A stretch of DNA of 64,000 nucleotides from Paracoccus maritimus (GTDB lineage: Bacteria; Pseudomonadota; Alphaproteobacteria; Rhodobacterales; Rhodobacteraceae). The position numbers and the translations under genes are program-made. The notes beneath the pieces were generated by a model that ran no database searches, was not told the DNA's origin, and saw nothing but the letters and a program-made list of their open reading frames with translations. Each line of letters starts with the position of its first letter. Position 1 is the first letter of the stretch. The stretch is taken from assembly GCF_025195095.1 (NCBI RefSeq), contig NZ_JANAVZ010000005.1, positions 1 through 64,000 on the forward strand, read 5' to 3'. Shown here one piece after another: positions 1-64,000 of the stretch.

Positions 1-96
1 GACGTCCTCGCACGACTACCTGAAACGACCGCTTCCCAGGTGCACGCTCTACTGCCATGGAACTGGAAAGCTGCGGAGCACCGCCAAGTCGTATGA
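1..96 (+). pseudogene. IS66-family transposase, C-terminal fragment
   Basis: Frame 1 reads the last 31 residues of an IS66 TnpC-type transposase: DVLARLP near the start and LLPWNW near the end, then a TGA at 94-96. The 5' part lies outside the window, so it cannot be judged whether the copy is intact upstream. The sequence ending GGATGCTAAC at about 111-120 could be the right inverted repeat of the element. Family call rests on recall of the IS66 C-terminal motif, not on an alignment. Confidence 0.6.
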
Positions 97-167
97 CCGC
101 GGCCTACGCCGGATGCTAACCGTGGAAATGCGTTATCTGCAATTGCTCGACGAAGCCGAATAGACAT

Positions 168-475
168 CGAAAAATTCTCTCAGGCTGAGGTCGAGACGCT
201 GCCAAGGTGGCGAGGCACATAACCTCGTTGACCGGCGCGTCCCACTCACCAGGCGGCGCGTTGGAGTTCTGGGTCAACCCGGACAGCCCGAACCAAAAAT
301 CCTTCTTCGGCGAAGACAGAGCATTTGTTTTTTTGCTGCGGCGGCGCCTGGCGTTCCGCGCTTGCCACGGCGGCAGTGCACGAGATGGGCCTCGAAAAGG
401 TAAGCTATGTCGAGGGTGCCCATTCCTCCTGGAAGACGGAAGGCCGCGCCACCGAAGAGGCCGCAAAAAAGGGGT
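168..475 (+). pseudogene. Rhodanese-like domain protein, frameshifted and internally deleted
   Basis: A rhodanese domain can be followed only by changing frame. Frame 207 gives GASHSPGGALEFWVNPDSP. In the next frame the active-site loop FFCCGGAWRSALA and then MGLEKVSYVEGAHSSWK follow. The switch falls in a run of seven T at 328-334, so a one-base slip explains it. The usual aspartate-arginine segment ahead of the GAxHSP motif is missing: EVETLP at about 180-200 runs almost directly into it, implying an internal deletion. Rhodaneses transfer sulfane sulfur; this copy should be inactive. Homology is inferred from motifs. Confidence 0.65.
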
Positions 476-914
476 TCACAGAGCAGTGGCCGGGTCGCGG
501 ACTCCGGCACTTTCCATCTGCGCTGCCGTCGCATGGCCTCAACTGGGTTCTCCCGCGTGTGCGCCATAAATCTAAACAGCGTTGAGGCAGGCCTTGTTTC
601 AGCGGTCGTTCCGGGTCGAAGAATATGATCCAGGCACTACAACGCAGCATGAGCACCACGTCCGTTCCACTCCCATAGGTTTGACCCTCCTTCCCCCGGT
701 TCAAATCAATTGTAGGAACCGCCTCCACTTTACTCGTTTGCCGGGGCGCGGTGCGGAACCTTACCTTTCTCCTGTCATCGACGGGCCGATCGGATGTCCC
801 GACGAATACCACAACAAGATCAGCCAAAGAGCAGCAAACCTGCTGCTTCTGGTGCTTGCGATGAGGATGGCGGCGGCGCGTTCCGTCCCGCCCCGCACTG
901 AACGGAGGGAACAC
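476..914. other. Non-coding stretch upstream of the monooxygenase operon
   Basis: No convincing gene on either strand. Frames that stay open here lack family resemblance and a ribosome-binding site. A good Shine-Dalgarno (GGAGGGA, 904-910) marks the start of the next gene at 915. Any promoter of the 0.9-7.4 kb operon should lie here, but I cannot name its boxes. Confidence 0.5.
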
Positions 915-2045
915 ATGTCCGAGGAACTGCACACGATCCCGGCTTTGGAGGAAGCAAAGCGAAACCCCCTTCTGCTGGGACTGTTTCTGCCTCTGCAATC
1001 CGGTGCATGGAGCCCGTCGCTCGCGTCGCGGGATACCAGACCCGACTTTGACTACAACGCGCGCTGCACGCTGATGGCCGAAGAAATGGGATTCGACCTT
1101 GTGTTCGGACTTGCTCAATGGATGGGCAAGGGCGGATATGGCGGCGAGATGAAGTTCCGCGAGGATGCCAACGATCCGCTGTTGATCACCGCCGGTCTGG
1201 CCGCGATCACCAAGCGGATCATGCTCGTTTCGACCGTGCATATTCTCTACGGTTGGCACCCGCTGCATCTGGCGAAATTTGGCGCCACGATTGATCAGAT
1301 GAGTAACGGGCGCTGGGGCCTGAACATGGTCACGGGATACAAGAAATCCGAGGTCGAGATGTTCGGGCTTGGCCAGATCGAGCACGATCAGCGTTATGTC
1401 ATGGCAGAGGAGTTCGTCTCGCTCATGCGCAGACTGTGGTCCGATCCAGACGAGGTGACATTCGATGGCCAGTTCTGGAAGACAAAGAACGCCTTTGTCT
1501 CGCCCAAACCGGTCAATGGTCGTTGCTTGCTTGTGAATGCGTCGTCGTCGAAGGCGGGCATGGACTATGCGATCCGCAACTCGGATCTGATCTTCATCAC
1601 CAGCCCTGCCGGAGCCGACCTGGATGCCGCCGTCGAGGCGCTTCCCGATCACAACCGCAAAATCAAGGATCTGGCGCGCGCGGCAGGTCGGGACATCAAG
1701 ACGGTCATCAATCCGCATGTGATCTGCCGCGAAACCGAAACGGAAGCGCGCGCGCAATACGACCGAATCCTTGCGCAGCAGGATAGCGTCGCCGCAGACA
1801 ACTTCTATGCCACGTTCATGGGGGGCGATCAGTCTTCGTGGAAGAGCGCAAGCCGCGATCAGTGGGTCATCGGCGGGAATGTCCACATCGTCGGCACGCC
1901 GGAACAAGTCGTCGATGGCTTCCGGCGCCTTAAGGAAGCTGGCTGCGACGGCGTGCAGGTCAACTTCTACGATTACATCAATGACCTTCAGTTCTTTGGT
2001 GACCGGGTGATCCCGCTTATGAAACAGGCGGGCCTGCGCGTCTGA
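915..2045 (+). CDS. LLM-class flavin-dependent monooxygenase (SfnG/RutA/SsuD-like)
   Basis: A 376-residue luciferase-like monooxygenase, the usual length of this class. These TIM-barrel enzymes use FMNH2 delivered by a separate reductase plus O2; relatives cleave C-S bonds of alkanesulfonates and dimethylsulfone or open the uracil ring (RutA). Visible family landmarks are ATIDQMSNGRWGLNMVTG (about residues 120-140), EHDQRY and the C-terminal IGTPEQV-type segment, here VGTPEQVVDGF. The ATG at 915 is chosen over upstream in-frame codons because GGAGGGA sits five bases before it. It is the first gene of a co-directional run with a flavin reductase, a riboflavin enzyme and a putative sulfite exporter, so a sulfonate or other organosulfur substrate is my inference. 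The exact substrate is unknown. Confidence 0.85.
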   Translation: MSEELHTIPALEEAKRNPLLLGLFLPLQSGAWSPSLASRDTRPDFDYNARCTLMAEEMGFDLVFGLAQWMGKGGYGGEMKFREDANDPLLITAGLAAITKRIMLVSTVHILYGWHPLHLAKFGATIDQMSNGRWGLNMVTGYKKSEVEMFGLGQIEHDQRYVMAEEFVSLMRRLWSDPDEVTFDGQFWKTKNAFVSPKPVNGRCLLVNASSSKAGMDYAIRNSDLIFITSPAGADLDAAVEALPDHNRKIKDLARAAGRDIKTVINPHVICRETETEARAQYDRILAQQDSVAADNFYATFMGGDQSSWKSASRDQWVIGGNVHIVGTPEQVVDGFRRLKEAGCDGVQVNFYDYINDLQFFGDRVIPLMKQAGLRV

Positions 2046-2102
2046 CAAGCTGCACCTGCCACGCGATCCATCCCCTGAAGAACTTGAAGACAGGCGAAAA
2101 GC

Positions 2103-3281
2103 ATGAGCGACGAAACAACCGACACCCGCGGTCCACTGGCTGGCCTGCGCGTTCTTGAATTCGCACAGATCGCGGCGGGTCCGTTCACGGGCAGCCTGTT
2201 CGCCGATCTGGGTGCGGATGTGGTCAAGATCGAACGACCCGATGGAGGCGACGGAATGCGCAGTTGGCCGCCCATCCATCATTCGGCCGATGGTGGCGAC
2301 TTCAGCGGGAACTTCACCTCGTTGAACCGAAACAAGCGTTCTGTCGCCCTCGACATCAAGAATGCCGATGATGCCGCGCGGTTTCGCCGATTGTTGGCCA
2401 AGGCCGATCTGCTGATCGAGAATTTCCGGCCGGGTGCGCTGGCACGCAGCGGCTTCGGATACGAAGACTGCAGAGCCATCAATCCCAGGCTCGTGTACTG
2501 CTCGATCACCGGATACGGACAGACCGGTCCATACTCGCAGAAGGGTGCGTTCGACGTGACGGTGCAAGCCATGAGTGGCTTGATGAGCGTGACAGGCGAA
2601 TCCGGCGGCCCTCCGGTCAAGTGCGGTGTTCCCGTAGGGGATTTCGCCGCGGGTCTGTATGCGGCTTTCGTCAGCCTGGCAGCGGTCAACCGCGCACGCG
2701 AGACCGGGGTCGGTGCGCATGTAGATTGTTCGCTCCTCGGGGCGCTGCTGGGGGTTTCGGCGCTGCAGACCAGCCAGTTCTTCGGCACCGGGGCGCCGCC
2801 TGAAAGGCTGGGCTCCAGACATCCTCGCAATGCGCCTTACCAGGGGTTCGAGTCCGCCGATCGTCCGTTCACGATTGCAGCTGGGAACGACAAGCTGTGG
2901 CGCGATACCTGCGCTGTGGTCCAAAGACCCGAACTGGCCGACGATCCGCGATTTCGCACTCAGTCGCTACGCGCCGCCAATCAAGGTGAGCTTGCCGACA
3001 TACTGCAGCCGATCTTTTTGACCCGGTCCGCTGACCACTGGCTGACCGAGTTCGACGCCAGAGGCATCCCCTGCGCACCAATTAACGATTTCCGGGAAAT
3101 TCTGGAGGACGAACACGTCCGGCAGGCGGGTTGGATCACCCGAACTGAGATGCCCAACGGGGCCGACGTTTCGACCGTCGGTTTTCCGGTCGGGCTGACC
3201 GGTTTCAATTATTCGATCCGTCGCCGTCCTCCTGCACTTGGCGAACATGACGAGGATGTCATGTCGGAGTGGCATGCATGA
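2103..3281 (+). CDS. CaiB/BaiF-family (class III) CoA-transferase
   Basis: A 392-residue protein with the full class III CoA-transferase layout: N-terminal LAGLRVLEFAQIAAGP, then GADVVKIERPDGGD, NKRSVALDIK, LIENFRPG, GYGQTGPY, and VGDFAAGLYAA, which carries the position of the catalytic aspartate. The C-terminal part has GIPCAPINDF. These enzymes move CoA between carboxylic acids, for example from succinyl-CoA. Here the protein probably activates the acid that the operon degrades, before or after attack by the neighbouring monooxygenase. It starts 57 bp after that gene and overlaps the crotonase gene. The substrate cannot be read from sequence. Confidence 0.9.
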   Translation: MSDETTDTRGPLAGLRVLEFAQIAAGPFTGSLFADLGADVVKIERPDGGDGMRSWPPIHHSADGGDFSGNFTSLNRNKRSVALDIKNADDAARFRRLLAKADLLIENFRPGALARSGFGYEDCRAINPRLVYCSITGYGQTGPYSQKGAFDVTVQAMSGLMSVTGESGGPPVKCGVPVGDFAAGLYAAFVSLAAVNRARETGVGAHVDCSLLGALLGVSALQTSQFFGTGAPPERLGSRHPRNAPYQGFESADRPFTIAAGNDKLWRDTCAVVQRPELADDPRFRTQSLRAANQGELADILQPIFLTRSADHWLTEFDARGIPCAPINDFREILEDEHVRQAGWITRTEMPNGADVSTVGFPVGLTGFNYSIRRRPPALGEHDEDVMSEWHA

Positions 3282-4039
3282 ACGCCGGGGAAGACCACAT
3301 GCTGTCAGTCGAGCGCGACGCCAGGCTTGACGTTGAGACGATCACGCTTGCGCGAATGGAGCGGGCCAACGCGCTTGGCACCCCGCTGGTCGAACGCCTG
3401 ATCGCGGAAATGACTCGAATTGCGGAAATCCAGCACAGTACGGGGCGCCAGCAGGTTGTCAGGTTCAGATCGCAGCATCGCGCATTTTCGGCCGGTTTTG
3501 ACCTGGGCGAGGCTGAAACGCAGTCCGAAGGTGACATCCTGCTGCGCCTCGTGCGTATCGAGACCTTGTTGCAAAGGCTGCGGCGCGGGCCTGTCGCTTC
3601 GATCGCGATGGTGCAAGGGGCGGCCTATGGGGCGGGCGCGGATCTTGCCATCTCCTGCACCTGGCGGATTGGAACGCCAAAGGCGAGGTTCCGCTTTCCG
3701 GGCTTCGGTTTCGGAGTCGCGCTGGGCACTCGCCATCTTGCGGCGATCGTCGGTGCCGACATGGCACGGCGGATCCTGATAGAGAACCGCATCGTAGGGG
3801 CAGATGAGGCGCTGGACTGCGGGCTGCTGACCCATCTCGTTCAAGAGGACGAGTTCGAGGATACGGTCGCATCTCTCTCGCAGTTGCCGGTGCCCTTTCC
3901 CGACGGCGCGGTCGCGCGCATCCTCGGGATGACCGGCAGAGTGAGCGAGGACCAGGATCTGGCCGATATGGTTCGCTCATTGGCCGAACCAGGATTGAAA
4001 GACCGCCTTGCCGCCTACCAGAAAGCGAACGCAAAATGA
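3278..4039 (+). CDS. Enoyl-CoA hydratase/isomerase-family protein with altered active site
   Basis: About 253 residues of crotonase fold: an oxyanion-hole segment HRAFSAGFDLGE (about residues 65-76) and VQGAAYGAGADLAISC (about 110-125). The two glutamates that hydrate enoyl-CoA in classical crotonases are not apparent: the first position reads AD rather than E, and the PE-x-GL-type segment is replaced by FPGFGFGVALG. It may instead be a hydrolase, lyase or decarboxylase acting on an acyl-CoA from the preceding CoA-transferase. I choose ATG 3278, which overlaps the upstream stop (ATGA) with GGAG at 3265-3268; ATG 3299 with GGGGAAG is an alternative. It also overlaps the next gene by ATGA. Confidence 0.8.
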   Translation: MNAGEDHMLSVERDARLDVETITLARMERANALGTPLVERLIAEMTRIAEIQHSTGRQQVVRFRSQHRAFSAGFDLGEAETQSEGDILLRLVRIETLLQRLRRGPVASIAMVQGAAYGAGADLAISCTWRIGTPKARFRFPGFGFGVALGTRHLAAIVGADMARRILIENRIVGADEALDCGLLTHLVQEDEFEDTVASLSQLPVPFPDGAVARILGMTGRVSEDQDLADMVRSLAEPGLKDRLAAYQKANAK

Positions 4040-5109
4040 GTAATGTGGAACGGGTAATCGCAACGATCCGCGAAGGCGGAATGGTGATCGTGACAGACGA
4101 CGCCGACCGCGAGGCCGAGGGCGATCTGGTCATGGCCGCCACGCATTGTACGCCGCAATCCATGGCGTTCATCATCCGCAATAGCTGCGGCATCGTCTGC
4201 GCCCCGCTGTCCAGGACCGAGGCGCAGCGCCTGCATCTTACGCCGATGGTGTCGGAAAACGACGCGCCGCTTGGCACGGCCTTCACCGTGTCCGTCGATG
4301 TCGCGCACGACCTGACCACCGGCATTTCCGCCGAGCAGCGCAGCAACACGATCCGCAGTCTTGCCAATCCCAATATGGGCGCACGGGATTTTGTGCGTCC
4401 CGGCCATGTCTTTCCCCTGATCGCCCGCGACGGCGGTGTGCTGATGCGGTCGGGCCATACCGAAGCCGCAGTCGATCTGTGCGAGCTGGCAGGGCTGCCG
4501 CCGGTCGGTGTCATCTGCGAACTGGCCAATGACGACGGGACGGTCATGAAGGGAGCGCAGATCGAAGACTTTGCCGAAGCCCACCACCTGCCGATCATCA
4601 GCGTCGATGAGCTGATCTATTGGCGTCGCGCGCGCGAAGTGCTCATCAAGCGGTCCGAACCCTTTCAGTCGGAAAGCGTGATCGGCAGGCTGACGGGTTA
4701 TGCCTTTTCGACACCGTTCGATTCGATCCGTCATTTCGCCTTTGTCTTTGGTGACATCCGCGTCGACCGGCCCGTGCCGGTCCGTATTCACCGGTCCTCT
4801 GTCGTCACGGATGTGATCGTGCAGGACAGTATCGTTCACCGCAGCTTGCGCAAGATGCAGTCGGATGGATGCGGAGTATTGGTCTATCTGCGCGAAGGTT
4901 CTTGCGGCGTTCCGTTGGCGTCGCTGGACACCGAGGTATCGGCGTCGGAACAGCAACGGCATCGCCAATGGCTGGAGGTCGGTTTAGGGGCGCAGATCCT
5001 GAACTGCCTTGGCGTGACACGGATCAAGCTGATTGCGGAACGGGATGTCAGCTATGTGGGTCTGGGCGGCTTTGGCATCAGCATAGCGTCGATCGAGCGT
5101 GCGGACTGA
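4036..5109 (+). CDS. ribB: 3,4-dihydroxy-2-butanone-4-phosphate synthase (RibB) with degenerate GTP cyclohydrolase II-like half
   Basis: A 357-residue RibBA-shaped protein. Residues 1 to about 200 are DHBP synthase, which makes the four-carbon riboflavin precursor from ribulose 5-phosphate: TDDADREAEGDLVMAA, NSCGIVCAPL, RPGHVFPL and RSGHTEAAVDL are all there. The C-terminal half resembles GTP cyclohydrolase II but the zinc-binding cysteine cluster expected after the VRIHR segment is absent, so GTP cyclohydrolase activity is unlikely. It is translationally coupled to the crotonase gene by an ATGA overlap. A dedicated riboflavin enzyme beside a flavin-dependent monooxygenase and its reductase suggests local boosting of FMN supply (inference). 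Confidence 0.88.
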   Translation: MSNVERVIATIREGGMVIVTDDADREAEGDLVMAATHCTPQSMAFIIRNSCGIVCAPLSRTEAQRLHLTPMVSENDAPLGTAFTVSVDVAHDLTTGISAEQRSNTIRSLANPNMGARDFVRPGHVFPLIARDGGVLMRSGHTEAAVDLCELAGLPPVGVICELANDDGTVMKGAQIEDFAEAHHLPIISVDELIYWRRAREVLIKRSEPFQSESVIGRLTGYAFSTPFDSIRHFAFVFGDIRVDRPVPVRIHRSSVVTDVIVQDSIVHRSLRKMQSDGCGVLVYLREGSCGVPLASLDTEVSASEQQRHRQWLEVGLGAQILNCLGVTRIKLIAERDVSYVGLGGFGISIASIERAD

Positions 5110-5173
5110 CACATCGGGTACAGGCATGAGCCGACCTTCGTCCCCACTGAAACCGCAACCGCAAGAGGTTTGA

Positions 5174-6376
5174 ATGACCACGTCCCCCGCCGCTACCGCC
5201 GTCACATCCAGCCAATTTCGCGATGTTCTGGGAAATTTCCCAACCGGTGTGGTCGCAGTCACCGGCATTGATGACGCTGGTCAGCCGATCGGCATGATTC
5301 TGGGCAGTTTCGGTTCGGTCTCTCTTGACCCGCCCTTGGTGTCCTTCATGCCCGCCAAATCGTCATCGTCCTGGGCCAGATTGGCTGGCTGCAAGCACTA
5401 TTGCATCAACATCCTGGGCGCGAGCCAGGAGGATATCTGTCGCGTTCTCGCCTCCAAAAGCGCTGATAAATTTCAGGATGTCGCGTTCACCGCGTCTTCT
5501 TGCGGCGATCCGATGATCATAGGATCGCTGGCCCATATCCACTGCCGGCCCGTGACCGTCCACGATGCCGGCGATCATGACATCGTCGTCTGCCAGGTCG
5601 ACGACCTGTCCGCGGCTTCTCCCGGCACGCCACTTCTATTCTATCGCGGCGGCTTTGGGACATTCACGTCGCAGTCGCTCCTCAGCAGTGAAACCGCGTT
5701 GATGGACAAGGTCCGGTTGTTGGACCGCATCCGCGATTTGCCCGAATCGCTCGCACAGGAACTGGATACGGAAGTATCCGCCGTTGCCCTTTTCAACGAA
5801 GAGATCGTGCTTATCGGCTCCTACGGGCGGTCGCGCGCTGTCGATTTTCCGTCCCGCGTCGGCCAGCATCTTCCCTTCATGCCGCCGATCGGCGGTGTTT
5901 TCGCAAGCTGGTGTTCGCCCGAACTGCAAGCGATGTGGCTTGCGAATGCGGGTGCCGCGGGCAGTCCTGAACGAGCTGTCGCAACCGACACGATCAAACA
6001 GATCCGGCGTCGCGGATTTGCAATGGGGCTGGGCCATGAACACAGCCTTGCGTGGGAACAGGCGGCCTATTGGAAATCGGCGGGCGATCCCAAGGTCACA
6101 TCGGCCGAGTTGCGCCGCCGCATCGCGGCCACGCTGCATCATTACAACCCTGCAAGCCTGTGCGATGCCGAAGAGCATGAATTCCACTTTGCGCAGGCGC
6201 CGATTTTTGACGCGCAGTCCGAGGTTCAGTTGGCTCTGACCCTATGGGGCCCGCCGGGAAGCATGCCGGTCAAAAACATCAACGTATGGACTGCGCGGCT
6301 GCTGGATGCGACGAAGCTCGCGACGGAACGGATCGGCGGCACAGCCCCTGTCGCGGATGCGAACTGTGCTGGTTGA
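5174..6376 (+). CDS. Flavin reductase domain fused to an IclR-like effector-binding domain
   Basis: A 400-residue protein. Residues 1 to about 165 are a flavin reductase of the HpaC/split-FMN-binding family (FRDVLGNFPTGVVAVT, SLDPPLVSF, HYCINIL, then FYRGGFGTF), which would supply FMNH2 to the monooxygenase at 915. Residues about 175-390 look like the ligand-binding half of IclR regulators (ETEVSAVA-type start here DTEVSAVALF, RVGQHLPFMPPIGGVF, RRRGFAMGLGHE), with no helix-turn-helix anywhere. The fused domain could sense the substrate or pathway acid and gate flavin reduction. The reductase call is firm; the IclR-like call is from motif impression and should be tested by fold search. Confidence 0.82.
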   Translation: MTTSPAATAVTSSQFRDVLGNFPTGVVAVTGIDDAGQPIGMILGSFGSVSLDPPLVSFMPAKSSSSWARLAGCKHYCINILGASQEDICRVLASKSADKFQDVAFTASSCGDPMIIGSLAHIHCRPVTVHDAGDHDIVVCQVDDLSAASPGTPLLFYRGGFGTFTSQSLLSSETALMDKVRLLDRIRDLPESLAQELDTEVSAVALFNEEIVLIGSYGRSRAVDFPSRVGQHLPFMPPIGGVFASWCSPELQAMWLANAGAAGSPERAVATDTIKQIRRRGFAMGLGHEHSLAWEQAAYWKSAGDPKVTSAELRRRIAATLHHYNPASLCDAEEHEFHFAQAPIFDAQSEVQLALTLWGPPGSMPVKNINVWTARLLDATKLATERIGGTAPVADANCAG

Positions 6377-6398
6377 ATTCGGCGGGCATGCCCGGCAC

Positions 6399-7448
6399 AT
6401 GATCGGTCGCATCCGGACTCTGGTTCCCAGGCCGCATTTCGCCAGGGGCGATATCGGTTCGACGTTGCATAACGTCATGCCGGGTATCGCAGTGTCCATC
6501 CTCGTGGCGATCACGGCGCAGTTCCTGGCCGAGCACTATGGCATGCCGGCGATGCTCATGGCGTTGCTGATCGGTCTGGCGCTGAATTTTCTCGCCGAGC
6601 CCGACACCCGTACCGCCGCCGGCGTGGCGTTTTCGGCTCGGACAATCCTGCGGGTCGGGGTCGCGCTGCTAGGCGCGCGGGTGTCTGCGGCAATGGTCGC
6701 GGACCTGGGGTTTGTCATGGTCCTTCTGGTCATGTCCGGAGTGATATGCACGATCTTGTTCAGTTTGCTTGTGGCAAGATTGTTCGGGCATAAGTGGTCC
6801 TTCGCTTTGCTATCGGGGGGCGCGGTCGCCATCTGCGGCGCGTCTGCTGCAATGGCGATCGCCTCTGTCCTTCCCCGGCACGAAAAGAGCGAACGCGACC
6901 TTGCCTTTACGGTCTTGTCGGTAACGTTGCTTTCGACCTTCGCGATGATTGTCTATCCGATCATTGCCTTGTCGCTTGCGATGACACCCGGCCAGAGCGG
7001 TGTTTTTCTTGGCGGGACGATCCACGACGTCGCGCAGGTTGTCGGTGCGGGCTTTTCTGTCAGCCCGGAGGTCGGCGAAACCGCCACCCTGGTCAAGCTG
7101 ATCCGGGTATCGATGCTGGTGCCCGTTGTGCTCAGCTTTTCATTGTTCGTCCGGTATTCCGGCCGTGGCAGCACCACCCAGAGAGAAAAACTGCCTCTGC
7201 TTCCGGGCTTTGTCGTCGCGTTTCTTGCGCTGGCGGGAATGAACTCCGTCGGACTTGTTCCATCTGAGGTCAGCGATATTGCCGGAGATGTCAGCCAATG
7301 GGCGTTGTCGGTGGCGATCGCAGCCGTGGGCATCAAGACATCACTGAAACGGATGCTGGATGTCGGTGCCGGTGCCATCGGCCTGCTGATTGTCGAAACC
7401 CTGTTTCTGGCGGTGTTCGTGATTATCGGGATGCGTTTCATCGCGTGA
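6399..7448 (+). CDS. YeiH/SuyZ-family putative sulfite/sulfate exporter
   Basis: A polytopic membrane protein of about 349 residues, clearly paralogous to the protein at 42683-43717. Shared blocks include EHYG-PAMLMALL, GVALLGAR, AICGASAAMAIA, FTVLSVTLLST, and GVFLGGTIHDVAQVVGAGF. Members of this family (Pfam Cons_hypoth698) are repeatedly found beside desulfonation genes (SuyZ) and are proposed to export sulfite or sulfate. Its place at the end of this operon is the main hint that the operon releases inorganic sulfur. The start is uncertain: ATG 6399 best matches the N-terminus of the paralog, ATG 6357 and 6477 are possible. The 3' end overlaps the convergent MFS gene by 11 bp. Confidence 0.85.
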   Translation: MIGRIRTLVPRPHFARGDIGSTLHNVMPGIAVSILVAITAQFLAEHYGMPAMLMALLIGLALNFLAEPDTRTAAGVAFSARTILRVGVALLGARVSAAMVADLGFVMVLLVMSGVICTILFSLLVARLFGHKWSFALLSGGAVAICGASAAMAIASVLPRHEKSERDLAFTVLSVTLLSTFAMIVYPIIALSLAMTPGQSGVFLGGTIHDVAQVVGAGFSVSPEVGETATLVKLIRVSMLVPVVLSFSLFVRYSGRGSTTQREKLPLLPGFVVAFLALAGMNSVGLVPSEVSDIAGDVSQWALSVAIAAVGIKTSLKRMLDVGAGAIGLLIVETLFLAVFVIIGMRFIA

Positions 7449-8583
7449 CGGCATATGGGCGCCACAACAGCATGACGGCCAGACCCGAACAGGAAAAAAA
7501 TAGGCCCGCCTGAACGATCAAGACGTGCGATTCCTGTATCGCGAACAGCCGCGCCATGACGAAAGATGACAGCGCCTGACTGATTGCGAAGCCACCCGTG
7601 GCCGCCATCCAGATGCTGCCCGCATCCTGCGGCGCAAGGCGGCGGGCGTATCCCAGAACGACCGCGGTCATACCGATACCGGCGAAACCGCCCAGGGCGC
7701 CGCCAGTCAGCAGCGCGGGGGCGGATTTTACCAACAGCAGCGCGACCGCCGCGATCTGTACTACAAGCCACAGCAACAAGCTGTTCCGCCCGCCGAGGCG
7801 ATCCGCCGACCTGCCACCAGCAAGAGCGCCAAGAAACCCGCCCAGTCCGAACAGCAGCCAGGCAGCCGAGGCAACTTTCGTTCCTTGGCCATAGGACCGG
7901 ATCAGAAGATCTGACAAAAAGACCATGTGTGGAATCATGCCTGCGCCAGCTAGGCCATATGCGATGATGGCGGGGGCCGCGCCTGGAACGGCTCTCCAAC
8001 CCGAAGACGTGGGGTGCAGTCTGGTTCGGGGCCAGATCCGGGACGTCAGCAACCAGATCAGTCCGGTCAGCGCCGACAGGAACAACCAAGCCCATGACAG
8101 CGAAATATGCGGCAAGGCTGGTGTCAGCGCTGCGCCCAGCATGATGCCTGACGCGACACCGGCGATGACGGCGCCGCTCGCCACGCCACGAAACCGTTCG
8201 GCGACACCCGCCTGCGCCGCCGGACCGGCCAGCACCATCAGGATTCCGCCCGCAAAGCCGGCAACAAGCCTCCATACGCACAGCCAGATCAACCCCAGAT
8301 CAAACGCACAGGCCAGAAACGACAGGCTCATCGCGGCCATGCCGAAGTTCATGCTGAACCTCAGGCCGCCCTTCGCGGCCATTCGGTGCGCACCGAACAC
8401 GCCACACAGATACCCCATCAGATTGAACGCACCGACATACCCACCGTCGGCCGACGCGATCCATCCTTGGTTTATCAACTGCGGAAAGAGCGGATTATAG
8501 GCAAAGCGGCCCAATCCTATTCCGACGAACGGCCCGGCCGCTCCCGCCAGAACGATCAGGATCTGCTGCCGCGTCTCAGCCAT
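7438..8583 (-). CDS. YbfB/YjiJ-family MFS transporter
   Basis: A 381-residue membrane protein with about twelve hydrophobic segments. GIGLGRFAYNPLFPQLI near the N-terminus and GAFNLMGYLCGVFGAHRMA fit the YbfB/YjiJ branch of the major facilitator superfamily. The ATG at 8583 is chosen because the upstream in-frame extension (to about 8940) is not hydrophobic or conserved-looking. Its 3' end overlaps the convergent exporter gene. Substrate unknown. Its divergent neighbour is a short-chain fatty-acid-type transporter, so both may serve the CoA-dependent operon next door (inference). Confidence 0.8.
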   Translation of the reverse strand: MAETRQQILIVLAGAAGPFVGIGLGRFAYNPLFPQLINQGWIASADGGYVGAFNLMGYLCGVFGAHRMAAKGGLRFSMNFGMAAMSLSFLACAFDLGLIWLCVWRLVAGFAGGILMVLAGPAAQAGVAERFRGVASGAVIAGVASGIMLGAALTPALPHISLSWAWLFLSALTGLIWLLTSRIWPRTRLHPTSSGWRAVPGAAPAIIAYGLAGAGMIPHMVFLSDLLIRSYGQGTKVASAAWLLFGLGGFLGALAGGRSADRLGGRNSLLLWLVVQIAAVALLLVKSAPALLTGGALGGFAGIGMTAVVLGYARRLAPQDAGSIWMAATGGFAISQALSSFVMARLFAIQESHVLIVQAGLFFSCSGLAVMLLWRPYAVTR

Positions 8584-8935
8584 GGTGGAAACCTTTCCGC
8601 ACTGGTTGTGCGCGCAATCGCTTTTTGAACAGGTATCGGCCTTGCTGGCGCCAAACCAAGCCAGAAAGCCTGATATGAGCAGACCAGAATTGTTGTTGCG
8701 CCCGGTCCCACGCTGGCTGGGTTCAATAATCTTGACGAGCCTGTAACAGATTAACTCGCTTGAGAAGACCGCACAGGAAAGGTTCTCTTGGCAGCGTGTC
8801 AGCGAAGGAGGAAACGCTGCACCAACACAGATCTGGCAATTTATGTTGACGTGCAACCCGTCCGGATGCCCGAGGGCGCTGTAAGTCGGTCGCGTCGACC
8901 AGCTGGGAGCCAGACGCGCTTGGGGAGGGCGCTGA
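8584..8935. other. Divergent intergenic region between MFS and AtoE-type transporter genes
   Basis: 352 bp with no gene. It should hold divergent promoters for the MFS gene (-) and the atoE-like gene (+). The latter has a strong Shine-Dalgarno GGGGAGGG at 8921-8928. The LysR regulator encoded at 10298 is a plausible binder, but I did not find a clear T-N11-A palindrome that I would stand behind. Confidence 0.4.
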
Positions 8936-10258
8936 ATGTTCAAGACAATGTTTAAACTATCGGTTCGTGCGGTCGAAAGATGGATGCCGGACCCGCTTCT
9001 GTTCGCCTATATCCTGACGATCCTGTCGGCGCTCGCCGCCATCGTGTTCATGCGAACGCCGCCCCAGGATCTGGTGACTTACTGGGGGGATTCCATCTGG
9101 AACCTACTGGCGTTCTCGATGCAAATGGTCTTGATCGTCATCAGCGGTTTCGTGCTTTCGACGACCCCGCTGTTCAGCCGGATCCTCAACCGGTTCTCGT
9201 CATTGGCGACAACGCCGACAACGGCAATATTGCTGGTCTGCCTCGGCACTCTGACGGCAAGCTGGCTGAACTGGGGACTTGGGCTGATCGTGGGGGCAAT
9301 CCTTGCAAGGCGGATCGCCGTCAAGGTGCAGAACGTCGATTATCGTCTGCTTGTGGCCAGCGCCTATTCAGGCTGGATCGTTTTCCACGGTGGACTTTCG
9401 GGCTCGATCCCGCTGCTGATCGCCACTCCGGGTCATTTCCTCGAGGGCAGCATCGGCATCATCTCGACCTCTCAAACGCTTTTCACCGTCTTCAACCTGT
9501 TCATCGTTGTTGCATTGTTCATCGCGGTCCCTGTCGTGAACCTGATGATGCTGCGCGGGATAGACGATCCGGTTCTTGTCGATGCGGAAAAGCTGCGCAA
9601 GGAAGACGCGATCAAGGTCGATGATCATAAAGACCACACTCTGGCCGACAAGATCGAGAACAGCCGGATCCTGTCGCTGATCATCGGCGGCGCGGCACTT
9701 TATTATGTGCTGTCCAGCCTGCTGACAGGCCGAGCGGGGCTGAACATCAACAGCATAAACCTGCTGTTCCTGGCGGCCGGAATCATCCTGCATGGCAGCC
9801 CTCGTCGGTTCCTTGACTCGTTGAACGAGGGCGTCAAGCATGTCGGGGCCATCGTCATCCAGTTTCCGTTCTACGCGGGAATCATGGGGATCATGTCCAT
9901 GTCGGGTCTGTCCGAGGCGCTCAGCGACTTCTTTATCAGCGTGTCCACCGCCGCCACTCTGCCGATCTGGTCATTCCTGTCCGCCGGCATGCTCAACCTT
10001 TTCATTCCATCCGGTGGTGGCCAATGGGCAGTGCAAGGCCCCATCATGACGGCAGCCGCGCAGCAGATCGGTGCCGATGTTCCGCGCGTGGCGATGGCGG
10101 TCGCCTGGGGTGACGCGTGGACCAACCTGATCCAGCCGTTCTGGGCATTGCCGATTCTTGCTATCGCGGGGCTCAAGGCGCGCGACATAATGGGCTTTTG
10201 CATGATGCACACGCTTGTCTCTGCAATCATCATCATGACAGGGTTGCTGGTGTTCTGA
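8936..10258 (+). CDS. atoE: Short-chain fatty-acid transporter, AtoE/TIGR00366 family
   Basis: A 440-residue inner-membrane protein with about ten to twelve hydrophobic segments. Family landmarks are the N-terminal VERWMPDPLLFAYILT, GFVLSTTPLF, WLNWGLGLIVGA, GGLSGSIPLLIATPGH and the C-terminal NLFIPSGGGQWAVQGP. AtoE proteins are predicted to import short-chain acids such as acetoacetate or butyrate. The gene is followed, after 39 bp, by a LysR regulator on the same strand. With the CoA-transferase operon nearby it may import a short carboxylic acid that is activated there. The symbol reflects family membership, not a tested substrate. Confidence 0.82.
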   Translation: MFKTMFKLSVRAVERWMPDPLLFAYILTILSALAAIVFMRTPPQDLVTYWGDSIWNLLAFSMQMVLIVISGFVLSTTPLFSRILNRFSSLATTPTTAILLVCLGTLTASWLNWGLGLIVGAILARRIAVKVQNVDYRLLVASAYSGWIVFHGGLSGSIPLLIATPGHFLEGSIGIISTSQTLFTVFNLFIVVALFIAVPVVNLMMLRGIDDPVLVDAEKLRKEDAIKVDDHKDHTLADKIENSRILSLIIGGAALYYVLSSLLTGRAGLNINSINLLFLAAGIILHGSPRRFLDSLNEGVKHVGAIVIQFPFYAGIMGIMSMSGLSEALSDFFISVSTAATLPIWSFLSAGMLNLFIPSGGGQWAVQGPIMTAAAQQIGADVPRVAMAVAWGDAWTNLIQPFWALPILAIAGLKARDIMGFCMMHTLVSAIIIMTGLLVF

Positions 10259-10297
10259 GCCCGCGCAATCGCATACGAGAAGAAGGAGGCAGTGGCG

Positions 10298-11191
10298 ATG
10301 AATCTGCGCAGGCTTGAAACGCTGTACTGGGCGGTCAGGTTGGGCAGCTTCAAGGCCACCGCCGAAAAGCTGAACTCGACACAATCGACCGTGTCGATGC
10401 GAATACAAGAACTGGAACGGGAACTGGGCGTCACGTTGTTCGATCGCTCGCCCGGTATGGTCAGGCCGACAGAGATCGGACGCGACCTGATCCCTTATGT
10501 CGAGCAGGTTCTGCGCAGTGCTGCGGAGATGAACGACCGACTGGCCGAGACTGGCATGAATTCCGGACGGATCAGGATCGGTGTCGCCGAAGTGGTTTCG
10601 ATGAGTTGGCTGCCGCAACTGGTCGCCGCGCTGCGCGTGCGTTACCCGCGTGTGCAGGTCGAGATCGAAGAGGCGTTGACCCGACAACTGGAACAGGGGC
10701 TGGAATCGGGCCGTCTGGATCTGGTTCTGGCGCCGGGAGGCAATCAGAACGGGCGCTATCTGGTGCGTGATCTCGGCGCTGTTGAATTCGCTTGGATGTC
10801 CGGGCCTTCGCTGTGCTGTCCCGACACCGTGTACACCCCCTCGGATCTGGCAGAGATGCCCATGATTTCGCTGGCCGAGGAAAGCTATCACACGATTTCG
10901 ATCACCGAATGGTTCAACAACCATCCCCGAACCGCCAATGCCGGAACGTGCCAAAGCATGGGGGTGGCCGCGTCTTTGGCAATCTCCGGCCTAGGCATAA
11001 CGTTGTTGCCCGTAAAGTGCTATGACGAGGCGCTTGCGCGGGGTCACCTGATCCGTCTCCGGACGTCGACCGCATTTCCATTGATTCCGTTCCGCGCAAT
11101 GGTCGCACCGCCGACCACTGGTCGGCTTGCATTGAACGTTGCAGAACTGGCTGCGGAAATAAGTACTTTCCTGAACACCGCAGAGGAGTAG
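10298..11191 (+). CDS. LysR-family transcriptional regulator
   Basis: 297 residues. The N-terminal winged helix-turn-helix is typical: MNLRRLETLYWAVRLGSF, STQSTVSMRIQELERELG, LFDRS (residues 1-50). The rest is a periplasmic-binding-like effector domain. The ATG at 10298 lies eight bases after AAGGAGG and is preferred over the GTG at 10292. It sits directly after the atoE-like gene in the same direction and probably controls it or the MFS gene. The effector is unknown. Confidence 0.85.
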   Translation: MNLRRLETLYWAVRLGSFKATAEKLNSTQSTVSMRIQELERELGVTLFDRSPGMVRPTEIGRDLIPYVEQVLRSAAEMNDRLAETGMNSGRIRIGVAEVVSMSWLPQLVAALRVRYPRVQVEIEEALTRQLEQGLESGRLDLVLAPGGNQNGRYLVRDLGAVEFAWMSGPSLCCPDTVYTPSDLAEMPMISLAEESYHTISITEWFNNHPRTANAGTCQSMGVAASLAISGLGITLLPVKCYDEALARGHLIRLRTSTAFPLIPFRAMVAPPTTGRLALNVAELAAEISTFLNTAEE

Positions 11192-11199
11192 TCCACGTT

Positions 11200-11820
11200 C
11201 ATGGAGCGGGGCACTCGCAAGGTTCCGGCATCGCGTATCCGCCTCATTTTCGCGCGATGGCGCGGCCAAGGCTTTTCGAGCTGCGGAGCATATCGTTCCC
11301 GGCGATCGTGCCAGGGGTCCAAAGCTTGCATGGCGTGGCGTCCTTGCGGAGAGGGATGACGGCTTCCACGTCGCAACCGCGACGCGTCGTGACACTTGCG
11401 GAGATGGTAGGCACCATCCGCGGAGAGCCTCCAGATCTTCACGTTGGCGGGAATCTGGTTGAATGATCTCGCCTGCATGGGCGAGTCACCGACGTTGCTA
11501 CCTATGATTGCGCCAGCGTGGATCTCCGGCGTTCGTTCATCGACAACGATTTGGATCTTGCGCCATATTCAGCTTTTCACGTCGCGGTGCTCACGTTCAT
11601 GCCACTCTCCTTCGCCCTCGGCTTGCATGTCGGCGCTATCGATCGGCTGATTCAGCGGCCTCTGCGAACCACGTTGTGGAATGTTCACAGCCAAGGTCTT
11701 CTGACTATGGCTCAGCGTACTGAAGTCGGGCAGCGCTAAGTGCAGGGCGACCAGACGATAGGGGCTCACATCAAGATGATGGGACAGTGAGACCTTGATG
11801 GTTTGCGTGGCAGAAGCCAA
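11200..11820 (-). pseudogene. IS5-family transposase remnant
   Basis: Reading the minus strand from about 11820 downward gives LPDFSTLSHSQKTLAVNIPQRGS, VEGEGEW-like AEGEGEWHEREH, an in-frame stop, WRKIQIVVDERTPEI, then ADGAYHLRKCHDA and further pieces in other frames. This is the order of an IS5-family DDE transposase, broken by a stop and several frameshifts. It begins about ten bases after the LysR stop. Confidence 0.75.
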
Positions 11821-11978
11821 TCATTGAGCCACTCTGCATATAAAACAGTGTCCAATGTGAGCCAGCGAAGCCAAATTCACAAAATAATACAGATGCTTAA
11901 GATCCTTCCAGACGGGAGGCCTTTTTTGCGTTTCGCGCCCGTGTCATCACTGTGCCAACAGAACCCCGACGCCCTGTG

Positions 11979-12205
11979 TCACCGGATGGCGCCGAAGAGT
12001 TCTCCGTCGGCCAGTTTCGCCATGGTGGCGCGCATGATCTTGCCGGAGCGAGTTTTTGGCAGCCGCTCGATGATGACGCCCATACGGAAGGAGGCGACTG
12101 GGCCGGTCTCGTCCCTAACCCGTTTGACGCATTCGGCGAGGATCTCGGAATCGGGTCGTTCCACGCGGGCATTCAGGCAGATGAAGGTCAGCGGCGACTG
12201 GCCCT
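11979..12205 (-). pseudogene. C-terminal fragment of an acyl-CoA synthetase (PrpE/Acs type)
   Basis: The minus strand reads EGQSPLTFICLNARVERPDSE, then VRDETGPVASFRMGVIIERLPKTRSGKIMRATM to a stop. This is the last about 75 residues of an acetyl/propionyl-CoA synthetase, including the KTRSGKI motif with the catalytic lysine. All upstream sequence of the gene is gone; an IS3 remnant on the other strand begins about ten bases away at 12215, so a mobile element probably cut it. Confidence 0.75.
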
Positions 12206-12214
12206 CCGGCGTAT

Positions 12215-12520
12215 GTCAGGTCGGATAACGGGCCCGAGTTCATGGCCATCAAGCTCCGCGAGCGGATCGAGGCCGTCGGTGCCAAAACCGCGTAGATCGA
12301 ACCGGGATCCCCCTGGGAAAACGGCCATGTCGAGAGCGTCAACGCCAGGCCTCGGGACGAACTGCTCAACGGCGAGATCTTCCATTCGCCGAGAGAGGCG
12401 CGGATCCTGATCGAACGATGGCGCCGCCACTAACACTGTGCGGCCCCATGCGCCCTGGGCTATCGGCCACCGGCGCCCGGGACCACCATCCCGATGGACC
12501 AAGGGCCAATCCTGCAATAA
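12215..12520 (+). pseudogene. IS3-family transposase (OrfB) C-terminal remnant
   Basis: Frame 12215 gives VRSDNGPEFMA, an in-frame TAG, IEPGSPWENGHVES, ELLNGEIF, RRH followed by TAA, then ALGYRPPAP. This is the DDE-domain C-terminus of an IS3-family (IS407-like) OrfB with two premature stops. The N-terminal two thirds are absent. Confidence 0.8.
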
Positions 12521-13060
12521 CTCTCAAACCGGACAACACGAGAGCGGCAGGCTAGGGGCTATGGGACCTGAATCGCGGTTGAGTGCTTCCCATTCCTTTC
12601 ACAGGATCTGGCGCAGTTTAACCTATGATCGGGTCGTGCCGATCGAGTTGTGTTGCTTCGGTTTGCAGCGATGAGACCATTGGTGGTGGTCGATCGCGCT
12701 GTCGCAGAACTCAGTCTTCGAGCGAGGTTTCCCCTTTCCCGTTGAGTTCATGCCATGCGCTCGATCTCGGCCGAGACGAGTGCGTTGAAGCGGCTGATGA
12801 CGGCAATGCGGATGTGGATCTCGGCAGTCTGAACGCCGGGATCCCGTGAAGCGATGCGTTCACCTCAAGAAAGGGGTCAGTTTTGCATGCCGTTCCACAC
12901 CCTATTCCCCCAACGAATGGCTGGCGGACGATAAGTTCCCCTCGCGGTTCCTTTAGCTTGGAACAATTCTCCGTGCCAAGGGTTGGATATTCAGTTCGCG
13001 CGTGCGACTTCGTCCGTTTTTTCCGCGGCCAACTCGCATCCGCAAGGAAGCGGAGAGAGA
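12521..13060. other. Gene-free stretch with mobile-element scraps
   Basis: No intact gene. On the minus strand around 12740-12860 a short frame reads QTAEIHIRIAVISRFNAL, which resembles the tail of transposase-type proteins I have seen annotated as mobile element protein; I would not name a family. The last 60 bases carry the Shine-Dalgarno GGAAGCGGAGAG before the gene at 13061 and presumably its promoter. Confidence 0.35.
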
Positions 13061-15868
13061 ATGCCCCATCTTGATCTATCGCGCCGAGAGTTTCTGGCAG
13101 CCGCCGCCGCACTCGGAGTTGCCGCGGCGGTAAGGCCACTAGGGCAGGCCCGAGCCGCGATGATGAATACGGCCGTTGGTCAGGACCATGGTTGGTTCGC
13201 GGGTGGAAAGTTGCGTTACCGCCGGGACGGTATGGCGAAGGTAACTGGTAGCAAGGTGTTTTCTATCGACGTACGGGCGCGCGATATCGAAGGCTGGCCT
13301 GATCGGCAATCACACGCGCTGACCATTCACGTCCCGCACACGAATCGCATCTATAAAGGACTGGACCTGTCTCTGCTGCGGCCCGATCTTGAGCCGGACG
13401 TTCTGATCGACGCTGAACGGCTTCAGCAGGACGGGGTCGCGATGCCGCAATCCGATTTCTACGGCGACTTCTTCCTTGCCCCCGGTGCCGTCCCGCCAAT
13501 GCTGGGCCAGCCCGTCGCGATTGGCATCTGGCACGATTACGAACGCTTCCGGGCTGCCCGCAAGAAGCTGCAATTCGTCGACAGCATTTTCCTCTGGGGC
13601 GAGGTGGCCGACTCAACCGCGCGCGCCCCATATGGCGCAGCTCGCTATGTCCGGATTGGCGGCGACGACCCGCGCGGCGCTGATCGCTTTTCGCCGATGA
13701 AGGATCTCGTCGTCTGGCCGCAGACCGACGACAGAGGCGTGCATTGGCCCGGCCCCGACGACGCGGCCTTTGGCGATGCGATGCGCCACTCCGCAGATCT
13801 GCGCGCGAAGATGGAAGATCCGCCGGAAGGCTGGCGGGTCTTTGCCCGCAACTATCACAGCCAGTCAGTCGACCCCGCCGCGATGGAGGTGGAAAACGGC
13901 CTCGGGTGGTATCAGCCCGAACAGGGCCGGCTGAACGTCGTCGGCGCGACGCAATCGCCCTATACTGTAGCGCATCACATCTTAGACATGATGTCGGCCA
14001 GCCGGATGACGTTGAGCAAGCTTGATTTCGTCACAGGCTACACTGTTGGCTATGGCCAGAAGGAACATCAGTCATTCCCATACTATGTCGCAATTGCGGC
14101 GCTTTATGCGGAAGGGCGGCCCGTGCGGTTGGCGCTGGACCGCTGGAAACATTTCCAGTTCGCGCTGAAGCGGCACCCGTTTGACATAAGGACCGCTATT
14201 GCAGTCGATGCGGAAGGGCGGTTCCAGATCATGACCTGCGACATGACCGGCGACGGCGGCGGGGTGAAGAATTTCAGCCCCTCAGTGGGCACGGTTGCCG
14301 TGACGGCGGCTCAGTCGATCTATTACATGCCAAGCAGCGATCTTTCCGTGCAGATGCTTCCCTCGGTCAACGTCACCGCGGGGTCGATGCGTGGCTATGG
14401 CACTCTGCAATCCATGGCCACGACTGAGATGCTGGTCGATGAAATCGCGTCGGAAATGCAGATCGACGCCATCGAACTGCGACTTCGCAACGTCATCCGT
14501 TCCGGCATGAAGAACACCCAGGGGGCGGTACCTTCGGGCCACTTGAGGGCGGCCGAGATTCTGGAACTTGCGGCCGGGGACCCGATGTGGACCGGCCGAC
14601 ACGAACGCAAGGCCTCGTTCGAGGCCGAAAATCCCGGCATGGTCCACGGCACCGGTTTCGCCGCCGTGCAGAAGGATTTCGGCACGGGCGCCGAAGCCGC
14701 CGTCGTGCAGCTTGAGGTAACGCGCGAAGGTCGGCTGAAGATGCGCCATGTCGCGTCCGAGATTGGCTGCGGCTCGACCACCTCGCAATTGCTGGTGGTG
14801 CAGTCACATCTGGGCAGGCCCGCCGACGAGGTGGAATTCTCGGTCCAGGACTGGCCGCAGATGCCTCTGCACACCGAGGACGAGCCCTATACGACCTCGC
14901 AAGAGGACGAGGACCGGTTGGCGCAGGATCCGCGTTGGGTGCCGCGCTTCACCTCGCCGCGCTCGGCGTCGAACTCGGCCTATTACTTCACACATGCCTC
15001 GCGGCAGGCCGCGCAGCTTCTGCTGCGGTTGACGCTGTGGCCGGCGGCGCGGTCGATCTGGTCGGGCGGCGAATCGGGCGGCCAGATGTTGCCGGAACCC
15101 GTCGAATTCGAGGATCTGGAATGGCGCGACGGCATGCTGACCGCGCGTTCGATGCAGCCCTTGTCGCTGGAACGCCTGGCCGCCCACGCCCATGCGCGCG
15201 GAATGATCACCGGCGTCTGCGTGCATACCTTCAACCGATGGGCTTGGGCAGAGGCTGATTTCGAGATCGGGGGCGACCGGTTCAGGGCCGCCATCGATGC
15301 GCTGTCGGTCAAGTGGGGCGAGGCGGCCGACGACGTGACAAAGGCCCGAATGACCGATGGGGGCTATGCGTTCCAGCCACGCGTGCAGGTTCATTACCCG
15401 CCGGTCCAGCGCAACAATGCCGGCACGGTCTACTACGCCCCCTGCGCGACCGTGATCGAACTGGCGGTCGAGACCGGGTCGGGCAAGGTCCATGTGCTGT
15501 CGCACAAGACATGGCTGGAATGCGGCACCCAGATCGTTCCCGAATTGGTGTCTGGCCAGTTGCAGGGCGGGGTCGCCATGGGTATCGGCCACGCGCTTTA
15601 CGAGGATCTGCCGCTTGGCCCCGAGGGACCGGGCAACGGCACATGGAACTTCAGCCGTTATCACCTGCCGCGTGCCGCCGAGGTGGCGGTATGGTCCCAG
15701 ACCGGCCATGTGCTGCCACCACTGAACGACGCGGACCCGCCCAAGGGCATGGCCGAGGTGGTCATGATCCCCGTCGCCGGCGCATGCGCCAACGCCATCG
15801 CGCACGCCACCGGCCATCGCTTCCGCGAATTCCCGATCAGCGCGACCCGTATTCAGGAGGTGCTGTGA
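13061..15868 (+). CDS. Molybdopterin-dependent aldehyde-type oxidoreductase, large subunit (Tat-exported)
   Basis: A 935-residue protein of the xanthine oxidase/isoquinoline 1-oxidoreductase beta family. A Tat signal is visible at residues 7-12 (SRREFL) followed by an alanine-rich hydrophobic stretch and ARA. So the enzyme should act in the periplasm. The single-chain molybdenum-cofactor domains follow: GKVTG-type start (here AKVTGSKVFSIDVR), AGSMRGYGTLQ in the cofactor region, and the C-terminal LVSGQLQGGVAMGIGHALYE. The next two genes encode a 2Fe-2S subunit and a triheme cytochrome c, the arrangement of membrane-associated aldehyde dehydrogenases that feed electrons to the respiratory chain. 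Substrate not determinable; aldehyde or N-heterocycle are the usual options. Confidence 0.88.
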   Translation: MPHLDLSRREFLAAAAALGVAAAVRPLGQARAAMMNTAVGQDHGWFAGGKLRYRRDGMAKVTGSKVFSIDVRARDIEGWPDRQSHALTIHVPHTNRIYKGLDLSLLRPDLEPDVLIDAERLQQDGVAMPQSDFYGDFFLAPGAVPPMLGQPVAIGIWHDYERFRAARKKLQFVDSIFLWGEVADSTARAPYGAARYVRIGGDDPRGADRFSPMKDLVVWPQTDDRGVHWPGPDDAAFGDAMRHSADLRAKMEDPPEGWRVFARNYHSQSVDPAAMEVENGLGWYQPEQGRLNVVGATQSPYTVAHHILDMMSASRMTLSKLDFVTGYTVGYGQKEHQSFPYYVAIAALYAEGRPVRLALDRWKHFQFALKRHPFDIRTAIAVDAEGRFQIMTCDMTGDGGGVKNFSPSVGTVAVTAAQSIYYMPSSDLSVQMLPSVNVTAGSMRGYGTLQSMATTEMLVDEIASEMQIDAIELRLRNVIRSGMKNTQGAVPSGHLRAAEILELAAGDPMWTGRHERKASFEAENPGMVHGTGFAAVQKDFGTGAEAAVVQLEVTREGRLKMRHVASEIGCGSTTSQLLVVQSHLGRPADEVEFSVQDWPQMPLHTEDEPYTTSQEDEDRLAQDPRWVPRFTSPRSASNSAYYFTHASRQAAQLLLRLTLWPAARSIWSGGESGGQMLPEPVEFEDLEWRDGMLTARSMQPLSLERLAAHAHARGMITGVCVHTFNRWAWAEADFEIGGDRFRAAIDALSVKWGEAADDVTKARMTDGGYAFQPRVQVHYPPVQRNNAGTVYYAPCATVIELAVETGSGKVHVLSHKTWLECGTQIVPELVSGQLQGGVAMGIGHALYEDLPLGPEGPGNGTWNFSRYHLPRAAEVAVWSQTGHVLPPLNDADPPKGMAEVVMIPVAGACANAIAHATGHRFREFPISATRIQEVL

Positions 15869-16434
15869 TGGTCGGCCGGATCAATTTTACTGCTTCCATC
15901 AACGGCCAGCAGGTCGGGCCGCTGGATCTGCCCGAAGACCTGATGATGGTCGAACTTTTGCAGGAATACCTGAATCTGACCGGCACAAGGCTGTCCTGCG
16001 GTCAAGGCGTCTGTAGTGCCTGCGCCATTATCGTGGACGATCCCGATGGCGGCAGTCGGACCGTACCGGCCTGTATCACCGGTGTCGCCTGGCTGAACGG
16101 AAAGACCGTCCGCACGATCGAAGGGATCGCAGGGCGCGACGATCAGGGCAATCCTGTGCTCTCGCCCGTCCAGCAGGCGTTTTTGGAACATTTTTCATTC
16201 CAGTGCAGCTATTGCACGCCGGGCTTCGTGAACGCTGCGACCGTGTTGGTCGAGCGATTGGAGCGCGCGCCGATCCCGGTTGAGGATGTCGAGGACGCCA
16301 TCCTGAAGGCGCTGGACCCGCATATCTGCCGCTGCACCGGCTATGTCCGCTATTACCAAGCGGTGCGTGACGTGATCCTGAGCACCCCTGGCCTAACCAT
16401 CGGCACGGTCGCGGCGGCGGAGCGCCCGGCATGA
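15868..16434 (+). CDS. 2Fe-2S subunit of molybdenum oxidoreductase
   Basis: 188 residues. An N-terminal plant-ferredoxin-type cluster site is seen as CGQGVCSAC (cysteines 44, 49, 52), followed by the alpha-helical second-cluster domain with CSYCTPGF and CRCTGY. This is the small-subunit layout of the xanthine oxidase family. It passes electrons from molybdopterin to the cytochrome. ATG 15868 overlaps the upstream stop and follows CAGGAGG. It has no signal peptide, so export would rely on co-transport with the Tat-dependent large subunit (known for this family). Confidence 0.93.
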   Translation: MVGRINFTASINGQQVGPLDLPEDLMMVELLQEYLNLTGTRLSCGQGVCSACAIIVDDPDGGSRTVPACITGVAWLNGKTVRTIEGIAGRDDQGNPVLSPVQQAFLEHFSFQCSYCTPGFVNAATVLVERLERAPIPVEDVEDAILKALDPHICRCTGYVRYYQAVRDVILSTPGLTIGTVAAAERPA

Positions 16435-17705
16435 TCCGGCTGCTGAGGATACTGGGGCTGCTGGTGCTGATCGCCGTCGTCGCCGTGGGCGTGCTGTTCT
16501 GGATCGGCCGTGACCGTGGTGCCACCCCGCCGGCAAGTGTGGATCTGGCCAATCTCGGCGCCGACCAGCGTCAGCAGATGCTGGAGCGGGGTAGGTGGGT
16601 GGCCCGCGCCGCCGATTGTGCGGCCTGTCACACCGATCCGGATGGCGGCTCGGATCTGGCCGGCGGACTGCCGATGGTAACGCCGATGGGCACGCTTTAC
16701 GGCACCAATATCACGCCCTCGACCGAACATGGTATCGGCGACTACAGCGCCGACGACCTTTACCGGGCGGTCGCGCAAGGCGTCGCGCCGAACGGGCGCA
16801 ACCTGTATCCGGCGATGCCCTATCCCAGCTATCACCGGATCACCCGCGCGGATTCCGACGCGCTGTGGCTCTGGCTGATGCAGCAACGTCCGGTGGACAA
16901 GCCGAACCGCCCTGACGATCTGATGTTTCCGTTCAACATCCGGCCCGGCATCGCGGTCTGGAACGCGCTGTTCCGCCCCGAGGCCGAACCGTTCGATCCA
17001 CAGGGCCTTGAAAATCCGCAGGGCGAATATCTCGTCGATGTATTGGGCCATTGCGGCGAATGCCACACGCCCCGCAATGTGGCTTATGCGCTGACCGACG
17101 ATCATCTTGCCGGTGAGGTCATCGAGGGCGCCTATGCCCCCGATCTGCGCCCCGACGCGCTAGCGCGGCGCGGCTGGTCCGGAGAAGATCTGGTTGCATT
17201 CCTGCATCGCGGGTTGTCCCCTCAGGGTGTCATGACGTTTCGCATGTTCCCGGTCCTGTCGCATTCGACCAGTCACCTGTCCGAGGATGACCTGTCCGCG
17301 ATCGCCGACTACCTTGCCGACGGCACGCAACTGCCCGGCCCGCAACAGCGGCCGCCGGGTGGAGCGACTGCGGTGGACGGGCATACGCTGTATCTGGGGT
17401 TGTGCGCCGGTTGTCACGGCGACAATGGTCAGGGCCAGCCGCATTCGTCAGTGCCGCTGGATACCAATACCACCGCGATGTATCGCGACCCGCTGAACCT
17501 GATCCGCATCATCGCCGAGGGCATTCCCGAACGCGATCTCGCACAGGGAGAGCGTATGCAGGCGATGCCCGCTTTCGGCGGAATGCTGTCCGATCAGCAG
17601 ATGGCTGAATTGGTCAATTATCTACGCGAAAGGTGGGGCGGGAGGCCCGGCGACGTGACCACCGGCGCCGTCACCTCGGTGCTTGAAGGTAATGAGAGCC
17701 ACTAG
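16431..17705 (+). CDS. Triheme c-type cytochrome, electron acceptor subunit
   Basis: 424 residues with an N-terminal hydrophobic signal/anchor (LRILGLLVLIAVVAVGVLF). Three heme sites are present: CAACH at residue 63, CGECH at 208 and CAGCH at 325. This is the alcohol/aldehyde dehydrogenase cytochrome subunit layout, as in gluconate and aldehyde dehydrogenases of acetic acid bacteria. It would take electrons from the 2Fe-2S subunit to ubiquinone or a terminal oxidase in the periplasmic membrane face. It overlaps the 2Fe-2S gene by four bases. Confidence 0.92.
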   Translation: MIRLLRILGLLVLIAVVAVGVLFWIGRDRGATPPASVDLANLGADQRQQMLERGRWVARAADCAACHTDPDGGSDLAGGLPMVTPMGTLYGTNITPSTEHGIGDYSADDLYRAVAQGVAPNGRNLYPAMPYPSYHRITRADSDALWLWLMQQRPVDKPNRPDDLMFPFNIRPGIAVWNALFRPEAEPFDPQGLENPQGEYLVDVLGHCGECHTPRNVAYALTDDHLAGEVIEGAYAPDLRPDALARRGWSGEDLVAFLHRGLSPQGVMTFRMFPVLSHSTSHLSEDDLSAIADYLADGTQLPGPQQRPPGGATAVDGHTLYLGLCAGCHGDNGQGQPHSSVPLDTNTTAMYRDPLNLIRIIAEGIPERDLAQGERMQAMPAFGGMLSDQQMAELVNYLRERWGGRPGDVTTGAVTSVLEGNESH

Positions 17706-17762
17706 GCGTTTGATCCCACGGTTTGATGGTGCGATCCTTTCGAAGGAATGGATGGATGCCCC

Positions 17763-17840
17763 GTGGGACAAGTCCGTCACGGCAACGCCACGACCATGTA
17801 CGCTCTCAGAGCAGCAATACAGCGGTCGCAGGGTATTACG
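17763..17840 (+). pseudogene. IS481-like transposase, N-terminal scrap
   Basis: GTG 17763 opens VGQVRHGNATTMYALRAAIQRS, the start of a common IS481-type transposase, then similarity stops. The downstream 17840-17932 reads FYSNGRHHSRAFPLFLDYLR in another frame, which vaguely resembles the end of a LysR protein; I give that little weight. Confidence 0.5.
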
Positions 17841-18197
17841 CATTCTATTCCAACGGTCGCCATCACTCTCGCGCCTTTCCCCTGTTTCTTGACTATCTGC
17901 GGCAGGAAGGAAGACGTTTTGCGGGAGAGTAGTTCAGAATGCGTTTCCCGTAATGCGTCGCTCAGCCCTGCCGATGTCACTGCCCAATTTGAACGGGCTG
18001 TTTGACGAGATTCACACTGCGCTTGGCAAGCATGATGCGCGTCCTCGGGATCAGGTTAGAAGACGCGCTCGCGATGGTGGAGGCGGTGGAGATCTGAGAA
18101 GAAGGGGCCAGCGGCTCGCTGCCGGCTCATGCCAGTCATTCGATCCTGACCTTGCGAATGATCGAAGTTAGCCCTTCTGGAAATTCATCCCCTACCA

Positions 18198-18400
18198 TCA
18201 CTTTCCAGCCGATCCGTTGGCGGCCGGAATGCGGATGCGCTTTGGGTTGTAAAAACATCTCTGCGTGGCCGACCACGCCCGTCCGGCTTCCTGACGCGTC
18301 CGGTACGTGCGGCGCCTGATTCTCTAGCGTTCGAGCAGGTTGAAGAAGCTGTGGGCGTGGGCAATGTCGCCGCACAACTGGTGAGCTTCAACAAGCGCTA
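18198..18400 (-). pseudogene. IS3-family transposase remnant
   Basis: The minus strand reads GDIAHAHSFFNLLER, a stop, RIRRRTYRTRQEA and FYNPKR in shifting frames. That is the C-terminal catalytic region of an IS3-family OrfB (normally SFFNLLKRERIRRRTYRTREEA). It ends a few bases before the stop codon of the methyltransferase gene, marking the downstream border of the glycosyltransferase/catalase operon. Confidence 0.65.
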
Positions 18401-18403
18401 TCT

Positions 18404-18991
18404 TCACCCCCCCGCCGGACATGTGCGGCATTCGAAGATCGCCGCGATCCAGGACGCGTCTCGATCCTTGTAGATGGCGTGCCGGGGGTGCGCCTCGGCG
18501 AGGCCGTGCAGCAGGCGATCCTGTACGTCAAGCGCACTCAGGGTGGTTTCGGTCGGGCCGGTATAGCCGGCGACGAGACAGCAACCGCCTGCGGCCAGAG
18601 ATTTCGCAACCAGGGTCACGGTCCTGTCGAGTTCCGCGGGACCGAGGTAATACAGAACCTCGGAAAGAACGATCAGGTCCCATCGCCCCGCGGGCCATTC
18701 TGCGGGTATCGTTGCGACCTCGAAGCGGGCATTTGGGATCCCGCGCGCCCGTGCCCGTGCTACCGCCGTCTGCGCGAAATCGAGGGCAAGCAAGCTGTCG
18801 CAGCGTTGGGCGATCTCCGCGCTCATCACGCCGATGGAGCATCCGATCTCTAGCCCGCGTGGGTATCTGCATCTTGGCAGCAGTGCGAGGCAACGGCGAT
18901 ACTTCTCGGCCTCATAGGCACTGGTCTCGTAGTTCCAAGGATCGGGCTCGGCCTTGTAGAGCGCATCGAAGGATGTTGCATCCCGGGTCAT
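18404..18991 (-). CDS. NodS-like SAM-dependent methyltransferase
   Basis: 195 residues. SAM-binding motif I is LEIGCSIGVMSAEIA (about residues 46-60), with LLALDFAQTAV and LIVLSEVLYYLGP as later motifs. NodS relatives N-methylate chitooligosaccharide precursors; in this operon the target is more likely a product of the neighbouring PIG-L deacetylase and glycosyltransferases (inference). It is the last of eight minus-strand genes and overlaps the PIG-L gene by four bases. Confidence 0.82.
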   Translation of the reverse strand: MTRDATSFDALYKAEPDPWNYETSAYEAEKYRRCLALLPRCRYPRGLEIGCSIGVMSAEIAQRCDSLLALDFAQTAVARARARGIPNARFEVATIPAEWPAGRWDLIVLSEVLYYLGPAELDRTVTLVAKSLAAGGCCLVAGYTGPTETTLSALDVQDRLLHGLAEAHPRHAIYKDRDASWIAAIFECRTCPAGG

Positions 18992-19713
18992 GACGGAATG
19001 AAGATCTCGTCGCTGACGATGAAATGGCGTGCCAGGGCCTGTGGCATTCTAAAACCATCCGGGTCGTCGCGGATCAGGTCGGTCATCTGCGATGCATGGG
19101 CGAAGACTGCACGGGACTTGGTCCCGCGATGCTCCTGGCTGCGGAACCGTCGCGCCCCCTGCCATCCGCACCCAGCCACGGGACGCTGGACACGTCCCCA
19201 GACCGGGCAGGCGAACATTCGAACGCCGCAGTGACGATGCGTCAGCCACTGCGCCAGACGCCAGACACGTTGGTGATCGGGGTGCGGGTCGCCGTTCCAG
19301 GTGGTCCAGATCGCCGTGACGTCGGCAAACACCGGCGCCAGGGCCGTCTCGACTTCCGCGAAGCACGCTTGGTTATCCGGCGCGGCCATGTCCGGGTAGC
19401 CAAGCCAGTGGACCACGCCGCTCCCCTCCGTGAGGATCTTTACTGCCAGCCCCACCTCGCGGCGTCGGAGCGCCCGAAGACGGTCGGGAGGATGGCTTTT
19501 GGAGTTGGGATGCGACCGCGCGCCATCCGTCACGACCGCGACATGGATCCGGCGGCCGGTTGCGGAAGCGGCCGCGATCGCCCCGCCCATCGCGAGGCTT
19601 TCGTCGTCCGGATGGGGGGCAAGCACCAGCACGTCGCCCGATCCCGCAAGTTCGGAAATGCCGACGGCCGGCGCATCGCGAGTCTGACCTACGAGAGATG
19701 TGAAAACGATCAT
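18988..19713 (-). CDS. PIG-L/LmbE-family deacetylase
   Basis: 241 residues. The zinc motif HPDDE is at residues 34-38, and a later HPDH supplies the other ligand, so the metal site looks complete. The family removes N-acetyl groups from GlcNAc-containing glycans and glycolipids. I choose ATG 19713, which overlaps the preceding stop (ATGA), over an upstream in-frame ATG at 19755 inside that gene. In the operon it may free an amine that the downstream NodS-like enzyme methylates. Confidence 0.88.
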   Translation of the reverse strand: MIVFTSLVGQTRDAPAVGISELAGSGDVLVLAPHPDDESLAMGGAIAAASATGRRIHVAVVTDGARSHPNSKSHPPDRLRALRRREVGLAVKILTEGSGVVHWLGYPDMAAPDNQACFAEVETALAPVFADVTAIWTTWNGDPHPDHQRVWRLAQWLTHRHCGVRMFACPVWGRVQRPVAGCGWQGARRFRSQEHRGTKSRAVFAHASQMTDLIRDDPDGFRMPQALARHFIVSDEIFIPS

Positions 19714-20795
19714 CAGTCGCTCCAGATTGCGCCGATCGGTTTCCGGGATTCGCAAAGGGTCCGGCCGACCCGCCGAAGCTTGCCGTCAAGGTCAGCCTGC
19801 CTCAGGAAGAACCCGAGATCCCGGCGCAGGAGATCGACCGGATGCCCGGTCACGAACGACCGGGTGCCAAGCGCGCGATCGGCCAACGCCATCGCTTCGA
19901 GGCACGCGGTCTCTACCGTCTCGCGCGCCGCAAGGGACAGGGCGACATCTTCCTCGCCGGCGCTGGGTGCCTCGACCCTGCACGCGGCATCTGTGACGAA
20001 CAGGCGCGCCCCGTGCGCGAGGCCCGCCACACGCGCGACACGGTGCAGCTGCGCCTCGTTGGCAGCGTCGCCGAAGCCGCGCACCGCCCTGCGCACCGCC
20101 TCGGCGAGCGCTTCCAGGCCGCCCACATGCACCGCGGCATAGCGCCAGACCCCGCCCTGGAAATAAGGCTCACGCAGGTAGTCGCCAGCCCCACCCAGCG
20201 GCTCTGCCTCGAGGCCGTCGAAGTCGTAGCGGCCCGAGACGGTCGCCCGCATCCCCGAGGTCTGCCAGACGCTCTGGTCCGCGCGGCGGGCGTCGGCGAC
20301 ATTGGTGATGACCAGACGCGGACCTTCGGGCGTTCCGACAGGAAGGATGGCGCGGCTGACGATCTTCAAGCCCGAGGCGAATCGTTTGCTGCCTGCCAGG
20401 ATCAGTCGCCCATCGTGATGCACCCGCAATTCGACCGGCGGGTCATCATCGGCCCCCCACACGCCGTACACCCTGCCGTTCAGGGCTTCCGCGGCATGGG
20501 CACACCGCTGCGCGGGCGTTCCGTAGATCGCGATGAGACGCATCGCGTTCATGTGGCCTTCGGCCAGACGACCGACCGGCAGACTGGCCGCACCGATGCG
20601 GCGCAGAAGATCCACATGGTCCGCGGGATCGGCCACCGCGCACAATCGTCGCAGGATGCCCGAGGTTGCCAGCAAGGCCATGTCCGCCGACAGGTCGCGA
20701 TGGCCGGCATCGGCCTCTGCCGCGCCGGCGGCGATGGTGGCGAACACGGCCTGTTCGTCATCTTGGATGCGCCGGGGCGCGGCGGTCCCCCTCAT
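19713..20795 (-). CDS. Acyl-CoA dehydrogenase-like protein
   Basis: 360 residues with the middle and C-terminal pattern of acyl-CoA dehydrogenases: GVWGADDDPP in place of the FAD-loop, LAGSKRFASGL, TSGMRATVSGRYDF, and a helical C-terminal domain. The canonical catalytic glutamate region is not obvious, so dehydrogenase activity is uncertain. It lies between a GT2 gene and the PIG-L gene, overlapping both by four bases. Its conserved-looking partnership with PIG-L, NodS and a GT2 suggests a shared small-molecule or glycoconjugate pathway. Confidence 0.78.
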   Translation of the reverse strand: MRGTAAPRRIQDDEQAVFATIAAGAAEADAGHRDLSADMALLATSGILRRLCAVADPADHVDLLRRIGAASLPVGRLAEGHMNAMRLIAIYGTPAQRCAHAAEALNGRVYGVWGADDDPPVELRVHHDGRLILAGSKRFASGLKIVSRAILPVGTPEGPRLVITNVADARRADQSVWQTSGMRATVSGRYDFDGLEAEPLGGAGDYLREPYFQGGVWRYAAVHVGGLEALAEAVRRAVRGFGDAANEAQLHRVARVAGLAHGARLFVTDAACRVEAPSAGEEDVALSLAARETVETACLEAMALADRALGTRSFVTGHPVDLLRRDLGFFLRQADLDGKLRRVGRTLCESRKPIGAIWSD

Positions 20796-21811
20796 GCCGA
20801 CGCCCTTTCCCGCCTGGCCCGTTCGCTTGCCAGCGCCGCAGCGAGGCGCGGCAGTTCCCGCGGGATGTCGGAAAGGCGCATGCGCATGCGCGGCATCCCG
20901 GCAAGGTGCAGGCGCGCCGCGGACAAGGCCTCAGGGGGGATGTCGGGCCGGGCGGAGAGTTCGCGCAGCTCAGACCGCAGCCGGGCCCGGGCCACTGTCG
21001 CCTCGGCAGGTTCCAGCAGCCAATCGAGAACCGGGTCGGGGGCGTGGATCCGGGATCGCAGCGCTTCGGCCATGCCCCCGGGCGCGCGCCCATCGAGCCG
21101 GCACGACGTTTGCACGCGCGGTCGCGCGGAATGGCGGACACGCCAGCCCCGCAGGTCCGCGCAACCTGCAAAGGCGCGATCCTCGCCGGATGGCAGGGCA
21201 GGGAAGCCACCAACGTCGTTGTAGAGCGGCATGCGGAAGGCGAGGCTCGCGCCGGGCTCGGACAGGTGGGGCGGGTCCGGATCGTGCGGAACCGGATCGA
21301 TGGCGCTTTTCAGGGCAATTGTCAGCGCCATGTATTCCCCCTCCAGCGCCCCGCGTCGCGCGATGACAGGCGGCAGGCGCACGAATTCGGCCGGATCGGG
21401 AAGGACGGTGCCGCAGATCAGGTCGGCCCGGTTCAATTCATCCAGGTTTGCCTCGACCCAGTCGGGAAAGATCCGGCTGTCGGCATCCGTCGTCATGACC
21501 ACGCCGCGCGGCGCTAGATACGGCGCACAGGCGGCGACAAGGTCCCGCCGCACGGCGCCGACTCCACCCCCTGCTGCGTCAGGACAGTGGAGGACGAGGC
21601 CGCTTGCCCCGCGCGCTGCGAACCAGGCAAGCGTGCGTTCAAGCGTCCGGTCCGAGCAGCCGTTGACCCCGACCACGATGCCGCCGCGGCGCCGCAAGCT
21701 TTCCGCAGCGGCGTCCAGGCAGTCCGCGATGCGGTCTGCCTCATTACGCGCCGGGATCGTGATCGCCACCGGCCAGGGATCGCCCGCACCGAAGCGGCGC
21801 GACCCTTTCAT
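20792..21811 (-). CDS. Family 2 glycosyltransferase
   Basis: 339 residues. The GT-A start [21 protein letters not shown] and GVNGCSDRT are seen, then [12 protein letters not shown] with the metal-binding DxD. The C-terminal part is arginine-rich with no clear membrane span, so it is probably cytosolic. It overlaps katE upstream and the acyl-CoA dehydrogenase-like gene downstream by four bases each. Donor and acceptor sugars are unknown. Confidence 0.85.
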
Positions 21812-23868
21812 GCCCCACGGTCCCAGAACCGCATCCTGGCGCAGGCGGTCAGGAAGTCCTCGGCTCCGTCATCCGCCGAAAGGACGAAGACGCCTGCGTC
21901 GGGGTCATCGGGGACTGCCTTCGGCCAGAATTCAGCCTGTGCCGCCTCTGACAGCGCGATGAATTTGAGATGCGCATGGGCGTCGGCAAGCCAGCCGCGG
22001 GCCGCATGAACCCGTCCCAGCCTGGTGGCACCCTCGTCGGAGGCGATCACCGCCACGGCGTCATAGAGAACCGACGGCGCCCCATCAAGCTTCTGGTCCG
22101 CTTCAATCCGCTGCCCCCGGTTGGACGTGATGCCGCCAACCTTCTCGGCCACGATCTCTACCGTTGCGCCGGCGTCCTCGGCCGCCAGCTTTAATGCCTC
22201 GAGGACCTTTGCGTCGATGCCGTCGGTCACCAGCACGCCCAGCTTGCGCCCTGAGAAGGTATCCGGCGCGTTTGCGAGGATGCTGAGCGCTGGCGACAGG
22301 TCGGTGTCGATCACCGGCCGCGCCGGTTCCGCCGCCACTGGCACCTCGTTCAGACCGAGCCCGTCCGCGACGATCTCGGCAAGGCCGATGTCGATGTTGA
22401 CGAGATGCGACACCATCCGTTCGCGGATCGAGACCGCCTCGACCTTGGAAAGCTCGAAGATCAGCGCATCGGCGATGTGATCCTTCTCGGTGTCGGTCTG
22501 GCTGAGATAGAACATCCGCGCCTGGCTGTAGTGATCGGCGAACGTCTCCGAGCGCACGCGCAGCTTTTCCCCCTGTTCCTCGGCCGGGTAGGACCGGAAG
22601 CCGCGTTCGGGATTCTCGCGCGGACCCTCGCCGTGGCTGTTCGGCTCGTAATTCGCGCGGCCCTGCGGTTTGTGCATCGCCATGTGACCGTCCTGCTGGA
22701 GATGCGCGAAGGGACAGCGTGGTGCGTTGATCGGGATGTGGTTGAAGTTGGGGCTGCCAAGGCGCTTCAGCTGGGTGTCGAGGTAGCTGAAGTTCCGCCC
22801 CTGCAGCAGTGGATCGTTGGAATGTTCGATGCCCGGCACGATATTGCCGGTCTGGAAGGCGACCTGCTCGGTCTCGGCGAAGAAGTTGTCCACCATCCGG
22901 TCAAGCGTCAGCGTGCCCACCATGCGCACTGGAACCTGTTCCTCGGGGACAAGCTTGGTCGCGTCCAGCACGTCGAAGTCGAAGCTGTCGGCGAAATCTT
23001 CGTCGAAGATCTGCACGCCGAGATCCCATTTCGGATAATCGCCCTTCTGGATCGCATCCCAGAGATCGCGCCGGTGAAAGTCGGGATCGGCGCCGTTGAT
23101 CTTGACGGCCTCGTCCCACAGCACGGACTGCATCCCCTGCTGCGGCTTCCAGTGAAACTTAACGAAGCTGGACTTGCCTGCGTCGTTGACAAGGCGGAAC
23201 GTGTGGACCCCGAAACCTTCCATGAACCGGAAGCTGCGCGGGATGGTGCGGTCCGACATGATCCACATCACCATGTGCATCGCCTCGGGCATCAACGAAA
23301 TGAAATCCCAGAAGTTGTCGTGAGCGGTCTGGGCCTGGGGGAATGCCCGGTCGGGTTCCTGCTTGGCGGCGTGGATCAGGTCGGGGAACTTGATCGCGTC
23401 CTGGATGAAAAACACGGGAATATTGTTGCCGACAAGGTCCCAGTTGCCTTCCTTGGTGTAGAATTTCACGGCGAAGCCGCGCACGTCCCGGGCAAGGTCG
23501 GCCGAGCCCTTGTTGCCCGCAACGGTCGAGAAGCGGACGAACACCTCGGTCTTCTCGCCAACCTCGGTCAGCACTTTGGCGCGGGTGACGTCGTCCAGAG
23601 ACTGCGTCAGTTCGAACGTGCCATGGGCCCCATAGCCGCGGGCGTGCACGACGCGCTCGGGGATGCGCTCGTGATCGAAGTGGAACAGCTTCTCGCGGAA
23701 GATCTGGTCCTCGATCAAGTGCGGGCCGCGACGGCCCACCTTAAGGCTGTTCTGGCCATCCGCAATCGGCATCCCGACCTGGGTGGTCATGGTCTCGTGG
23801 CCGTCCTGGGCGGTCTGGTGGGTCTCGCCACCGTCGGTTGGCTGGGTCTTGGAGGTCTTACGAGTCAT
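21808..23868 (-). CDS. katE: Large-subunit monofunctional catalase (HPII type)
   Basis: 686 residues, the length of large clade 2 catalases. The catalytic histidine is at residue 75 in [12 protein letters not shown], the substrate-channel QDAIKFPD follows, and the heme-ligand tyrosine is in [14 protein letters not shown] (about residue 361). The last about 150 residues form the DJ-1/PfpI-like flavodoxin domain typical of HPII ([11 protein letters not shown]). It dismutates H2O2. Unusually it sits inside a glycosyltransferase operon: 18 bp after a GT4 gene and overlapping a GT2 gene. A stress-type promoter ahead of the operon would explain this. Confidence 0.96.
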
Positions 23869-23886
23869 CTCAGAGCCTTTCCTTGG

Positions 23887-24930
23887 TCAGAGGGATTGGG
23901 TTTCGAGCATCCGCTCGTCTTCCTTCGCCGCCGCGCGCGCCAGCTTTGCGCGCCAACGCGCAACGACCCGCGACAGGCGGAAATCGGGCTGCGCGGCCGC
24001 GAGGGGTGCTCCGGGGGGTGAAGCGCGCCACTGTCGGACGCGCAGTGCGATGGCGTCGGAATCGGTGGTGTCGATGCACTGCGATGGGTCCGAGGCGACC
24101 TCGTCATTCGCGCCCAGTCCCCGTTGCAGAAGGGCCGGGCAACCCAGCGCGTTGGCCTCGGCGATGACAAGACCAAATGTCTCGGCGAACTGGTCCTGCG
24201 GATAGAACAGGCAAAGCGCATGTCGCATCTGGAGGTGAAGGTCGGCTTGGGACAACCTTCCGTAGGACAGGACACCATCCGGTATCCGGCCGGTCGGCCA
24301 TGCCAGATATCCGGGATCGGCGACGGCCAGTCGCACGGTCGGAATTCGTGACCGAAGCACCTCGAACCGTTGAAAGACCTGGGCCAGCCCCTTGTGAGGC
24401 GAGCTTGCGTAGAGAAGCAGATCCGGGTCGCGCGCGGTACCGTCGGGTGCCATGTCATCGGCAATCGGGTTGGGTATGTGCGAGATGCTGGCCAGGTCCC
24501 GCCCCGCGAAACCGCGCAGCCAGCGGGCATGCGCCGCAGAGACACAGATCACCTCGATACCAGCGGCGCGCAGGCCGGCTGCATACACGCGGTTGTGGCG
24601 TCCCGGAAACACATGCTGCCAGACGATGACCCGGGCGCCGGGATGCTGTCGGGCGAGCTTCGCGGCGATCTTCCAGGAGTTGACGACCACGATCACGTCA
24701 GGCCGCGCTTCCAGCGGGCAGCTGACATCCCATCCGGAATAGCACACGCCCTTCACCTGGACCGGGCCAGTCGCCCGGGCGGCCTGGTGGACGGTTACCG
24801 GCCGATCCACCGCGAGACCCTCGCAGATGCGCACAAGCGTCGCCTCGGTCCCGCCGAGACCGGCAAGATCGCCCGGCGCTCCGCTGTAGGCGCGCGGGGC
24901 CATGGCATCAAGGAAGGCGACGCCGGCCAT
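23887..24930 (-). CDS. Family 4-like glycosyltransferase
   Basis: 347 residues with a GT-B layout. The N-terminal half has GGTEATLVRICEGL, the C-terminal donor site has LLYASSPHKGLAQV and the E-x7-E-type signature in AETFGLVIAEANALGCP. ATG 24930 is chosen because it overlaps the upstream stop (ATGA). It probably adds a sugar from a nucleotide donor to the product of the two upstream GT2 enzymes. No membrane span is visible. Confidence 0.86.
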   Translation of the reverse strand: MAGVAFLDAMAPRAYSGAPGDLAGLGGTEATLVRICEGLAVDRPVTVHQAARATGPVQVKGVCYSGWDVSCPLEARPDVIVVVNSWKIAAKLARQHPGARVIVWQHVFPGRHNRVYAAGLRAAGIEVICVSAAHARWLRGFAGRDLASISHIPNPIADDMAPDGTARDPDLLLYASSPHKGLAQVFQRFEVLRSRIPTVRLAVADPGYLAWPTGRIPDGVLSYGRLSQADLHLQMRHALCLFYPQDQFAETFGLVIAEANALGCPALLQRGLGANDEVASDPSQCIDTTDSDAIALRVRQWRASPPGAPLAAAQPDFRLSRVVARWRAKLARAAAKEDERMLETQSL

Positions 24931-25844
24931 CACGCGAACTTCTCGGTCATGCGCCCGCACAGCCGACCTGTCGCCGCGGGGTCGCAGAGGCCGGGATTGC
25001 TGCATGCGGCGACGCGGACCCCCGTAAGATCGATCGGGATCGGCGTCACCTCACGGGTGCGGAACCAGTGGCCCACCGCATCCCAGACTCGCTGCCGATC
25101 CGCCTGACGCCGCGCGCTGTCGTAATCGGTCGCCGATTGCTGGGTCAGCCCGTCCGGGGATTCGATCTTGGTGAGCAGGATTTCCGGAATGACCCAAAGC
25201 ACCTCGCCGGCCATGATCAACCGGTTGCGGAACTCCCTGTCCTCCTCGATGCAATCCGAGAACCCGCCGAGACGCTGGAAGACCGAGTGATGGAACAAAC
25301 CGGAATTGATATGTGTCCAGTCGCCGGGAACGCCCGCCGCCATCTGCAGGTTCGGGAAGAAGTCGTCGACAAGGCTGAGCGTGCGACGGATCTCGGCGCG
25401 TTCGCCGTTCGGCAGGATCAGCTCGTGGTGGGTCAGGACCGCACCGATCTGTATCGTCGTGTTGGGCTCGCGGCCCGCAAGGCGCCAGTTGAGGCAAGGA
25501 TGAGCGCCGATGGCCTCATTGCCCATCACCCGCGCCTGCCGCATGACCTTGTCGCGATGCGGAATATCGTCAGAATCGTGGAAGGTTACGGCGTCAGATG
25601 CCGATAACGCGATGCCCAGGTTCTTTGCCCGCGCGGTGCCGACGTTTTCCGCCAGGGTGATGCCGACGAGTCGCTGGTTGCCCGCATACCTTTTCAGGAT
25701 TTCGCCGGTCTTGTCGGTCGATCCGTCGTCGATGACCATCACCGTGATCCCTGGATGGGATTGCCCAAGCGCGGCGTCGATCGCCTGAGCCAGGACACTG
25801 GCCCGGTTGTACGTGGGGATGACGATGGTGACGCTAGGGATCAT
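24930..25844 (-). CDS. Family 2 glycosyltransferase
   Basis: 304 residues. Classic GT-A start VTIVIPTYNRASVLAQAID, VIDDGSTDKTGEIL, and the DSDD metal-binding site in TFHDSDDIPHRDK. An acceptor-domain EEDREFRNRL follows. It overlaps the genes on both sides by four bases or fewer. It is probably cytosolic. The product is unknown. Confidence 0.9.
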   Translation of the reverse strand: MIPSVTIVIPTYNRASVLAQAIDAALGQSHPGITVMVIDDGSTDKTGEILKRYAGNQRLVGITLAENVGTARAKNLGIALSASDAVTFHDSDDIPHRDKVMRQARVMGNEAIGAHPCLNWRLAGREPNTTIQIGAVLTHHELILPNGERAEIRRTLSLVDDFFPNLQMAAGVPGDWTHINSGLFHHSVFQRLGGFSDCIEEDREFRNRLIMAGEVLWVIPEILLTKIESPDGLTQQSATDYDSARRQADRQRVWDAVGHWFRTREVTPIPIDLTGVRVAACSNPGLCDPAATGRLCGRMTEKFA

Positions 25845-27304
25845 GTCCGGACGTCCTTTTCCGAGCTAAGGGAACCGCGGTATGCGGCGAGGCTGGTGCA
25901 GGTGCGACGAGCGAATGGATGCGGCAGCATCAGGACAACCGCACCTGCCAAACCCAACCAAGGCAGGAAGGACCAGCTCCAGAGAATCGCGAGACCTGCA
26001 GCGGTAAGAGCAGGAAACAGCCAACCGATGCGTTCGGAAGCCTCACCGGCGTCCTTTGCAGTGCGCCTGAAGGTTCCCGAGCGACCCAAGATGGCGTCGA
26101 TGCTTGCCATTGCCGAGGGTACGATCATCGCGATCCGCACGGCGAGCGCGGCGAGGATCACCGGCAGCGCGGGCCTGCCGCGGACAATCGTACTGATCAC
26201 CATCGGCAGGCAGACCGAAAGCACCACCAGCAGCAATCCGAAGCCCGAGAGCGCGCACAGCCGTGCAGCTTGACCGCTGTCGTCACCCAACAGCAGGGCG
26301 CAGGTGCCCCCGGTAAGTCCCGCCGTGAGCGGCAGCGCCATGTTGGCCCAGGCCGTCAGCTGAGCGAAAACCTGGATCGCGGTGCGCGCAGACATCCCCT
26401 TGAACCCCTGCCGGAGCATGTCCGCGTTCCCCGCGGTCCAGCGATAACGCTGAAGCGCGAGTCCGGTGAAATCGATCGGCAGGATACCCCTGCCGACGAT
26501 GCGGTCGACGAACCGGCCCTGAAACCCCTGCTGCAGCAGTCGCAGCGCCAGTTCTGCATCCTCGGTGATCGTGCGCGCGCTCCATCCGCCGGCCGCTTCC
26601 AGCGCGGAGCGCCGGATCACGCTCAATGTTCCCGTCAGCAGCATGGCCTTCGCGCTGTCCGCCTGGCGCGCATGACGCAGAAAGTAGTCCGCCAGTTCCA
26701 ACGAGAGTCCGGCCGCTGCACCCGAGACGTTGCGGTAAGCCTGCGGGAACTGGATGAAGTCGTCGTCTCGGCACGCCAGTTCGGCGGCCGCGGTTGCCAG
26801 GAACGCCGGTGCCACGCAATAGTCGGCATCAACGACGACCACATGAGTTGCCGCCCTGTCCGTGTGGCGCAGCGCAATATTCAGCGCGCCCGCCTTGGCA
26901 CCCGTCACGCCCTCCACGTGAAAGAAACGGAATCTGGGGCCAAGATCGCGGCAGGTCCGCTGCACGGGCAGCCAGAGCGAAAGATCTTTGGTGTTGTTGT
27001 CCAGCAGGATGACCTCGTAGTCCGGCGCACCGACCTGTCGAGCCAAGGCCCGCAAGGTGGCGATGACCATCTGCGGCGGCTCCTCGTGCGTGGCGACGTG
27101 CACCGAGAACATCGGCGGCTGATCCGAGGCCCTGCGGTCGGCCGTATGCAGACGCGGCCGCGCGATCCCGGCGAGCAGGTTCAGCATCCCCAGCATGGCC
27201 TGCACGGCAGTCGCCAGGGCCACGACTCCCAGCGCCGCGCGGGGTGCCAGGCAGGCAAGCGCCGTCAAGCCGAGGAACACGCCTCGGCCGTCTACCCTGA
27301 CCAT
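25841..27304 (-). CDS. Membrane-bound processive-type family 2 glycosyltransferase
   Basis: 487 residues with N-terminal membrane spans, a cytosolic GT-A domain (VVVVDADYC with the DxD, ITEDAELALRLL) and the QxxRW motif LQRYRWTAG, followed by about four C-terminal spans. This is the cellulose-synthase/hyaluronan-synthase-like architecture that makes and extrudes beta-linked polymers or glycolipids. It is the first gene of the eight-gene operon, with AGGAG a few bases before its ATG. A polysaccharide or glycolipid product made under stress is a reasonable inference. Confidence 0.88.
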   Translation of the reverse strand: MVRVDGRGVFLGLTALACLAPRAALGVVALATAVQAMLGMLNLLAGIARPRLHTADRRASDQPPMFSVHVATHEEPPQMVIATLRALARQVGAPDYEVILLDNNTKDLSLWLPVQRTCRDLGPRFRFFHVEGVTGAKAGALNIALRHTDRAATHVVVVDADYCVAPAFLATAAAELACRDDDFIQFPQAYRNVSGAAAGLSLELADYFLRHARQADSAKAMLLTGTLSVIRRSALEAAGGWSARTITEDAELALRLLQQGFQGRFVDRIVGRGILPIDFTGLALQRYRWTAGNADMLRQGFKGMSARTAIQVFAQLTAWANMALPLTAGLTGGTCALLLGDDSGQAARLCALSGFGLLLVVLSVCLPMVISTIVRGRPALPVILAALAVRIAMIVPSAMASIDAILGRSGTFRRTAKDAGEASERIGWLFPALTAAGLAILWSWSFLPWLGLAGAVVLMLPHPFARRTCTSLAAYRGSLSSEKDVRT

Positions 27305-27357
27305 TGCAGAATTCTCCTGAGTGCATCGGCACGGGACATCGTGCGATCCGACAATTC

Positions 27358-27382
27358 AACACCGCAGGCAGAGCCGTGTTCC
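27358..27382 (-). promoter_or_regulatory. Putative EcfG (general stress sigma factor) promoter of the katE/glycosyltransferase operon
   Basis: On the minus strand GGAAC (27382-27378) is followed after 16 bases by TGTT (27361-27358). The alphaproteobacterial EcfG consensus is GGAAC-N16/17-CGTT, so only the first base of the -10 differs. The site lies about 54 bp before the ATG of the first gene, leaving a leader of suitable length with AGGAG. Catalase genes are common EcfG targets. Not experimentally supported here. Confidence 0.55.
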
Positions 27383-27454
27383 AACAACATTTGTTAGGGT
27401 GTGTCTGCGGCGTGGTGCGGGTGGGCATCCGGCGCGCACCGGGACGCGGATCTT

Positions 27455-27652
27455 ACTGGGCGCGCGGAAGCGCGACTGCGCATACTGCGACATGCGGAGG
27501 AGATCGGTCACGTCGCGAGGACTTGCCGCTATTTCGGGATAGGTCGGTCCAGCTTCTGCCGTTGGCGTAAAGCCTATGCGGAGCATGGCAAAGCTGGCCT
27601 GGTTGCGCGAAAGCAGATCCAGCATTCCAATGCCCGATCGTCTTCGCGCTAA
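27455..27652 (+). pseudogene. IS481-type transposase, N-terminal remnant
   Basis: The frame reads ARLRILRHAEEIGHVARTCRYFGIGRSSFCRWRKAY in segments, i.e. the helix-turn-helix start of a transposase of the IS481 type, up to a stop at 27650. The catalytic domain is missing. It separates the glycosyltransferase operon from the sulfonate island. Confidence 0.65.
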
Positions 27653-27688
27653 AGGCTAAGGAGATGAGCTAAACGCTCTCCATAAGGC

Positions 27689-28735
27689 TTATCCACTGGA
27701 AGGAGGCGCAAGCGAATCGCGAAAGACGAATTCGGCTGAGTAGGACAGGGATTGTGGCTGATGCCCACTGTCTATCCACTCCAACAACCGTTCGCCGGCG
27801 GACGCGCCCATGCGCTTGTGCGGAACCCGGACGGTGGTCAATGCAGGAGATACAGCCGTGGCGAGGTCGATATCGTCGAAACCTGTCACCGACAGATCGG
27901 CCGGAATGTTGAGGCCCAGGTGTCGCGCGCCGCGCATAGCCCCGGCCGCCAAGACGTCATTGCCGCATATCAACGCGGTCGGACGGTCCGCGCCAGACAA
28001 TAGCCGCCTTGCGGCGGCTTCGCCATCTTCCAGCGTATAGTGGCATCGAATGACGTCTTCTGGTCCAAGCACCACCCCCGCCGCTTCAAGCGTTGAGGTG
28101 ATCCCGCGAAGTCGCGCAGTTGCGCGGTCGTTCCCATCGGTCATGCCGGAAATCACTCCGATGCGTCTGTGTCCGAACTCCAGGACGCGTCGGGCGACCT
28201 CGGCGGCCGCACGCGTGTTGTCGAAACCGATTGTCAGGTAGGGAAGTTCGTCCGGGATCGACCAAAGAAGTGCAAAAGGTACCTGACGCGCAGTCAGAAT
28301 GTCATAGGCTTCCGCAGAGCGCTCGGTCCCGATCAGGGCGATGCCGTCAACGCCACGCGCGAGCATCGTCCGCAGTTGAACCTGTTCCTGCTCGGGGGCG
28401 TATTGCGAGGTTGCAACGAGCAGTGTCACCTTGCGTAAGGCAAGCGTTTCCTGCAGGGCCTGCAAAGCCGTCGCGAATATGGCGTTTCCCATGGTGGGAA
28501 TGATCGCCCCGATGGTATTCGTCCGTCGAGACGCCAGCACTTGGCCGCCGAAATTTGGTGTATATCCCAAGGCCTTGACCGCGACCTCGACCGCATTGCG
28601 TGTTTCTTCGCGAACCCGGTCGGGTGTGTTGAGACTGCGCGAAACGGTCGCCGTCGATACGCCGGCCAGCCGAGCGACATCCTCGATTGTAGGGAGCCGG
28701 TAGGGGCGGTTCTTCGCCTCGGTATCAGATTTCAT
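27689..28735 (-). CDS. LacI-family transcriptional regulator of the DHPS genes
   Basis: 348 residues. The N-terminal headpiece is typical: PTIEDVARLAGVSTATVSRSLN (about residues 15-36) with the hinge VLASRRTNTIGAIIPT. The ligand-binding domain follows (IGFDNTRAA, ALICGNDVLAAGAMR, GFDDIDLA). It is transcribed away from the small membrane protein/TRAP/hps genes, and two LacI-type palindromes lie between. It most likely represses the plus-strand operon until DHPS or a derivative is present; this is inference from position. Confidence 0.9.
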   Translation of the reverse strand: MKSDTEAKNRPYRLPTIEDVARLAGVSTATVSRSLNTPDRVREETRNAVEVAVKALGYTPNFGGQVLASRRTNTIGAIIPTMGNAIFATALQALQETLALRKVTLLVATSQYAPEQEQVQLRTMLARGVDGIALIGTERSAEAYDILTARQVPFALLWSIPDELPYLTIGFDNTRAAAEVARRVLEFGHRRIGVISGMTDGNDRATARLRGITSTLEAAGVVLGPEDVIRCHYTLEDGEAAARRLLSGADRPTALICGNDVLAAGAMRGARHLGLNIPADLSVTGFDDIDLATAVSPALTTVRVPHKRMGASAGERLLEWIDSGHQPQSLSYSAEFVFRDSLAPPSSG

Positions 28736-28767
28736 GTGCCAGGTTCCTTCATCCTGACAATATCGAA

Positions 28768-28803
28768 AGTAAGCGCTTGCATTGCAACATGTAAGCGCTT
28801 ACA
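28768..28803. promoter_or_regulatory. Pair of LacI-family operators
   Basis: A perfect 14-bp palindrome TGTAAGCGCTTACA lies at 28790-28803. A near copy GTAAGCGCTTGC, one mismatch in symmetry, lies at 28769-28780. Their centres are 22 bp apart, about two helical turns, so dimers would bind the same face. The central CG flanked by AAG/CTT is the typical LacI/PurR half-site pattern. The pair is between the divergent regulator (start 28735) and the first plus-strand gene (28846). Confidence 0.8.
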
Positions 28804-28845
28804 CAGGCGTTAGCCAAGGCGATTCGAACACAAGGGGAGGTGTCG

Positions 28846-29040
28846 ATGAGCATGACTGCAAAGCCTGCATATGGTCTGTCCGCGCTGTTGTTCGCGGGCT
28901 TCATTGCCAATCTGTTTCTTGGAAGAAATGGGTCCGCATTCTTCGAGAATGATGCGGAAATGCTGTTGCTGGCGGCGTCCGCCACTGCGTTCGGAATTGG
29001 CACGCTGCTAAGCGAAGCAAGAGCAAAAACAGCGAAATGA
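28846..29040 (+). CDS. Small membrane protein of unknown function, first gene of the hps operon
   Basis: 64 residues. One clear hydrophobic segment (GLSALLFAGFIANLFLG) and a second, weaker one (MLLLAASATAFGIGTLL) separated by a polar FFENDAE loop. AAGGGGAGG at 28832-28840 supports translation; ATG 28846 is chosen over GTG 28840. It lies directly downstream of the LacI operators and 27 bp before the TRAP binding-protein gene. I recognise no family. It could assist the TRAP membrane subunits, but nothing in the sequence proves it. Confidence 0.65.
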   Translation: MSMTAKPAYGLSALLFAGFIANLFLGRNGSAFFENDAEMLLLAASATAFGIGTLLSEARAKTAK

Positions 29041-29067
29041 CTGGTTCCAACGGGAGGAGGCGGAACA

Positions 29068-30222
29068 ATGTTCAATGAGAATGAAAGCACGTGGAAGCGA
29101 CTGGCGTCGCGCCGCAATTTTCTGAAGCTGAGCGGCGCGGGTGGCTTTACGGCCGCCGTCGTTGCCTCGGCGGCGGGGACGCTGTGGTCTGACGAGGCTA
29201 GCGCCCAGACCGCCAACGAAGAGCGCGACCGTGAGCAGGCGGCCGAGCACGTCATGACGTTGGCGACGGCCTACACCATGTTTGCCGATCGCAGCTATCC
29301 GATCATGCAGCTGGATATGAAGGAGAATATCCAGAACCTCAGCGACGGTAGGATCTATGTCAAACTTGCACCGGCAGGTCAGCTGGGATCGGCCAACGAA
29401 TTGGTTCAGAAGGTGCAATCCGGCACGATTCAGGCCGCCCAGCATTCGATCGCGAACTTCGCGCCCTACGCGCCAGTCGTCGATCTGATCAACCTTCCAT
29501 ACCTTTGTGGGACCAATCAGCGCTTCACGAATCTTGTGCGGTCGGACAAATGGATAGACACGGTTCATCCGCAGGTCGAGGCGAGGGGGTTCAAGCCCTT
29601 GTTCTACGCGTGCATTGATCCGCGTTGTGTCGCCTTGCGCAGCAGCATCGACAAGCCCGTCCTGACCCCTGAAGACATGCGCGGAATCAAGTTCCGGGTA
29701 CCGGGCTCGGAAATCATGCAGATGTATTATCGCATGGTTGGTGCCAACCCGACACCGATTGCCTGGGGCGAGACGCCTTCAGCCATCCAGCAGGGTGTCG
29801 CCGATGCCTTGGATCCGGCACCGGGCGCACTGTACGTCTTTGGCTTCAAGGATATGCTGAGCCATGTGACCTTCACGCAGGCGGTCCCGGATGCGCAGGT
29901 CTATTCATGCAATCTGGAATGGTATCAGGGCCTGCCCGATGACCTGCGCGAGGCGGTCGATTTCGCGGCGCAGGTGACGGCGGATCAGAACCTTGCGAAG
30001 GTTCCTGCTGCTCGCGGTTATGCCATGGCCGAACTGAGCAAAAGCGGCGTCCAGTTCCACACACTGAACGAAGATCAGTTGGCGCAGTGGCAAGAGGCAG
30101 GCGGATATCAGCGCGCGGAATGGGACGAGATGAAGACCCATCTCGCCGGTTCGACGGCCGAGTTCGAGCAGTTCGCCGAAGCGGCGTCGTCGGACGGTCG
30201 CGCCTTTGTCCACGACATGTGA
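29068..30222 (+). CDS. TRAP transporter substrate-binding protein (DctP type), probably HpsKLM system for DHPS
   Basis: 384 residues. A Tat-like signal is seen: RRNFLKLSGAGGF followed by a hydrophobic run and ending near EASAQ. The mature part is a DctP/TAXI-type binding protein (KLAPAGQLGSANELVQKVQSGTIQ, GIKFRVPGSEIM, GANPTPIAWGE). GGGAGGAGG precedes the ATG. With the next two genes it forms a tripartite ATP-independent importer. Roseobacter DHPS clusters carry such a transporter (HpsKLM), and the catabolic genes follow directly, so 2,3-dihydroxypropane-1-sulfonate is the likely ligand (inference). Confidence 0.88.
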   Translation: MFNENESTWKRLASRRNFLKLSGAGGFTAAVVASAAGTLWSDEASAQTANEERDREQAAEHVMTLATAYTMFADRSYPIMQLDMKENIQNLSDGRIYVKLAPAGQLGSANELVQKVQSGTIQAAQHSIANFAPYAPVVDLINLPYLCGTNQRFTNLVRSDKWIDTVHPQVEARGFKPLFYACIDPRCVALRSSIDKPVLTPEDMRGIKFRVPGSEIMQMYYRMVGANPTPIAWGETPSAIQQGVADALDPAPGALYVFGFKDMLSHVTFTQAVPDAQVYSCNLEWYQGLPDDLREAVDFAAQVTADQNLAKVPAARGYAMAELSKSGVQFHTLNEDQLAQWQEAGGYQRAEWDEMKTHLAGSTAEFEQFAEAASSDGRAFVHDM

Positions 30223-30230
30223 TCGACACG

Positions 30231-30252
30231 GGCCGCGCTGAACCGCGCGGCC
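30231..30252 (+). promoter_or_regulatory. Intercistronic hairpin after the TRAP binding-protein gene
   Basis: GGCCGCGC (30231-30238) pairs perfectly with GCGCGGCC (30245-30252) around a six-base loop, eight bases after the binding-protein stop. There is no T-run, so it is more likely an RNA stabiliser or partial attenuator than a terminator. The same arrangement occurs in three other transporter operons of the window. Confidence 0.6.
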
Positions 30253-30311
30253 TTCGCTTCGCCAAACGAAACTTCGGAATCGACCGCCCCGTGGGCGAAC
30301 GGAGGAGATCT

Positions 30312-30818
30312 ATGTTTCGACTTCTGGACAAGAACATCGAGCGATGGGCGCTGCTGATCTTCTACCTGATGCTGGTCGCTACCATGACCATAGAGGTCAT
30401 CCGCCGCGAAGTGTTCGCCTATTCCTCGATCTGGGGCGAAGAGATCGTCCGCTACAGCTTTATCTATCTGTGCTGGATCGGCGCGGCGGCAGCGATCCGC
30501 GAACGCGCGCATATCCGCATCGACGTGATCCTGAACTATCTGCCGCCGCGCGGTCGGGCGCTGATCTTTATCTTCGGCGATCTGGTAACCTTGGCGCTGG
30601 CGCTTCTGGCGCTGTGGCTGGCCATCGAAACAGTCGAAGTGTCGTGGAAATTCGGTTCGGTCAGCCACGGATTGCGGGTCTCGATGGTATGGTTCCTGAT
30701 GGCGGTGCCGATCGGGTTCTCGCTGATGATCTTCCGTCTTCTTCAATGCCTTGGCCGGGACCTGCGCGATCTGCGCGAGGGCAATCCCGTCTATGAAGGC
30801 GAACGTCTGTTCGAGTGA
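30312..30818 (+). CDS. TRAP transporter small permease (DctQ type)
   Basis: 168 residues with four hydrophobic segments (LLIFYLMLVATMTIEVI, the WGEEIVRYSFIYLCWIGAAAAI region, LIFIFGDLVTLALALLALWLA, and VSMVWFLMAVPIGFSLM). REVFAYSSIWGEEIVRY is typical of DctQ. It is the small membrane subunit that docks the large permease. The ATG at 30312 follows GGAGGAG closely and is preferred to longer frames that begin inside the preceding gene. Confidence 0.9.
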   Translation: MFRLLDKNIERWALLIFYLMLVATMTIEVIRREVFAYSSIWGEEIVRYSFIYLCWIGAAAAIRERAHIRIDVILNYLPPRGRALIFIFGDLVTLALALLALWLAIETVEVSWKFGSVSHGLRVSMVWFLMAVPIGFSLMIFRLLQCLGRDLRDLREGNPVYEGERLFE

Positions 30819-30827
30819 GGTTCCGAT

Positions 30828-32159
30828 ATGCTTTGGCAACAAATGGAACAGGGCGCGGTCGCGCTGGATTGGACCTTTTACCTGCCCGTTCTGGTGTTCG
30901 TGCTGCTGGTCGCGCTGGCGGTGCCGGTCTGGGTCGCGATCGGCTCGGCTGCCGTGCTGCTGCTTCTGACCTCGCAGGTGCTGCCCTTGTCGCTTGTGGG
31001 AGAGGGTCTGTTTTCGGGCATCGATCATTTCGCCCTGACGGCCATCCCGCTATTTATCCTGACCGGGGACGTGCTTGTCCGCACCGGGCTTAGCCGAAAG
31101 TTTCTGGACGTGGCCGAAGCGCTGACCAACTGGACGCGCGGTGGCTTCGGTTCGGCGACGGTGCTGGTCTGCGGCATGTTCTCGGCCATTTCGGGGTCGG
31201 ATGCAGCGGGCGCCGCTGCGGTCGGTCGGATGACCATCAACCGTCTCGTCGAAAGCGGATATCCCCGTCCATATGCCTGCGCGCTTGTGGCGGCAGGGGC
31301 TTGCACGGGCATCCTGATCCCGCCCTCGATCGCCTATATCGTGATCGGGCTGGTCCTGGGAATTTCGGCCTCGACGTTGTTCAAGGCGGCTTTGATCCCC
31401 GGCATCATCATCCTTGCCTCGATCCTGGTAACGAACACTATCGTCAATCGTCGCCACGCCTATGAAAAGGGAAATGCCCTTACCTTCGGCGAGTGGCTGA
31501 CCAATCTGGGCCGCACCATTGCGCATGGATGGTATGCCTTCATCGTTCCCGGCGTCATATTCTGGGGCATTTTCAGCGGTCGCCTGACCCCGACCGAGGC
31601 CGGTGCCACGGCCGTCACCATAACAATTATCCTAGGCTTCATCCTTGGTACGCTGAAATTGTCGGATTTTCCGTCGATGATGGTCAGCTCGGCCAAGGTG
31701 AACGGGGTGATCGTGCCGATTATCGCGATGTCGCTGCCGCTGTCGCAGGCGCTGTCGGCGATGGGTGTGCCGCAGGGCTTCGTCTACACGATGACGTCGC
31801 TCAGCAGCGAGCCCTGGGTGATGATCCTGTGCATGATCGCGATCCTGATCCTGGCGGGCTGCGTCATGGAAACCACCCCCAACATCGTCATCCTTGCTCC
31901 TCTGCTTAAGCCCTTGGCTGACAGTATCGGCATGAACGACATCCAGTTCTGCGTGATGATGATCACCGCGCTGGGGGTTGGGTTCATCACGCCACCACTG
32001 GGGCTGAACCTGTTTGTCGTCGGCGGCCTGACCGGAGAATCCATCCTGAAGATTTCGGCGCGCGCCGTTCCCTTCGTCCTTTGCATGCTGATCGTCGTGC
32101 TGCTGATCGCCTATCTGCCGGTCGTCTCGACGCTGATGCTTCCCGATAACCTGAAGTAA
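30828..32159 (+). CDS. TRAP transporter large permease (DctM type)
   Basis: 443 residues, about 12 hydrophobic segments. DctM landmarks are FALTAIPLFILTGDVL, GFGSATVLVCGMFSAISGSDAAGAAAVG and ITPPLGLNLFVVGG near the C-terminus. It is the sodium-coupled channel subunit of the importer whose binding protein starts at 29068. It begins nine bases after the DctQ stop and is followed ten bases later by hpsN, so import and oxidation are co-transcribed. Confidence 0.93.
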   Translation: MLWQQMEQGAVALDWTFYLPVLVFVLLVALAVPVWVAIGSAAVLLLLTSQVLPLSLVGEGLFSGIDHFALTAIPLFILTGDVLVRTGLSRKFLDVAEALTNWTRGGFGSATVLVCGMFSAISGSDAAGAAAVGRMTINRLVESGYPRPYACALVAAGACTGILIPPSIAYIVIGLVLGISASTLFKAALIPGIIILASILVTNTIVNRRHAYEKGNALTFGEWLTNLGRTIAHGWYAFIVPGVIFWGIFSGRLTPTEAGATAVTITIILGFILGTLKLSDFPSMMVSSAKVNGVIVPIIAMSLPLSQALSAMGVPQGFVYTMTSLSSEPWVMILCMIAILILAGCVMETTPNIVILAPLLKPLADSIGMNDIQFCVMMITALGVGFITPPLGLNLFVVGGLTGESILKISARAVPFVLCMLIVVLLIAYLPVVSTLMLPDNLK

Positions 32160-32169
32160 GAGGGCCAAT

Positions 32170-33486
32170 ATGTCAGTCACCTATCTGAAGAAGGCTGCTC
32201 GGCAATCCACGAGCGATGCCGGCGAAACGCGCGAAACCGTCCAGAATATCCTGACCGAGATTGAACACGGCGGCGAAGAGGCCGCGCGCAAATATGCCGA
32301 CAAGTTCGACCGCTATGGCGGCAATATCGTCCTGACCCGTGACGAGATCGAGGCGGCCTCGGCACGACTGAGCCAGCAGTTGAAGGACGATATCCGCTTC
32401 GCCCATGACAATGTGCGCCGCTTTGCCGAAGCGCAGAAGGAGACAATCCGAGACTTCCAGACCGAGATTCAGCCGGGTCTGATCCTTGGTCAGAAGGCAA
32501 TTCCCTGCAATGCCGCTGGTTGCTATGCGCCGGGCGGGCGATACAGCCATGTCGCCTCGGCGCTGATGACGGTGACGACGGCCAAGGTCGCGGGCTGCGG
32601 GCACATCTCGGTCTGCTCGCCCCCGCGTCCCGGGGTCGGCCTGAACCCGGCCATCGTTTACACCGCCGATCTGTGCGGCGCCGATCAGATCCTTGCGCTG
32701 GGGGGTGTTCAGGGTATCGCAGCCATGGCCTTTGGCCTGTTCGGATTGCCGCAGGCCGATATCCTGGTCGGCCCCGGCAACCAGTTCGTGGCCGAGGCCA
32801 AGCGCCTGCTGTTCGGCCGGGTAGGTATCGACATGTTCGCGGGTCCGACCGACAGCCTCATCCTGGCGGACAGGACAGCCGATCCCGAAATCGTCGCCTG
32901 GGATCTGGTTGGTCAGGCTGAGCATGGCTACAACTCGCCCGTCTGGCTGGTGACGGATGATCGCGCCTTGGCGGAAAAGGTCCTGTCCCGCGTGCCGGAG
33001 CTGATCGCGACGCTGCCTGAACTGAACGGCAAGAACGCCGCCGATGCGTGGCGTGACTACGCTGAGGTTGTCGTTTGCGATACGCGCGAGGAAATGGCCG
33101 CGACCTCGGATCGCTATGCGCCCGAACACCTGACCGTGCAGGCGCAGGATCTGGATTGGTGGCTGAACCGCCTCTCCTGCTATGGCAGCCTGTTCTTGGG
33201 CGAGGAAACGACGGTTGCCTTTGGCGACAAGGCGTCGGGCACCAACCATGTTCTGCCGACCTCGGGCGCGGCGCGCTACACAGGCGGCCTTTCGGTCCAC
33301 AAATACATGAAACTGGTCACCTGGCAGCGCGCCACCCGCGAAGGTGCCAAGCCAATCGCCGAAGCGACTGCCCGCATTTCCCGTCTTGAGGGGATGGAAG
33401 GTCATGCCCGCACCGCCGATATCCGGCTGGCCAAGTACTTTCCAGATGAGCAGTTCGATCTGACCGCGCAAGAGGTGCCAGCGTGA
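32170..33486 (+). CDS. hpsN: Sulfopropanediol 3-dehydrogenase (histidinol-dehydrogenase family)
   Basis: 438 residues, HisD fold. All HisD metal and catalytic positions are kept: Gln249 and His252 (GQAEHG), Glu319-His320 (PEHL), Asp353 (GDKASG) and His412 (EGHART). No histidine-biosynthesis gene is near; a TRAP importer and hpsO/hpsP surround it. HpsN oxidises (R)-DHPS in two NAD-dependent steps to (R)-sulfolactate. The hps assignment rests on context plus the known HpsN family; the protein alone would be called HisD-like. It overlaps the following SDR gene by four bases. Confidence 0.88.
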   Translation: MSVTYLKKAARQSTSDAGETRETVQNILTEIEHGGEEAARKYADKFDRYGGNIVLTRDEIEAASARLSQQLKDDIRFAHDNVRRFAEAQKETIRDFQTEIQPGLILGQKAIPCNAAGCYAPGGRYSHVASALMTVTTAKVAGCGHISVCSPPRPGVGLNPAIVYTADLCGADQILALGGVQGIAAMAFGLFGLPQADILVGPGNQFVAEAKRLLFGRVGIDMFAGPTDSLILADRTADPEIVAWDLVGQAEHGYNSPVWLVTDDRALAEKVLSRVPELIATLPELNGKNAADAWRDYAEVVVCDTREEMAATSDRYAPEHLTVQAQDLDWWLNRLSCYGSLFLGEETTVAFGDKASGTNHVLPTSGAARYTGGLSVHKYMKLVTWQRATREGAKPIAEATARISRLEGMEGHARTADIRLAKYFPDEQFDLTAQEVPA

Positions 33487-34220
33487 CGCCATCGCTATCA
33501 GTCGAAGGCCGCATAGCGTGCGTCACCGGGGCCAGCTCCGGTCTGGGTCGCACCATCGCGCAGGCGTTGGCCGCGGGTGGCGCAAGGGTCGTCAGCGTAT
33601 CGCGCCGGAAGGCCGATTGGTGCGACGGCAGGGCTTCGGTTGCGATCTCGGCCGATCTCTCGGACCTGAAAGCGTCCCCCGATATTGCGGCCGAGGTTTC
33701 AGAGGTCTTTGGGCCACCCGATATTCTGATCAATGCGGCAGGCGTGAACACGCGCCAGCCCGCCGATCAGGTCACCATGGATGGCTGGTTGACGACGCTG
33801 GATCTGAACCTGTCCGTGCCGTTCTTTCTGGCGCAGGCGATGGTACCCGCGATGCGTGAAAAAGGTTGGGGAAGGATCGTCAATTTCGCGTCGCTGCAAA
33901 GTCAGCGGGCGTTTCACGGCGGGATCGCCTATGGCGCGTCGAAGGGTGGCATCAGCCAGTTGACCCGCGCCATGGCCGAGGCCTGGTCCCGCGACGGCAT
34001 CACAGTCAATGCCCTGGCACCTGGCTTTTTCCCGACCGAGTTGACCGGCCCCGTCTTTAGCAATGCCGAGCTGTCCGCCCGCAATGCCGCGCAGACATGC
34101 ATGGGACGCAACGGTCGGCTGGAAGACATCATCGGCCCGGCGCTGTTTCTGTGTTCGTCCGCGTCGGAATACGTCACCGGGCAAGTGCTTTACGTCGATG
34201 GAGGATTCACCGCGAAATGA
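33483..34220 (+). CDS. hpsO: Short-chain dehydrogenase, probable DHPS 2-dehydrogenase
   Basis: 245 residues. Classical SDR motifs: nucleotide site TGASSGLG (about residues 15-22), NAAG, and the YxxxK pair in YGASKGG (about 152-156) with an upstream catalytic serine in NFASLQ. The C-terminus ends VLYVDGGF as usual. In described DHPS clusters HpsO and HpsP act as opposite-stereospecific 2-dehydrogenases that racemise DHPS through its 2-oxo form so that HpsN can use it. The name is assigned by gene order between hpsN and a zinc dehydrogenase. Confidence 0.82.
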   Translation: MTPSLSVEGRIACVTGASSGLGRTIAQALAAGGARVVSVSRRKADWCDGRASVAISADLSDLKASPDIAAEVSEVFGPPDILINAAGVNTRQPADQVTMDGWLTTLDLNLSVPFFLAQAMVPAMREKGWGRIVNFASLQSQRAFHGGIAYGASKGGISQLTRAMAEAWSRDGITVNALAPGFFPTELTGPVFSNAELSARNAAQTCMGRNGRLEDIIGPALFLCSSASEYVTGQVLYVDGGFTAK

Positions 34221-35212
34221 AGGCGCTTGTCTATACCGGCGTGAAGCAGCTGCAATTCATCGACCGTCCCGAACCGCGGCCGAAGGCATGCGAGGCCCTG
34301 ATCCGGGTCGAGGCTGTGGGAATTTGCGGATCCGACATGCATGCGTGGGCGGGTCATGACGACCGGCGCCCCGCGCCTCTGATCCTCGGGCACGAGGCGG
34401 CGGGCACTGTCATTGACGGACCGATGAAGGGGCGGCGCGTAACCGTTAACCCGCTGGTGACCTGCGGCGAATGTAAAGCCTGCAAAGGCGGACGGGACAA
34501 CCTATGCGCGACTCGGCAGATCATCTCGATGCCGCCTCGCGAGGGCGCCTTCGCAGAATTTCTGACCATGCCCGAACGGAATCTGATCGCGGTGCCTGAT
34601 CACGTCTCGCTTGCCGTCGCCTCGCTGGCCGAGCCGCTGGCTTGCGGTTGGCATGCTGCGCGTCTGGCGCAGAAGGCGCTGGACGTGCCGTTGCCTTCGG
34701 CACGCTGCCTCGTCATGGGTGGCGGCGCCATCGGGCTGGGGGCGGCGCTGGTCCTGCGGGCCATGGGTGCCGGACAGATTTTCGTCGCCGAAACCTCTGC
34801 CGCGCGTCGCGCGATCGTCGGTGCACAGGACGGGATCGCGGTCTTCGACCCGATCGGCGATACGTCTCCGCAGGGCGTGGATCTGGTCATCGATGGTGTC
34901 GGTTTCGGTGCGACCCGCGCAGCGGGCAGTCAGGCCCTGCGACCAGGCGGCGTGTTCATGCATATCGGTCTTGGCGATACGGCACCGGGGCTCGATATAC
35001 GACGCGCTACATTGCAGGAACTTACCTTCATCGGCACCTATACCTACACAGCCCAGGATTTCCGCGACACGGCACAGGCGATCTTTGACGGTCGTCTTGG
35101 CGCGCTGGACTGGACCGAAACCGCGCTTTTGTCGGACGGCGCGGATGCGTTTCAGTCCATTGCCGACGGCAGGGTTGCTGCGCCGAAGGTCACGCTGCTG
35201 CCGCAAGCTTAG
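34217..35212 (+). CDS. hpsP: Zinc-dependent alcohol dehydrogenase, probable DHPS 2-dehydrogenase
   Basis: 331 residues of the medium-chain dehydrogenase family. Catalytic zinc ligands lie in GICGSDMH (Cys) and GHEAAG (His-Glu). The structural zinc loop is CGECKACKGGRDNLC with four cysteines. A Rossmann site reads VMGGGAIGLGAALV. It partners the SDR at 33483 in racemising DHPS. The ATG at 34217 overlaps that gene's stop. Its 3' end overlaps the convergent GntR gene by four bases, closing the first half of the sulfonate island. Confidence 0.84.
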   Translation: MKALVYTGVKQLQFIDRPEPRPKACEALIRVEAVGICGSDMHAWAGHDDRRPAPLILGHEAAGTVIDGPMKGRRVTVNPLVTCGECKACKGGRDNLCATRQIISMPPREGAFAEFLTMPERNLIAVPDHVSLAVASLAEPLACGWHAARLAQKALDVPLPSARCLVMGGGAIGLGAALVLRAMGAGQIFVAETSAARRAIVGAQDGIAVFDPIGDTSPQGVDLVIDGVGFGATRAAGSQALRPGGVFMHIGLGDTAPGLDIRRATLQELTFIGTYTYTAQDFRDTAQAIFDGRLGALDWTETALLSDGADAFQSIADGRVAAPKVTLLPQA

Positions 35213-35949
35213 TCCAGTGTGACCCGATAGCTGAAACGATCCGTGCGATACAGGCTGCGGCGCCGCTCGATCGGGCGGCCCAGAATATCGAAGGCAAGGC
35301 GTTCGACCTGCAACAGCGGGGCGCCCTCGCAGATGTTCAGGGCCTTGGCCTGCGATGGCGTCGCAGCGGTTGCGACGATGCATTCATCTGCTTTCAGCAC
35401 GATGCAGCCATAGTTCTGCTGATACAGGATATACAACGCGCTGGGCAGCGGTGCGCGATTTTCTATCCCCGCAAACAGCGCCGCCGGAACGACCGAGGTC
35501 TCGACGGTGCTGTTGATCCCTTCAAGACAGCGGATCCGGCTGATCTCATAGACCCGATCGGGCTTGTCAAACAGCAGTGACTGTTCTTCCGCGGTGGCCG
35601 CGCGCTGTACCACCTTTTCGTCGACCAGCTCGGGTCGGATGACCGCGCCGTCATGGTCGCGAAGCCGAAAGAAGTTGAACAACGAACTATCGGGTGTCCG
35701 TGCCGTGACGAATGTGCCGCGCCCCTGTTCACGGCGCAGGATGCCATGCTGTTCCAGCATCATCAGCGCCTTTCGCGCGGTGCCCTGAGAGACGCCGACC
35801 TCCGCGGCAAGTTGCGTTTCGCTGGGCAGCATCCCGCCAGGAAGCAATTCGCCTGCGGCGATTCGCGCGACGATCGTGTCGATGACCTTCTGATAAAGCG
35901 GCTGACCCATCCATGACGTCCAATGCTGTCGTTTCCCTGTGAATACCAT
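35209..35949 (-). CDS. GntR-family regulator with UTRA domain (HutC subfamily)
   Basis: 246 residues. Winged helix-turn-helix at about residues 17-80: GQPLYQKVIDTIVARI, LPSETQLAAEVGVSQGTARKAL, QGRGTFV. A UTRA ligand domain follows (VYEISRIRCLEG, PLLQVERLAFD). ATG 35949 gives a 13-residue lead before MGQPLYQ; ATG 35910 is a possible start. It is divergent from suyA and the intergenic region carries inverted repeats, so it probably controls suyAB-slc-suyZ in response to sulfolactate (inference). Confidence 0.88.
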   Translation of the reverse strand: MVFTGKRQHWTSWMGQPLYQKVIDTIVARIAAGELLPGGMLPSETQLAAEVGVSQGTARKALMMLEQHGILRREQGRGTFVTARTPDSSLFNFFRLRDHDGAVIRPELVDEKVVQRAATAEEQSLLFDKPDRVYEISRIRCLEGINSTVETSVVPAALFAGIENRAPLPSALYILYQQNYGCIVLKADECIVATAATPSQAKALNICEGAPLLQVERLAFDILGRPIERRRSLYRTDRFSYRVTLD

Positions 35950-35981
35950 GCGAAATCCTTCGTGCGCAATACATATACATA

Positions 35982-36007
35982 AAGTCTTGTATAAGACTTG
36001 TTATACA
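35982..36007. promoter_or_regulatory. Putative GntR operator ahead of suyA
   Basis: Two nested inverted repeats: AAGTCTT-GTAT-AAGACTT at 35982-35999, and TGTATAA-N6-TTATACA at 35988-36007. The second resembles the GTATA/TATAC half-sites bound by HutC-type GntR proteins. The site is between the divergent gntR (start 35949) and suyA (start 36058), where it could repress both. Confidence 0.65.
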
Positions 36008-36057
36008 TGTTAGAAGCCGACTCGAGGAATTCATGCCATCATGTAAGGGAGGATCCT

Positions 36058-36345
36058 TTGAGCATTCCGCAACTTCTGGTCCACGATCACGAGGATAACG
36101 TCGGCGTCGTCGTCGTCGAAAACCTCAGCGCTGGCACCGACATGCTGTGCGTTGTCACGGCTGACAACTCGGATTTTCGCCTGACCGCAAAGGCCGATAT
36201 CCCCATCGGGCACAAGGTCGCGCTGAAGCCGCTGAAGGCTGGCGACACGGTCGTCAAGTACGGCGAAGACATCGGCAAGATGGTCGGTGACGCCGAGGTG
36301 GGCGGTCACGTCCATACCCAAAACTGCAAGACGAAACGGTGGTAA
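36058..36345 (+). CDS. suyA: (2R)-sulfolactate sulfo-lyase, small subunit
   Basis: 95 residues of the SAF/UxaA N-terminal type ([43 protein letters not shown]). SuyA with SuyB cleaves (R)-sulfolactate to pyruvate and sulfite, the desulfonation step. I choose TTG 36058 because AAGGGAGG ends six bases before it and it gives the usual SuyA length; the only nearby ATG in any frame runs straight into a stop. It is separated from suyB by two bases. Confidence 0.9.
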
Positions 36346-36347
36346 GA

Positions 36348-37529
36348 ATGGCATTGGATTTCAGCAACACGACCGTCAAGGCATGGCGCCGCGAAAATGG
36401 CCGCGTGGGTGTCCGCAACCACGTCCTGATCCTGCCGGTTGACGATATCTCGAACGCCGCCTGCGAGGCCGTGTCCAACAACGTCAAGGGTACGCTGGCG
36501 ATTCCGCATGCTTATGGTCGCCTGCAGTTCGGTGAAGATCTGGAACTGCATTTCCGCACCATCATCGGCACCGGCGCGAACCCCAACGTCGCCGCCGTGA
36601 TCGTGATCGGGATCGAGCCCGAATGGACAAAGGTGATCGTGGACGGCATCGCCAAGACCGGCAAACCGGTGACCGGCTTCTCGATCGAACAGAAGGGCGA
36701 TTTCGAGACGATCCGTCAGGCCAGCTGGAAAGCCAAGGAATACATGCACTGGGCGACCGAACTGCAAAAGGAAGACTGCCCGATTTCCGAACTTTGGGTC
36801 TCGACCAAATGCGGTGAAAGCGACACCACTACCGGACTGTCGTCCTGTCCGACCGTCGGAAACATGTATGACAAGCTGCTGCCCCACGGGCTTTACGGCT
36901 GCTTTGGCGAAACGTCGGAAATCACCGGGGCCGAGCACATCTGTGAAAAGCGTGCGGCAACCCCCGAGGCGGCGGCCAAGTTCAAGCAGATCTGGCAGGC
37001 CTATACGGATGACGTGATCGAGGCGCACAAGACCTCGGATCTGTCGGACAGTCAGCCCACCAAGGGCAACATCCTGGGCGGTCTGACCACGATCGAGGAA
37101 AAGGCTCTTGGCAACCTGGAAAAGATTGGCAAGACATCGACTTATATCGATGCCATGGGTCCGGCCGAAACACCGTCCAAGGGGCCGGGGCTGTATTTCA
37201 TGGACAGTTCCTCGGCGGCGGCGGAATGCGTCACGCTGATGGCGGCAGGGGGCTATGTCATCCACACCTTCCCGACGGGGCAGGGCAATGTGGTCGGCAA
37301 CCCGATCGTACCGGTCATCAAGATCTCGGGCAACCCGCGTACCCTGCGCACGATGTCGGAACATATCGACGTGGATGTCACCGGCGTGCTGACCCGTGAA
37401 CAGACCATTGACGAGGCGGGCGATGCGCTGATCGACATGATCATCCGCACCGCCAATGGCCGCGCCACCGCAGCCGAGGCGCTGGGGCATCGCGAATTCT
37501 CGATGACCAAACTGTATCGCAGCGCCTGA
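36348..37529 (+). CDS. suyB: (2R)-sulfolactate sulfo-lyase, large subunit
   Basis: 393 residues, altronate-dehydratase (UxaA) C-terminal family. Typical segments are [48 protein letters not shown] (with the cysteine positions of the family) and [10 protein letters not shown]. It is the catalytic partner of SuyA. The ATG at 36348 is preferred to an upstream GTG inside suyA. A strong terminator-like hairpin follows at 37542. Confidence 0.93.
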
Positions 37530-37541
37530 TCGCGCCGCGCA

Positions 37542-37577
37542 CCGCCGGCCCTTTGGGGAGGGGGCCGGCGGATTTTT
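37542..37577 (+). terminator. Rho-independent terminator or attenuator after suyB
   Basis: CCGCCGGCCC (37542-37551) pairs perfectly over ten bases with GGGCCGGCGG (37562-37571); the loop is ten bases and TTTTT follows at 37573-37577. It separates suyAB from the sulfolactate importer genes, which run in the same direction without an obvious second regulator. It may reduce read-through or mark a separate promoter for slcH. Confidence 0.8.
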
Positions 37578-37637
37578 GCGCGATCCGCTTCCGCGCTCCG
37601 ATGCGCGAGAGCGTCAAACGAAAATGGGAGGAATGAC

Positions 37638-38597
37638 ATGCTTGAAACTACGAAGTTCGGGAATCTGATCGGCGCGGCTGCGACGATGCTTGCGATATCG
37701 GCCTCGACGGCGTTCGCGTGGCCCGACGGGGCGGTGAACTATATCATCCCCTTCAACGCGGGCGGAGAAAGCGACATCACCGCGCGCTATCAGCAACCTT
37801 ATTTCAAGGAAGCGACCGGTCAGGATCTGATCGTGCAATACCTGCCGGGGGCAGGGGGGGCACAGGCGTGGTCCGGGCTGAACGGCTATAACGGGGACGG
37901 GATGACGATCATGGGCACGAATCTGCCCCATATCGTTCTGCAGCCGCTGTTGCAGGATCCGGGCTATCAGACCGACGACATCACCAATGTCTACATGTTC
38001 CATTTCACCCCGGATGCGCTTCTGGTGCAGAAGGACAGCCCGTTCCAAAGTGTGCAAGATGTGATCGAGGCCGCGACCCAGAACCCCGGATCGGTGATTG
38101 CGGGCGGGACTGGCACCAACTCGGCCAATCACGTCGCCAATCAGGTCTTCACGAACGAAACCGGGGCTGAGACGACCTATATTCCTTACAGTGGCACCGG
38201 CGCCACCGAATCCGGCCTTCTGGGCGGCGAGGTCGACGTGTTGTGGGGCTACACCACCGTGGCCGCGCGTCAGGCCGATTCTGTGCGGATGCTGGCAGTT
38301 GCAACCGATGAACGTCATCCGCTGTTTCCGGATGTCCCGACATTCAAGGAACTGGGAATCGATATGGTCGGTGGCGCGTATCGCGGGATTGCGGTCCCGT
38401 CCTCGACCCCGGAAGAACTGCGCCAGCAGCTGTCCGACACGATCGGCAAGATCAACGCCGACCCCGAATTCCGCAAGCGGATGGAGGCTGACGGATATGC
38501 GATGATCGACGTGCCCTATCAGGAGATGGCGGCGTTCATGGCCGACCGAAAGGCCGCCTATGAGAAGGTGGCTGAACAGCTGAACTCTCAGAACTGA
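37638..38597 (+). CDS. slcH: Tripartite tricarboxylate transporter binding protein for sulfolactate
   Basis: 319 residues with a Sec signal (MLAISASTAFA) and the TctC/Bug fold: IIPFNAGGESDITAR, YLPGAGGAQAW, GGTGTNSANHVA, VDVLWGYTT and PTFKELGIDM. GGGAGG precedes the ATG. With the fused membrane protein downstream it forms a TTT importer. In Chromohalobacter-type clusters SlcHFG imports sulfolactate, and the location between suyAB and slcC supports this ligand. Confidence 0.87.
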   Translation: MLETTKFGNLIGAAATMLAISASTAFAWPDGAVNYIIPFNAGGESDITARYQQPYFKEATGQDLIVQYLPGAGGAQAWSGLNGYNGDGMTIMGTNLPHIVLQPLLQDPGYQTDDITNVYMFHFTPDALLVQKDSPFQSVQDVIEAATQNPGSVIAGGTGTNSANHVANQVFTNETGAETTYIPYSGTGATESGLLGGEVDVLWGYTTVAARQADSVRMLAVATDERHPLFPDVPTFKELGIDMVGGAYRGIAVPSSTPEELRQQLSDTIGKINADPEFRKRMEADGYAMIDVPYQEMAAFMADRKAAYEKVAEQLNSQN

Positions 38598-38608
38598 TCA
38601 GGACCGGC

Positions 38609-38636
38609 GACGCGGCGGAGATATTCCTGCCGCGTC
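38609..38636 (+). promoter_or_regulatory. Intercistronic hairpin after slcH
   Basis: GACGCGGC (38609-38616) pairs perfectly with GCCGCGTC (38629-38636) around a 12-base loop, 11 bases after the slcH stop. No immediate T-run follows. Like the hairpins at 30231, 53639 and 61252, it sits between a binding-protein gene and its membrane gene. Confidence 0.55.
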
Positions 38637-38673
38637 CGAGGCGCGTTTCTTCGGTTTTTCCGGGAGGGATCTT

Positions 38674-40644
38674 ATGGCTGATCCGCTCAGCATCTTTCTG
38701 ACCGCCCTGAGTCCCATGAATGTCATGCTGGCGCTGTTGGGCGTTCTGGCAGGCACCGTCATCGGGGCGCTGCCGGGGCTTTCCGCCACCATGGCCATCG
38801 CGGTTCTGGTGCCGTTCACCTTCGTGATGGACCCGGCCTCGGGGCTGATCATGCTGGGGGCGATCTATACGGGCGCGATCTATGGCGGTGCCTTCGCCGC
38901 CATTCTGGTCAACACGCCGGGCACGCCGTCTGCCATCGCAACCACGTTTGACGGGTTCCCGATGGCGAAACGAGGCGACGGGGATCTTGCCGTGACGCTT
39001 GCCACGATCGCCAGCGTGGTCGGTGGGCTGGTCGGGGCGATCTTGCTGATGACGCTGTCCCCGAAACTTGCCACGCTTGCCCTGGCGTTTCAATCGACCG
39101 AGTATTTTTGGCTGGCGATCCTGGGGCTGACGCTGATCGCCACGTTGTCGCAAGGCAATGTGGTCAAGGGCATGATCGGCGGCATGTTCGGGCTGTTCCT
39201 GTCGATGATCGGTGTTGCCGTGATCGGTGGCGATGTGCGCTTCACCGCCGGCATGCCCTCGATGCTGGGCGGAATCGACATCGTGGCCGCGCTGATCGGT
39301 CTTTATTGCATTCCGGTCCTCATCAACATGGTCGCTTCGGCCGGGCAGCATCTGGAACCCGCGCCGGCGCGCGGGTTTCGGTTTTTCGAGGCACTTGGAA
39401 TTGCGCTTCGCGACTGGATCAATCTGCTGCGCTCGTCAATCATCGGCACGCTGGTCGGTATTTTGCCGGGGGCGGGCGGCTCGATCGCGTCGCTGATATC
39501 CTATGCCGAGGCACGCCGCGCCTCGCCCCGATCCGAGAACTTCGGCAAGGGAGAGCCGTCGGGCCTGCTGGCGACCGAAAGCGCCAACAACGCCACCGTA
39601 GGCGGCGGGTTCATTCCCACGCTGGTGCTGGGCATTCCGGGCACGCCGCCCGACGCGGTGATCATGGGCGCGCTGATGGTGCAAGGCATCCGCACGGGGC
39701 CAGCGCTGTTTCAGTCGGGCGATGGCACCGTCTATATCTTCATGCTGGGTCTGCTGATCGCGACGCTGCTGATGTTGCCGATCGGGTTGATCGTCGGGCG
39801 CTATGCGTTCCGCTTTATCGCCAATGTTCCCAAGGCGATGCTGGTGCCTTTGATCGCCTACATGACGGTGGTGGGCAGTTTCGCGATCCATTCGAACCCT
39901 CACGACGTGCTGGTCATGGTGGTGACGGGGCTGATCGGCTGGATCGCGGCTCGCGGCGGCTACGGTGCCTCGCCCATCGTACTGGGGCTGGTGCTGGGAC
40001 AGATCGCGGAACAGGGCTTCATGCGAGCCTGGATGATCGGCGGCGCAAGAGGCGATTTCATGGGCCAGTTGCTGCTGAATCGTCCGATCAGCTGGGGCAT
40101 CGTCGCACTGATCCTGCTGACGCTGTGCCTGCCATTGTTGCGCATGAGGCGTCAGGCACAACCGGTGCAGGCTGCGACGGTGCGGGTCGGTCATCGGCCC
40201 GATATGCCAGGGCTTGTCGGTGCTGTGGTCTTTCTGCTGCTGGCAGCCTGGATCCTGCTTCAGGCCCGAACGCTCAGCACGATGGCTGCGGCCTTCCCGC
40301 TGGCAGTCGGTGCGGCGATGGCGATGCTGTCGCTGTTGCAGATCCTGCGGTCATGGCGTGGACGCGTCACGACGGACCCGGAAGGCGCGTCGGACGACGC
40401 CACGGGGCGTGGCGCTGTGCTGGCGATGACCATGCTTTTGTGGGCGCTTCTGTTCCCGGTGCTGGGCATGTTCACGACCTCGCTGCTGGCCTGCGTGATC
40501 CTGACCATGACGGGCCAGTTCGGCCGACTGACGACGCGGCAAATGGTGATTTACGGCCTGGGCGTTCTGATGATGGTCAGCGCGTTTTATCTGCTGATGG
40601 TTCGGGTTTTGAACATCCCGATGCCCATCGGCCTGCTTCCCTGA
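38674..40644 (+). CDS. slcFG: TTT-family membrane protein, TctA-TctB fusion
   Basis: 656 residues. Residues 1 to about 495 are the large TctA permease (GALPGLSATMAIAVLVP, NTPGTPSAIATTFDGFPMAK, TESANNATVGGGFIPTLVLG IPGTPPDAVIMGALMVQG in that order). After a linker (RRQAQPVQAATV, about 495-510) about 145 residues with four hydrophobic segments match the small TctB subunit. In many systems TctA and TctB are separate; the single gene here equals SlcF plus SlcG. It would carry sulfolactate delivered by SlcH. Confidence 0.87.
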   Translation: MADPLSIFLTALSPMNVMLALLGVLAGTVIGALPGLSATMAIAVLVPFTFVMDPASGLIMLGAIYTGAIYGGAFAAILVNTPGTPSAIATTFDGFPMAKRGDGDLAVTLATIASVVGGLVGAILLMTLSPKLATLALAFQSTEYFWLAILGLTLIATLSQGNVVKGMIGGMFGLFLSMIGVAVIGGDVRFTAGMPSMLGGIDIVAALIGLYCIPVLINMVASAGQHLEPAPARGFRFFEALGIALRDWINLLRSSIIGTLVGILPGAGGSIASLISYAEARRASPRSENFGKGEPSGLLATESANNATVGGGFIPTLVLGIPGTPPDAVIMGALMVQGIRTGPALFQSGDGTVYIFMLGLLIATLLMLPIGLIVGRYAFRFIANVPKAMLVPLIAYMTVVGSFAIHSNPHDVLVMVVTGLIGWIAARGGYGASPIVLGLVLGQIAEQGFMRAWMIGGARGDFMGQLLLNRPISWGIVALILLTLCLPLLRMRRQAQPVQAATVRVGHRPDMPGLVGAVVFLLLAAWILLQARTLSTMAAAFPLAVGAAMAMLSLLQILRSWRGRVTTDPEGASDDATGRGAVLAMTMLLWALLFPVLGMFTTSLLACVILTMTGQFGRLTTRQMVIYGLGVLMMVSAFYLLMVRVLNIPMPIGLLP

Positions 40645-40664
40645 CAAGTGACGAAAGGAAGAAG

Positions 40665-41597
40665 ATGTCACGCATTGTGATTTCCGAATTCATGGATACG
40701 GATGCTGTGTCGCGCCTGACCTCGGCTGCCGAGACCACCTATCAGGCGGATCTGGTCGACAGGCCTGACGATCTGCGCCGCGCCGTTGACGGGGCCGAGG
40801 TGCTGATCGTGCGCAACCGGACCCGCGTCGATGCCGCATTGCTGGACGCGGCCAAGGGGCTGCGCGCGATCGGGCGTCTGGGCGTCGGGCTGGACAATAT
40901 CGATCTGCAGGCGTGCAAGGAACGCGGCATCACGGTCTGGCCCGCCACCGGTGCCAACGATCTGGCGGTTGCGGAGTACGTGATCACATCCGCGATGATG
41001 CTGCTGCGCGGGGCCTATCTGGCCAGCACTCGCGTGGCGGCGGGCGAATGGCCGCGGCAATCGCTGATCGGGCGCGAGATGTCGGGCCGGGTAATGGGGT
41101 TGCTGGGCTACGGCGCGATAGCGCGCCAGGTCGCCAGTCGCGCCAAGGCGCTGGGAATGTCGGTCATCGCGCATGATCCGCATCTGCCCGGGAATGATCC
41201 TGCGTGGCAGGGTGCGCGCAGCGTCGGGTTCGATCAAATGCTGGCGGGGGCCGATGTGCTCAGCCTGCATGTTCCACTGACGCCGCAGACTTGGCACGTG
41301 ATCGACCGGGCGTCACTTGGCAAGATGCGGCCGCAATCGGTCCTGATCAACGCGGCGCGCGGCGGCGTTGTTGATGAAGCAGCCCTTGCCCAGGTGCTTC
41401 GCGACGGCAAATTGGCGGGTGCGGCGCTGGATGTGTTCGAATCCGAGCCTCTGAGCGCGGAACAGGGCTCTGCTTTCGCTGGAATAGGCAACCTGATCCT
41501 GACCCCCCATGTCGCCGGCGTGACCGAGGAATCCAATGTGCGCGTCAGCAATTTGATCGCAGACAAGGTGTTGGATCATCTGAAGGAAAGGACCTGA
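40665..41597 (+). CDS. slcC: (S)-sulfolactate dehydrogenase (D-2-hydroxyacid dehydrogenase family)
   Basis: 310 residues. NAD-binding GLLGYGAIARQVA, the catalytic arginine in NAARGGVVDE, and the catalytic histidine in LTPHVAGVTEE. The family oxidises 2-hydroxyacids; SlcC turns (S)-sulfolactate into sulfopyruvate. ATG 40665 follows GGAAGAAG; longer frames begin inside slcFG. It is three bases upstream of comC, and together they convert (S)- to (R)-sulfolactate for SuyAB. Confidence 0.88.
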   Translation: MSRIVISEFMDTDAVSRLTSAAETTYQADLVDRPDDLRRAVDGAEVLIVRNRTRVDAALLDAAKGLRAIGRLGVGLDNIDLQACKERGITVWPATGANDLAVAEYVITSAMMLLRGAYLASTRVAAGEWPRQSLIGREMSGRVMGLLGYGAIARQVASRAKALGMSVIAHDPHLPGNDPAWQGARSVGFDQMLAGADVLSLHVPLTPQTWHVIDRASLGKMRPQSVLINAARGGVVDEAALAQVLRDGKLAGAALDVFESEPLSAEQGSAFAGIGNLILTPHVAGVTEESNVRVSNLIADKVLDHLKERT

Positions 41598-41600
41598 TCC

Positions 41601-42686
41601 ATGGCAAATCTGACCCTGTCGCAAGCCCATGATCTTGTCGTCCAGACGTTGATCCGCTGTCGGACGTCGCCGGGCAACGCGCAGTCCGTCGCCCGGGCAC
41701 TGGTTGCGGCCGAGGAATCCGGACAGTCGGGACACGGATTGCGCCGCGTTCCCGCCTATGCCGCGCAGGCGTATAGCGGCAAGGTCGATGGCCATGCCAA
41801 TCCCGCGCGGCATCAGGGACGTCCGGGCGCCCTGACTGTTGATGCCCGGAATGGTTTTGCTTATCCCGCCGTGGATCTGGCGGTCGAATGGCTGACGACC
41901 GCGGCACGCCATCAGGGAATTGCCGTCGCAGGGATCACCAGATCGCATCACTGCGGCGTCGCTGGCGTGACGGTCCGCCGGCTTGCAGATGCCGGGCTGG
42001 TGGCGATGATGTTTGCCAATACACCTGCCGCCATGGCGCCGTGGGGCGGCCGCAGGCCGTTGTTTGGCACCGATCCCATCGCCTTCGCGGCGCCGCGTCC
42101 GGGTGGAAAACCCGCTATTGTGGTCGACATCTCGCTGTCGAAGGTGGCGCGGGGGAAAATCATGGCGGCCGATCAGAAGGGACAGCCGATCCCGGAGGGA
42201 TGGGCGCTTGACGCTGACGGTCAGCCGACAACCGATGCCCGTGCGGCGATGGCCGGAACCATGCTGCCGATGGGCGATGCCAAGGGTACCGCGCTGGCAT
42301 TGATGGTGGAACTTCTGGCCGCAGGGCTGGTCGGCGCGAATTTCGCGCACGAAGCTTCGTCCTTCTTTACCGCTGATGGCCCGGCGCCGGGCGTGGGGCA
42401 GTTGATCCTTGCGATCGATCCCAACGGCTTCGCGCAGGACGTCGCCGACCATCTGGCCGGAATCGTCGGCGACGTCGATGGACAGGATTCAAGTCAGGCA
42501 AGGTCGCACGCCCTGTCGCGATTTGACGATCTGGCGCGCGCCGTCGAAGAGGATCCCGGCGCACGTCTGCCCGGTGCGCGGCGGCACGAACTGGCCCGTC
42601 AGATTGCCCGGGACGGGATCGAGGTCGATGACGATCTTCTTGCCCAGATCGCCGCAGTCGGCGCGACGGCACCGGCCGGCACATGA
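41601..42686 (+). CDS. comC: (R)-sulfolactate dehydrogenase, Ldh/Mdh (YlbC) family
   Basis: 361 residues of the malate/L-sulfolactate/L-lactate dehydrogenase family (not Rossmann type). Landmarks are SGQSGHGLRRVPAY, SHHCGVAGVTVRRLADAGLVAMMFANTP, PLFGTDPIAFAAP and DAKGTALALMVELL. ComC reduces sulfopyruvate to (R)-sulfolactate with NAD(P)H. It starts three bases after slcC and overlaps suyZ by ATGA, so the four genes slcFG-slcC-comC-suyZ are one unit. Confidence 0.9.
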   Translation: MANLTLSQAHDLVVQTLIRCRTSPGNAQSVARALVAAEESGQSGHGLRRVPAYAAQAYSGKVDGHANPARHQGRPGALTVDARNGFAYPAVDLAVEWLTTAARHQGIAVAGITRSHHCGVAGVTVRRLADAGLVAMMFANTPAAMAPWGGRRPLFGTDPIAFAAPRPGGKPAIVVDISLSKVARGKIMAADQKGQPIPEGWALDADGQPTTDARAAMAGTMLPMGDAKGTALALMVELLAAGLVGANFAHEASSFFTADGPAPGVGQLILAIDPNGFAQDVADHLAGIVGDVDGQDSSQARSHALSRFDDLARAVEEDPGARLPGARRHELARQIARDGIEVDDDLLAQIAAVGATAPAGT

Positions 42687-43717
42687 GCCTTGCGATGAAG
42701 ACTCATACGCCCAATGCGATCTTGGAACGGGTGCGGGCCTTGATGCCCGGTGTCGCGGTCTCTGTCCTGGTCGCGGTAACCGCGATGTTCCTGTCGGAAC
42801 ATTACGGAGCCCCTGCCATGCTGATGGCGCTACTGCTGGGGCTGTCGCTGAATTTTCTGGCCGAACAGGGCACGCGCACCGTCCAGGGCGTCGAATACGC
42901 CGCCAAATCGATCCTGCGCATCGGTGTCGCGCTGTTGGGGGCGCGGATATCGGCACAGATGCTGTCGGAATTGGGTCCGGCGATGATTGGCATCGTGATC
43001 GGCGGCGTCATCTTCACAATCCTGTTCGCGCTGTGGGCTGCGCGGCTATTTGGTCGCGGTTGGCGCCTTGCGCTGCTGACTGGTGGGTCGGTCGCGATCT
43101 GCGGTGCTTCGGCCGCCATGGCGATCGCGGCTGTGCTGCCCAAGACCGACAAATCCGAACGCAACCTCGCCTTCACCGTTCTTTCGGTGACGCTGCTTTC
43201 GACCGTTGCGATGATTGCCTATCCCTTGCTGGCCAGCTGGTTCCACTTCGACGCGCTGGAATCCGGCGTGTTTCTGGGCGGGACGATCCATGACGTGGCG
43301 CAGGTCGTGGGTGCTGGCTTTTCCATCAGCCCCGAGGTCGGCGAAACGGCGACATTGGTCAAGCTGATCCGCGTGTCGATGCTGGCGCCCGTGGTGCTGA
43401 TCTTTTCATTGTCGATGCGTCTCGGGGGGCTGGAAGATCGGGCCGAAGGTGGCAAGCGCCCGCCCTTGCTGCCGTTGTTCGTGGTGGGATTCCTGTTCCT
43501 TGCCGGGCTGAATACGGTGGGCGTCATACCGCCTTCGGTCTCGGACCTCTTTGGCACCATCAGTCGTTGGGCGCTTCTGATCGCCATCGCGGCCGTCGGG
43601 ATCAAGACATCGCTTTTGCGAATGCTGGATGTAGGTGCTACCGCGATTGCTTTGATCATTGTAGAGACGGCCGTTCTCGGCATCTTCGTTGTTGCGGGTG
43701 TGCATTTGTTCAGATGA
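42683..43717 (+). CDS. suyZ: Putative sulfite/sulfate exporter
   Basis: 344 residues, about ten hydrophobic segments, YeiH family. It shares long blocks with the protein at 6399-7448. SuyZ-type proteins accompany SuyAB and are proposed to remove the sulfite, or the sulfate made from it, released in desulfonation. No sulfite dehydrogenase gene is in this window, so oxidation must occur elsewhere or sulfite itself is exported. The gene is the last of the island; mobile-element remnants begin about 120 bp later. Confidence 0.9.
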   Translation: MSLAMKTHTPNAILERVRALMPGVAVSVLVAVTAMFLSEHYGAPAMLMALLLGLSLNFLAEQGTRTVQGVEYAAKSILRIGVALLGARISAQMLSELGPAMIGIVIGGVIFTILFALWAARLFGRGWRLALLTGGSVAICGASAAMAIAAVLPKTDKSERNLAFTVLSVTLLSTVAMIAYPLLASWFHFDALESGVFLGGTIHDVAQVVGAGFSISPEVGETATLVKLIRVSMLAPVVLIFSLSMRLGGLEDRAEGGKRPPLLPLFVVGFLFLAGLNTVGVIPPSVSDLFGTISRWALLIAIAAVGIKTSLLRMLDVGATAIALIIVETAVLGIFVVAGVHLFR

Positions 43718-43839
43718 GATTGGGCATGATCAGAAAAGGATCTGGCGCCTCATCGAACGACGGATTCAGGGATCTCAGCCATCCAGACGAATCGTGCAGA
43801 AAATGGGGCCGGTCATCTCCGCGCCGTGTCTGCTGCGAA

Positions 43840-43975
43840 GACTGCGCCGATCAGCGTCTGGGGTTCGGCCGCCTGAAGGACTGGCGCGGCATAGCTACCC
43901 GCTATGAGCGGTGCGGTGACAATCGTTCTCGCCGCAATCATCATCTTCTGGCTCTGAAATTAATCGGGATGAACC
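43840..43975 (+). pseudogene. IS5-family transposase, 3' remnant
   Basis: The frame reads FGRLKDWRGIATRYERCG and, after a shift, AAIIIFWL, which is the C-terminal signature of IS5-family (IS427-like) transposases (normally RLKDWRRIATRYDR). Everything upstream in the element is lost. Confidence 0.6.
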
Positions 43976-44009
43976 CTAGCACAGGCAATCCAGGGCCATT
44001 CGATGGAAA

Positions 44010-44426
44010 TGACGGGTGGCTCGGGCTGCGATCAGGCCACGGTCATGCACAAGCCCAGGCTGCTCAGTGATCACGGCTCGTCTTACGTTGCTTCCGATCT
44101 GGCCGACGATCTTGAAGACAAGGGCATGGGCCATGTTCGTGGCGCCCCGAACCATCCATAGACTCACGGCAAGATCGAGCGTTGGCACCAGACCATGAAG
44201 AACCGCATTCTGCTGGAAAAACTACGTCCTACCCGGCGACCTGGAACGGCAGATCGGCGCCTTCGTCGATCATGACAACAACCGCCGCTATCATGAGAGC
44301 CTGACGAACCTGACACCCGCCGACATCTATCACGGCCGCAGCGCGAAAGTCCTGAAAACGAGAGAGGAGATCAAGAAGCAGACAATCAGGCACAGCCTCT
44401 TGCAGCACCAAGCCGCTGCCGCCTAA
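44010..44426 (+). pseudogene. IS3/IS481-type transposase, C-terminal remnant
   Basis: Reading gives MHKPRLLSDHGSSYVASDLADDL, GMGHVRGAPNHP, an in-frame TAG, THGKIERWHQTMKNRILLE, a frameshift, then YVLPGDLERQIGAFVDH, NNRRYHESLTNLTPADIY and a stop at 44424. It is the DDE domain of an integrase-core transposase with one stop and one frameshift. Confidence 0.78.
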
Positions 44427-44564
44427 ACTTGAACAGAAACCGAACCAGAGCCGCCGTTACAAAACGGCCCGAAAAGTCCGAAAAACTCTGACGATGGACA
44501 TCTCGTTTTGTGGTTGGGTTAGCACCACCATCAAAACGACCAACCGCACCCACTTTCAAGGGGA

Positions 44565-44604
44565 ACACCACCCCCAATCCAATTCGAAAAATTGGGGGCG
44601 GTGT
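44565..44604 (-). terminator. Hairpin downstream of the Hint-domain gene
   Basis: ACACCACCCCCAAT (44565-44578) pairs with ATTGGGGGCGGTGT (44591-44604) with one mismatch around a 12-base loop, 11 bases after the stop of the minus-strand gene ending at 44615. There is no clean T-run on the minus side, so it is a weak terminator candidate; an insertion-sequence end is the alternative. Confidence 0.45.
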
Positions 44605-44614
44605 CAGATCAGAT

Positions 44615-45763
44615 CTAGACTAAAGCACTTTTAGATAGAGCCTTTCTGTGCCGGTCCGATTTGGCAGCGATACGCGTCACCAGGCGGCGGGCGCGGGACC
44701 CAGGGACAAGCGAACGGGCCGGTTTCATTACGTCCGGCGAGTCCAGATCAAACAGCCCCGGGAAGATTTCGCGTATTTCGCGAATGGCCTCGGCCGGCAT
44801 GGACTTGACCGCCTCCGGGCCGAGGAACAGGCTTTCTGTATCGGCGCCGTTCGAGATCACGATCTGATGCTCATTAAAGAGTATGTGCCAGTAGGTTACA
44901 GATTCGACTTCCTCGGCGATCTCCACCCCGTCAAATGCGCTCAAATGCTTGGCCGCAACCAGAACCTCGCTTTCGCCAAACATGCGATCGGCGATCCGGT
45001 CAGAAATCGCGATTCGATGCTGCGGCGAAACCAGGAGATCTGAAACCGGCAGGTCGTCCCCAAGTGCGCCGGCGCGGATCCGGATCGGCATTAGATGCGG
45101 CGCCGACTGCAGCTGCGCTGACGAAATATGTGCCGAACCAATCCACACAATCGGCTGGAGCCCATAATCGCGCGTTACAATCCTGTCGCCCGGCCGAAGG
45201 TTCTCGACGGGAACTTCACCATTTTCAGTCCGGATCAGAGTGCCTGATACGAAGCAGGGAACCGTGCCGAAGTTGTTAAGATTGGAGCCGACGTCGTTGG
45301 AGGTCGGGGTGGAATCCATGGCCCCTGAAAAATCGAATACGACACTCTCGGTTCCATCAAGGTCTTGAGCCGCGATGAACGTATCCGACGGCACCGACAT
45401 AACGGTTCCGTCGCTCAGAATATACACGAAAAGTTGGCTTATTGGGACCGGTGAGCCACCGTCAATTGTAATCGTTACTCCGCTGAGCCCAATGAACTGC
45501 TGAACGGTAAGTTGAGTCGCACCGCCATCCAGCGAAATCGTGTCGTCAGTACCATTACCCAAGAACGCGCTGTTGAAGTTCTGCTCGAGAAGAACATCAA
45601 GACCGGATGTTCCGGGCGGGCCCGTAAACACATCCGCAATCGTATATGTTGACGATGCCGCTGAACCTAGGCTTTGGGCTGCGGTCACAGCTTGTGCATC
45701 GTTGGCAATCGTAGTCACGTTCGGCACGGTAGTGTCGATAATCCAAGTTTTTATCAGGGGCAT
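44615..45763 (-). CDS. Hint-domain (Hedgehog/intein-like) protein
   Basis: 382 residues. Residues 1 to about 165 are an acidic, Ser/Thr/Gly-rich region without a classical signal peptide. A Hint_2-type domain starts at Cys170 (PCFVSGTLIRT), with GEVPVENLRPGDRI, LLVSPQHRI and NEHQIVISNG following. Such domains can cleave the chain at the conserved cysteine. The C-terminus, PARSLVPGSRARRLV, matches the end of the neighbouring large protein (PARPLAPGRKARRLV). Rhodobacteraceae have many such proteins of unknown role; secretion and self-cleavage are plausible but unproven here. Confidence 0.82.
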   Translation of the reverse strand: MPLIKTWIIDTTVPNVTTIANDAQAVTAAQSLGSAASSTYTIADVFTGPPGTSGLDVLLEQNFNSAFLGNGTDDTISLDGGATQLTVQQFIGLSGVTITIDGGSPVPISQLFVYILSDGTVMSVPSDTFIAAQDLDGTESVVFDFSGAMDSTPTSNDVGSNLNNFGTVPCFVSGTLIRTENGEVPVENLRPGDRIVTRDYGLQPIVWIGSAHISSAQLQSAPHLMPIRIRAGALGDDLPVSDLLVSPQHRIAISDRIADRMFGESEVLVAAKHLSAFDGVEIAEEVESVTYWHILFNEHQIVISNGADTESLFLGPEAVKSMPAEAIREIREIFPGLFDLDSPDVMKPARSLVPGSRARRLVTRIAAKSDRHRKALSKSALV

Positions 45764-45874
45764 GAGAGGTCTTTCTTATAGATTTATTCCGATCAGTAAA
45801 TTTGGCAGCCCCACTCGCTTTCCGTCACGTAAGTGACAGGTGTCTTGTGGCGCTTGAATTGCAGTCATCAAACC

Positions 45875-48800
45875 TCAGGACGATTCAGCACGCAGGGGCG
45901 GCGCGCATTGCAGATTCTCCTCAACAAGTGGCCTCTTGTTCTTAATTATCCGTTCAACCAGGCGTCGGGCCTTGCGCCCGGGCGCCAGCGGACGGGCCGG
46001 GACAAGCCTTTCCGTCGTAAGCGATCCCAGCTCGGGGAAAATCATCATGATCTCGTCCCGTGCTTCGGGGCTGAGCGCCTTGAGCGCTTCCGGTCCGGTA
46101 AACAGGCTTTCTGTCGGGGCTCCATTCGAAAACACCACTTCATGCGTCTCGAAAACGAAGTGAAAGTAGCATACTTCTGTCAGGTCCTCGGCAATTTCCA
46201 CGCCTTCAATCCCCAGCAGTTGCTTCGCCGCGACAAGGATCTCCTTCGCGCCAAACATTCTCGAAACCAATTTGGAGCGAATGAGCACCCTGTGTTGCGG
46301 CGAGACAATCAGGTCTCTTTCCGGCTGATTGGGGCCCAGAGTGCCCGCGCGGATACGAATAGGTCTGAGGTTCGGACATGCGCTCAGATCTTCGGCAGTC
46401 AGAAGCTGTGACCCGATCCATCGGATGGGCTGATATCCGCGGTCCATCGTCAGGACTTCGGAACCGATTTCAAGCTGCTCGACCGGCACCTCGCCGTCGC
46501 CGGTCCTGATCCGCGTTCCGGCACCGAAACAAACGACATTCACGCCTTCCCACTCTGAGATAAAAAAGTTGTTCCAGGTCAGCGGGAGGTTTGCACCCGT
46601 GGCGGATTGCGAGTTCAGGCTGCCATCCGGGTTTAGTGTCCAACCTGCGGCAAGCGCGGCGGAGACGAACGACGCTTGCTCAGTCGGGCCGGCGAAGGTC
46701 ATGGTCAGAATATCGTTGTCGCCAGCGTTTTCACCGCCATAGATAGTATTCAGCGGACCGCCCGTCTCGCCTGTAACGCCAAGGGTGACCGTATCATCGC
46801 CCGTGCCGAATGACATGTTGTTGAGCGTAGAAACCCATCCATCCCCGATCGAGATCGTCGAGTTTTCGCCAGCGCCTATCAGGTTGCCAAAGGTAAAGTT
46901 GTCCCCTGCCGTGATATTGGTCGTGCCTCCCGAACCAGCGTCGATATTCACGCCCGCCCCAAGGGTGACATCATTTCCGATGGTCAGGGTCACATCGGAC
47001 CCGGCGGCGGCAAAATCGGTAAAACCCGTGATATTGGTGCCGTCAGCAATAGAAATGATGCTCGTGCTGCCGGTGTCGTCAAAGTAGGCCGTGCCGTTGA
47101 CTTGCAGGTTTGCACCGCCGGTGAAGTTCAGCGAGTTGCCACCCACGTCAATCCCGCCGAGCGTGGAGTTCTCGCCAATTGTCGCCGTCGTTGCCGTGCC
47201 GTCGGTGTTCCCGATGTAGGCTATGCCCAAAGTGGTCAGCCCTGCGCCGGCGTCGAACGTTACATTGTCGCCACTTACATCGAGCAGACCGCCAATGTTC
47301 GCCCCTGGCCCGAAGGTGGTGCTGTTGGACGTGGAGCCAAACGCGCCGGTATAGGCCGCGGCGCTGGTGGAGAAATTCGTTCCGGTGGTCATGGTGAACG
47401 TATCGCCGTTCGCGTCGAACGTGCCACCAAAAGTCGTGTTGTCGCCGAACTGAAGATCGGTGGTGCCGTCGCTTTCACCGATAAGCGCGCCGGACCCGGT
47501 GGTCAGCCCGGAGCCTGCCGTGAAATCGAGCTGGTCGCCATACATTGTTGTAAAGCCGTCGATATTCGCGTCGATGCCGAGCGTGATATCGGTGATGCCG
47601 TTCAAATCGCCGAGAATCGTGCTGAGCCCGATATCAAGGCGATCGCCGATGACTGCGGTTGCGTCGTCCCCACTGATCTCGAAAGAGCCGGTGACGGTCG
47701 CATCATTCAATATGTTGATATTTGTTGTGCCCTGCGAGGCGCCGAGGAAAACAGAGCCATCCGCGGTCCACGCCTGACCGATGTCGATCGTATGGTCCGA
47801 ATTGAACCCGTTCGCATAGACGAACTCGGTGTTCACATTGTCGCCGAAATCGATATCGTAGGTCGAATTGGCCGAGTTCAGATAAAGAATGCCCGTTGTG
47901 GCACCATTCGCCAGGCTGAGAACCTGTCCTCCGCCGGCGGCGCCGGCATCGACCGCGCCATCGGTTCCGAAGAATATGTTGTTCGTCGTGCTGCCGGCAT
48001 CGACATTCACGGTGTTGTCGCTGAACGCCCCGTTTACATAGATATCCGATGTCGTTGTTCCGGTGCCGATGTCGACCAGGTTCTGTACGTTTCCTCCCGA
48101 GCTTCCGGCGCCGTTCGCAAAGATCGAGCCAACTGAACCGTTGTCACCAAAGAACACACTGTTGTTGACGCCGCCGGCGTTGGCGGTTGTCGACCCGTTG
48201 ACGGTGGAAAAATCTCCGACGGTCAGGCTGTTGTCGCCGCCTGTGCCATTCACCGTGAGGCCACCGGCCGAGTTCAGGTTGTTGCCAAAGACGACGGTAG
48301 CCGTGTTGCCGGTCCCGGTTGTCGCGATGTTTAGCGATGTTCCACCCGAGGACAAGGTGGTGTCGTTCCCGAATGTCAGGTCCTTCACCCCGTCTCCGCT
48401 GGCAGAAATGCTCGTTGCCGAGAGGCCCGCGCCGAACGTGCCGGTCAACGCGCCCGAACCGAAATTCATCGCGCCGTTCACGATGGTGTTGGTCCCGGCC
48501 GTGATGACATCGTTGCCTGCACCGCCGGTGATGGTTCCATCGACGGTTACATCAATGCCCAGTGTAACAGTGTTGGTGCCGCCGTCACCGCCGTCGCCCA
48601 GCCGAAGATTGCCGGTCGTGGCGCCATCGCCGACGGTGTAACTGGCGCTGTCAACTGTCGTGCCGGTAAAGTTGTAACGGCTCGCATCCACGCCCGCCGC
48701 GATCTGAACGTCAGGGCTGGTGTTGTTGCCAAGCGTGATCAGCCGGTCGCCAGTCGCACCGGTATTGGTCTCGTTAATCTGAATTTCATAATTCAGTGTT

Positions 48801-48943
48801 GGACTGGAGACAGGCGCGTTGAACGTAATCGACGCAGTGACAGTGGGATCAATGATGTAGATATCACCATCTGCAACCGTAATCGTGCCCTGAAGAATCT
48901 GTCCTGGGCCAGTGATTGTGGGAACGACTATATATGTCGGCAT
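45875..48943 (-). CDS. Large repeat protein with C-terminal Hint domain
   Basis: 1022 residues. Residues about 90-760 are imperfect repeats rich in Gly, Asp, Asn, Thr with patterns like GDNTTFGG and IGENSTLGG, as in beta-helix or beta-roll surface proteins. There is almost no Lys, Cys or Trp in that part. The Hint domain begins near Cys804 (VVCFGAGTRIRTGDG) with SPQHRVLI later. The N-terminus (MPTYIVVPTITGPGQI) has no Sec signal, so type I-like secretion is a possibility. It lies 111 bp upstream of the smaller Hint gene in the same direction. Likely a secreted surface or matrix protein with self-processing; function unknown. Confidence 0.82.
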   Translation of the reverse strand: MPTYIVVPTITGPGQILQGTITVADGDIYIIDPTVTASITFNAPVSSPTLNYEIQINETNTGATGDRLITLGNNTSPDVQIAAGVDASRYNFTGTTVDSASYTVGDGATTGNLRLGDGGDGGTNTVTLGIDVTVDGTITGGAGNDVITAGTNTIVNGAMNFGSGALTGTFGAGLSATSISASGDGVKDLTFGNDTTLSSGGTSLNIATTGTGNTATVVFGNNLNSAGGLTVNGTGGDNSLTVGDFSTVNGSTTANAGGVNNSVFFGDNGSVGSIFANGAGSSGGNVQNLVDIGTGTTTSDIYVNGAFSDNTVNVDAGSTTNNIFFGTDGAVDAGAAGGGQVLSLANGATTGILYLNSANSTYDIDFGDNVNTEFVYANGFNSDHTIDIGQAWTADGSVFLGASQGTTNINILNDATVTGSFEISGDDATAVIGDRLDIGLSTILGDLNGITDITLGIDANIDGFTTMYGDQLDFTAGSGLTTGSGALIGESDGTTDLQFGDNTTFGGTFDANGDTFTMTTGTNFSTSAAAYTGAFGSTSNSTTFGPGANIGGLLDVSGDNVTFDAGAGLTTLGIAYIGNTDGTATTATIGENSTLGGIDVGGNSLNFTGGANLQVNGTAYFDDTGSTSIISIADGTNITGFTDFAAAGSDVTLTIGNDVTLGAGVNIDAGSGGTTNITAGDNFTFGNLIGAGENSTISIGDGWVSTLNNMSFGTGDDTVTLGVTGETGGPLNTIYGGENAGDNDILTMTFAGPTEQASFVSAALAAGWTLNPDGSLNSQSATGANLPLTWNNFFISEWEGVNVVCFGAGTRIRTGDGEVPVEQLEIGSEVLTMDRGYQPIRWIGSQLLTAEDLSACPNLRPIRIRAGTLGPNQPERDLIVSPQHRVLIRSKLVSRMFGAKEILVAAKQLLGIEGVEIAEDLTEVCYFHFVFETHEVVFSNGAPTESLFTGPEALKALSPEARDEIMMIFPELGSLTTERLVPARPLAPGRKARRLVERIIKNKRPLVEENLQCAPPLRAESS

Positions 48944-49056
48944 AGTTCTTACTTCACTTCACTGGGTGACGATGGAGACCAAGCTGTGTTCCAATTTCCC
49001 ATTTTCTTGTCGTCCGTCAATGTGGAAAGATTTTCCCGAATGGCCTGAGGTCATGG

Positions 49057-49350
49057 TCAGGCGGCTTTCGTGGTTATGCTGCGAATGGGGTCGATCTCGT
49101 CCTTGTGGATAAGGGCGAAGGCCTCGACCATCATGTAGCGGCTCGAGGTTTGCCATTCGTCGTTCTGCTCGAACAGCACGGCGCCGATGAGGCGCAGGAT
49201 GGAGGCCTCGTTGGGGAAGATGCCGACGACATCGGCGCGGCGATTCACCTCCTTGTTCAGGCGCTCGATCGGGTTGGTCGAATGCAACTTGGTGCGGTGC
49301 TGTCGCGGGAAGGACATGTTGGCCAGGACGCTCTGCGCAACCTCCACCCC
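49057..49350 (-). pseudogene. IS256-family transposase, C-terminal remnant
   Basis: The minus strand gives MSFPRQHRTKLHSTNPIERL, NRRADVVGIFPNEASI and LIGAVLFEQNDEWQ, the C-terminal end of IS256-family (mutator) transposases. Upstream of about 49350 the frame stays open but no longer resembles the family, so the gene is truncated. It sits just upstream of the large Hint gene's start. Confidence 0.75.
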
Positions 49351-50120
49351 GGCCGCACCCAGCGCCGCCACGCCTGCCGCGCCACCGCCCTTCATGGTGC
49401 GGCTGTCGGCCAGCACTTCGCGGGCGAGCGGCGTCTCGGCTGCAAATGCAGTCGCCCGGACCGGGAACCGCTGGTCGTGCGACCCAGCCAGTACGACGCC
49501 GGACTGCGCCTCGCGCGCGTGTCTCTGTACCACCAGGCAGGATGTGACGATTGGTGAGCCCTTGAGTGACGGCATAGGACGACCAGCCCCGGCATTTGCC
49601 GCAGCCGGTCCCCACTGCCGTCAGCTGTCCGTGTTGACCGGAGCCGCCCCGTCGCTTAGGCCCCCGGGATCGCATCAGCCCGCGTCTCGGGGTCGGCCGC
49701 TACATTCGACACCGGGCCTGGTGCCGGGGGACGCGCTTCGGCCTTTCGGACTGCGCCTGGCATCTGTCCCCGACCCGTGGTGTGCCATCCCGGCCCCCGG
49801 CGCCACGGTCTTGAAACCCTCCGCCGAACCGGATCATGCCCGCCGGTAGAGCGAAACACGATGCGGCAACGGCATCAGAGCCGTTAAATTATTGTAATAT
49901 TGTCACTAATTGGCAATCACCGCCGTCTGGCGACAGCCTGCTGAATGGAGTGGTTGCTTGATCTCGCGATGGCTGATTGAAGGCGCTTTGCGGCCCCTGC
50001 AGCTCTTTCTCTGACACAGAGGAAGATTCGTCCGAAGGGGGAGCATTTCGTTGAAAAACTCTCGCTTGATCGAGGGGCGTCATGCCGATTCAAATCGGCC
50101 AATAGGCGAGACTATCGGCT
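49351..50120. other. Gene-free stretch between IS remnants
   Basis: No gene or RNA that I can support. Open frames on both strands lack family resemblance and ribosome-binding sites. Base composition drops around 49880-49920 (AT-rich). It is bounded by IS256 and IS1182-type remnants and is probably decayed mobile DNA. Confidence 0.45.
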
Positions 50121-50290
50121 ATGATGGCACCGAGGCAGGAAACGCAACCGGCGCTGTTCTACGAGTTCTCTCTGGAAGATCACGTCCCGCAGGATCACCT
50201 CTTGCGGTCCATCGCTCGCTTCGTCGACCTGAGCGGCATCCGCGCCTATCTCGCGGATTGTTGCAGTCACACGGGGCGGCCATCCTCGTC
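50121..50290 (+). pseudogene. IS1182-type transposase, N-terminal remnant
   Basis: ATG 50121 opens MMAPRQETQPALFYEFSLED, then HLLRSIARFVDLSGIRAYLAD and HTGRPS, the start of a common IS1182/IS5-superfamily transposase. The similarity stops at about 50285 and the remaining several hundred codons are absent. Confidence 0.65.
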
Positions 50291-50391
50291 AACTGTGTTG
50301 GTCGCACATCGTTTGCGCGCATCGCCAAGACGCTAGAGGAAGCTTCAGGCCGGTCCGAACCAGGCTCATGTGGCTGCCCGGTCTGGACGAT

Positions 50392-51444
50392 TCACTGGCT
50401 GACCAGACGGATGTCCTCGGAGCGCCACGACACAAACAAGTTGTCCCCGCGTCTGAAAGGCGTTTCCAAGGGCGGGAGGATCGCAAAGATCTCACCCACA
50501 TTCGATGTCAGCGAATACTGGATGTGATTTCCCAAATAAGCGGCGTAGCTGACCTCTGCCGGAATACTGTCCGTCCGAGGCGTCGCAGACAGGGCAATTT
50601 GATGTGGCCTCAGGACCAGCTTGACTGCCCCGGTAAGAGTGGTCTGCATCACCAATTTGTGGTCGATCCCATCGACGCGAATGCGTTTTGTCTGTCCGCT
50701 GCCGATAATCTCAGCATCGATCAGGTTTGCATCGCCGATGAAATCCGCGATGAACGCCGAGGCGGGGCGCTCATACAGGTCATGCGGCGTTCCGGCCTGT
50801 GCGATCTCGGCGTTTTTCATAACGATGATCCGGTCCGAGACAGCCATCGCCTCTTCTTGATCATGGGTCACATACACGGCGGTCAGTCCAAGCCGCTGCT
50901 GGATCTGGCGAATTTCTTCGCGCACATGGCGGCGCAGCTTGGCGTCCAGGTTCGACAGTGGCTCGTCCAGAAGCAGAACCTCGGGTTCAAGAACAATGGC
51001 GCGTGCAACGGCGACGCGCTGCTGCTGGCCGCCGGACAGCTCGGATGGAAGGCGGTCGCCGAACCCCGTCAGGCCCACCATCTCCAATCCTGCCTCTGCG
51101 CGGGACTGTGCCTCGCGTCGGGGCATGCGCTTGACGGTCAGGCCATAAGCGACGTTCTCGGCCACGGTCATGTGCGGAAACAGCGCGTAGCTTTGGAAGA
51201 CCATCGAAACGCGGCGATAGGTCGCCGATAGGTTTGTCACGTCCTCGCCGCCGATCAGGATGCGACCTTCGCTGGCGGATTCCAGCCCTGCGATCAATCG
51301 CAGGGTGGTAGTCTTTCCGCAGCCCGATGGACCCAGCAGCGTGCACAGCGTGCCCGGCGCGATATCCAGCGTCAGGGGTTTGAGGGCGGTGACCTCGCCA
51401 TAGCGCTTGGCCACATTTTCAAAGCGGACGGAGCCCTTGGTCAT
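50392..51444 (-). CDS. ABC importer ATPase (AfuC/FbpC-like)
   Basis: 350 residues. Walker A GPSGCGKTT, signature LSGGQQQR, Walker B VLLLDEPLSNLD and the switch histidine in VYVTHDQEEA. A C-terminal TOBE-type regulatory domain follows (VKLVLRPHQIAL). This length and layout fit the Fe3+/putrescine/hexose-phosphate type of import ATPase. It powers the fused permease 18 bp upstream in the operon, with the binding protein first. Transport specificity cannot be told from the ATPase. Confidence 0.93.
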   Translation of the reverse strand: MTKGSVRFENVAKRYGEVTALKPLTLDIAPGTLCTLLGPSGCGKTTTLRLIAGLESASEGRILIGGEDVTNLSATYRRVSMVFQSYALFPHMTVAENVAYGLTVKRMPRREAQSRAEAGLEMVGLTGFGDRLPSELSGGQQQRVAVARAIVLEPEVLLLDEPLSNLDAKLRRHVREEIRQIQQRLGLTAVYVTHDQEEAMAVSDRIIVMKNAEIAQAGTPHDLYERPASAFIADFIGDANLIDAEIIGSGQTKRIRVDGIDHKLVMQTTLTGAVKLVLRPHQIALSATPRTDSIPAEVSYAAYLGNHIQYSLTSNVGEIFAILPPLETPFRRGDNLFVSWRSEDIRLVSQ

Positions 51445-51462
51445 CGGGAAAATCCTTTCATA

Positions 51463-53616
51463 TCACGCCGCGACCCGGTCGGACCGGCGAAGGCGGCGGT
51501 GGCCGATCACGGCCTGGAGGGCGAGTATGGCGGCCAGCATTGTCACGATCAGCACGACCGAATAGGCGATGGCGATACCGAATTCATTGTTCTCGACCCG
51601 GCCGACGATGAAGTTGGTGGCCAGGTTGTGACGGGCCGAGACGAGGAAGATCACGGCAGAGACCGAGGTGATTGCGCGCACGAAGCTGTAGGTGACGGCG
51701 GCAAGGATGGCCGGACCCAGAAGCGGCAGGATCACCCGGCGCAACGTGGTAAAGCTGTTCGCGCCAAGCATGATCGAGGCTTCGTCCAGCGATTTGTCCA
51801 ACTGGCTCATAGCGGCGATGCCGCCTCGTACGCCCACCGGCATGTTGCGGAAGATGAAAACGAGGACCAGGATCAGCGCCGTTCCCGTCAATTCGATTGG
51901 TGGAAAGTTGAAGGCCATGACATAGGCGACGCCGATCACCGTGCCGGGGATCGCGAATGACAGCATGGTCGAAAACTCGAACACGTTTTTGCCGGTAAAG
52001 CGTTGGCGTACCAGCAGATAGGCGGTGGCCAATCCAACGGCCGCGGTCAGCGGGGCCGAAATGGCGGCGATGGTCAGGGTCGAGACATAGCTGTCCCAAG
52101 CTGCGCCCACGAAGTGCACGCCGTTGCGGACGACGATGCCGAACGCCTGCTTGTAATGTTGCAAGGTGAAGCTGTGATCATATCCCCACAGTTTGACGAA
52201 GCTGCCGAAGGCGATCAGCACATAGATCATCAGCGTGAAGGCCGCCCAAGGCAGCGCGGTCAGATAGCACGCCCATTTCAGCCCCGGGTTCAGCGCGGCA
52301 TTCTGGCCGTTATCGGCCTTGCCGGTGACGGTCGCATAGCTTTTGCGGCCAAGCCACATCCGCTGCAGCACGAACGCCGCCAGCGTCATGGCCAGAAGCG
52401 TCATCGACAGGATTGCGGCCTTTGCCGGGTCGGCCACCGTGCCGACGATCGCGAAGTAGATTTCGGTCGAGAGCACATTGAAATTCCCGCCCAGCACAAG
52501 CGGGTTGCCGAAATCGGCAAGGCTTTCGATGAAGCCAAGCAGGAAGGCGTTCGCCAGTCCCGGCCGCATCAGCGGCAGCGACACCCGGCGGAAGGTCTGC
52601 CAGCGGTTAGCGTCGAGGGTCTGGCTTGCCTCTTCCATCGAGGGGCTGATGCCCTCGACCACGCCGATCAGGACCAGAAAGGCGATGGGCGTGAATGACA
52701 GCATCTGCGCCAGCCAGACGCCCCAAAAGCCATAGAGCCAGCGCGTTTTCTCCATCCCGAAGGCCCAATGGGCAAATTCGGTAATCGAGCCGGATCGCCC
52801 GAACAGCAGGATCAATGCCAGACCGATGACAAAGGGCGGGGTGATGATCGGCAGGATGGTCAGCGCGCGAAGCAAGCGCTTGGCGCGGAAATCTGTGCGG
52901 GTGAAGATCAGCGCGAAGGATAGGCCTAGAAGCGTTGTGCCAAGCCCGGTTAGGATACCCAGCATCAGCGAATTGAAAGCCGCACCGCAGGTTCCGCTGC
53001 CGGTGACGCAGCCGAGGGACCATGTCTGCGGTGAAAAGAAGCGTGGCACGAATTCCGACAGGCCGAATCCGGCTCCGCCGCGTAGTTCGAACGCCTGAAC
53101 GAAGATGAACGCCATCGGGTAGAAGACGAATACGGCGACGAGAGCAACGATCAGCCCGACAAGGCCGGTCACGAAGGCATCGCCTCTGCCCCGGCCAAGC
53201 GCCGAAATGCCGGTGGTCATTACGAACAGAAGCGAGACGGAGACGACAAAAGCGCCAGCCCCCATGCCCGGCTGCGCGGCATCGCCCAAGGCGGCCAGCC
53301 GCGGGCCGGTTCCCAAGATCAGCAGCGCCTGCCCGATCAGCAACGCCAGCCCGGCAACGCCGCAGACCAGCCATGCGCGTGCCCGCGCCGCCTGAGACAA
53401 CGGCAGGACCGTTGCAAGCACAGCGCCCAGAAGCCCCAGGGCCGGACCCAGAAGCCAGATCCGACCCGACGCCACATGCAGCGCCGCGGAAGCGCCTGTG
53501 CCGCCCGGATCGGTGACCCAGCCGAAGGTCCAGAAGCCGCCCTGAACCATGTACCAGGGCAGAAGAAGAAAGGCTGTGATCCCCAAAAGGGACCAGAACC
53601 GGACAATGCGCGTCAT
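51463..53616 (-). CDS. Fused double-domain ABC permease (AfuB/FbpB-like)
   Basis: 717 residues with about 14 hydrophobic segments. Two inner-membrane binding-protein-dependent permease modules are visible, each with an EAA loop: MEEASQTLDANRWQTFRRVSLPL in the first half and LDEASIMLGANSFTTLRRVILPLLGP in the second. The single chain replaces a permease dimer, as in AfuB and FbpB. ATG 53616 is chosen because the longer frame would begin inside the intercistronic hairpin. The operon order is binding protein, hairpin, permease, ATPase. Confidence 0.9.
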   Translation of the reverse strand: MTRIVRFWSLLGITAFLLLPWYMVQGGFWTFGWVTDPGGTGASAALHVASGRIWLLGPALGLLGAVLATVLPLSQAARARAWLVCGVAGLALLIGQALLILGTGPRLAALGDAAQPGMGAGAFVVSVSLLFVMTTGISALGRGRGDAFVTGLVGLIVALVAVFVFYPMAFIFVQAFELRGGAGFGLSEFVPRFFSPQTWSLGCVTGSGTCGAAFNSLMLGILTGLGTTLLGLSFALIFTRTDFRAKRLLRALTILPIITPPFVIGLALILLFGRSGSITEFAHWAFGMEKTRWLYGFWGVWLAQMLSFTPIAFLVLIGVVEGISPSMEEASQTLDANRWQTFRRVSLPLMRPGLANAFLLGFIESLADFGNPLVLGGNFNVLSTEIYFAIVGTVADPAKAAILSMTLLAMTLAAFVLQRMWLGRKSYATVTGKADNGQNAALNPGLKWACYLTALPWAAFTLMIYVLIAFGSFVKLWGYDHSFTLQHYKQAFGIVVRNGVHFVGAAWDSYVSTLTIAAISAPLTAAVGLATAYLLVRQRFTGKNVFEFSTMLSFAIPGTVIGVAYVMAFNFPPIELTGTALILVLVFIFRNMPVGVRGGIAAMSQLDKSLDEASIMLGANSFTTLRRVILPLLGPAILAAVTYSFVRAITSVSAVIFLVSARHNLATNFIVGRVENNEFGIAIAYSVVLIVTMLAAILALQAVIGHRRLRRSDRVAA

Positions 53617-53638
53617 CGTGAAATTCCCGTTCGAGGAA

Positions 53639-53674
53639 GGGGCGTCCCGTGGCCTGCACGCCACGGGACGCCCC
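53639..53674 (-). promoter_or_regulatory. Perfect 15-bp intercistronic hairpin after the ABC binding-protein gene
   Basis: GGGGCGTCCCGTGGC (53639-53653) pairs perfectly with GCCACGGGACGCCCC (53660-53674) around a six-base loop. It lies 16 bases after the binding-protein stop and ends 22 bases before the permease start. It has no T-run on the minus strand. It is the strongest of four such hairpins in the window. Confidence 0.7.
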
Positions 53675-53690
53675 GAAGGTCAGGTCGGGA

Positions 53691-54719
53691 TCATTCTTCG
53701 ATGGCGCCGCCTGCGCCTTTCACGTCCTTTTCCCACCGCGCCAGCAGACGCTCACGGGTTTCGGACGATCCGTAGGTGGCAAAATCGTAGTCGATCAGCT
53801 TGACCGATGCCATGTCCGGGGCCTCGGGGTCCGTCTCGGCGCCGGGGTTCGACGGGATGTTATAGACGCCGACTTCAAGGCCGGGCGACTGACCCTCGGC
53901 CGAGGTGACATATTCCACGAATTTCGTGGCGGCTTCCATGTGCGGCGTGCCGGCAACGACGGACACCGCACCCAGTTCGTAGCCCGTCCCTTCGCAGGGG
54001 GCGACGATCTCGACCGGGAAACCCTCTTTCTTCAGCTTGACCATATCATGCATGAAGCCGATGCCGATGGTTGTCTCGCCCCGCGCGGCGGCCTTGCCGG
54101 GGGCCGAACCGGATTTGGTGTACTGGTTCACATTGGCGCCGATCTCGGCCAGCAGCTTGTACGCCTCGTCCTCGCCGAACAATTGCACCAGCGTCGCCAG
54201 TTCGGTGTAGGCCGTGCCCGAGGAATTCGGGTTGGCCACCTGGATTTCGCCGCGGTAGTCGGGCTTGGCCAGATCGCGCCAGCAGGCCGGGGTGGGCAAG
54301 CCCTTCTCGGCCAGAATCTCGGTGTTGTAGATGAAGCCCAGCAGGCCGACATGCACGCCGATCGCCTTGCCGTCGGTCATCTCGGTCATGTTCTGCGCCC
54401 ATCCCAGAAGGCCCGAGACATCGACGCCCGAGGCCTCGGTCAGACCTTCGTTGGCAGCGATGATATGCGGGTCGCCCGTGCCGCCCCACCAGACGTCGAC
54501 CTTCGGATTGCCCTTCTCGGCGCGCAGCTGGGCCAGAACCTCACCGGTCGATTTGCGGATCATGGCGACGTTGACGCCGGTGTCGATCTTGAAATTCTGC
54601 GCCATCAGGTCGCACCATGTCTGCTCGTTCGAGCAGACGACGTTCAGATCCTCGGCAAAGGCGGCTGGCGCGGCCATGGCGGCGCAAAGCGCCAGGGCGC
54701 TGATCGAAATCTTATTCAT
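53691..54719 (-). CDS. ABC importer periplasmic binding protein (AfuA/FbpA-like)
   Basis: 342 residues with a Sec signal (ISALALCAAMAAPAAFA). The type 2 binding-protein fold starts LNVVCSNEQTWCDLM; other landmarks are DVWWGGTGDPHII, PACWRDLAKPDYRGEIQVANP and GTAYTELATLV. The tandem tyrosines typical of FbpA iron binding are not evident, so a phosphorylated sugar or phosphonate, as for AfuA or PgtC relatives, is as likely as iron. It is divergent from a response-regulator gene that may control it. Confidence 0.87.
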   Translation of the reverse strand: MNKISISALALCAAMAAPAAFAEDLNVVCSNEQTWCDLMAQNFKIDTGVNVAMIRKSTGEVLAQLRAEKGNPKVDVWWGGTGDPHIIAANEGLTEASGVDVSGLLGWAQNMTEMTDGKAIGVHVGLLGFIYNTEILAEKGLPTPACWRDLAKPDYRGEIQVANPNSSGTAYTELATLVQLFGEDEAYKLLAEIGANVNQYTKSGSAPGKAAARGETTIGIGFMHDMVKLKKEGFPVEIVAPCEGTGYELGAVSVVAGTPHMEAATKFVEYVTSAEGQSPGLEVGVYNIPSNPGAETDPEAPDMASVKLIDYDFATYGSSETRERLLARWEKDVKGAGGAIEE

Positions 54720-54979
54720 GCTATCCTCCCGTTGATGCCGCGGCGGGCCAAGTCAGCCGTCGGACCGCGATCATGGCGCAGCCTGACACGACCGTGGCAC
54801 GCGGCGCGACCCCTGCCGGTGTGAACAGTCCTGCAATGCGGACAGTTTTCGATGAACAATGTTACAGAACCGTGGATCGGGCGTCATAATTGAAATTCGA
54901 ATGGCCCTTCTGTTTTAAAGTGGCGCTGCGGTATCATGCCGGGGCCGCAAGGCAGCGGTGCGCCGCCGGGAGGAAGTTC

Positions 54980-55711
54980 ATGTCAGCAGAGCCGCCGGGC
55001 GTCATCGGACCGCGGGTCGTGATCGTCGACGACGATCCCGAACTGCGCCTAAGCGTCGCGGCCTTGCTGGAACAGAACGGCTTTTCGCCCGTACCGGTCG
55101 CCGATGGCGCAGGGTTCTTTGCTGCAGCCGCCGGGACGCCCGTTGATATGGCGCTGATAGACCTGCGGCTCGCGGGCGAAAGCGGACTGTCGCTGGCCAT
55201 ACGCATTCGTGAAATGATGGGCCTGCCGATCGTCATGCTGACTGGGCGAGGCGATGAGACGGACAAGATCATCGGACTGGAAACCGGGGCGGACGATTAT
55301 ATCATGAAGCCTTTCAACCCGCGCGAACTGGTAGCTCGTTTGCGCGCCGTGCTGCGCCGTGCGGGTCATCCGGCGCTGGTGGCGCCAGACCGCAGCAACA
55401 GCCACATCCGCGTGTTCGGCCGCCTGCGGCTGGACATGACCCGACGAGAGCTTCTAGACCCCGAGGGTCAGGAGATTGCGCTGACTAATGCCGAATATCG
55501 GCTGCTCAACTATTTTCTGCGCCATCCCGACCGGATCATCCCGCGCGCCGAAATGCTGAGCGAGCTGGGCAACGATCTGTCGCTTTATATGGACCGCACG
55601 ATCGACGTGCTGATCCTGCGACTTCGTCGCAAGATCGAGCCGGTGCCCTCAAAGCCCGAACATCTACAGACCCGGCGCGGGCAGGGTTATATCTTCGTAA
55701 CCAGACCGTGA
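54980..55711 (+). CDS. OmpR-family response regulator
   Basis: 243 residues. Receiver domain with acidic pocket VDDDPELR (about residues 16-23), phospho-acceptor Asp61 (ALIDLRL), Thr88 and Lys110 (DDYIMKPFNPREL). A winged-helix DNA-binding domain follows (LTNAEYRLLNYF, RTIDVLILRLRRKI, GQGYIF). ATG 54980 is chosen because GGGAGGAAG lies directly ahead. It overlaps the sensor gene (GTGA). It is divergent from the ABC importer and probably activates it, but its own kinase is truncated. Confidence 0.93.
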   Translation: MSAEPPGVIGPRVVIVDDDPELRLSVAALLEQNGFSPVPVADGAGFFAAAAGTPVDMALIDLRLAGESGLSLAIRIREMMGLPIVMLTGRGDETDKIIGLETGADDYIMKPFNPRELVARLRAVLRRAGHPALVAPDRSNSHIRVFGRLRLDMTRRELLDPEGQEIALTNAEYRLLNYFLRHPDRIIPRAEMLSELGNDLSLYMDRTIDVLILRLRRKIEPVPSKPEHLQTRRGQGYIFVTRP

Positions 55712-56568
55712 CGAAGGCGTTGCGCCTGTCTATTCGCGCACGTTTGCTGGTGGCGCTGGTGGCGCTGGCGACGGCAACGCTGGTCGTAGGCGGTGCAAGC
55801 TGGTTCACGCTGAGCCAGTCGACCTCCCGGCTTGATCGGCTGCATGATGATACGCTGCGCAAGGTGGACGATGCGCTGATCCTGTCGCGCCGTGCCTCTG
55901 ATCTCGCGACCCGCGCGCCTTACCTTCTGACCATCCAAAGTCCGTTTCGGATGGCTCAGGATGCCGACGGGGCCCGGGGTCTGATCGCGGGGATTGCCGA
56001 ACGGCTTTCGGCCGCGGAGGCGGATCTTGCCGCTACGCTTCGCGAGATGGACGAGAGCGTGCGTGACATGGTGGACGCTGCCGCTGCACGCGACGCGCTG
56101 GAGGACAAGATTTTACGCCGCAATGGTCAAGCTGCAGCCATTGAACGCGCGCTTTTCGCGCGTTCCGACGCTGCAGCAGGCGGGCGCGACTGGCTATCAT
56201 TGCAACGCATTTCCAGCGCGCTTGTCGGGGCCGGGCGGGCGGACAGCCTTGTCAGCGCAGGCGAGTTTCATCGCGACTATTTCCGCCGGGTGCAGGCGAT
56301 GACAGATATCAGCGACCCTGATGTCAGAATCGAGCTTGAACGATTACGCGAGCTTGCCGAAGGCCCGGATGGCCTGTTCGAACTGCGAAGGCTTGAACTG
56401 GCGCGCAAGGTCGCGGCCGAGGCCGCGCTGGCGCGCATCCGGCGCGGGGCCGAGGCCATCAGCGAACATGCCGCCCAAGTGACCGCACGCGCGCAATCAG
56501 ACATCGCAGCCGAACGCGATCGCACCTTGGCCTCGATAGCTTTTGCGCGCGGGGTACGGCAGGAATGA
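55708..56568 (+). pseudogene. Sensor histidine kinase truncated before the kinase domain
   Basis: 286 residues. One N-terminal membrane span (LLVALVALATATLVVGGASWF) and a long helical, coiled-coil-like periplasmic sensor region follow. The chain stops before the expected second span, HAMP, HisKA and ATPase domains. The stop at 56566-56568 lies at a junction with a gene fragment of a different family on the same strand. So the 3' half was lost by deletion or recombination. It cannot phosphorylate the response regulator. Confidence 0.8.
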
Positions 56569-57668
56569 CCATGACCGTTCGCGCTGGCACCCCGTTGGAG
56601 GAGGTCCAGAATCGGGCGCATGAGCTTGGCCTGGATTATCCGGTGGACATTGGCGCTCGCGGAACCGCGACGATCGGCGGCACGATCGCAACGAATGCCG
56701 GTGGAATTCGCGTCCTACGTTACGGCATGACACGGCAGCAGGTGTTGGGGCTGGAGGTCGTCCTGCCAGACGGCGAGGTGCTGACGCAGATGGCGGGCAT
56801 GGTGAAGGACAATTCAGGCTACGACCTGAAACAGATTTTCATCGGCTCGGAAGGAACCTTGGGGGTCATCTGTCGCGCTGTCCTTCAGCTGAAGCCTTAT
56901 CATCCCAACAATGCACTTTCACTTGTCGCGCTCCGTGATCACGAAGCAGCCTTGCAATGCTTGTCCTCTTTGCGCGAACGGTTTGACACTGCCCTGATCG
57001 CTTTCGAGGGAATGTGGCCCGACTATTGGCACTTGGTCTGTCGTGAAGCTGAAATCGCCAGATCTCCAATCGAAGGAGCGCACGGTTTCTACGCTCTCCT
57101 GGAAATCCAGCTGCGGCTAGACGAAACTTCAGACGCGCTTGAAGCGTGGCTTCTCGACGCTCTGGAACTTGACCTGGTCCAGGATGGTGTCTTGGCCCAG
57201 TCAATAGCCGAGCAAAAGGACCTTTGGGGCATCCGGGAGGCTGTAGGAGAAATCGATGATCATCTCGGCCCTCACATCAACTTCGACATTGGAGTTTCCC
57301 CGTCTCGACTTGGCGACTTCTGCGTGGAAGTGGAGCGCGTTCTGGCCTCAATCCCCGATGCTTCTCGCTGTGTGAAGGTCGGCCACGTTGGCGACGGAAA
57401 TCTGCATCTGCTGGTCTCTCACACTTTAGGGTGCGACACGTCAATGATTGAGGGTGCAGTTTATGAACTCGTGCAGCGGTATTGTGGTGCTGTCACAGCG
57501 GAGCATGGTATAGGGCGTGTGAAGGTTAATTGGCTTCCTGCAAGTCGCACCAAAGCGGAACGCAGACTCATGGCCAGTATCAAGAATTGCATCGACCCGT
57601 GCAATCTGATGAACCCCGGCGTCATTCTTGCATCGAAAAAGTTCGATACCAAATCTGCTTCGAAGTGA
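56565..57668 (+). pseudogene. FAD-linked oxidase (GlcD/D-lactate dehydrogenase-like), N-terminally truncated
   Basis: 367 residues, against about 460-470 for the family. It starts in the middle of the FAD-binding domain: MTMTVRAGTPLEEVQNRAHE, IGGTIATNAGG, RYGMTRQQVLGLEVVLPDGE. The C-terminal domain is complete, with KVGHVGDGNLH, TAEHGIGRVK and LMNPGVIL. The missing about 100 residues include the first FAD-pyrophosphate loop, so activity is doubtful. Its codon usage looks more AT-rich than its neighbours. It is joined to the truncated sensor gene with a four-base overlap that is probably accidental. Confidence 0.75.
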
Positions 57669-58065
57669 TCAGGTTGACCTGCCAAAGAATATCTCCACAG
57701 TTGTCTGAGTAGTAACACGCTCATCCCACATACCAGCGCTCCGGGCTCGGCCGAGCTTGCAATCTCGAAATCCGGCTCCATGGAATTGACGTATGATCTG
57801 TCACGTTCGAGCGATCCGAGTATCCCTTGGTCAGTGGACATGCGTCGTGCGGCAAATAGCCGTAACCCATTCGGAATACAGCGACAGCACCGGAGCGATT
57901 GCTGGCAATGCACTTGGCCTCATGTTTCTGGGTCAGGCAAGGACGCACCGATGGGCGGCATAGATGGAGTGTCGCGATCTCATCGAACGTTTGGCCAAGC
58001 ATCTAGCCTTGGCAATCACCGGGCAGATGGATGATCTAGTCAAGATCTATCTAGGGGCCTGACAT
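57669..58065. other. Gene-free stretch after the truncated oxidase
   Basis: No gene that I can support. Small frames on both strands have no family resemblance. CAGGTTGACCTG at about 57670-57682 is a short palindrome of unknown meaning. The next gene begins at 58066. Confidence 0.4.
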
Positions 58066-58686
58066 ATGGCAGACATCAAAAAACCCAGAAGCCTGAAAAC
58101 GGCCGACGACATCGCCGCGCGCCGCGCCCTTCTGGGTCGTCCGCACATCGCACGGCTGACTGACTACACAGCCAGTCTACGGGGCGAAGATCGGGGGACG
58201 GTGCCAGAGTTCGATCCGCTGGACGGAGGAGTTTCAGCGCGGCTGCTTTTCCTGATGGAGAAACCTGGGCCGATGACCGATGATCTGGCCATCGTCGGCA
58301 AGGTCGGATCAGGGTTAGTGTCGCGCGACAACAACGATCCAACGGCCGAGGCCATCTTCGGCTTCATGCGCGAAGCTGAAATCGCGCGCGAGGAAACTCT
58401 ACTCTGGAATGTGATCCCGTGGTGGAACGGGACTCGCGCGATCAGGAAGGCCGAGTGGGTTGCGGGCCTGGATCGACTGGAGACGCTCTTAGACCTTCTG
58501 AAGGGACTCGAAGTCGTCATTGCCGTCGGTCGCCGTGCTGCCCGGGCAGAAAATCTTGTCAGACAACGCGGTCTTGCATTCCGCTGTTCGGCGCACCCCT
58601 CACCCATCAACCGCGCCGCCCGCCCGGAGATCTGGAAAGCCATACCTGAGATCTGGGCACAGGCGGCAGCAGCAGAAAGAACATAA
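58066..58686 (+). CDS. Uracil-DNA glycosylase-superfamily protein
   Basis: 206 residues. A motif A-like FLMEKPGPM (about residues 64-72) and a motif B-like AHPSPIN near residue 180 frame a UDG fold; LLWNVIPWWNG lies between. There are no cysteine clusters, so it is not a 4Fe-4S family 4 or 5 enzyme. It might remove uracil or act on another substrate; catalytic residues cannot be assigned with certainty. It stands alone between gene-free stretches. Confidence 0.7.
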   Translation: MADIKKPRSLKTADDIAARRALLGRPHIARLTDYTASLRGEDRGTVPEFDPLDGGVSARLLFLMEKPGPMTDDLAIVGKVGSGLVSRDNNDPTAEAIFGFMREAEIAREETLLWNVIPWWNGTRAIRKAEWVAGLDRLETLLDLLKGLEVVIAVGRRAARAENLVRQRGLAFRCSAHPSPINRAARPEIWKAIPEIWAQAAAAERT

Positions 58687-58945
58687 GGCAATATCGCTCC
58701 TGCCCCAGGAAAAGTGGTGGATGCCAGGGCACCATGCGGTTCAAGAACAATCGACTATCCCCGAATACGCGCGACCCGCGTCGTTGAAGCTCTGGAATAG
58801 GCGAAGCACTCGAAAAGCGCTTCGTCACGCACCGATGATAGACATAAATCGATGTCCAACTATGCGAGGCAGTTCAGTGGCTCCGGGCTTAGTCGTGCTC
58901 CGGGTCGCAGACGCCCCTGAATACCATGAGGCATCGCGAGCGCTG

Positions 58946-59461
58946 CTACAGTTGTCGGCTACGGATCTGCCGACTCAGGCATTGAACGATCGCATCCTGT
59001 GTGTCCTCGATATCCGCGATGACAGGACACTCCGATGGCGACGGGGGCTCAAGTGCAGCCAGTTGAGTGTCGAGTAGCGTCGTCGGCATGAAGTGCCCTT
59101 CCCGCCGCTGCATCCTGGCGATCAGGGTTTCGCGACGGCCACGCAGATACAGCAGAGTCAGAGGTGTCGGCGCCGATTCCCGTAGAAGATCGCGATAAGA
59201 TCTTTTGAGAGCGGAGCAAGCGACGACCGTTCCCGGCACAAGACGGCTTGCGATGATCCGCAGCCAAGGCAGTCGATCCTCGTCACGGAGTGGCTCGCCC
59301 CGCGCCATCTTGGCGATATTGGAAGCGGGGTGCAGATCGTCACCATCGAGAAATGTCAGGCTCAATTGACCGGCAAGCGCACGCCCGATCGAGCTTTTTC
59401 CGCAGCCAGAGACGCCCATGATAACATAGCTGGCCCGCAAAGGATCTCCGGCAGGCGTCAT
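58946..59461 (-). CDS. gntK: Gluconokinase
   Basis: 171 residues. P-loop MGVSGCGKSSIG near the N-terminus, DGDDLHP, RGEPLRDEDRLPWL, CSALKRSYRDLLR and REGHFMP are the standard GntK landmarks. It phosphorylates gluconate, or a related sugar acid, to the 6-phosphate. ATG 59461 overlaps the TRAP permease stop by ATGA, so it is the last gene of the minus-strand operon. This points to an aldonic acid as the substrate of the operon. Confidence 0.93.
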   Translation of the reverse strand: MTPAGDPLRASYVIMGVSGCGKSSIGRALAGQLSLTFLDGDDLHPASNIAKMARGEPLRDEDRLPWLRIIASRLVPGTVVACSALKRSYRDLLRESAPTPLTLLYLRGRRETLIARMQRREGHFMPTTLLDTQLAALEPPSPSECPVIADIEDTQDAIVQCLSRQIRSRQL

Positions 59462-60732
59462 GTCAGCAACGATACAGGCCACAGCACGATCTGCGGGAAC
59501 GCCGCCACGATGATCAGAACGATGATATTGATCGCGTAGAATGGCATTGCGGCACGCACGAGCACCTGCATCGGTAGCTTGGAAACGTAGGCGGTCGCAA
59601 AGAGGCATGTTCCGACCGGGGGTGATGCCAGTCCCACCGCCAGCGACGCGGTCATGAAGATCAGAAAATGCATCGGATCGACGCCAGCCTGGACGGCTGC
59701 GGGCATGAGCACAGGAATGAGCATAAGCGCCGCCGCAACGATATCCATCAACATGCCGACGACCAGGAAGATCACGCCCATGAACAGCAGGACCATGAAG
59801 CCCGATCCGTCGAACAGTGTCAGCAGGGAGGAAGCCTTTCGGGGCAGCTGATCGATGGTGAAGATATAGGTCGCTGCGCTGGCCACCATCAGGATCAACA
59901 GCACCGCCCCCGCCGATCGCCCCGCCTGGATCGAGATCTGAAGAACGTCCCGAAAGCCAATCTCGCGATGGACGAGCCCCGCGACGACAAGCGTGTAAAG
60001 GACCGCAAGGCCGGCGGCCTCGGTCGGCGTGACGATGCCAGAGAACATGCCGGTCAGGATGATGACAGGGGCACCGACCGACGGCAGGGCGCGAAGCAAG
60101 GCCAGCGCTGAACGACGTGGATCGAACGCCATCTTGGTGCCGTAGCCATGCTTTCGCGAAACGAAGTAATTGTAGAGCGCAAAGGATAGCGCCAGCAGAA
60201 TACCCGGACCCAATCCACCCGCCAGCGCCCCCCCGACCGACTGCCCTGCCGCAGCAGCCGCAATGATGATCAGGATCGACGGAGGAACCAGCGTGGCGAG
60301 CGTCGCTGTGATCAGCGTGAGGGCCGCGGAATACGGCAGCGGATAGCCTCGTGACGTCATCGACCGGATGGTGATCGGCCCGAGACTTGCGATGTCTGCG
60401 ACCGAGGATCCTGAAATCCCTCCAAAGACGAACGACGAGGCAATGTTCACCTGCCCCAGGCCTCCCTTGAACCGCCCGATCATTGCCTGCGCGGCGTCGA
60501 ATATTCTTTCGGAAAGGCCCCCACGCTCCATGATCAGGCCGGCCATGATAAATAGCGGCACGGCGATCAGAAGGAAGGAGTTGATCGATGTGGCCATCCG
60601 CTGGGTGATCATGCTGATCGGCAGATCGAACCACCACAGCACGGACAATGTGCCAAGTCCCAGGCTGACCGACAACGGCACCCCCAGAACGGCAAGGAAG
60701 AAGAACACGGCCAGAAGGGTCAGGCTCATCAC
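59458..60732 (-). CDS. TRAP transporter large permease (DctM type)
   Basis: 424 residues with about 12 hydrophobic segments. Landmarks are FLLIAVPLFIMAGLIMERGGLSERIFDAA, GGISGSSVADIASLGPI and AVGLASPPVGTCLFATAYV. It overlaps the DctQ gene and gntK by four bases. It is the channel of the second TRAP importer in the window. Confidence 0.93.
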   Translation of the reverse strand: MMSLTLLAVFFFLAVLGVPLSVSLGLGTLSVLWWFDLPISMITQRMATSINSFLLIAVPLFIMAGLIMERGGLSERIFDAAQAMIGRFKGGLGQVNIASSFVFGGISGSSVADIASLGPITIRSMTSRGYPLPYSAALTLITATLATLVPPSILIIIAAAAAGQSVGGALAGGLGPGILLALSFALYNYFVSRKHGYGTKMAFDPRRSALALLRALPSVGAPVIILTGMFSGIVTPTEAAGLAVLYTLVVAGLVHREIGFRDVLQISIQAGRSAGAVLLILMVASAATYIFTIDQLPRKASSLLTLFDGSGFMVLLFMGVIFLVVGMLMDIVAAALMLIPVLMPAAVQAGVDPMHFLIFMTASLAVGLASPPVGTCLFATAYVSKLPMQVLVRAAMPFYAINIIVLIIVAAFPQIVLWPVSLLT

Positions 60733-61226
60733 GCAGTTTCCTTGTCCAAGTCGGCGGCCAGGTCGTTGTCTGAACCGCTATACCCCTCGATGACCGCACC
60801 AAGAATTGCCAGCGCAGAACCGATGACAAGCGGGAGCGTGGCCCACCACATGCCGACCTGCATGATGGGGGACTGTTCCCCGAACCTGATTTGCTGTTTC
60901 AGCAGCATCAGACCATGCCACCCGACAGCACCGAACAGAACCGCCGTTGCGGCAACACGCAAGACCCGCATGAACCGCAGCAATGTGCGCGGCGCCGTGT
61001 GGGGCACAAGTTCCAGAGCCGGATGGGCCCCAGCGCGGAAAGACGCAGCCAGTCCCATCCAGATCGTCCAGATGAAGAGAAATCGAGACATCTCTTCCGT
61101 CCAAGGGACAGACAGCCCAGCCAGTCTCGAACCGACCTGAAGTGTTATCAGCAAGACCATTCCCAGGACGGCCATCAAGATTGCCGCATCAATGATCCGC
61201 CATATAAGCCGCTCGATGCGTGCCAT
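60729..61226 (-). CDS. TRAP transporter small permease (DctQ type)
   Basis: 165 residues with four hydrophobic segments. VPWTEEMSRFLFIWTIWMGLAASFRAGAHPALEL is the DctQ pattern (split here: EEMSRFLFIW, RAGAHPALE). It docks the binding protein to the large permease. The start is 57 bp after the binding-protein gene, with a hairpin between. Confidence 0.9.
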   Translation of the reverse strand: MARIERLIWRIIDAAILMAVLGMVLLITLQVGSRLAGLSVPWTEEMSRFLFIWTIWMGLAASFRAGAHPALELVPHTAPRTLLRFMRVLRVAATAVLFGAVGWHGLMLLKQQIRFGEQSPIMQVGMWWATLPLVIGSALAILGAVIEGYSGSDNDLAADLDKETA

Positions 61227-61251
61227 CCTTCGCCTCCCACAGGGTGATGTG

Positions 61252-61272
61252 TCCCCCGCGCAAGGCGGGGGA
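61252..61272 (-). promoter_or_regulatory. Intercistronic hairpin after the second TRAP binding-protein gene
   Basis: TCCCCCGC (61252-61259) pairs perfectly with GCGGGGGA (61265-61272) around a five-base loop, 12 bases after the binding-protein stop on the minus strand. No T-run follows, which argues for RNA stabilisation or partial attenuation. Confidence 0.6.
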
Positions 61273-61283
61273 TCCCATTATTT

Positions 61284-62306
61284 CTACTGCTGAACGAAAT
61301 CGAGGCTTTTCTGCATGAACTCGGCGCCGATCTGTTCTTCGAACTGGGGATAGATGCCGCGTGCGATTTCCTGAACCCGGGCCAGTTCACCATCGGCGAA
61401 CTGGTTCACCTGCATGCCCTGTTCCTGCAACTGCGTGATGATGTCCTGTTCAGCCGCGATCTCTTCGCTGTTATGAGCTTCGATCATTTCGTCGGCGGCT
61501 TCCTGGACGGCTTCGCGCTGCTCTTCGGGAATCCGTTCCCACGCACCGTTGGACAGCGCCAGCAGGAAGCTGTCAGCGACATGCTGGGTCATGTTCAGCT
61601 GCCCCTGCACCTCGGCGAACTTGTTGTTCAGGGGTACCTCGACCGGATTTTCCTGCCCGTCGATCGCGCCAAGCTGCAGTGCGGAATAGACTTCGGAAAA
61701 GGCCATCGGCGTCGGGTTCGCCCCCAGCGCCTCGAACAGCGAAACGAAAAGCGCATTGTTAGGCGTGCGCAACGTGACGCCGTCAAAATCCTCGGCCGTG
61801 GTGATCGCAGTGTCGCGGGTTGTCACGTTGCGGAACGTGCGCAGGAAGAAGCCCAGCCCTTTTACCCCAAGCCGGTCAAGCGACGCCATCAGTTCATCCC
61901 CGGGCTCACCGGCCAGATAGGACTGCAACTGATCGTAATCCGAGAACAGGTAGGGCAGCGAGATTGCGTTCATGCGCGGCTCGAATGATGCATAGACCGA
62001 ACTGGCCAGGATCAACCCGTCCAGCGAGCCAGCCCCAAGCTGATTGATCGCAGCGTTCTGGTCACCGCCGAACAGGACCCCGTCGGGAAACACCTCTACT
62101 GTGACTTCTCCGTCGGTCTTTTCTTCCACAAGTTCGCTAAACCGCGTGGCGGCACGTCCGACCGAGCTACCGATCGGGTCCGGCACGGCGAGACGCAACG
62201 AAGTCTGGGCAAGTGCAGCGCCCGGCAGTCCCGACAATGCGGTGCCGATCAGGGCGAGCGTGGCAAGGCTGCGGGTCATCGCCCGGCGTGTCATGATGAA
62301 TTGCAT
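61284..62306 (-). CDS. TRAP transporter substrate-binding protein (DctP type)
   Basis: 340 residues with a Sec signal (LATLALIGTALSGLPGAALAQ). DctP landmarks are FPDGVLFGGDQNAAINQLGAGSLDG, TLRTPNNALF and GANPTPMAFSEVYSALQLGAIDGQENP. ATG 62306 follows GGGAGGAAACG; an in-frame ATG further upstream is not conserved-looking. With gluconokinase in the operon the ligand is probably a sugar acid. Confidence 0.93.
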   Translation of the reverse strand: MQFIMTRRAMTRSLATLALIGTALSGLPGAALAQTSLRLAVPDPIGSSVGRAATRFSELVEEKTDGEVTVEVFPDGVLFGGDQNAAINQLGAGSLDGLILASSVYASFEPRMNAISLPYLFSDYDQLQSYLAGEPGDELMASLDRLGVKGLGFFLRTFRNVTTRDTAITTAEDFDGVTLRTPNNALFVSLFEALGANPTPMAFSEVYSALQLGAIDGQENPVEVPLNNKFAEVQGQLNMTQHVADSFLLALSNGAWERIPEEQREAVQEAADEMIEAHNSEEIAAEQDIITQLQEQGMQVNQFADGELARVQEIARGIYPQFEEQIGAEFMQKSLDFVQQ

Positions 62307-62352
62307 TTCGTTTCCTCCCTTGGTTATTCGATGGCGCGTGGCGCCGGTTGAT

Positions 62353-63228
62353 TCAGGTCTCAAGTCCGTTTCTGCGCCGCATTTCGATGAGCAGTGCCGA
62401 ATGGTCCAAATCTCCGCCGCCATGGGCGATGAGATCGCTGAACAGCTGGTCCGCGAGGTTCAGCATCGGCAGTTCCAAGCCAAGGCCGTGGGCGACGTCG
62501 CGGGCGGCACTTGTATCCTTCAGTTGATACCTCGCCGGCCCGCCCGGCTGAAAATCGCGCGAGATCATCCTCTGACCGTGCAGTTCCAGGATCCGCGAGG
62601 CCGCGAAGCCGCCCATCAGGGCATCGCGGACGCGGGCGGGATCGGCGCCGCCGGCCTCGGCCAGCAGGATCGCCTCGGCGACGGTTGCGATGGTGGACGC
62701 GACCGTGATCTGGTTGATCAGCTTCGTCAGTGCGCCTGTGCCCGCCGGGCCGATATGGACAACCCGGCCCATCGGCGACAGCAGCGGCCGCGCGGCCTGA
62801 ACATCGGTCGTTGCGCCGCCCGCCATGATCGACAATGATCCGGCCTTGGCAGCAGGTGTTCCCCCAGACACAGGCGCGTCGATCCAGCGCAGGCCCATCT
62901 GTTTTGCCTGCTCGGCCAGCTCCAGTGCTTCGGGGTGGCTGATCGAGGACATGACGATCAGCAGCGCACCGGAGGCCAGGCGGGCGGCCACTCCATCGTC
63001 AAGCAGGACCTGACGACATGCCGGTCCATCGGACAGCATGACGATACAAACCGAAGCATCTTCGGCGGCCTCGACTGCGCTGTCGGTGACCTCGACGCCA
63101 TGGCCGATTGCATCAGCCTTGGATCGGCTGCGGTTCCAGGCCCGGATCTGGACACCCGATATGGCAAGGTTGCGGCACATCGGGGCTCCCATCAGGCCCG
63201 TGCCCAGGAATGCAACGGTTTCGGTCAT
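62353..63228 (-). CDS. NAD(P)-dependent reductase, 3-hydroxyisobutyrate dehydrogenase/GarR family
   Basis: 291 residues. N-terminal Rossmann motif FLGTGLMGAPM, the substrate-site DAPVSGGTPAAKAGSLSIMAGG and the catalytic lysine in GALTKLINQI. Family members reduce tartronate semialdehyde or oxidise 3-hydroxyisobutyrate. ATG 63228 overlaps the upstream monooxygenase stop. In this operon it most likely handles a hydroxy-oxo acid from sugar-acid breakdown. Confidence 0.88.
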   Translation of the reverse strand: MTETVAFLGTGLMGAPMCRNLAISGVQIRAWNRSRSKADAIGHGVEVTDSAVEAAEDASVCIVMLSDGPACRQVLLDDGVAARLASGALLIVMSSISHPEALELAEQAKQMGLRWIDAPVSGGTPAAKAGSLSIMAGGATTDVQAARPLLSPMGRVVHIGPAGTGALTKLINQITVASTIATVAEAILLAEAGGADPARVRDALMGGFAASRILELHGQRMISRDFQPGGPARYQLKDTSAARDVAHGLGLELPMLNLADQLFSDLIAHGGGDLDHSALLIEMRRRNGLET

Positions 63229-63518
63229 GGCGACACGCGCTCGAAGAACTGGACCGGACCTTCCTGGCAAAGGTGCAAAGCCCGGCGAAACGCGTCCAGA
63301 TGCGGGGTTTGCAGATGCAGATCGAAGGCCGCGCGATCGGTATAAACCTCATAGAAGATCACACGAGCAGGCTGCGAGGTCCGGTCGACCGAAATATCGA
63401 ATTGCAGACATCCCTCTTCGGTGGCCAGTGACGCAGATGCGTCGTCGCGTGCGGCCGACAGGAATGCATCCAGGTTCGCCTCGTCCACCTGAAAGCTTGG
63501 CAGGACAACAAAGCTCAT
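63225..63518 (-). CDS. ABM-family (antibiotic biosynthesis monooxygenase) protein
   Basis: 97 residues with the ABM ferredoxin-like fold: SFQVDEANLDAFLSAA, EEGCLQFDISVDRT, VIFYEVYTDRAAFDLHLQTPHL. Small ABM proteins are cofactor-free monooxygenases or simply small-molecule-binding helpers such as LsrG-type isomerases. Overlaps genes on both sides by four bases. Role in the operon unknown. Confidence 0.82.
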   Translation of the reverse strand: MSFVVLPSFQVDEANLDAFLSAARDDASASLATEEGCLQFDISVDRTSQPARVIFYEVYTDRAAFDLHLQTPHLDAFRRALHLCQEGPVQFFERVSP

Positions 63519-64000
63519 GCCGCGCGTTCCTGACCCGGCGCCATTTTTTCCGTCTGCTCTTGCCTTACGGCGACAACATCCAGGTCATCGACCAGATCGA
63601 CGTCATCGAAGGTCACGATCTGATCGCGCGGCACATCCCGCTTCAGCCTGACCTTGTGCGCCAGGCCGATCGGCAAGGCATTGATCCGCGTGGACAGAGT
63701 CGCGGGTACAGCCTTCGCCCAGGTGGCAAAGCCGCCCTCGCCATCCAGCCAGTCACCCGCCTTCAGGTCGCTCTTGGCGGTCGCGACTGCGTCACCACGG
63801 AACTCGACCGCGGTGCCGGTCGGTTCACCGCGCAAGCATGCCGACAGGACCGAGACCGAAGTCTCAAGTCCGATCAAGTGGAACGGCCGCCACATCGAGG
63901 CATACCAGCCGGAATCGTCCGTGAGCAGGCCATACTGGTCAAAGCACTGCCGCGTGTATTCGTCGGGTGCGCGGAAGGTCACGAACATGCCATACTGGAT
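63515..64000 (-). CDS. SAF-domain/homoserine-dehydrogenase-like protein, partial
   Basis: The C-terminal 161 residues are in the window and the 5' part is beyond its edge; the first in-window codon at 64000 is mid-gene. Landmarks are VTFRAPDEYTRQCFDQYGLLTDDSGWY, HLIGLETSVSV, LKAGDWLDGEGG and LPIGLAHKVRLKRDVPRDQIV, in pieces. This matches the C-terminus of proteins annotated as homoserine-dehydrogenase-like with a SAF domain that accompany sugar-acid and sugar-alcohol catabolic genes. The precise reaction is unknown. Confidence 0.7.
   Translation of the reverse strand: MQYGMFVTFRAPDEYTRQCFDQYGLLTDDSGWYASMWRPFHLIGLETSVSVLSACLRGEPTGTAVEFRGDAVATAKSDLKAGDWLDGEGGFATWAKAVPATLSTRINALPIGLAHKVRLKRDVPRDQIVTFDDVDLVDDLDVVAVRQEQTEKMAPGQERAA

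What the first reader, a model, noticed from the sequence alone, without database searches (positions are those of the whole stretch)
18404..27304. Catalase HPII embedded in an eight-gene glycosyltransferase/PIG-L/NodS operon
All eight minus-strand genes overlap or are within 18 bp. They combine four glycosyltransferases (one processive membrane type), a deacetylase, a methyltransferase, an acyl-CoA-dehydrogenase-like protein and katE. The enzymes could make a deacetylated, N-methylated glycan or glycolipid under oxidative or desiccation stress. I know no characterised product for this set.
Basis: partly seen in the sequence, partly recalled or inferred. Interest (0 to 1): 0.6.

Follow-up and report, generated by a model that had tools for sequence, protein, structure and literature searches.

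The report
Stress operon: catalase plus sugar-modifying enzymes
A bacterium carries its only catalase of the common haem type inside a tightly packed operon of sugar-building and sugar-modifying enzymes; the same enzyme set recurs in many bacteria, often behind what looks like a general-stress promoter, so it probably makes an unknown amino-sugar product that helps cells survive stress.

Summary
Eight minus-strand genes (18404-27304) overlap or lie within 18 bp. The unit is conserved: the same eight-gene order occurs in 8 loci including this one, and the core GT2/ACAD-like/PIG-L/methyltransferase is complete in 54 of 61 non-redundant Rhodobacterales loci; it also occurs in other Proteobacteria and, in part, in Deinococcus and Nostoc. 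A haem or manganese catalase match lies in the fetched stretch in 28 of 61 loci, in several layouts. A general-stress (EcfG) promoter motif lies upstream of the first gene here and in 40 of 60 loci (background 1.3-1.7%), but in 0 of 16 other alphaproteobacterial loci. The genome has an EcfG-type sigma factor, NepR and PhyR. The ACAD-like protein lacks the canonical catalytic Glu (Ala in 15 of 15) and is nearest by sequence to flavin monooxygenases. Best reading: a general-stress operon that makes an unknown deacetylated, probably methylated amino-sugar glycoconjugate, with katE as co-regulated partner. Expression and product are not shown; ten open-access literature searches found no description of the set.

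The parts
27358..27382 (-). EcfG-type general-stress promoter motif GGAAC-N17-GTT, 78 bp upstream of the first start codon
   Evidence: at 76-83 bp in 7 of the 8 eight-gene loci, five without and two with one mismatch; none found in L197
25841..27304 (-). membrane GT2 glycosyltransferase, cellulose-synthase-like, with DAD/TED/QRYRW motifs ('GT2c')
24930..25844 (-). GT2 glycosyltransferase ('GT2b')
23887..25005 (-). GT4-type glycosyltransferase with E-x7-E; likely true start ATG at 24930
21808..23868 (-). large-subunit haem catalase (KatE type), the only PF00199 match of the genome
20792..21811 (-). divergent GT2 glycosyltransferase of the conserved core ('GT2a')
19713..20795 (-). acyl-CoA-dehydrogenase-fold protein without the canonical catalytic Glu, monooxygenase-like by sequence
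18988..19755 (-). PIG-L deacetylase with HPDDE and HPDH motifs; likely true start ATG at 19713
18404..18991 (-). SAM methyltransferase of the NodS Pfam family

Best explanation
This is one operon of the alphaproteobacterial general stress response. Stress frees the sigma factor EcfG from NepR through PhyR, and EcfG transcribes all eight genes from the site at 27382. KatE removes hydrogen peroxide. The other seven proteins build and modify an amino-sugar glycoconjugate: the glycosyltransferases assemble it (the membrane GT2 probably extends or exports a chain), PIG-L removes N-acetyl from a GlcNAc-type residue, the flavoprotein oxidises the product as a monooxygenase, and the NodS-family enzyme methylates it, probably on the freed amine. 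KatE is there for shared regulation and is not a biosynthetic step. Shown: gene order, families, conservation of the unit, motif enrichment, presence of the regulators, loss of the canonical catalytic Glu. Inferred: EcfG binding, every reaction, the product and its protective role.
For: Conserved eight-gene unit with one KatE clade and an ACAD-like grouping that matches it but for one core-only locus, L200. Four-gene core complete in 54 of 61 Rhodobacterales loci. EcfG motif within 200 bp upstream of the estimated first gene in 16 of 23 and 22 of 38 loci, background 1.3% and 1.7%, binomial p 2e-25 and 2e-29 although loci are related; five altered motifs 0 of 23; 40 of 60 combined. EcfG-type sigma, NepR, PhyR and an HWE/HisKA_2 kinase adjacent on contig C11. 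Recurrent stress neighbours: KatE, Mn-catalase, Ku/LigD, DUF892. PIG-L profile: the best named PDB matches are diacetylchitobiose deacetylases; the methyltransferase matches NodS 3ofj.
Against: The window's site ends in TGTT where the canonical -10 is CGTT; only 6 of 23 and 6 of 38 loci have CGTT. Genome-wide the CGTT motif is not enriched (66 sites against 80 for the reversed control). In 16 non-Rhodobacterales alphaproteobacterial loci the motif was found in 0, though the operon start is uncertain there. 20 of 60 Rhodobacterales loci lack it by script. [quoted passage not shown] No expression data or product. In the near relative L019 the glycan genes look decayed while katE is intact. 33 of 61 core loci have no catalase match in the fetched stretch.
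Confidence: 0.6

Rival explanations
1. The unit is only a regulatory neighbourhood: katE and an unrelated saccharide pathway were gathered by repeated recombination because both use the general stress sigma factor, and they have no joint biochemistry.
For: Catalase sits in different places relative to the core (inside, directly downstream, about 9 kb upstream, or as Mn-catalase), and the KatE proteins of the internal and the downstream layout form separate clades. No catalase match in the fetched stretch of 33 of 61 loci. Ku/LigD and DUF892 join in the same way.
Against: In the eight-gene layout katE is 18 bp from GT4 and overlaps GT2a by 4 bp in the window, and the order has persisted in several genera.
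Confidence: 0.45
2. KatE has a local job: the ACAD-fold flavoprotein is an oxygen-using enzyme that leaks hydrogen peroxide, and the embedded catalase protects the pathway.
For: The protein lacks the canonical dehydrogenase Glu and is nearest by sequence to DszC/TdsC/MsuC-type flavin monooxygenases. Catalases recur beside the module in Alpha- and Betaproteobacteria.
Against: 49 of 61 loci have no KatE in the operon run. Fold comparison does not separate monooxygenases from dehydrogenases.
Confidence: 0.15
3. The operon makes a Nod-factor-like methylated chito-oligosaccharide: membrane GT2 as chain synthase, PIG-L in the role of NodB, and the NodS-family enzyme as in Nod factors.
For: NodS Pfam hit of 50.8 bits; PIG-L profile's best named PDB matches are chitobiose deacetylases; membrane GT2 with QxxRW.
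Against: For GT2c the NodC model gives 28 bits against a cut-off of 550, and the NodS model 65 against 300; no NodA-type acyltransferase among the eight Pfam results. The core persists without the membrane GT2, which is in the run in 21 of the 62 loci listed.
Confidence: 0.12

Closest known systems
Alphaproteobacterial general stress response regulon (PhyR-NepR-EcfG)
   Same: GGAAC-N-GTT promoter motif and EcfG-type sigma/NepR/PhyR in the genome. In Sphingomonas melonis Fr1 two catalases and a run of glycosyltransferase genes (#3506-#3509) are EcfG-dependent (PMC6599016, passages)
   Different: The authors treat the neighbouring #3505 as an indirect target; a term search of that main text gave 0 for 'acyl-coa' and 'deacetylase'. 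Regulation here is predicted, not measured
Nod factor synthesis (NodC-NodB-NodS; recalled)
   Same: Chain-forming GT2, N-deacetylation and amine methylation would be the same kinds of step
   Different: PIG-L instead of NodB, no NodA seen, equivalog cut-offs missed, catalase and flavoprotein present
Mycothiol and bacillithiol synthesis (GT4 then PIG-L; recalled)
   Same: GT4 and PIG-L in one unit; stress association
   Different: MshB, Mca and BshB equivalog cut-offs missed; no cysteine ligase among the eight Pfam results
Flavin monooxygenases of the acyl-CoA dehydrogenase superfamily (DszC, TdsC, MsuC; amino-sugar nitrososynthases KijD3, DnmZ, 3mxl)
   Same: Best sequence matches are DszC/TdsC; nitrososynthase-type entries stand at Foldseek ranks 33, 37 and 39
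   Different: 14-21% identity in the Foldseek rows shown, substrate unknown; classic dehydrogenases fit the model as well or slightly better in VIA-align

Membership tests
EcfG general stress regulon | GGAAC-N16/17-NGTT site upstream of the first gene | tested here: met
   27382 minus strand, 78 bp upstream; -10 is TGTT, not the canonical CGTT
EcfG general stress regulon | EcfG-type sigma, NepR and PhyR encoded in the genome | tested here: met
   contig C11; the sigma factor is called EcfG by its place beside NepR and PhyR
EcfG general stress regulon | EcfG-dependent expression | not testable with these tools
   needs RNA-seq
Catalase HPII (NCBIfam equivalog) | score above curated cut-off 1102 | tested here: not met
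   905 bits
Large-subunit haem catalase | Catalase, Catalase-rel and Catalase_C domains | tested here: met
   604, 75 and 41 bits
NodS nodulation methyltransferase | NCBIfam NodS cut-off 300 | tested here: not met
   65 bits
Nod factor cluster | NodA acyltransferase in the unit | tested here: not met
   no such Pfam family among the eight proteins; one of them has no Pfam match at all, and the rest of the genome was not searched
PIG-L deacetylase | PF02585 above cut-off with HPDDE and HPDH motifs | tested here: met
   80.1 bits against 28.2; motifs
Acyl-CoA dehydrogenase (dehydrogenating) | catalytic Glu in the YEGT loop | tested here: not met
   Ala in 15 of 15 rows; only two canonical paralogues anchored the column. 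The alternative Glu position of isovaleryl-CoA-type enzymes (recalled) was not examined
ACAD-superfamily flavin monooxygenase | closest sequence and fold relatives are monooxygenases | tested here: inconclusive
   sequence and Foldseek favour them; VIA-align ties them with dehydrogenases
Processive membrane GT2 | DxD, TED, QxxRW and membrane segments | tested here: met
   (hydropathy count, not a trained predictor)
Mycothiol/bacillithiol deacetylase | MshB, Mca or BshB cut-off | tested here: not met
   19-30 bits against 182-277

The most novel reading that the evidence does not exclude
GT2a, the flavoprotein, PIG-L and the NodS-family enzyme form an undescribed, widely shared pathway for an oxidised, methylated amino-sugar metabolite used as a general-stress protectant across Alpha-, Beta- and other Proteobacteria, with related gene sets in Deinococcus and Nostoc. 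The flavoprotein oxidises the amine freed by PIG-L, as nitrososynthases do, and the recurring catalases deal with the peroxide it leaks.
Probability: 0.15. Interest if true: 0.8.

Novelty: new variant of a known kind. Interest (0 to 1): 0.52.

Why it matters
General stress regulons are full of genes of unknown function. Here a four-enzyme core is found across several phyla and on plasmids, keeps company with catalases and Ku/LigD, and in the Rhodobacterales carries the general-stress promoter motif again and again. That makes a specific untested claim: stressed cells make a modified amino sugar that, as far as my searches show, nobody has named. It can be tested by one deletion and metabolite profiling.

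Tried and rejected
Literal HPII and NodS labels: equivalog cut-offs missed. Mycothiol/bacillithiol and Nod-factor membership: rejected on cut-offs. Ordinary beta-oxidation dehydrogenase: rejected on the missing Glu. Structure comparison to decide between monooxygenase and dehydrogenase: undecided, all 50 rows shown lie at Z 30.7-32.8 with both kinds among them and dehydrogenases on top. Genome-wide count of the CGTT motif: no enrichment, 66 against 80 in the control. EcfG motif outside Rhodobacterales: 0 of 16; at the annotated first genes of five non-Rhodobacterales plasmid loci (L213, L131, L128, L129, L214) a relaxed look gave one weak variant, in L214. Literature: ten searches gave no description of the set; three papers were seen in passages only (PMC6599016, PMC8103513, PMC5830050), the other papers only in search listings.

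Partial or missing cores: Deinococcus sp. D7000 and Methylobacterium sp. FF17 plasmid pB have the ACAD-like gene without adjacent PIG-L or methyltransferase; Deinococcus proteolyticus has ACAD-like and PIG-L only; in D. radiodurans a helicase gene separates PIG-L from the methyltransferase and no GT2a match was seen. In one search PIG-L is in the run in 59, methyltransferase in 56 and GT2a in 55 of 61; several incomplete loci lie near contig ends.

In one search the script mis-anchored L025 and L027 and missed L019, whose first gene has an internal deletion; one search corrected L025 and L027, and one search shows the L019 motif, which would make 41 of 60. One search stopped with an error at L197, for which one search found no site. 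'First gene' is estimated from tblastn starts. One search was a first version of the motif test that broke the chain at katE; its numbers (14 of 39) are superseded.
Full report
The window. The window is the first 64 kb of contig C40 of a 3.93-Mb, 44-contig genome. Its nearest relative in the searches is Paracoccus sp. R12_2 (KatE 94% identical, L019). That the host is a Paracoccus is my inference.

The genes. The eight ORFs and their order were confirmed, as were their families. In transcription order: membrane GT2 (GT2c), GT2b, GT4, KatE, GT2a, ACAD-like, PIG-L, methyltransferase. Junctions are -4 bp overlaps except KatE (18 bp after GT4) and two longer overlaps that shrink if GT4 and PIG-L use the ATGs at 24930 and 19713. 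Catalytic motifs are present in the glycosyltransferases and PIG-L. KatE has the three domains of large-subunit catalases and is the only PF00199 match in this draft genome; other catalase families were not searched there.

The unit is conserved. An ACAD-like profile was searched in whole genomes; only five candidates per genome were scored in most genomes, so counts are lower bounds. In the class sample six of 387 genomes have a best match over 190 bits, and the next best is 52 bits. Matches at E 1e-20 or better: 39 of 390 genomes of the order and 34 of 397 of the phylum, the own genome included. In plasmids, 56 of 72,556 records match at E 1e-5, weak ones included. The four-gene core GT2a, ACAD-like, PIG-L, methyltransferase is complete within one run in 54 of 61 non-redundant Rhodobacterales loci. 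ACAD-like, PIG-L and methyltransferase with a glycosyltransferase next to them were also seen in Bradyrhizobium, Methylobacterium, Sphingomonas, Novosphingobium, Komagataeibacter and Nostoc, sometimes with the glycosyltransferase on the other strand. In Cupriavidus the PIG-L gene lies beyond the catalase on the other strand. Deinococcus sets are partial.

Layouts. Eight-gene with internal katE: window, L018, L019, L190, L194-L197. Seven-gene with GT2a last: 13 loci, of which 11 have a DUF892 match and 6 a katE about 9 kb upstream. ACAD-PIG-L-MT-GT2a-katE: four Sulfitobacter or Sulfitobacter-like loci (L125, L185, L186, L193). The rest: core alone, or with Ku/LigD or catalases nearby. KatE of the eight-gene layout is one clade (100/99) and KatE of the Sulfitobacter layout another (100/100). 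ACAD-like proteins of seven eight-gene loci (L019 left out) group together except that one core-only locus, L200, falls inside. So the eight-gene operon is largely inherited as a unit, and catalases joined the core in more than one arrangement.

Catalase linkage beyond chance. A KatE match lies in the fetched stretch (up to about 10 kb each side) in 21 of 61 loci and a Mn-catalase match (E 1e-5, not checked one by one) in a further 7; KatE is within the operon run in 12 of 61. In 101 genomes of the order 33 have a PF00199 match, with 33 listed matches above 360 bits, so about 0.3 per genome. By my arithmetic a random 20-kb stretch would hold one in roughly 0.2% of cases. Loci are related, so this is not an independent count.

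Regulation. The EcfG motif of Sphingomonas melonis is GGAAC-N17-20-GTT (PMC6599016, passages), and the canonical -10 is CGTT (review PMC8103513, passages). A site GGAAC-N17-GTT lies at 27382-27358 on the minus strand, 78 bp before the first ATG; its last four letters are TGTT. In two sets of Rhodobacterales loci such a site is within 200 bp upstream of the estimated first gene in 16 of 23 and 22 of 38, against 1.3% and 1.7% of background 230-bp windows; the strict CGTT form in 6 of 23 and 6 of 38. Two scrambled -35 versions, the reversed motif and two wrong spacings gave 0 of 23. The two sets share one identical pair (L126, L187). Combined after removing it: 40 of 60 by script. Among the eight-gene loci the motif is exact in five (window, L018, L019, L194, L196) and has one mismatch in two (L190, L195), always 76-83 bp upstream; none was found in L197. 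The genome encodes an EcfG-type sigma factor, NepR, PhyR and an HWE/HisKA_2 kinase side by side. A like site (ending GGTT) lies at the start of the nepR reading frame; it is upstream of nepR only if that gene starts later than the longest ORF. Against: no genome-wide enrichment of the CGTT form, 0 of 16 in other alphaproteobacterial loci, and in Rhodobacter sphaeroides PhyR matters for membrane stress and has no major role in oxidative stress (PMC5830050, passages). A consensus scan of 17700-28800 found two sigma-70-like sites, both on the plus strand, no more than shuffles give.

Chemistry. Among solved structures the PIG-L profile matches best an unnamed protein (3wl4) and then diacetylchitobiose deacetylases, so an N-acetylglucosaminide is the likeliest substrate. 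The methyltransferase matches NodS (3ofj, 52 bits) and, better, an unnamed methyltransferase 4isc (85 bits). The ACAD-like protein of the window has no Pfam match. Its family profile matches DszC and TdsC best. The model (mean pLDDT 79, five-sequence alignment) has the acyl-CoA dehydrogenase fold; a putative monooxygenase, TdsC, DszC and MsuC lead in Foldseek and nitrososynthase-type entries stand at ranks 33, 37 and 39, but VIA-align ties dehydrogenases and monooxygenases. The catalytic Glu of the YEGT loop is Ala in 15 of 15 family rows (two canonical paralogues anchored that column). I therefore think it is a flavin oxygenase or oxidase acting on the sugar or amine; this is inference, and flavin binding was not tested. 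GT2c matches cellulose synthases; GT4 matches no solved chain at E 0.01.

Mechanism offered. Stress releases EcfG, the operon is transcribed from one promoter, KatE clears peroxide, and the other seven enzymes make a modified amino-sugar glycoconjugate. The regulatory half I hold at about 0.8, the product half at about 0.5, and the statement in the loose form given at about 0.6. KatE as a co-regulated neighbour is part of that reading; the main rival is its stronger form, with no joint biochemistry at all, so the two confidences overlap.

Novelty. The parts are known families and the regulon is known. The combination, its breadth and its promoter were not found in ten searches of open-access full text (listed in Tried and rejected). 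I file it as a new variant of a known kind: an uncharacterised saccharide pathway in the general stress regulon.

Noticed in passing
G000:C9:19100-19543 (L017, L023:9028-9538): A second, short fragment in the same genome, about 91% identical to the last part of the ACAD-like gene and followed by a bit of PIG-L; looks like a remnant copy.
   Followed up: partly
L019:3665-11350: In Paracoccus sp. R12_2 the same operon looks decayed: large internal deletions in GT2c and the ACAD-like gene and frame changes in GT2a, while katE matches over its whole length. Assembly error not excluded.
   Followed up: partly
window 27450-27630, + strand: A short stretch reads by eye like the helix-turn-helix part of an insertion-sequence transposase, just upstream of the operon's promoter motif; the family is recalled, not searched.
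   Followed up: no
window 18404-27304: The operon has 66% G+C against 61-62% in the flanks and the window as a whole, and within the genus only this genome and R12_2 showed the eight-gene layout among the loci examined; it may have been acquired.
   Followed up: partly
L127:10546-12885, L217:10639-12882: In Deinococcus the ACAD-like protein is about 400 residues longer at its N-terminus; in D. radiodurans that part has no Pfam match at E 0.001 and by eye resembles a glycoside hydrolase.
   Followed up: partly
L131, L143, L154, L157, L173, L178, L209, L213: Ku and/or LigD genes lie within about 10 kb of the four-gene core in several groups of Proteobacteria.
   Followed up: partly
window 45875-49575: A fragment matching the C-terminal part of a Mutator-family transposase (49057-49575), beside a 1022-residue Hint-domain protein (45875-48943).
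   Followed up: no
window 12983-17705, + strand: A molybdopterin-cofactor-binding protein, a frame that by eye holds an iron-sulphur subunit, and a cytochrome c lie convergent to the operon.
   Followed up: no
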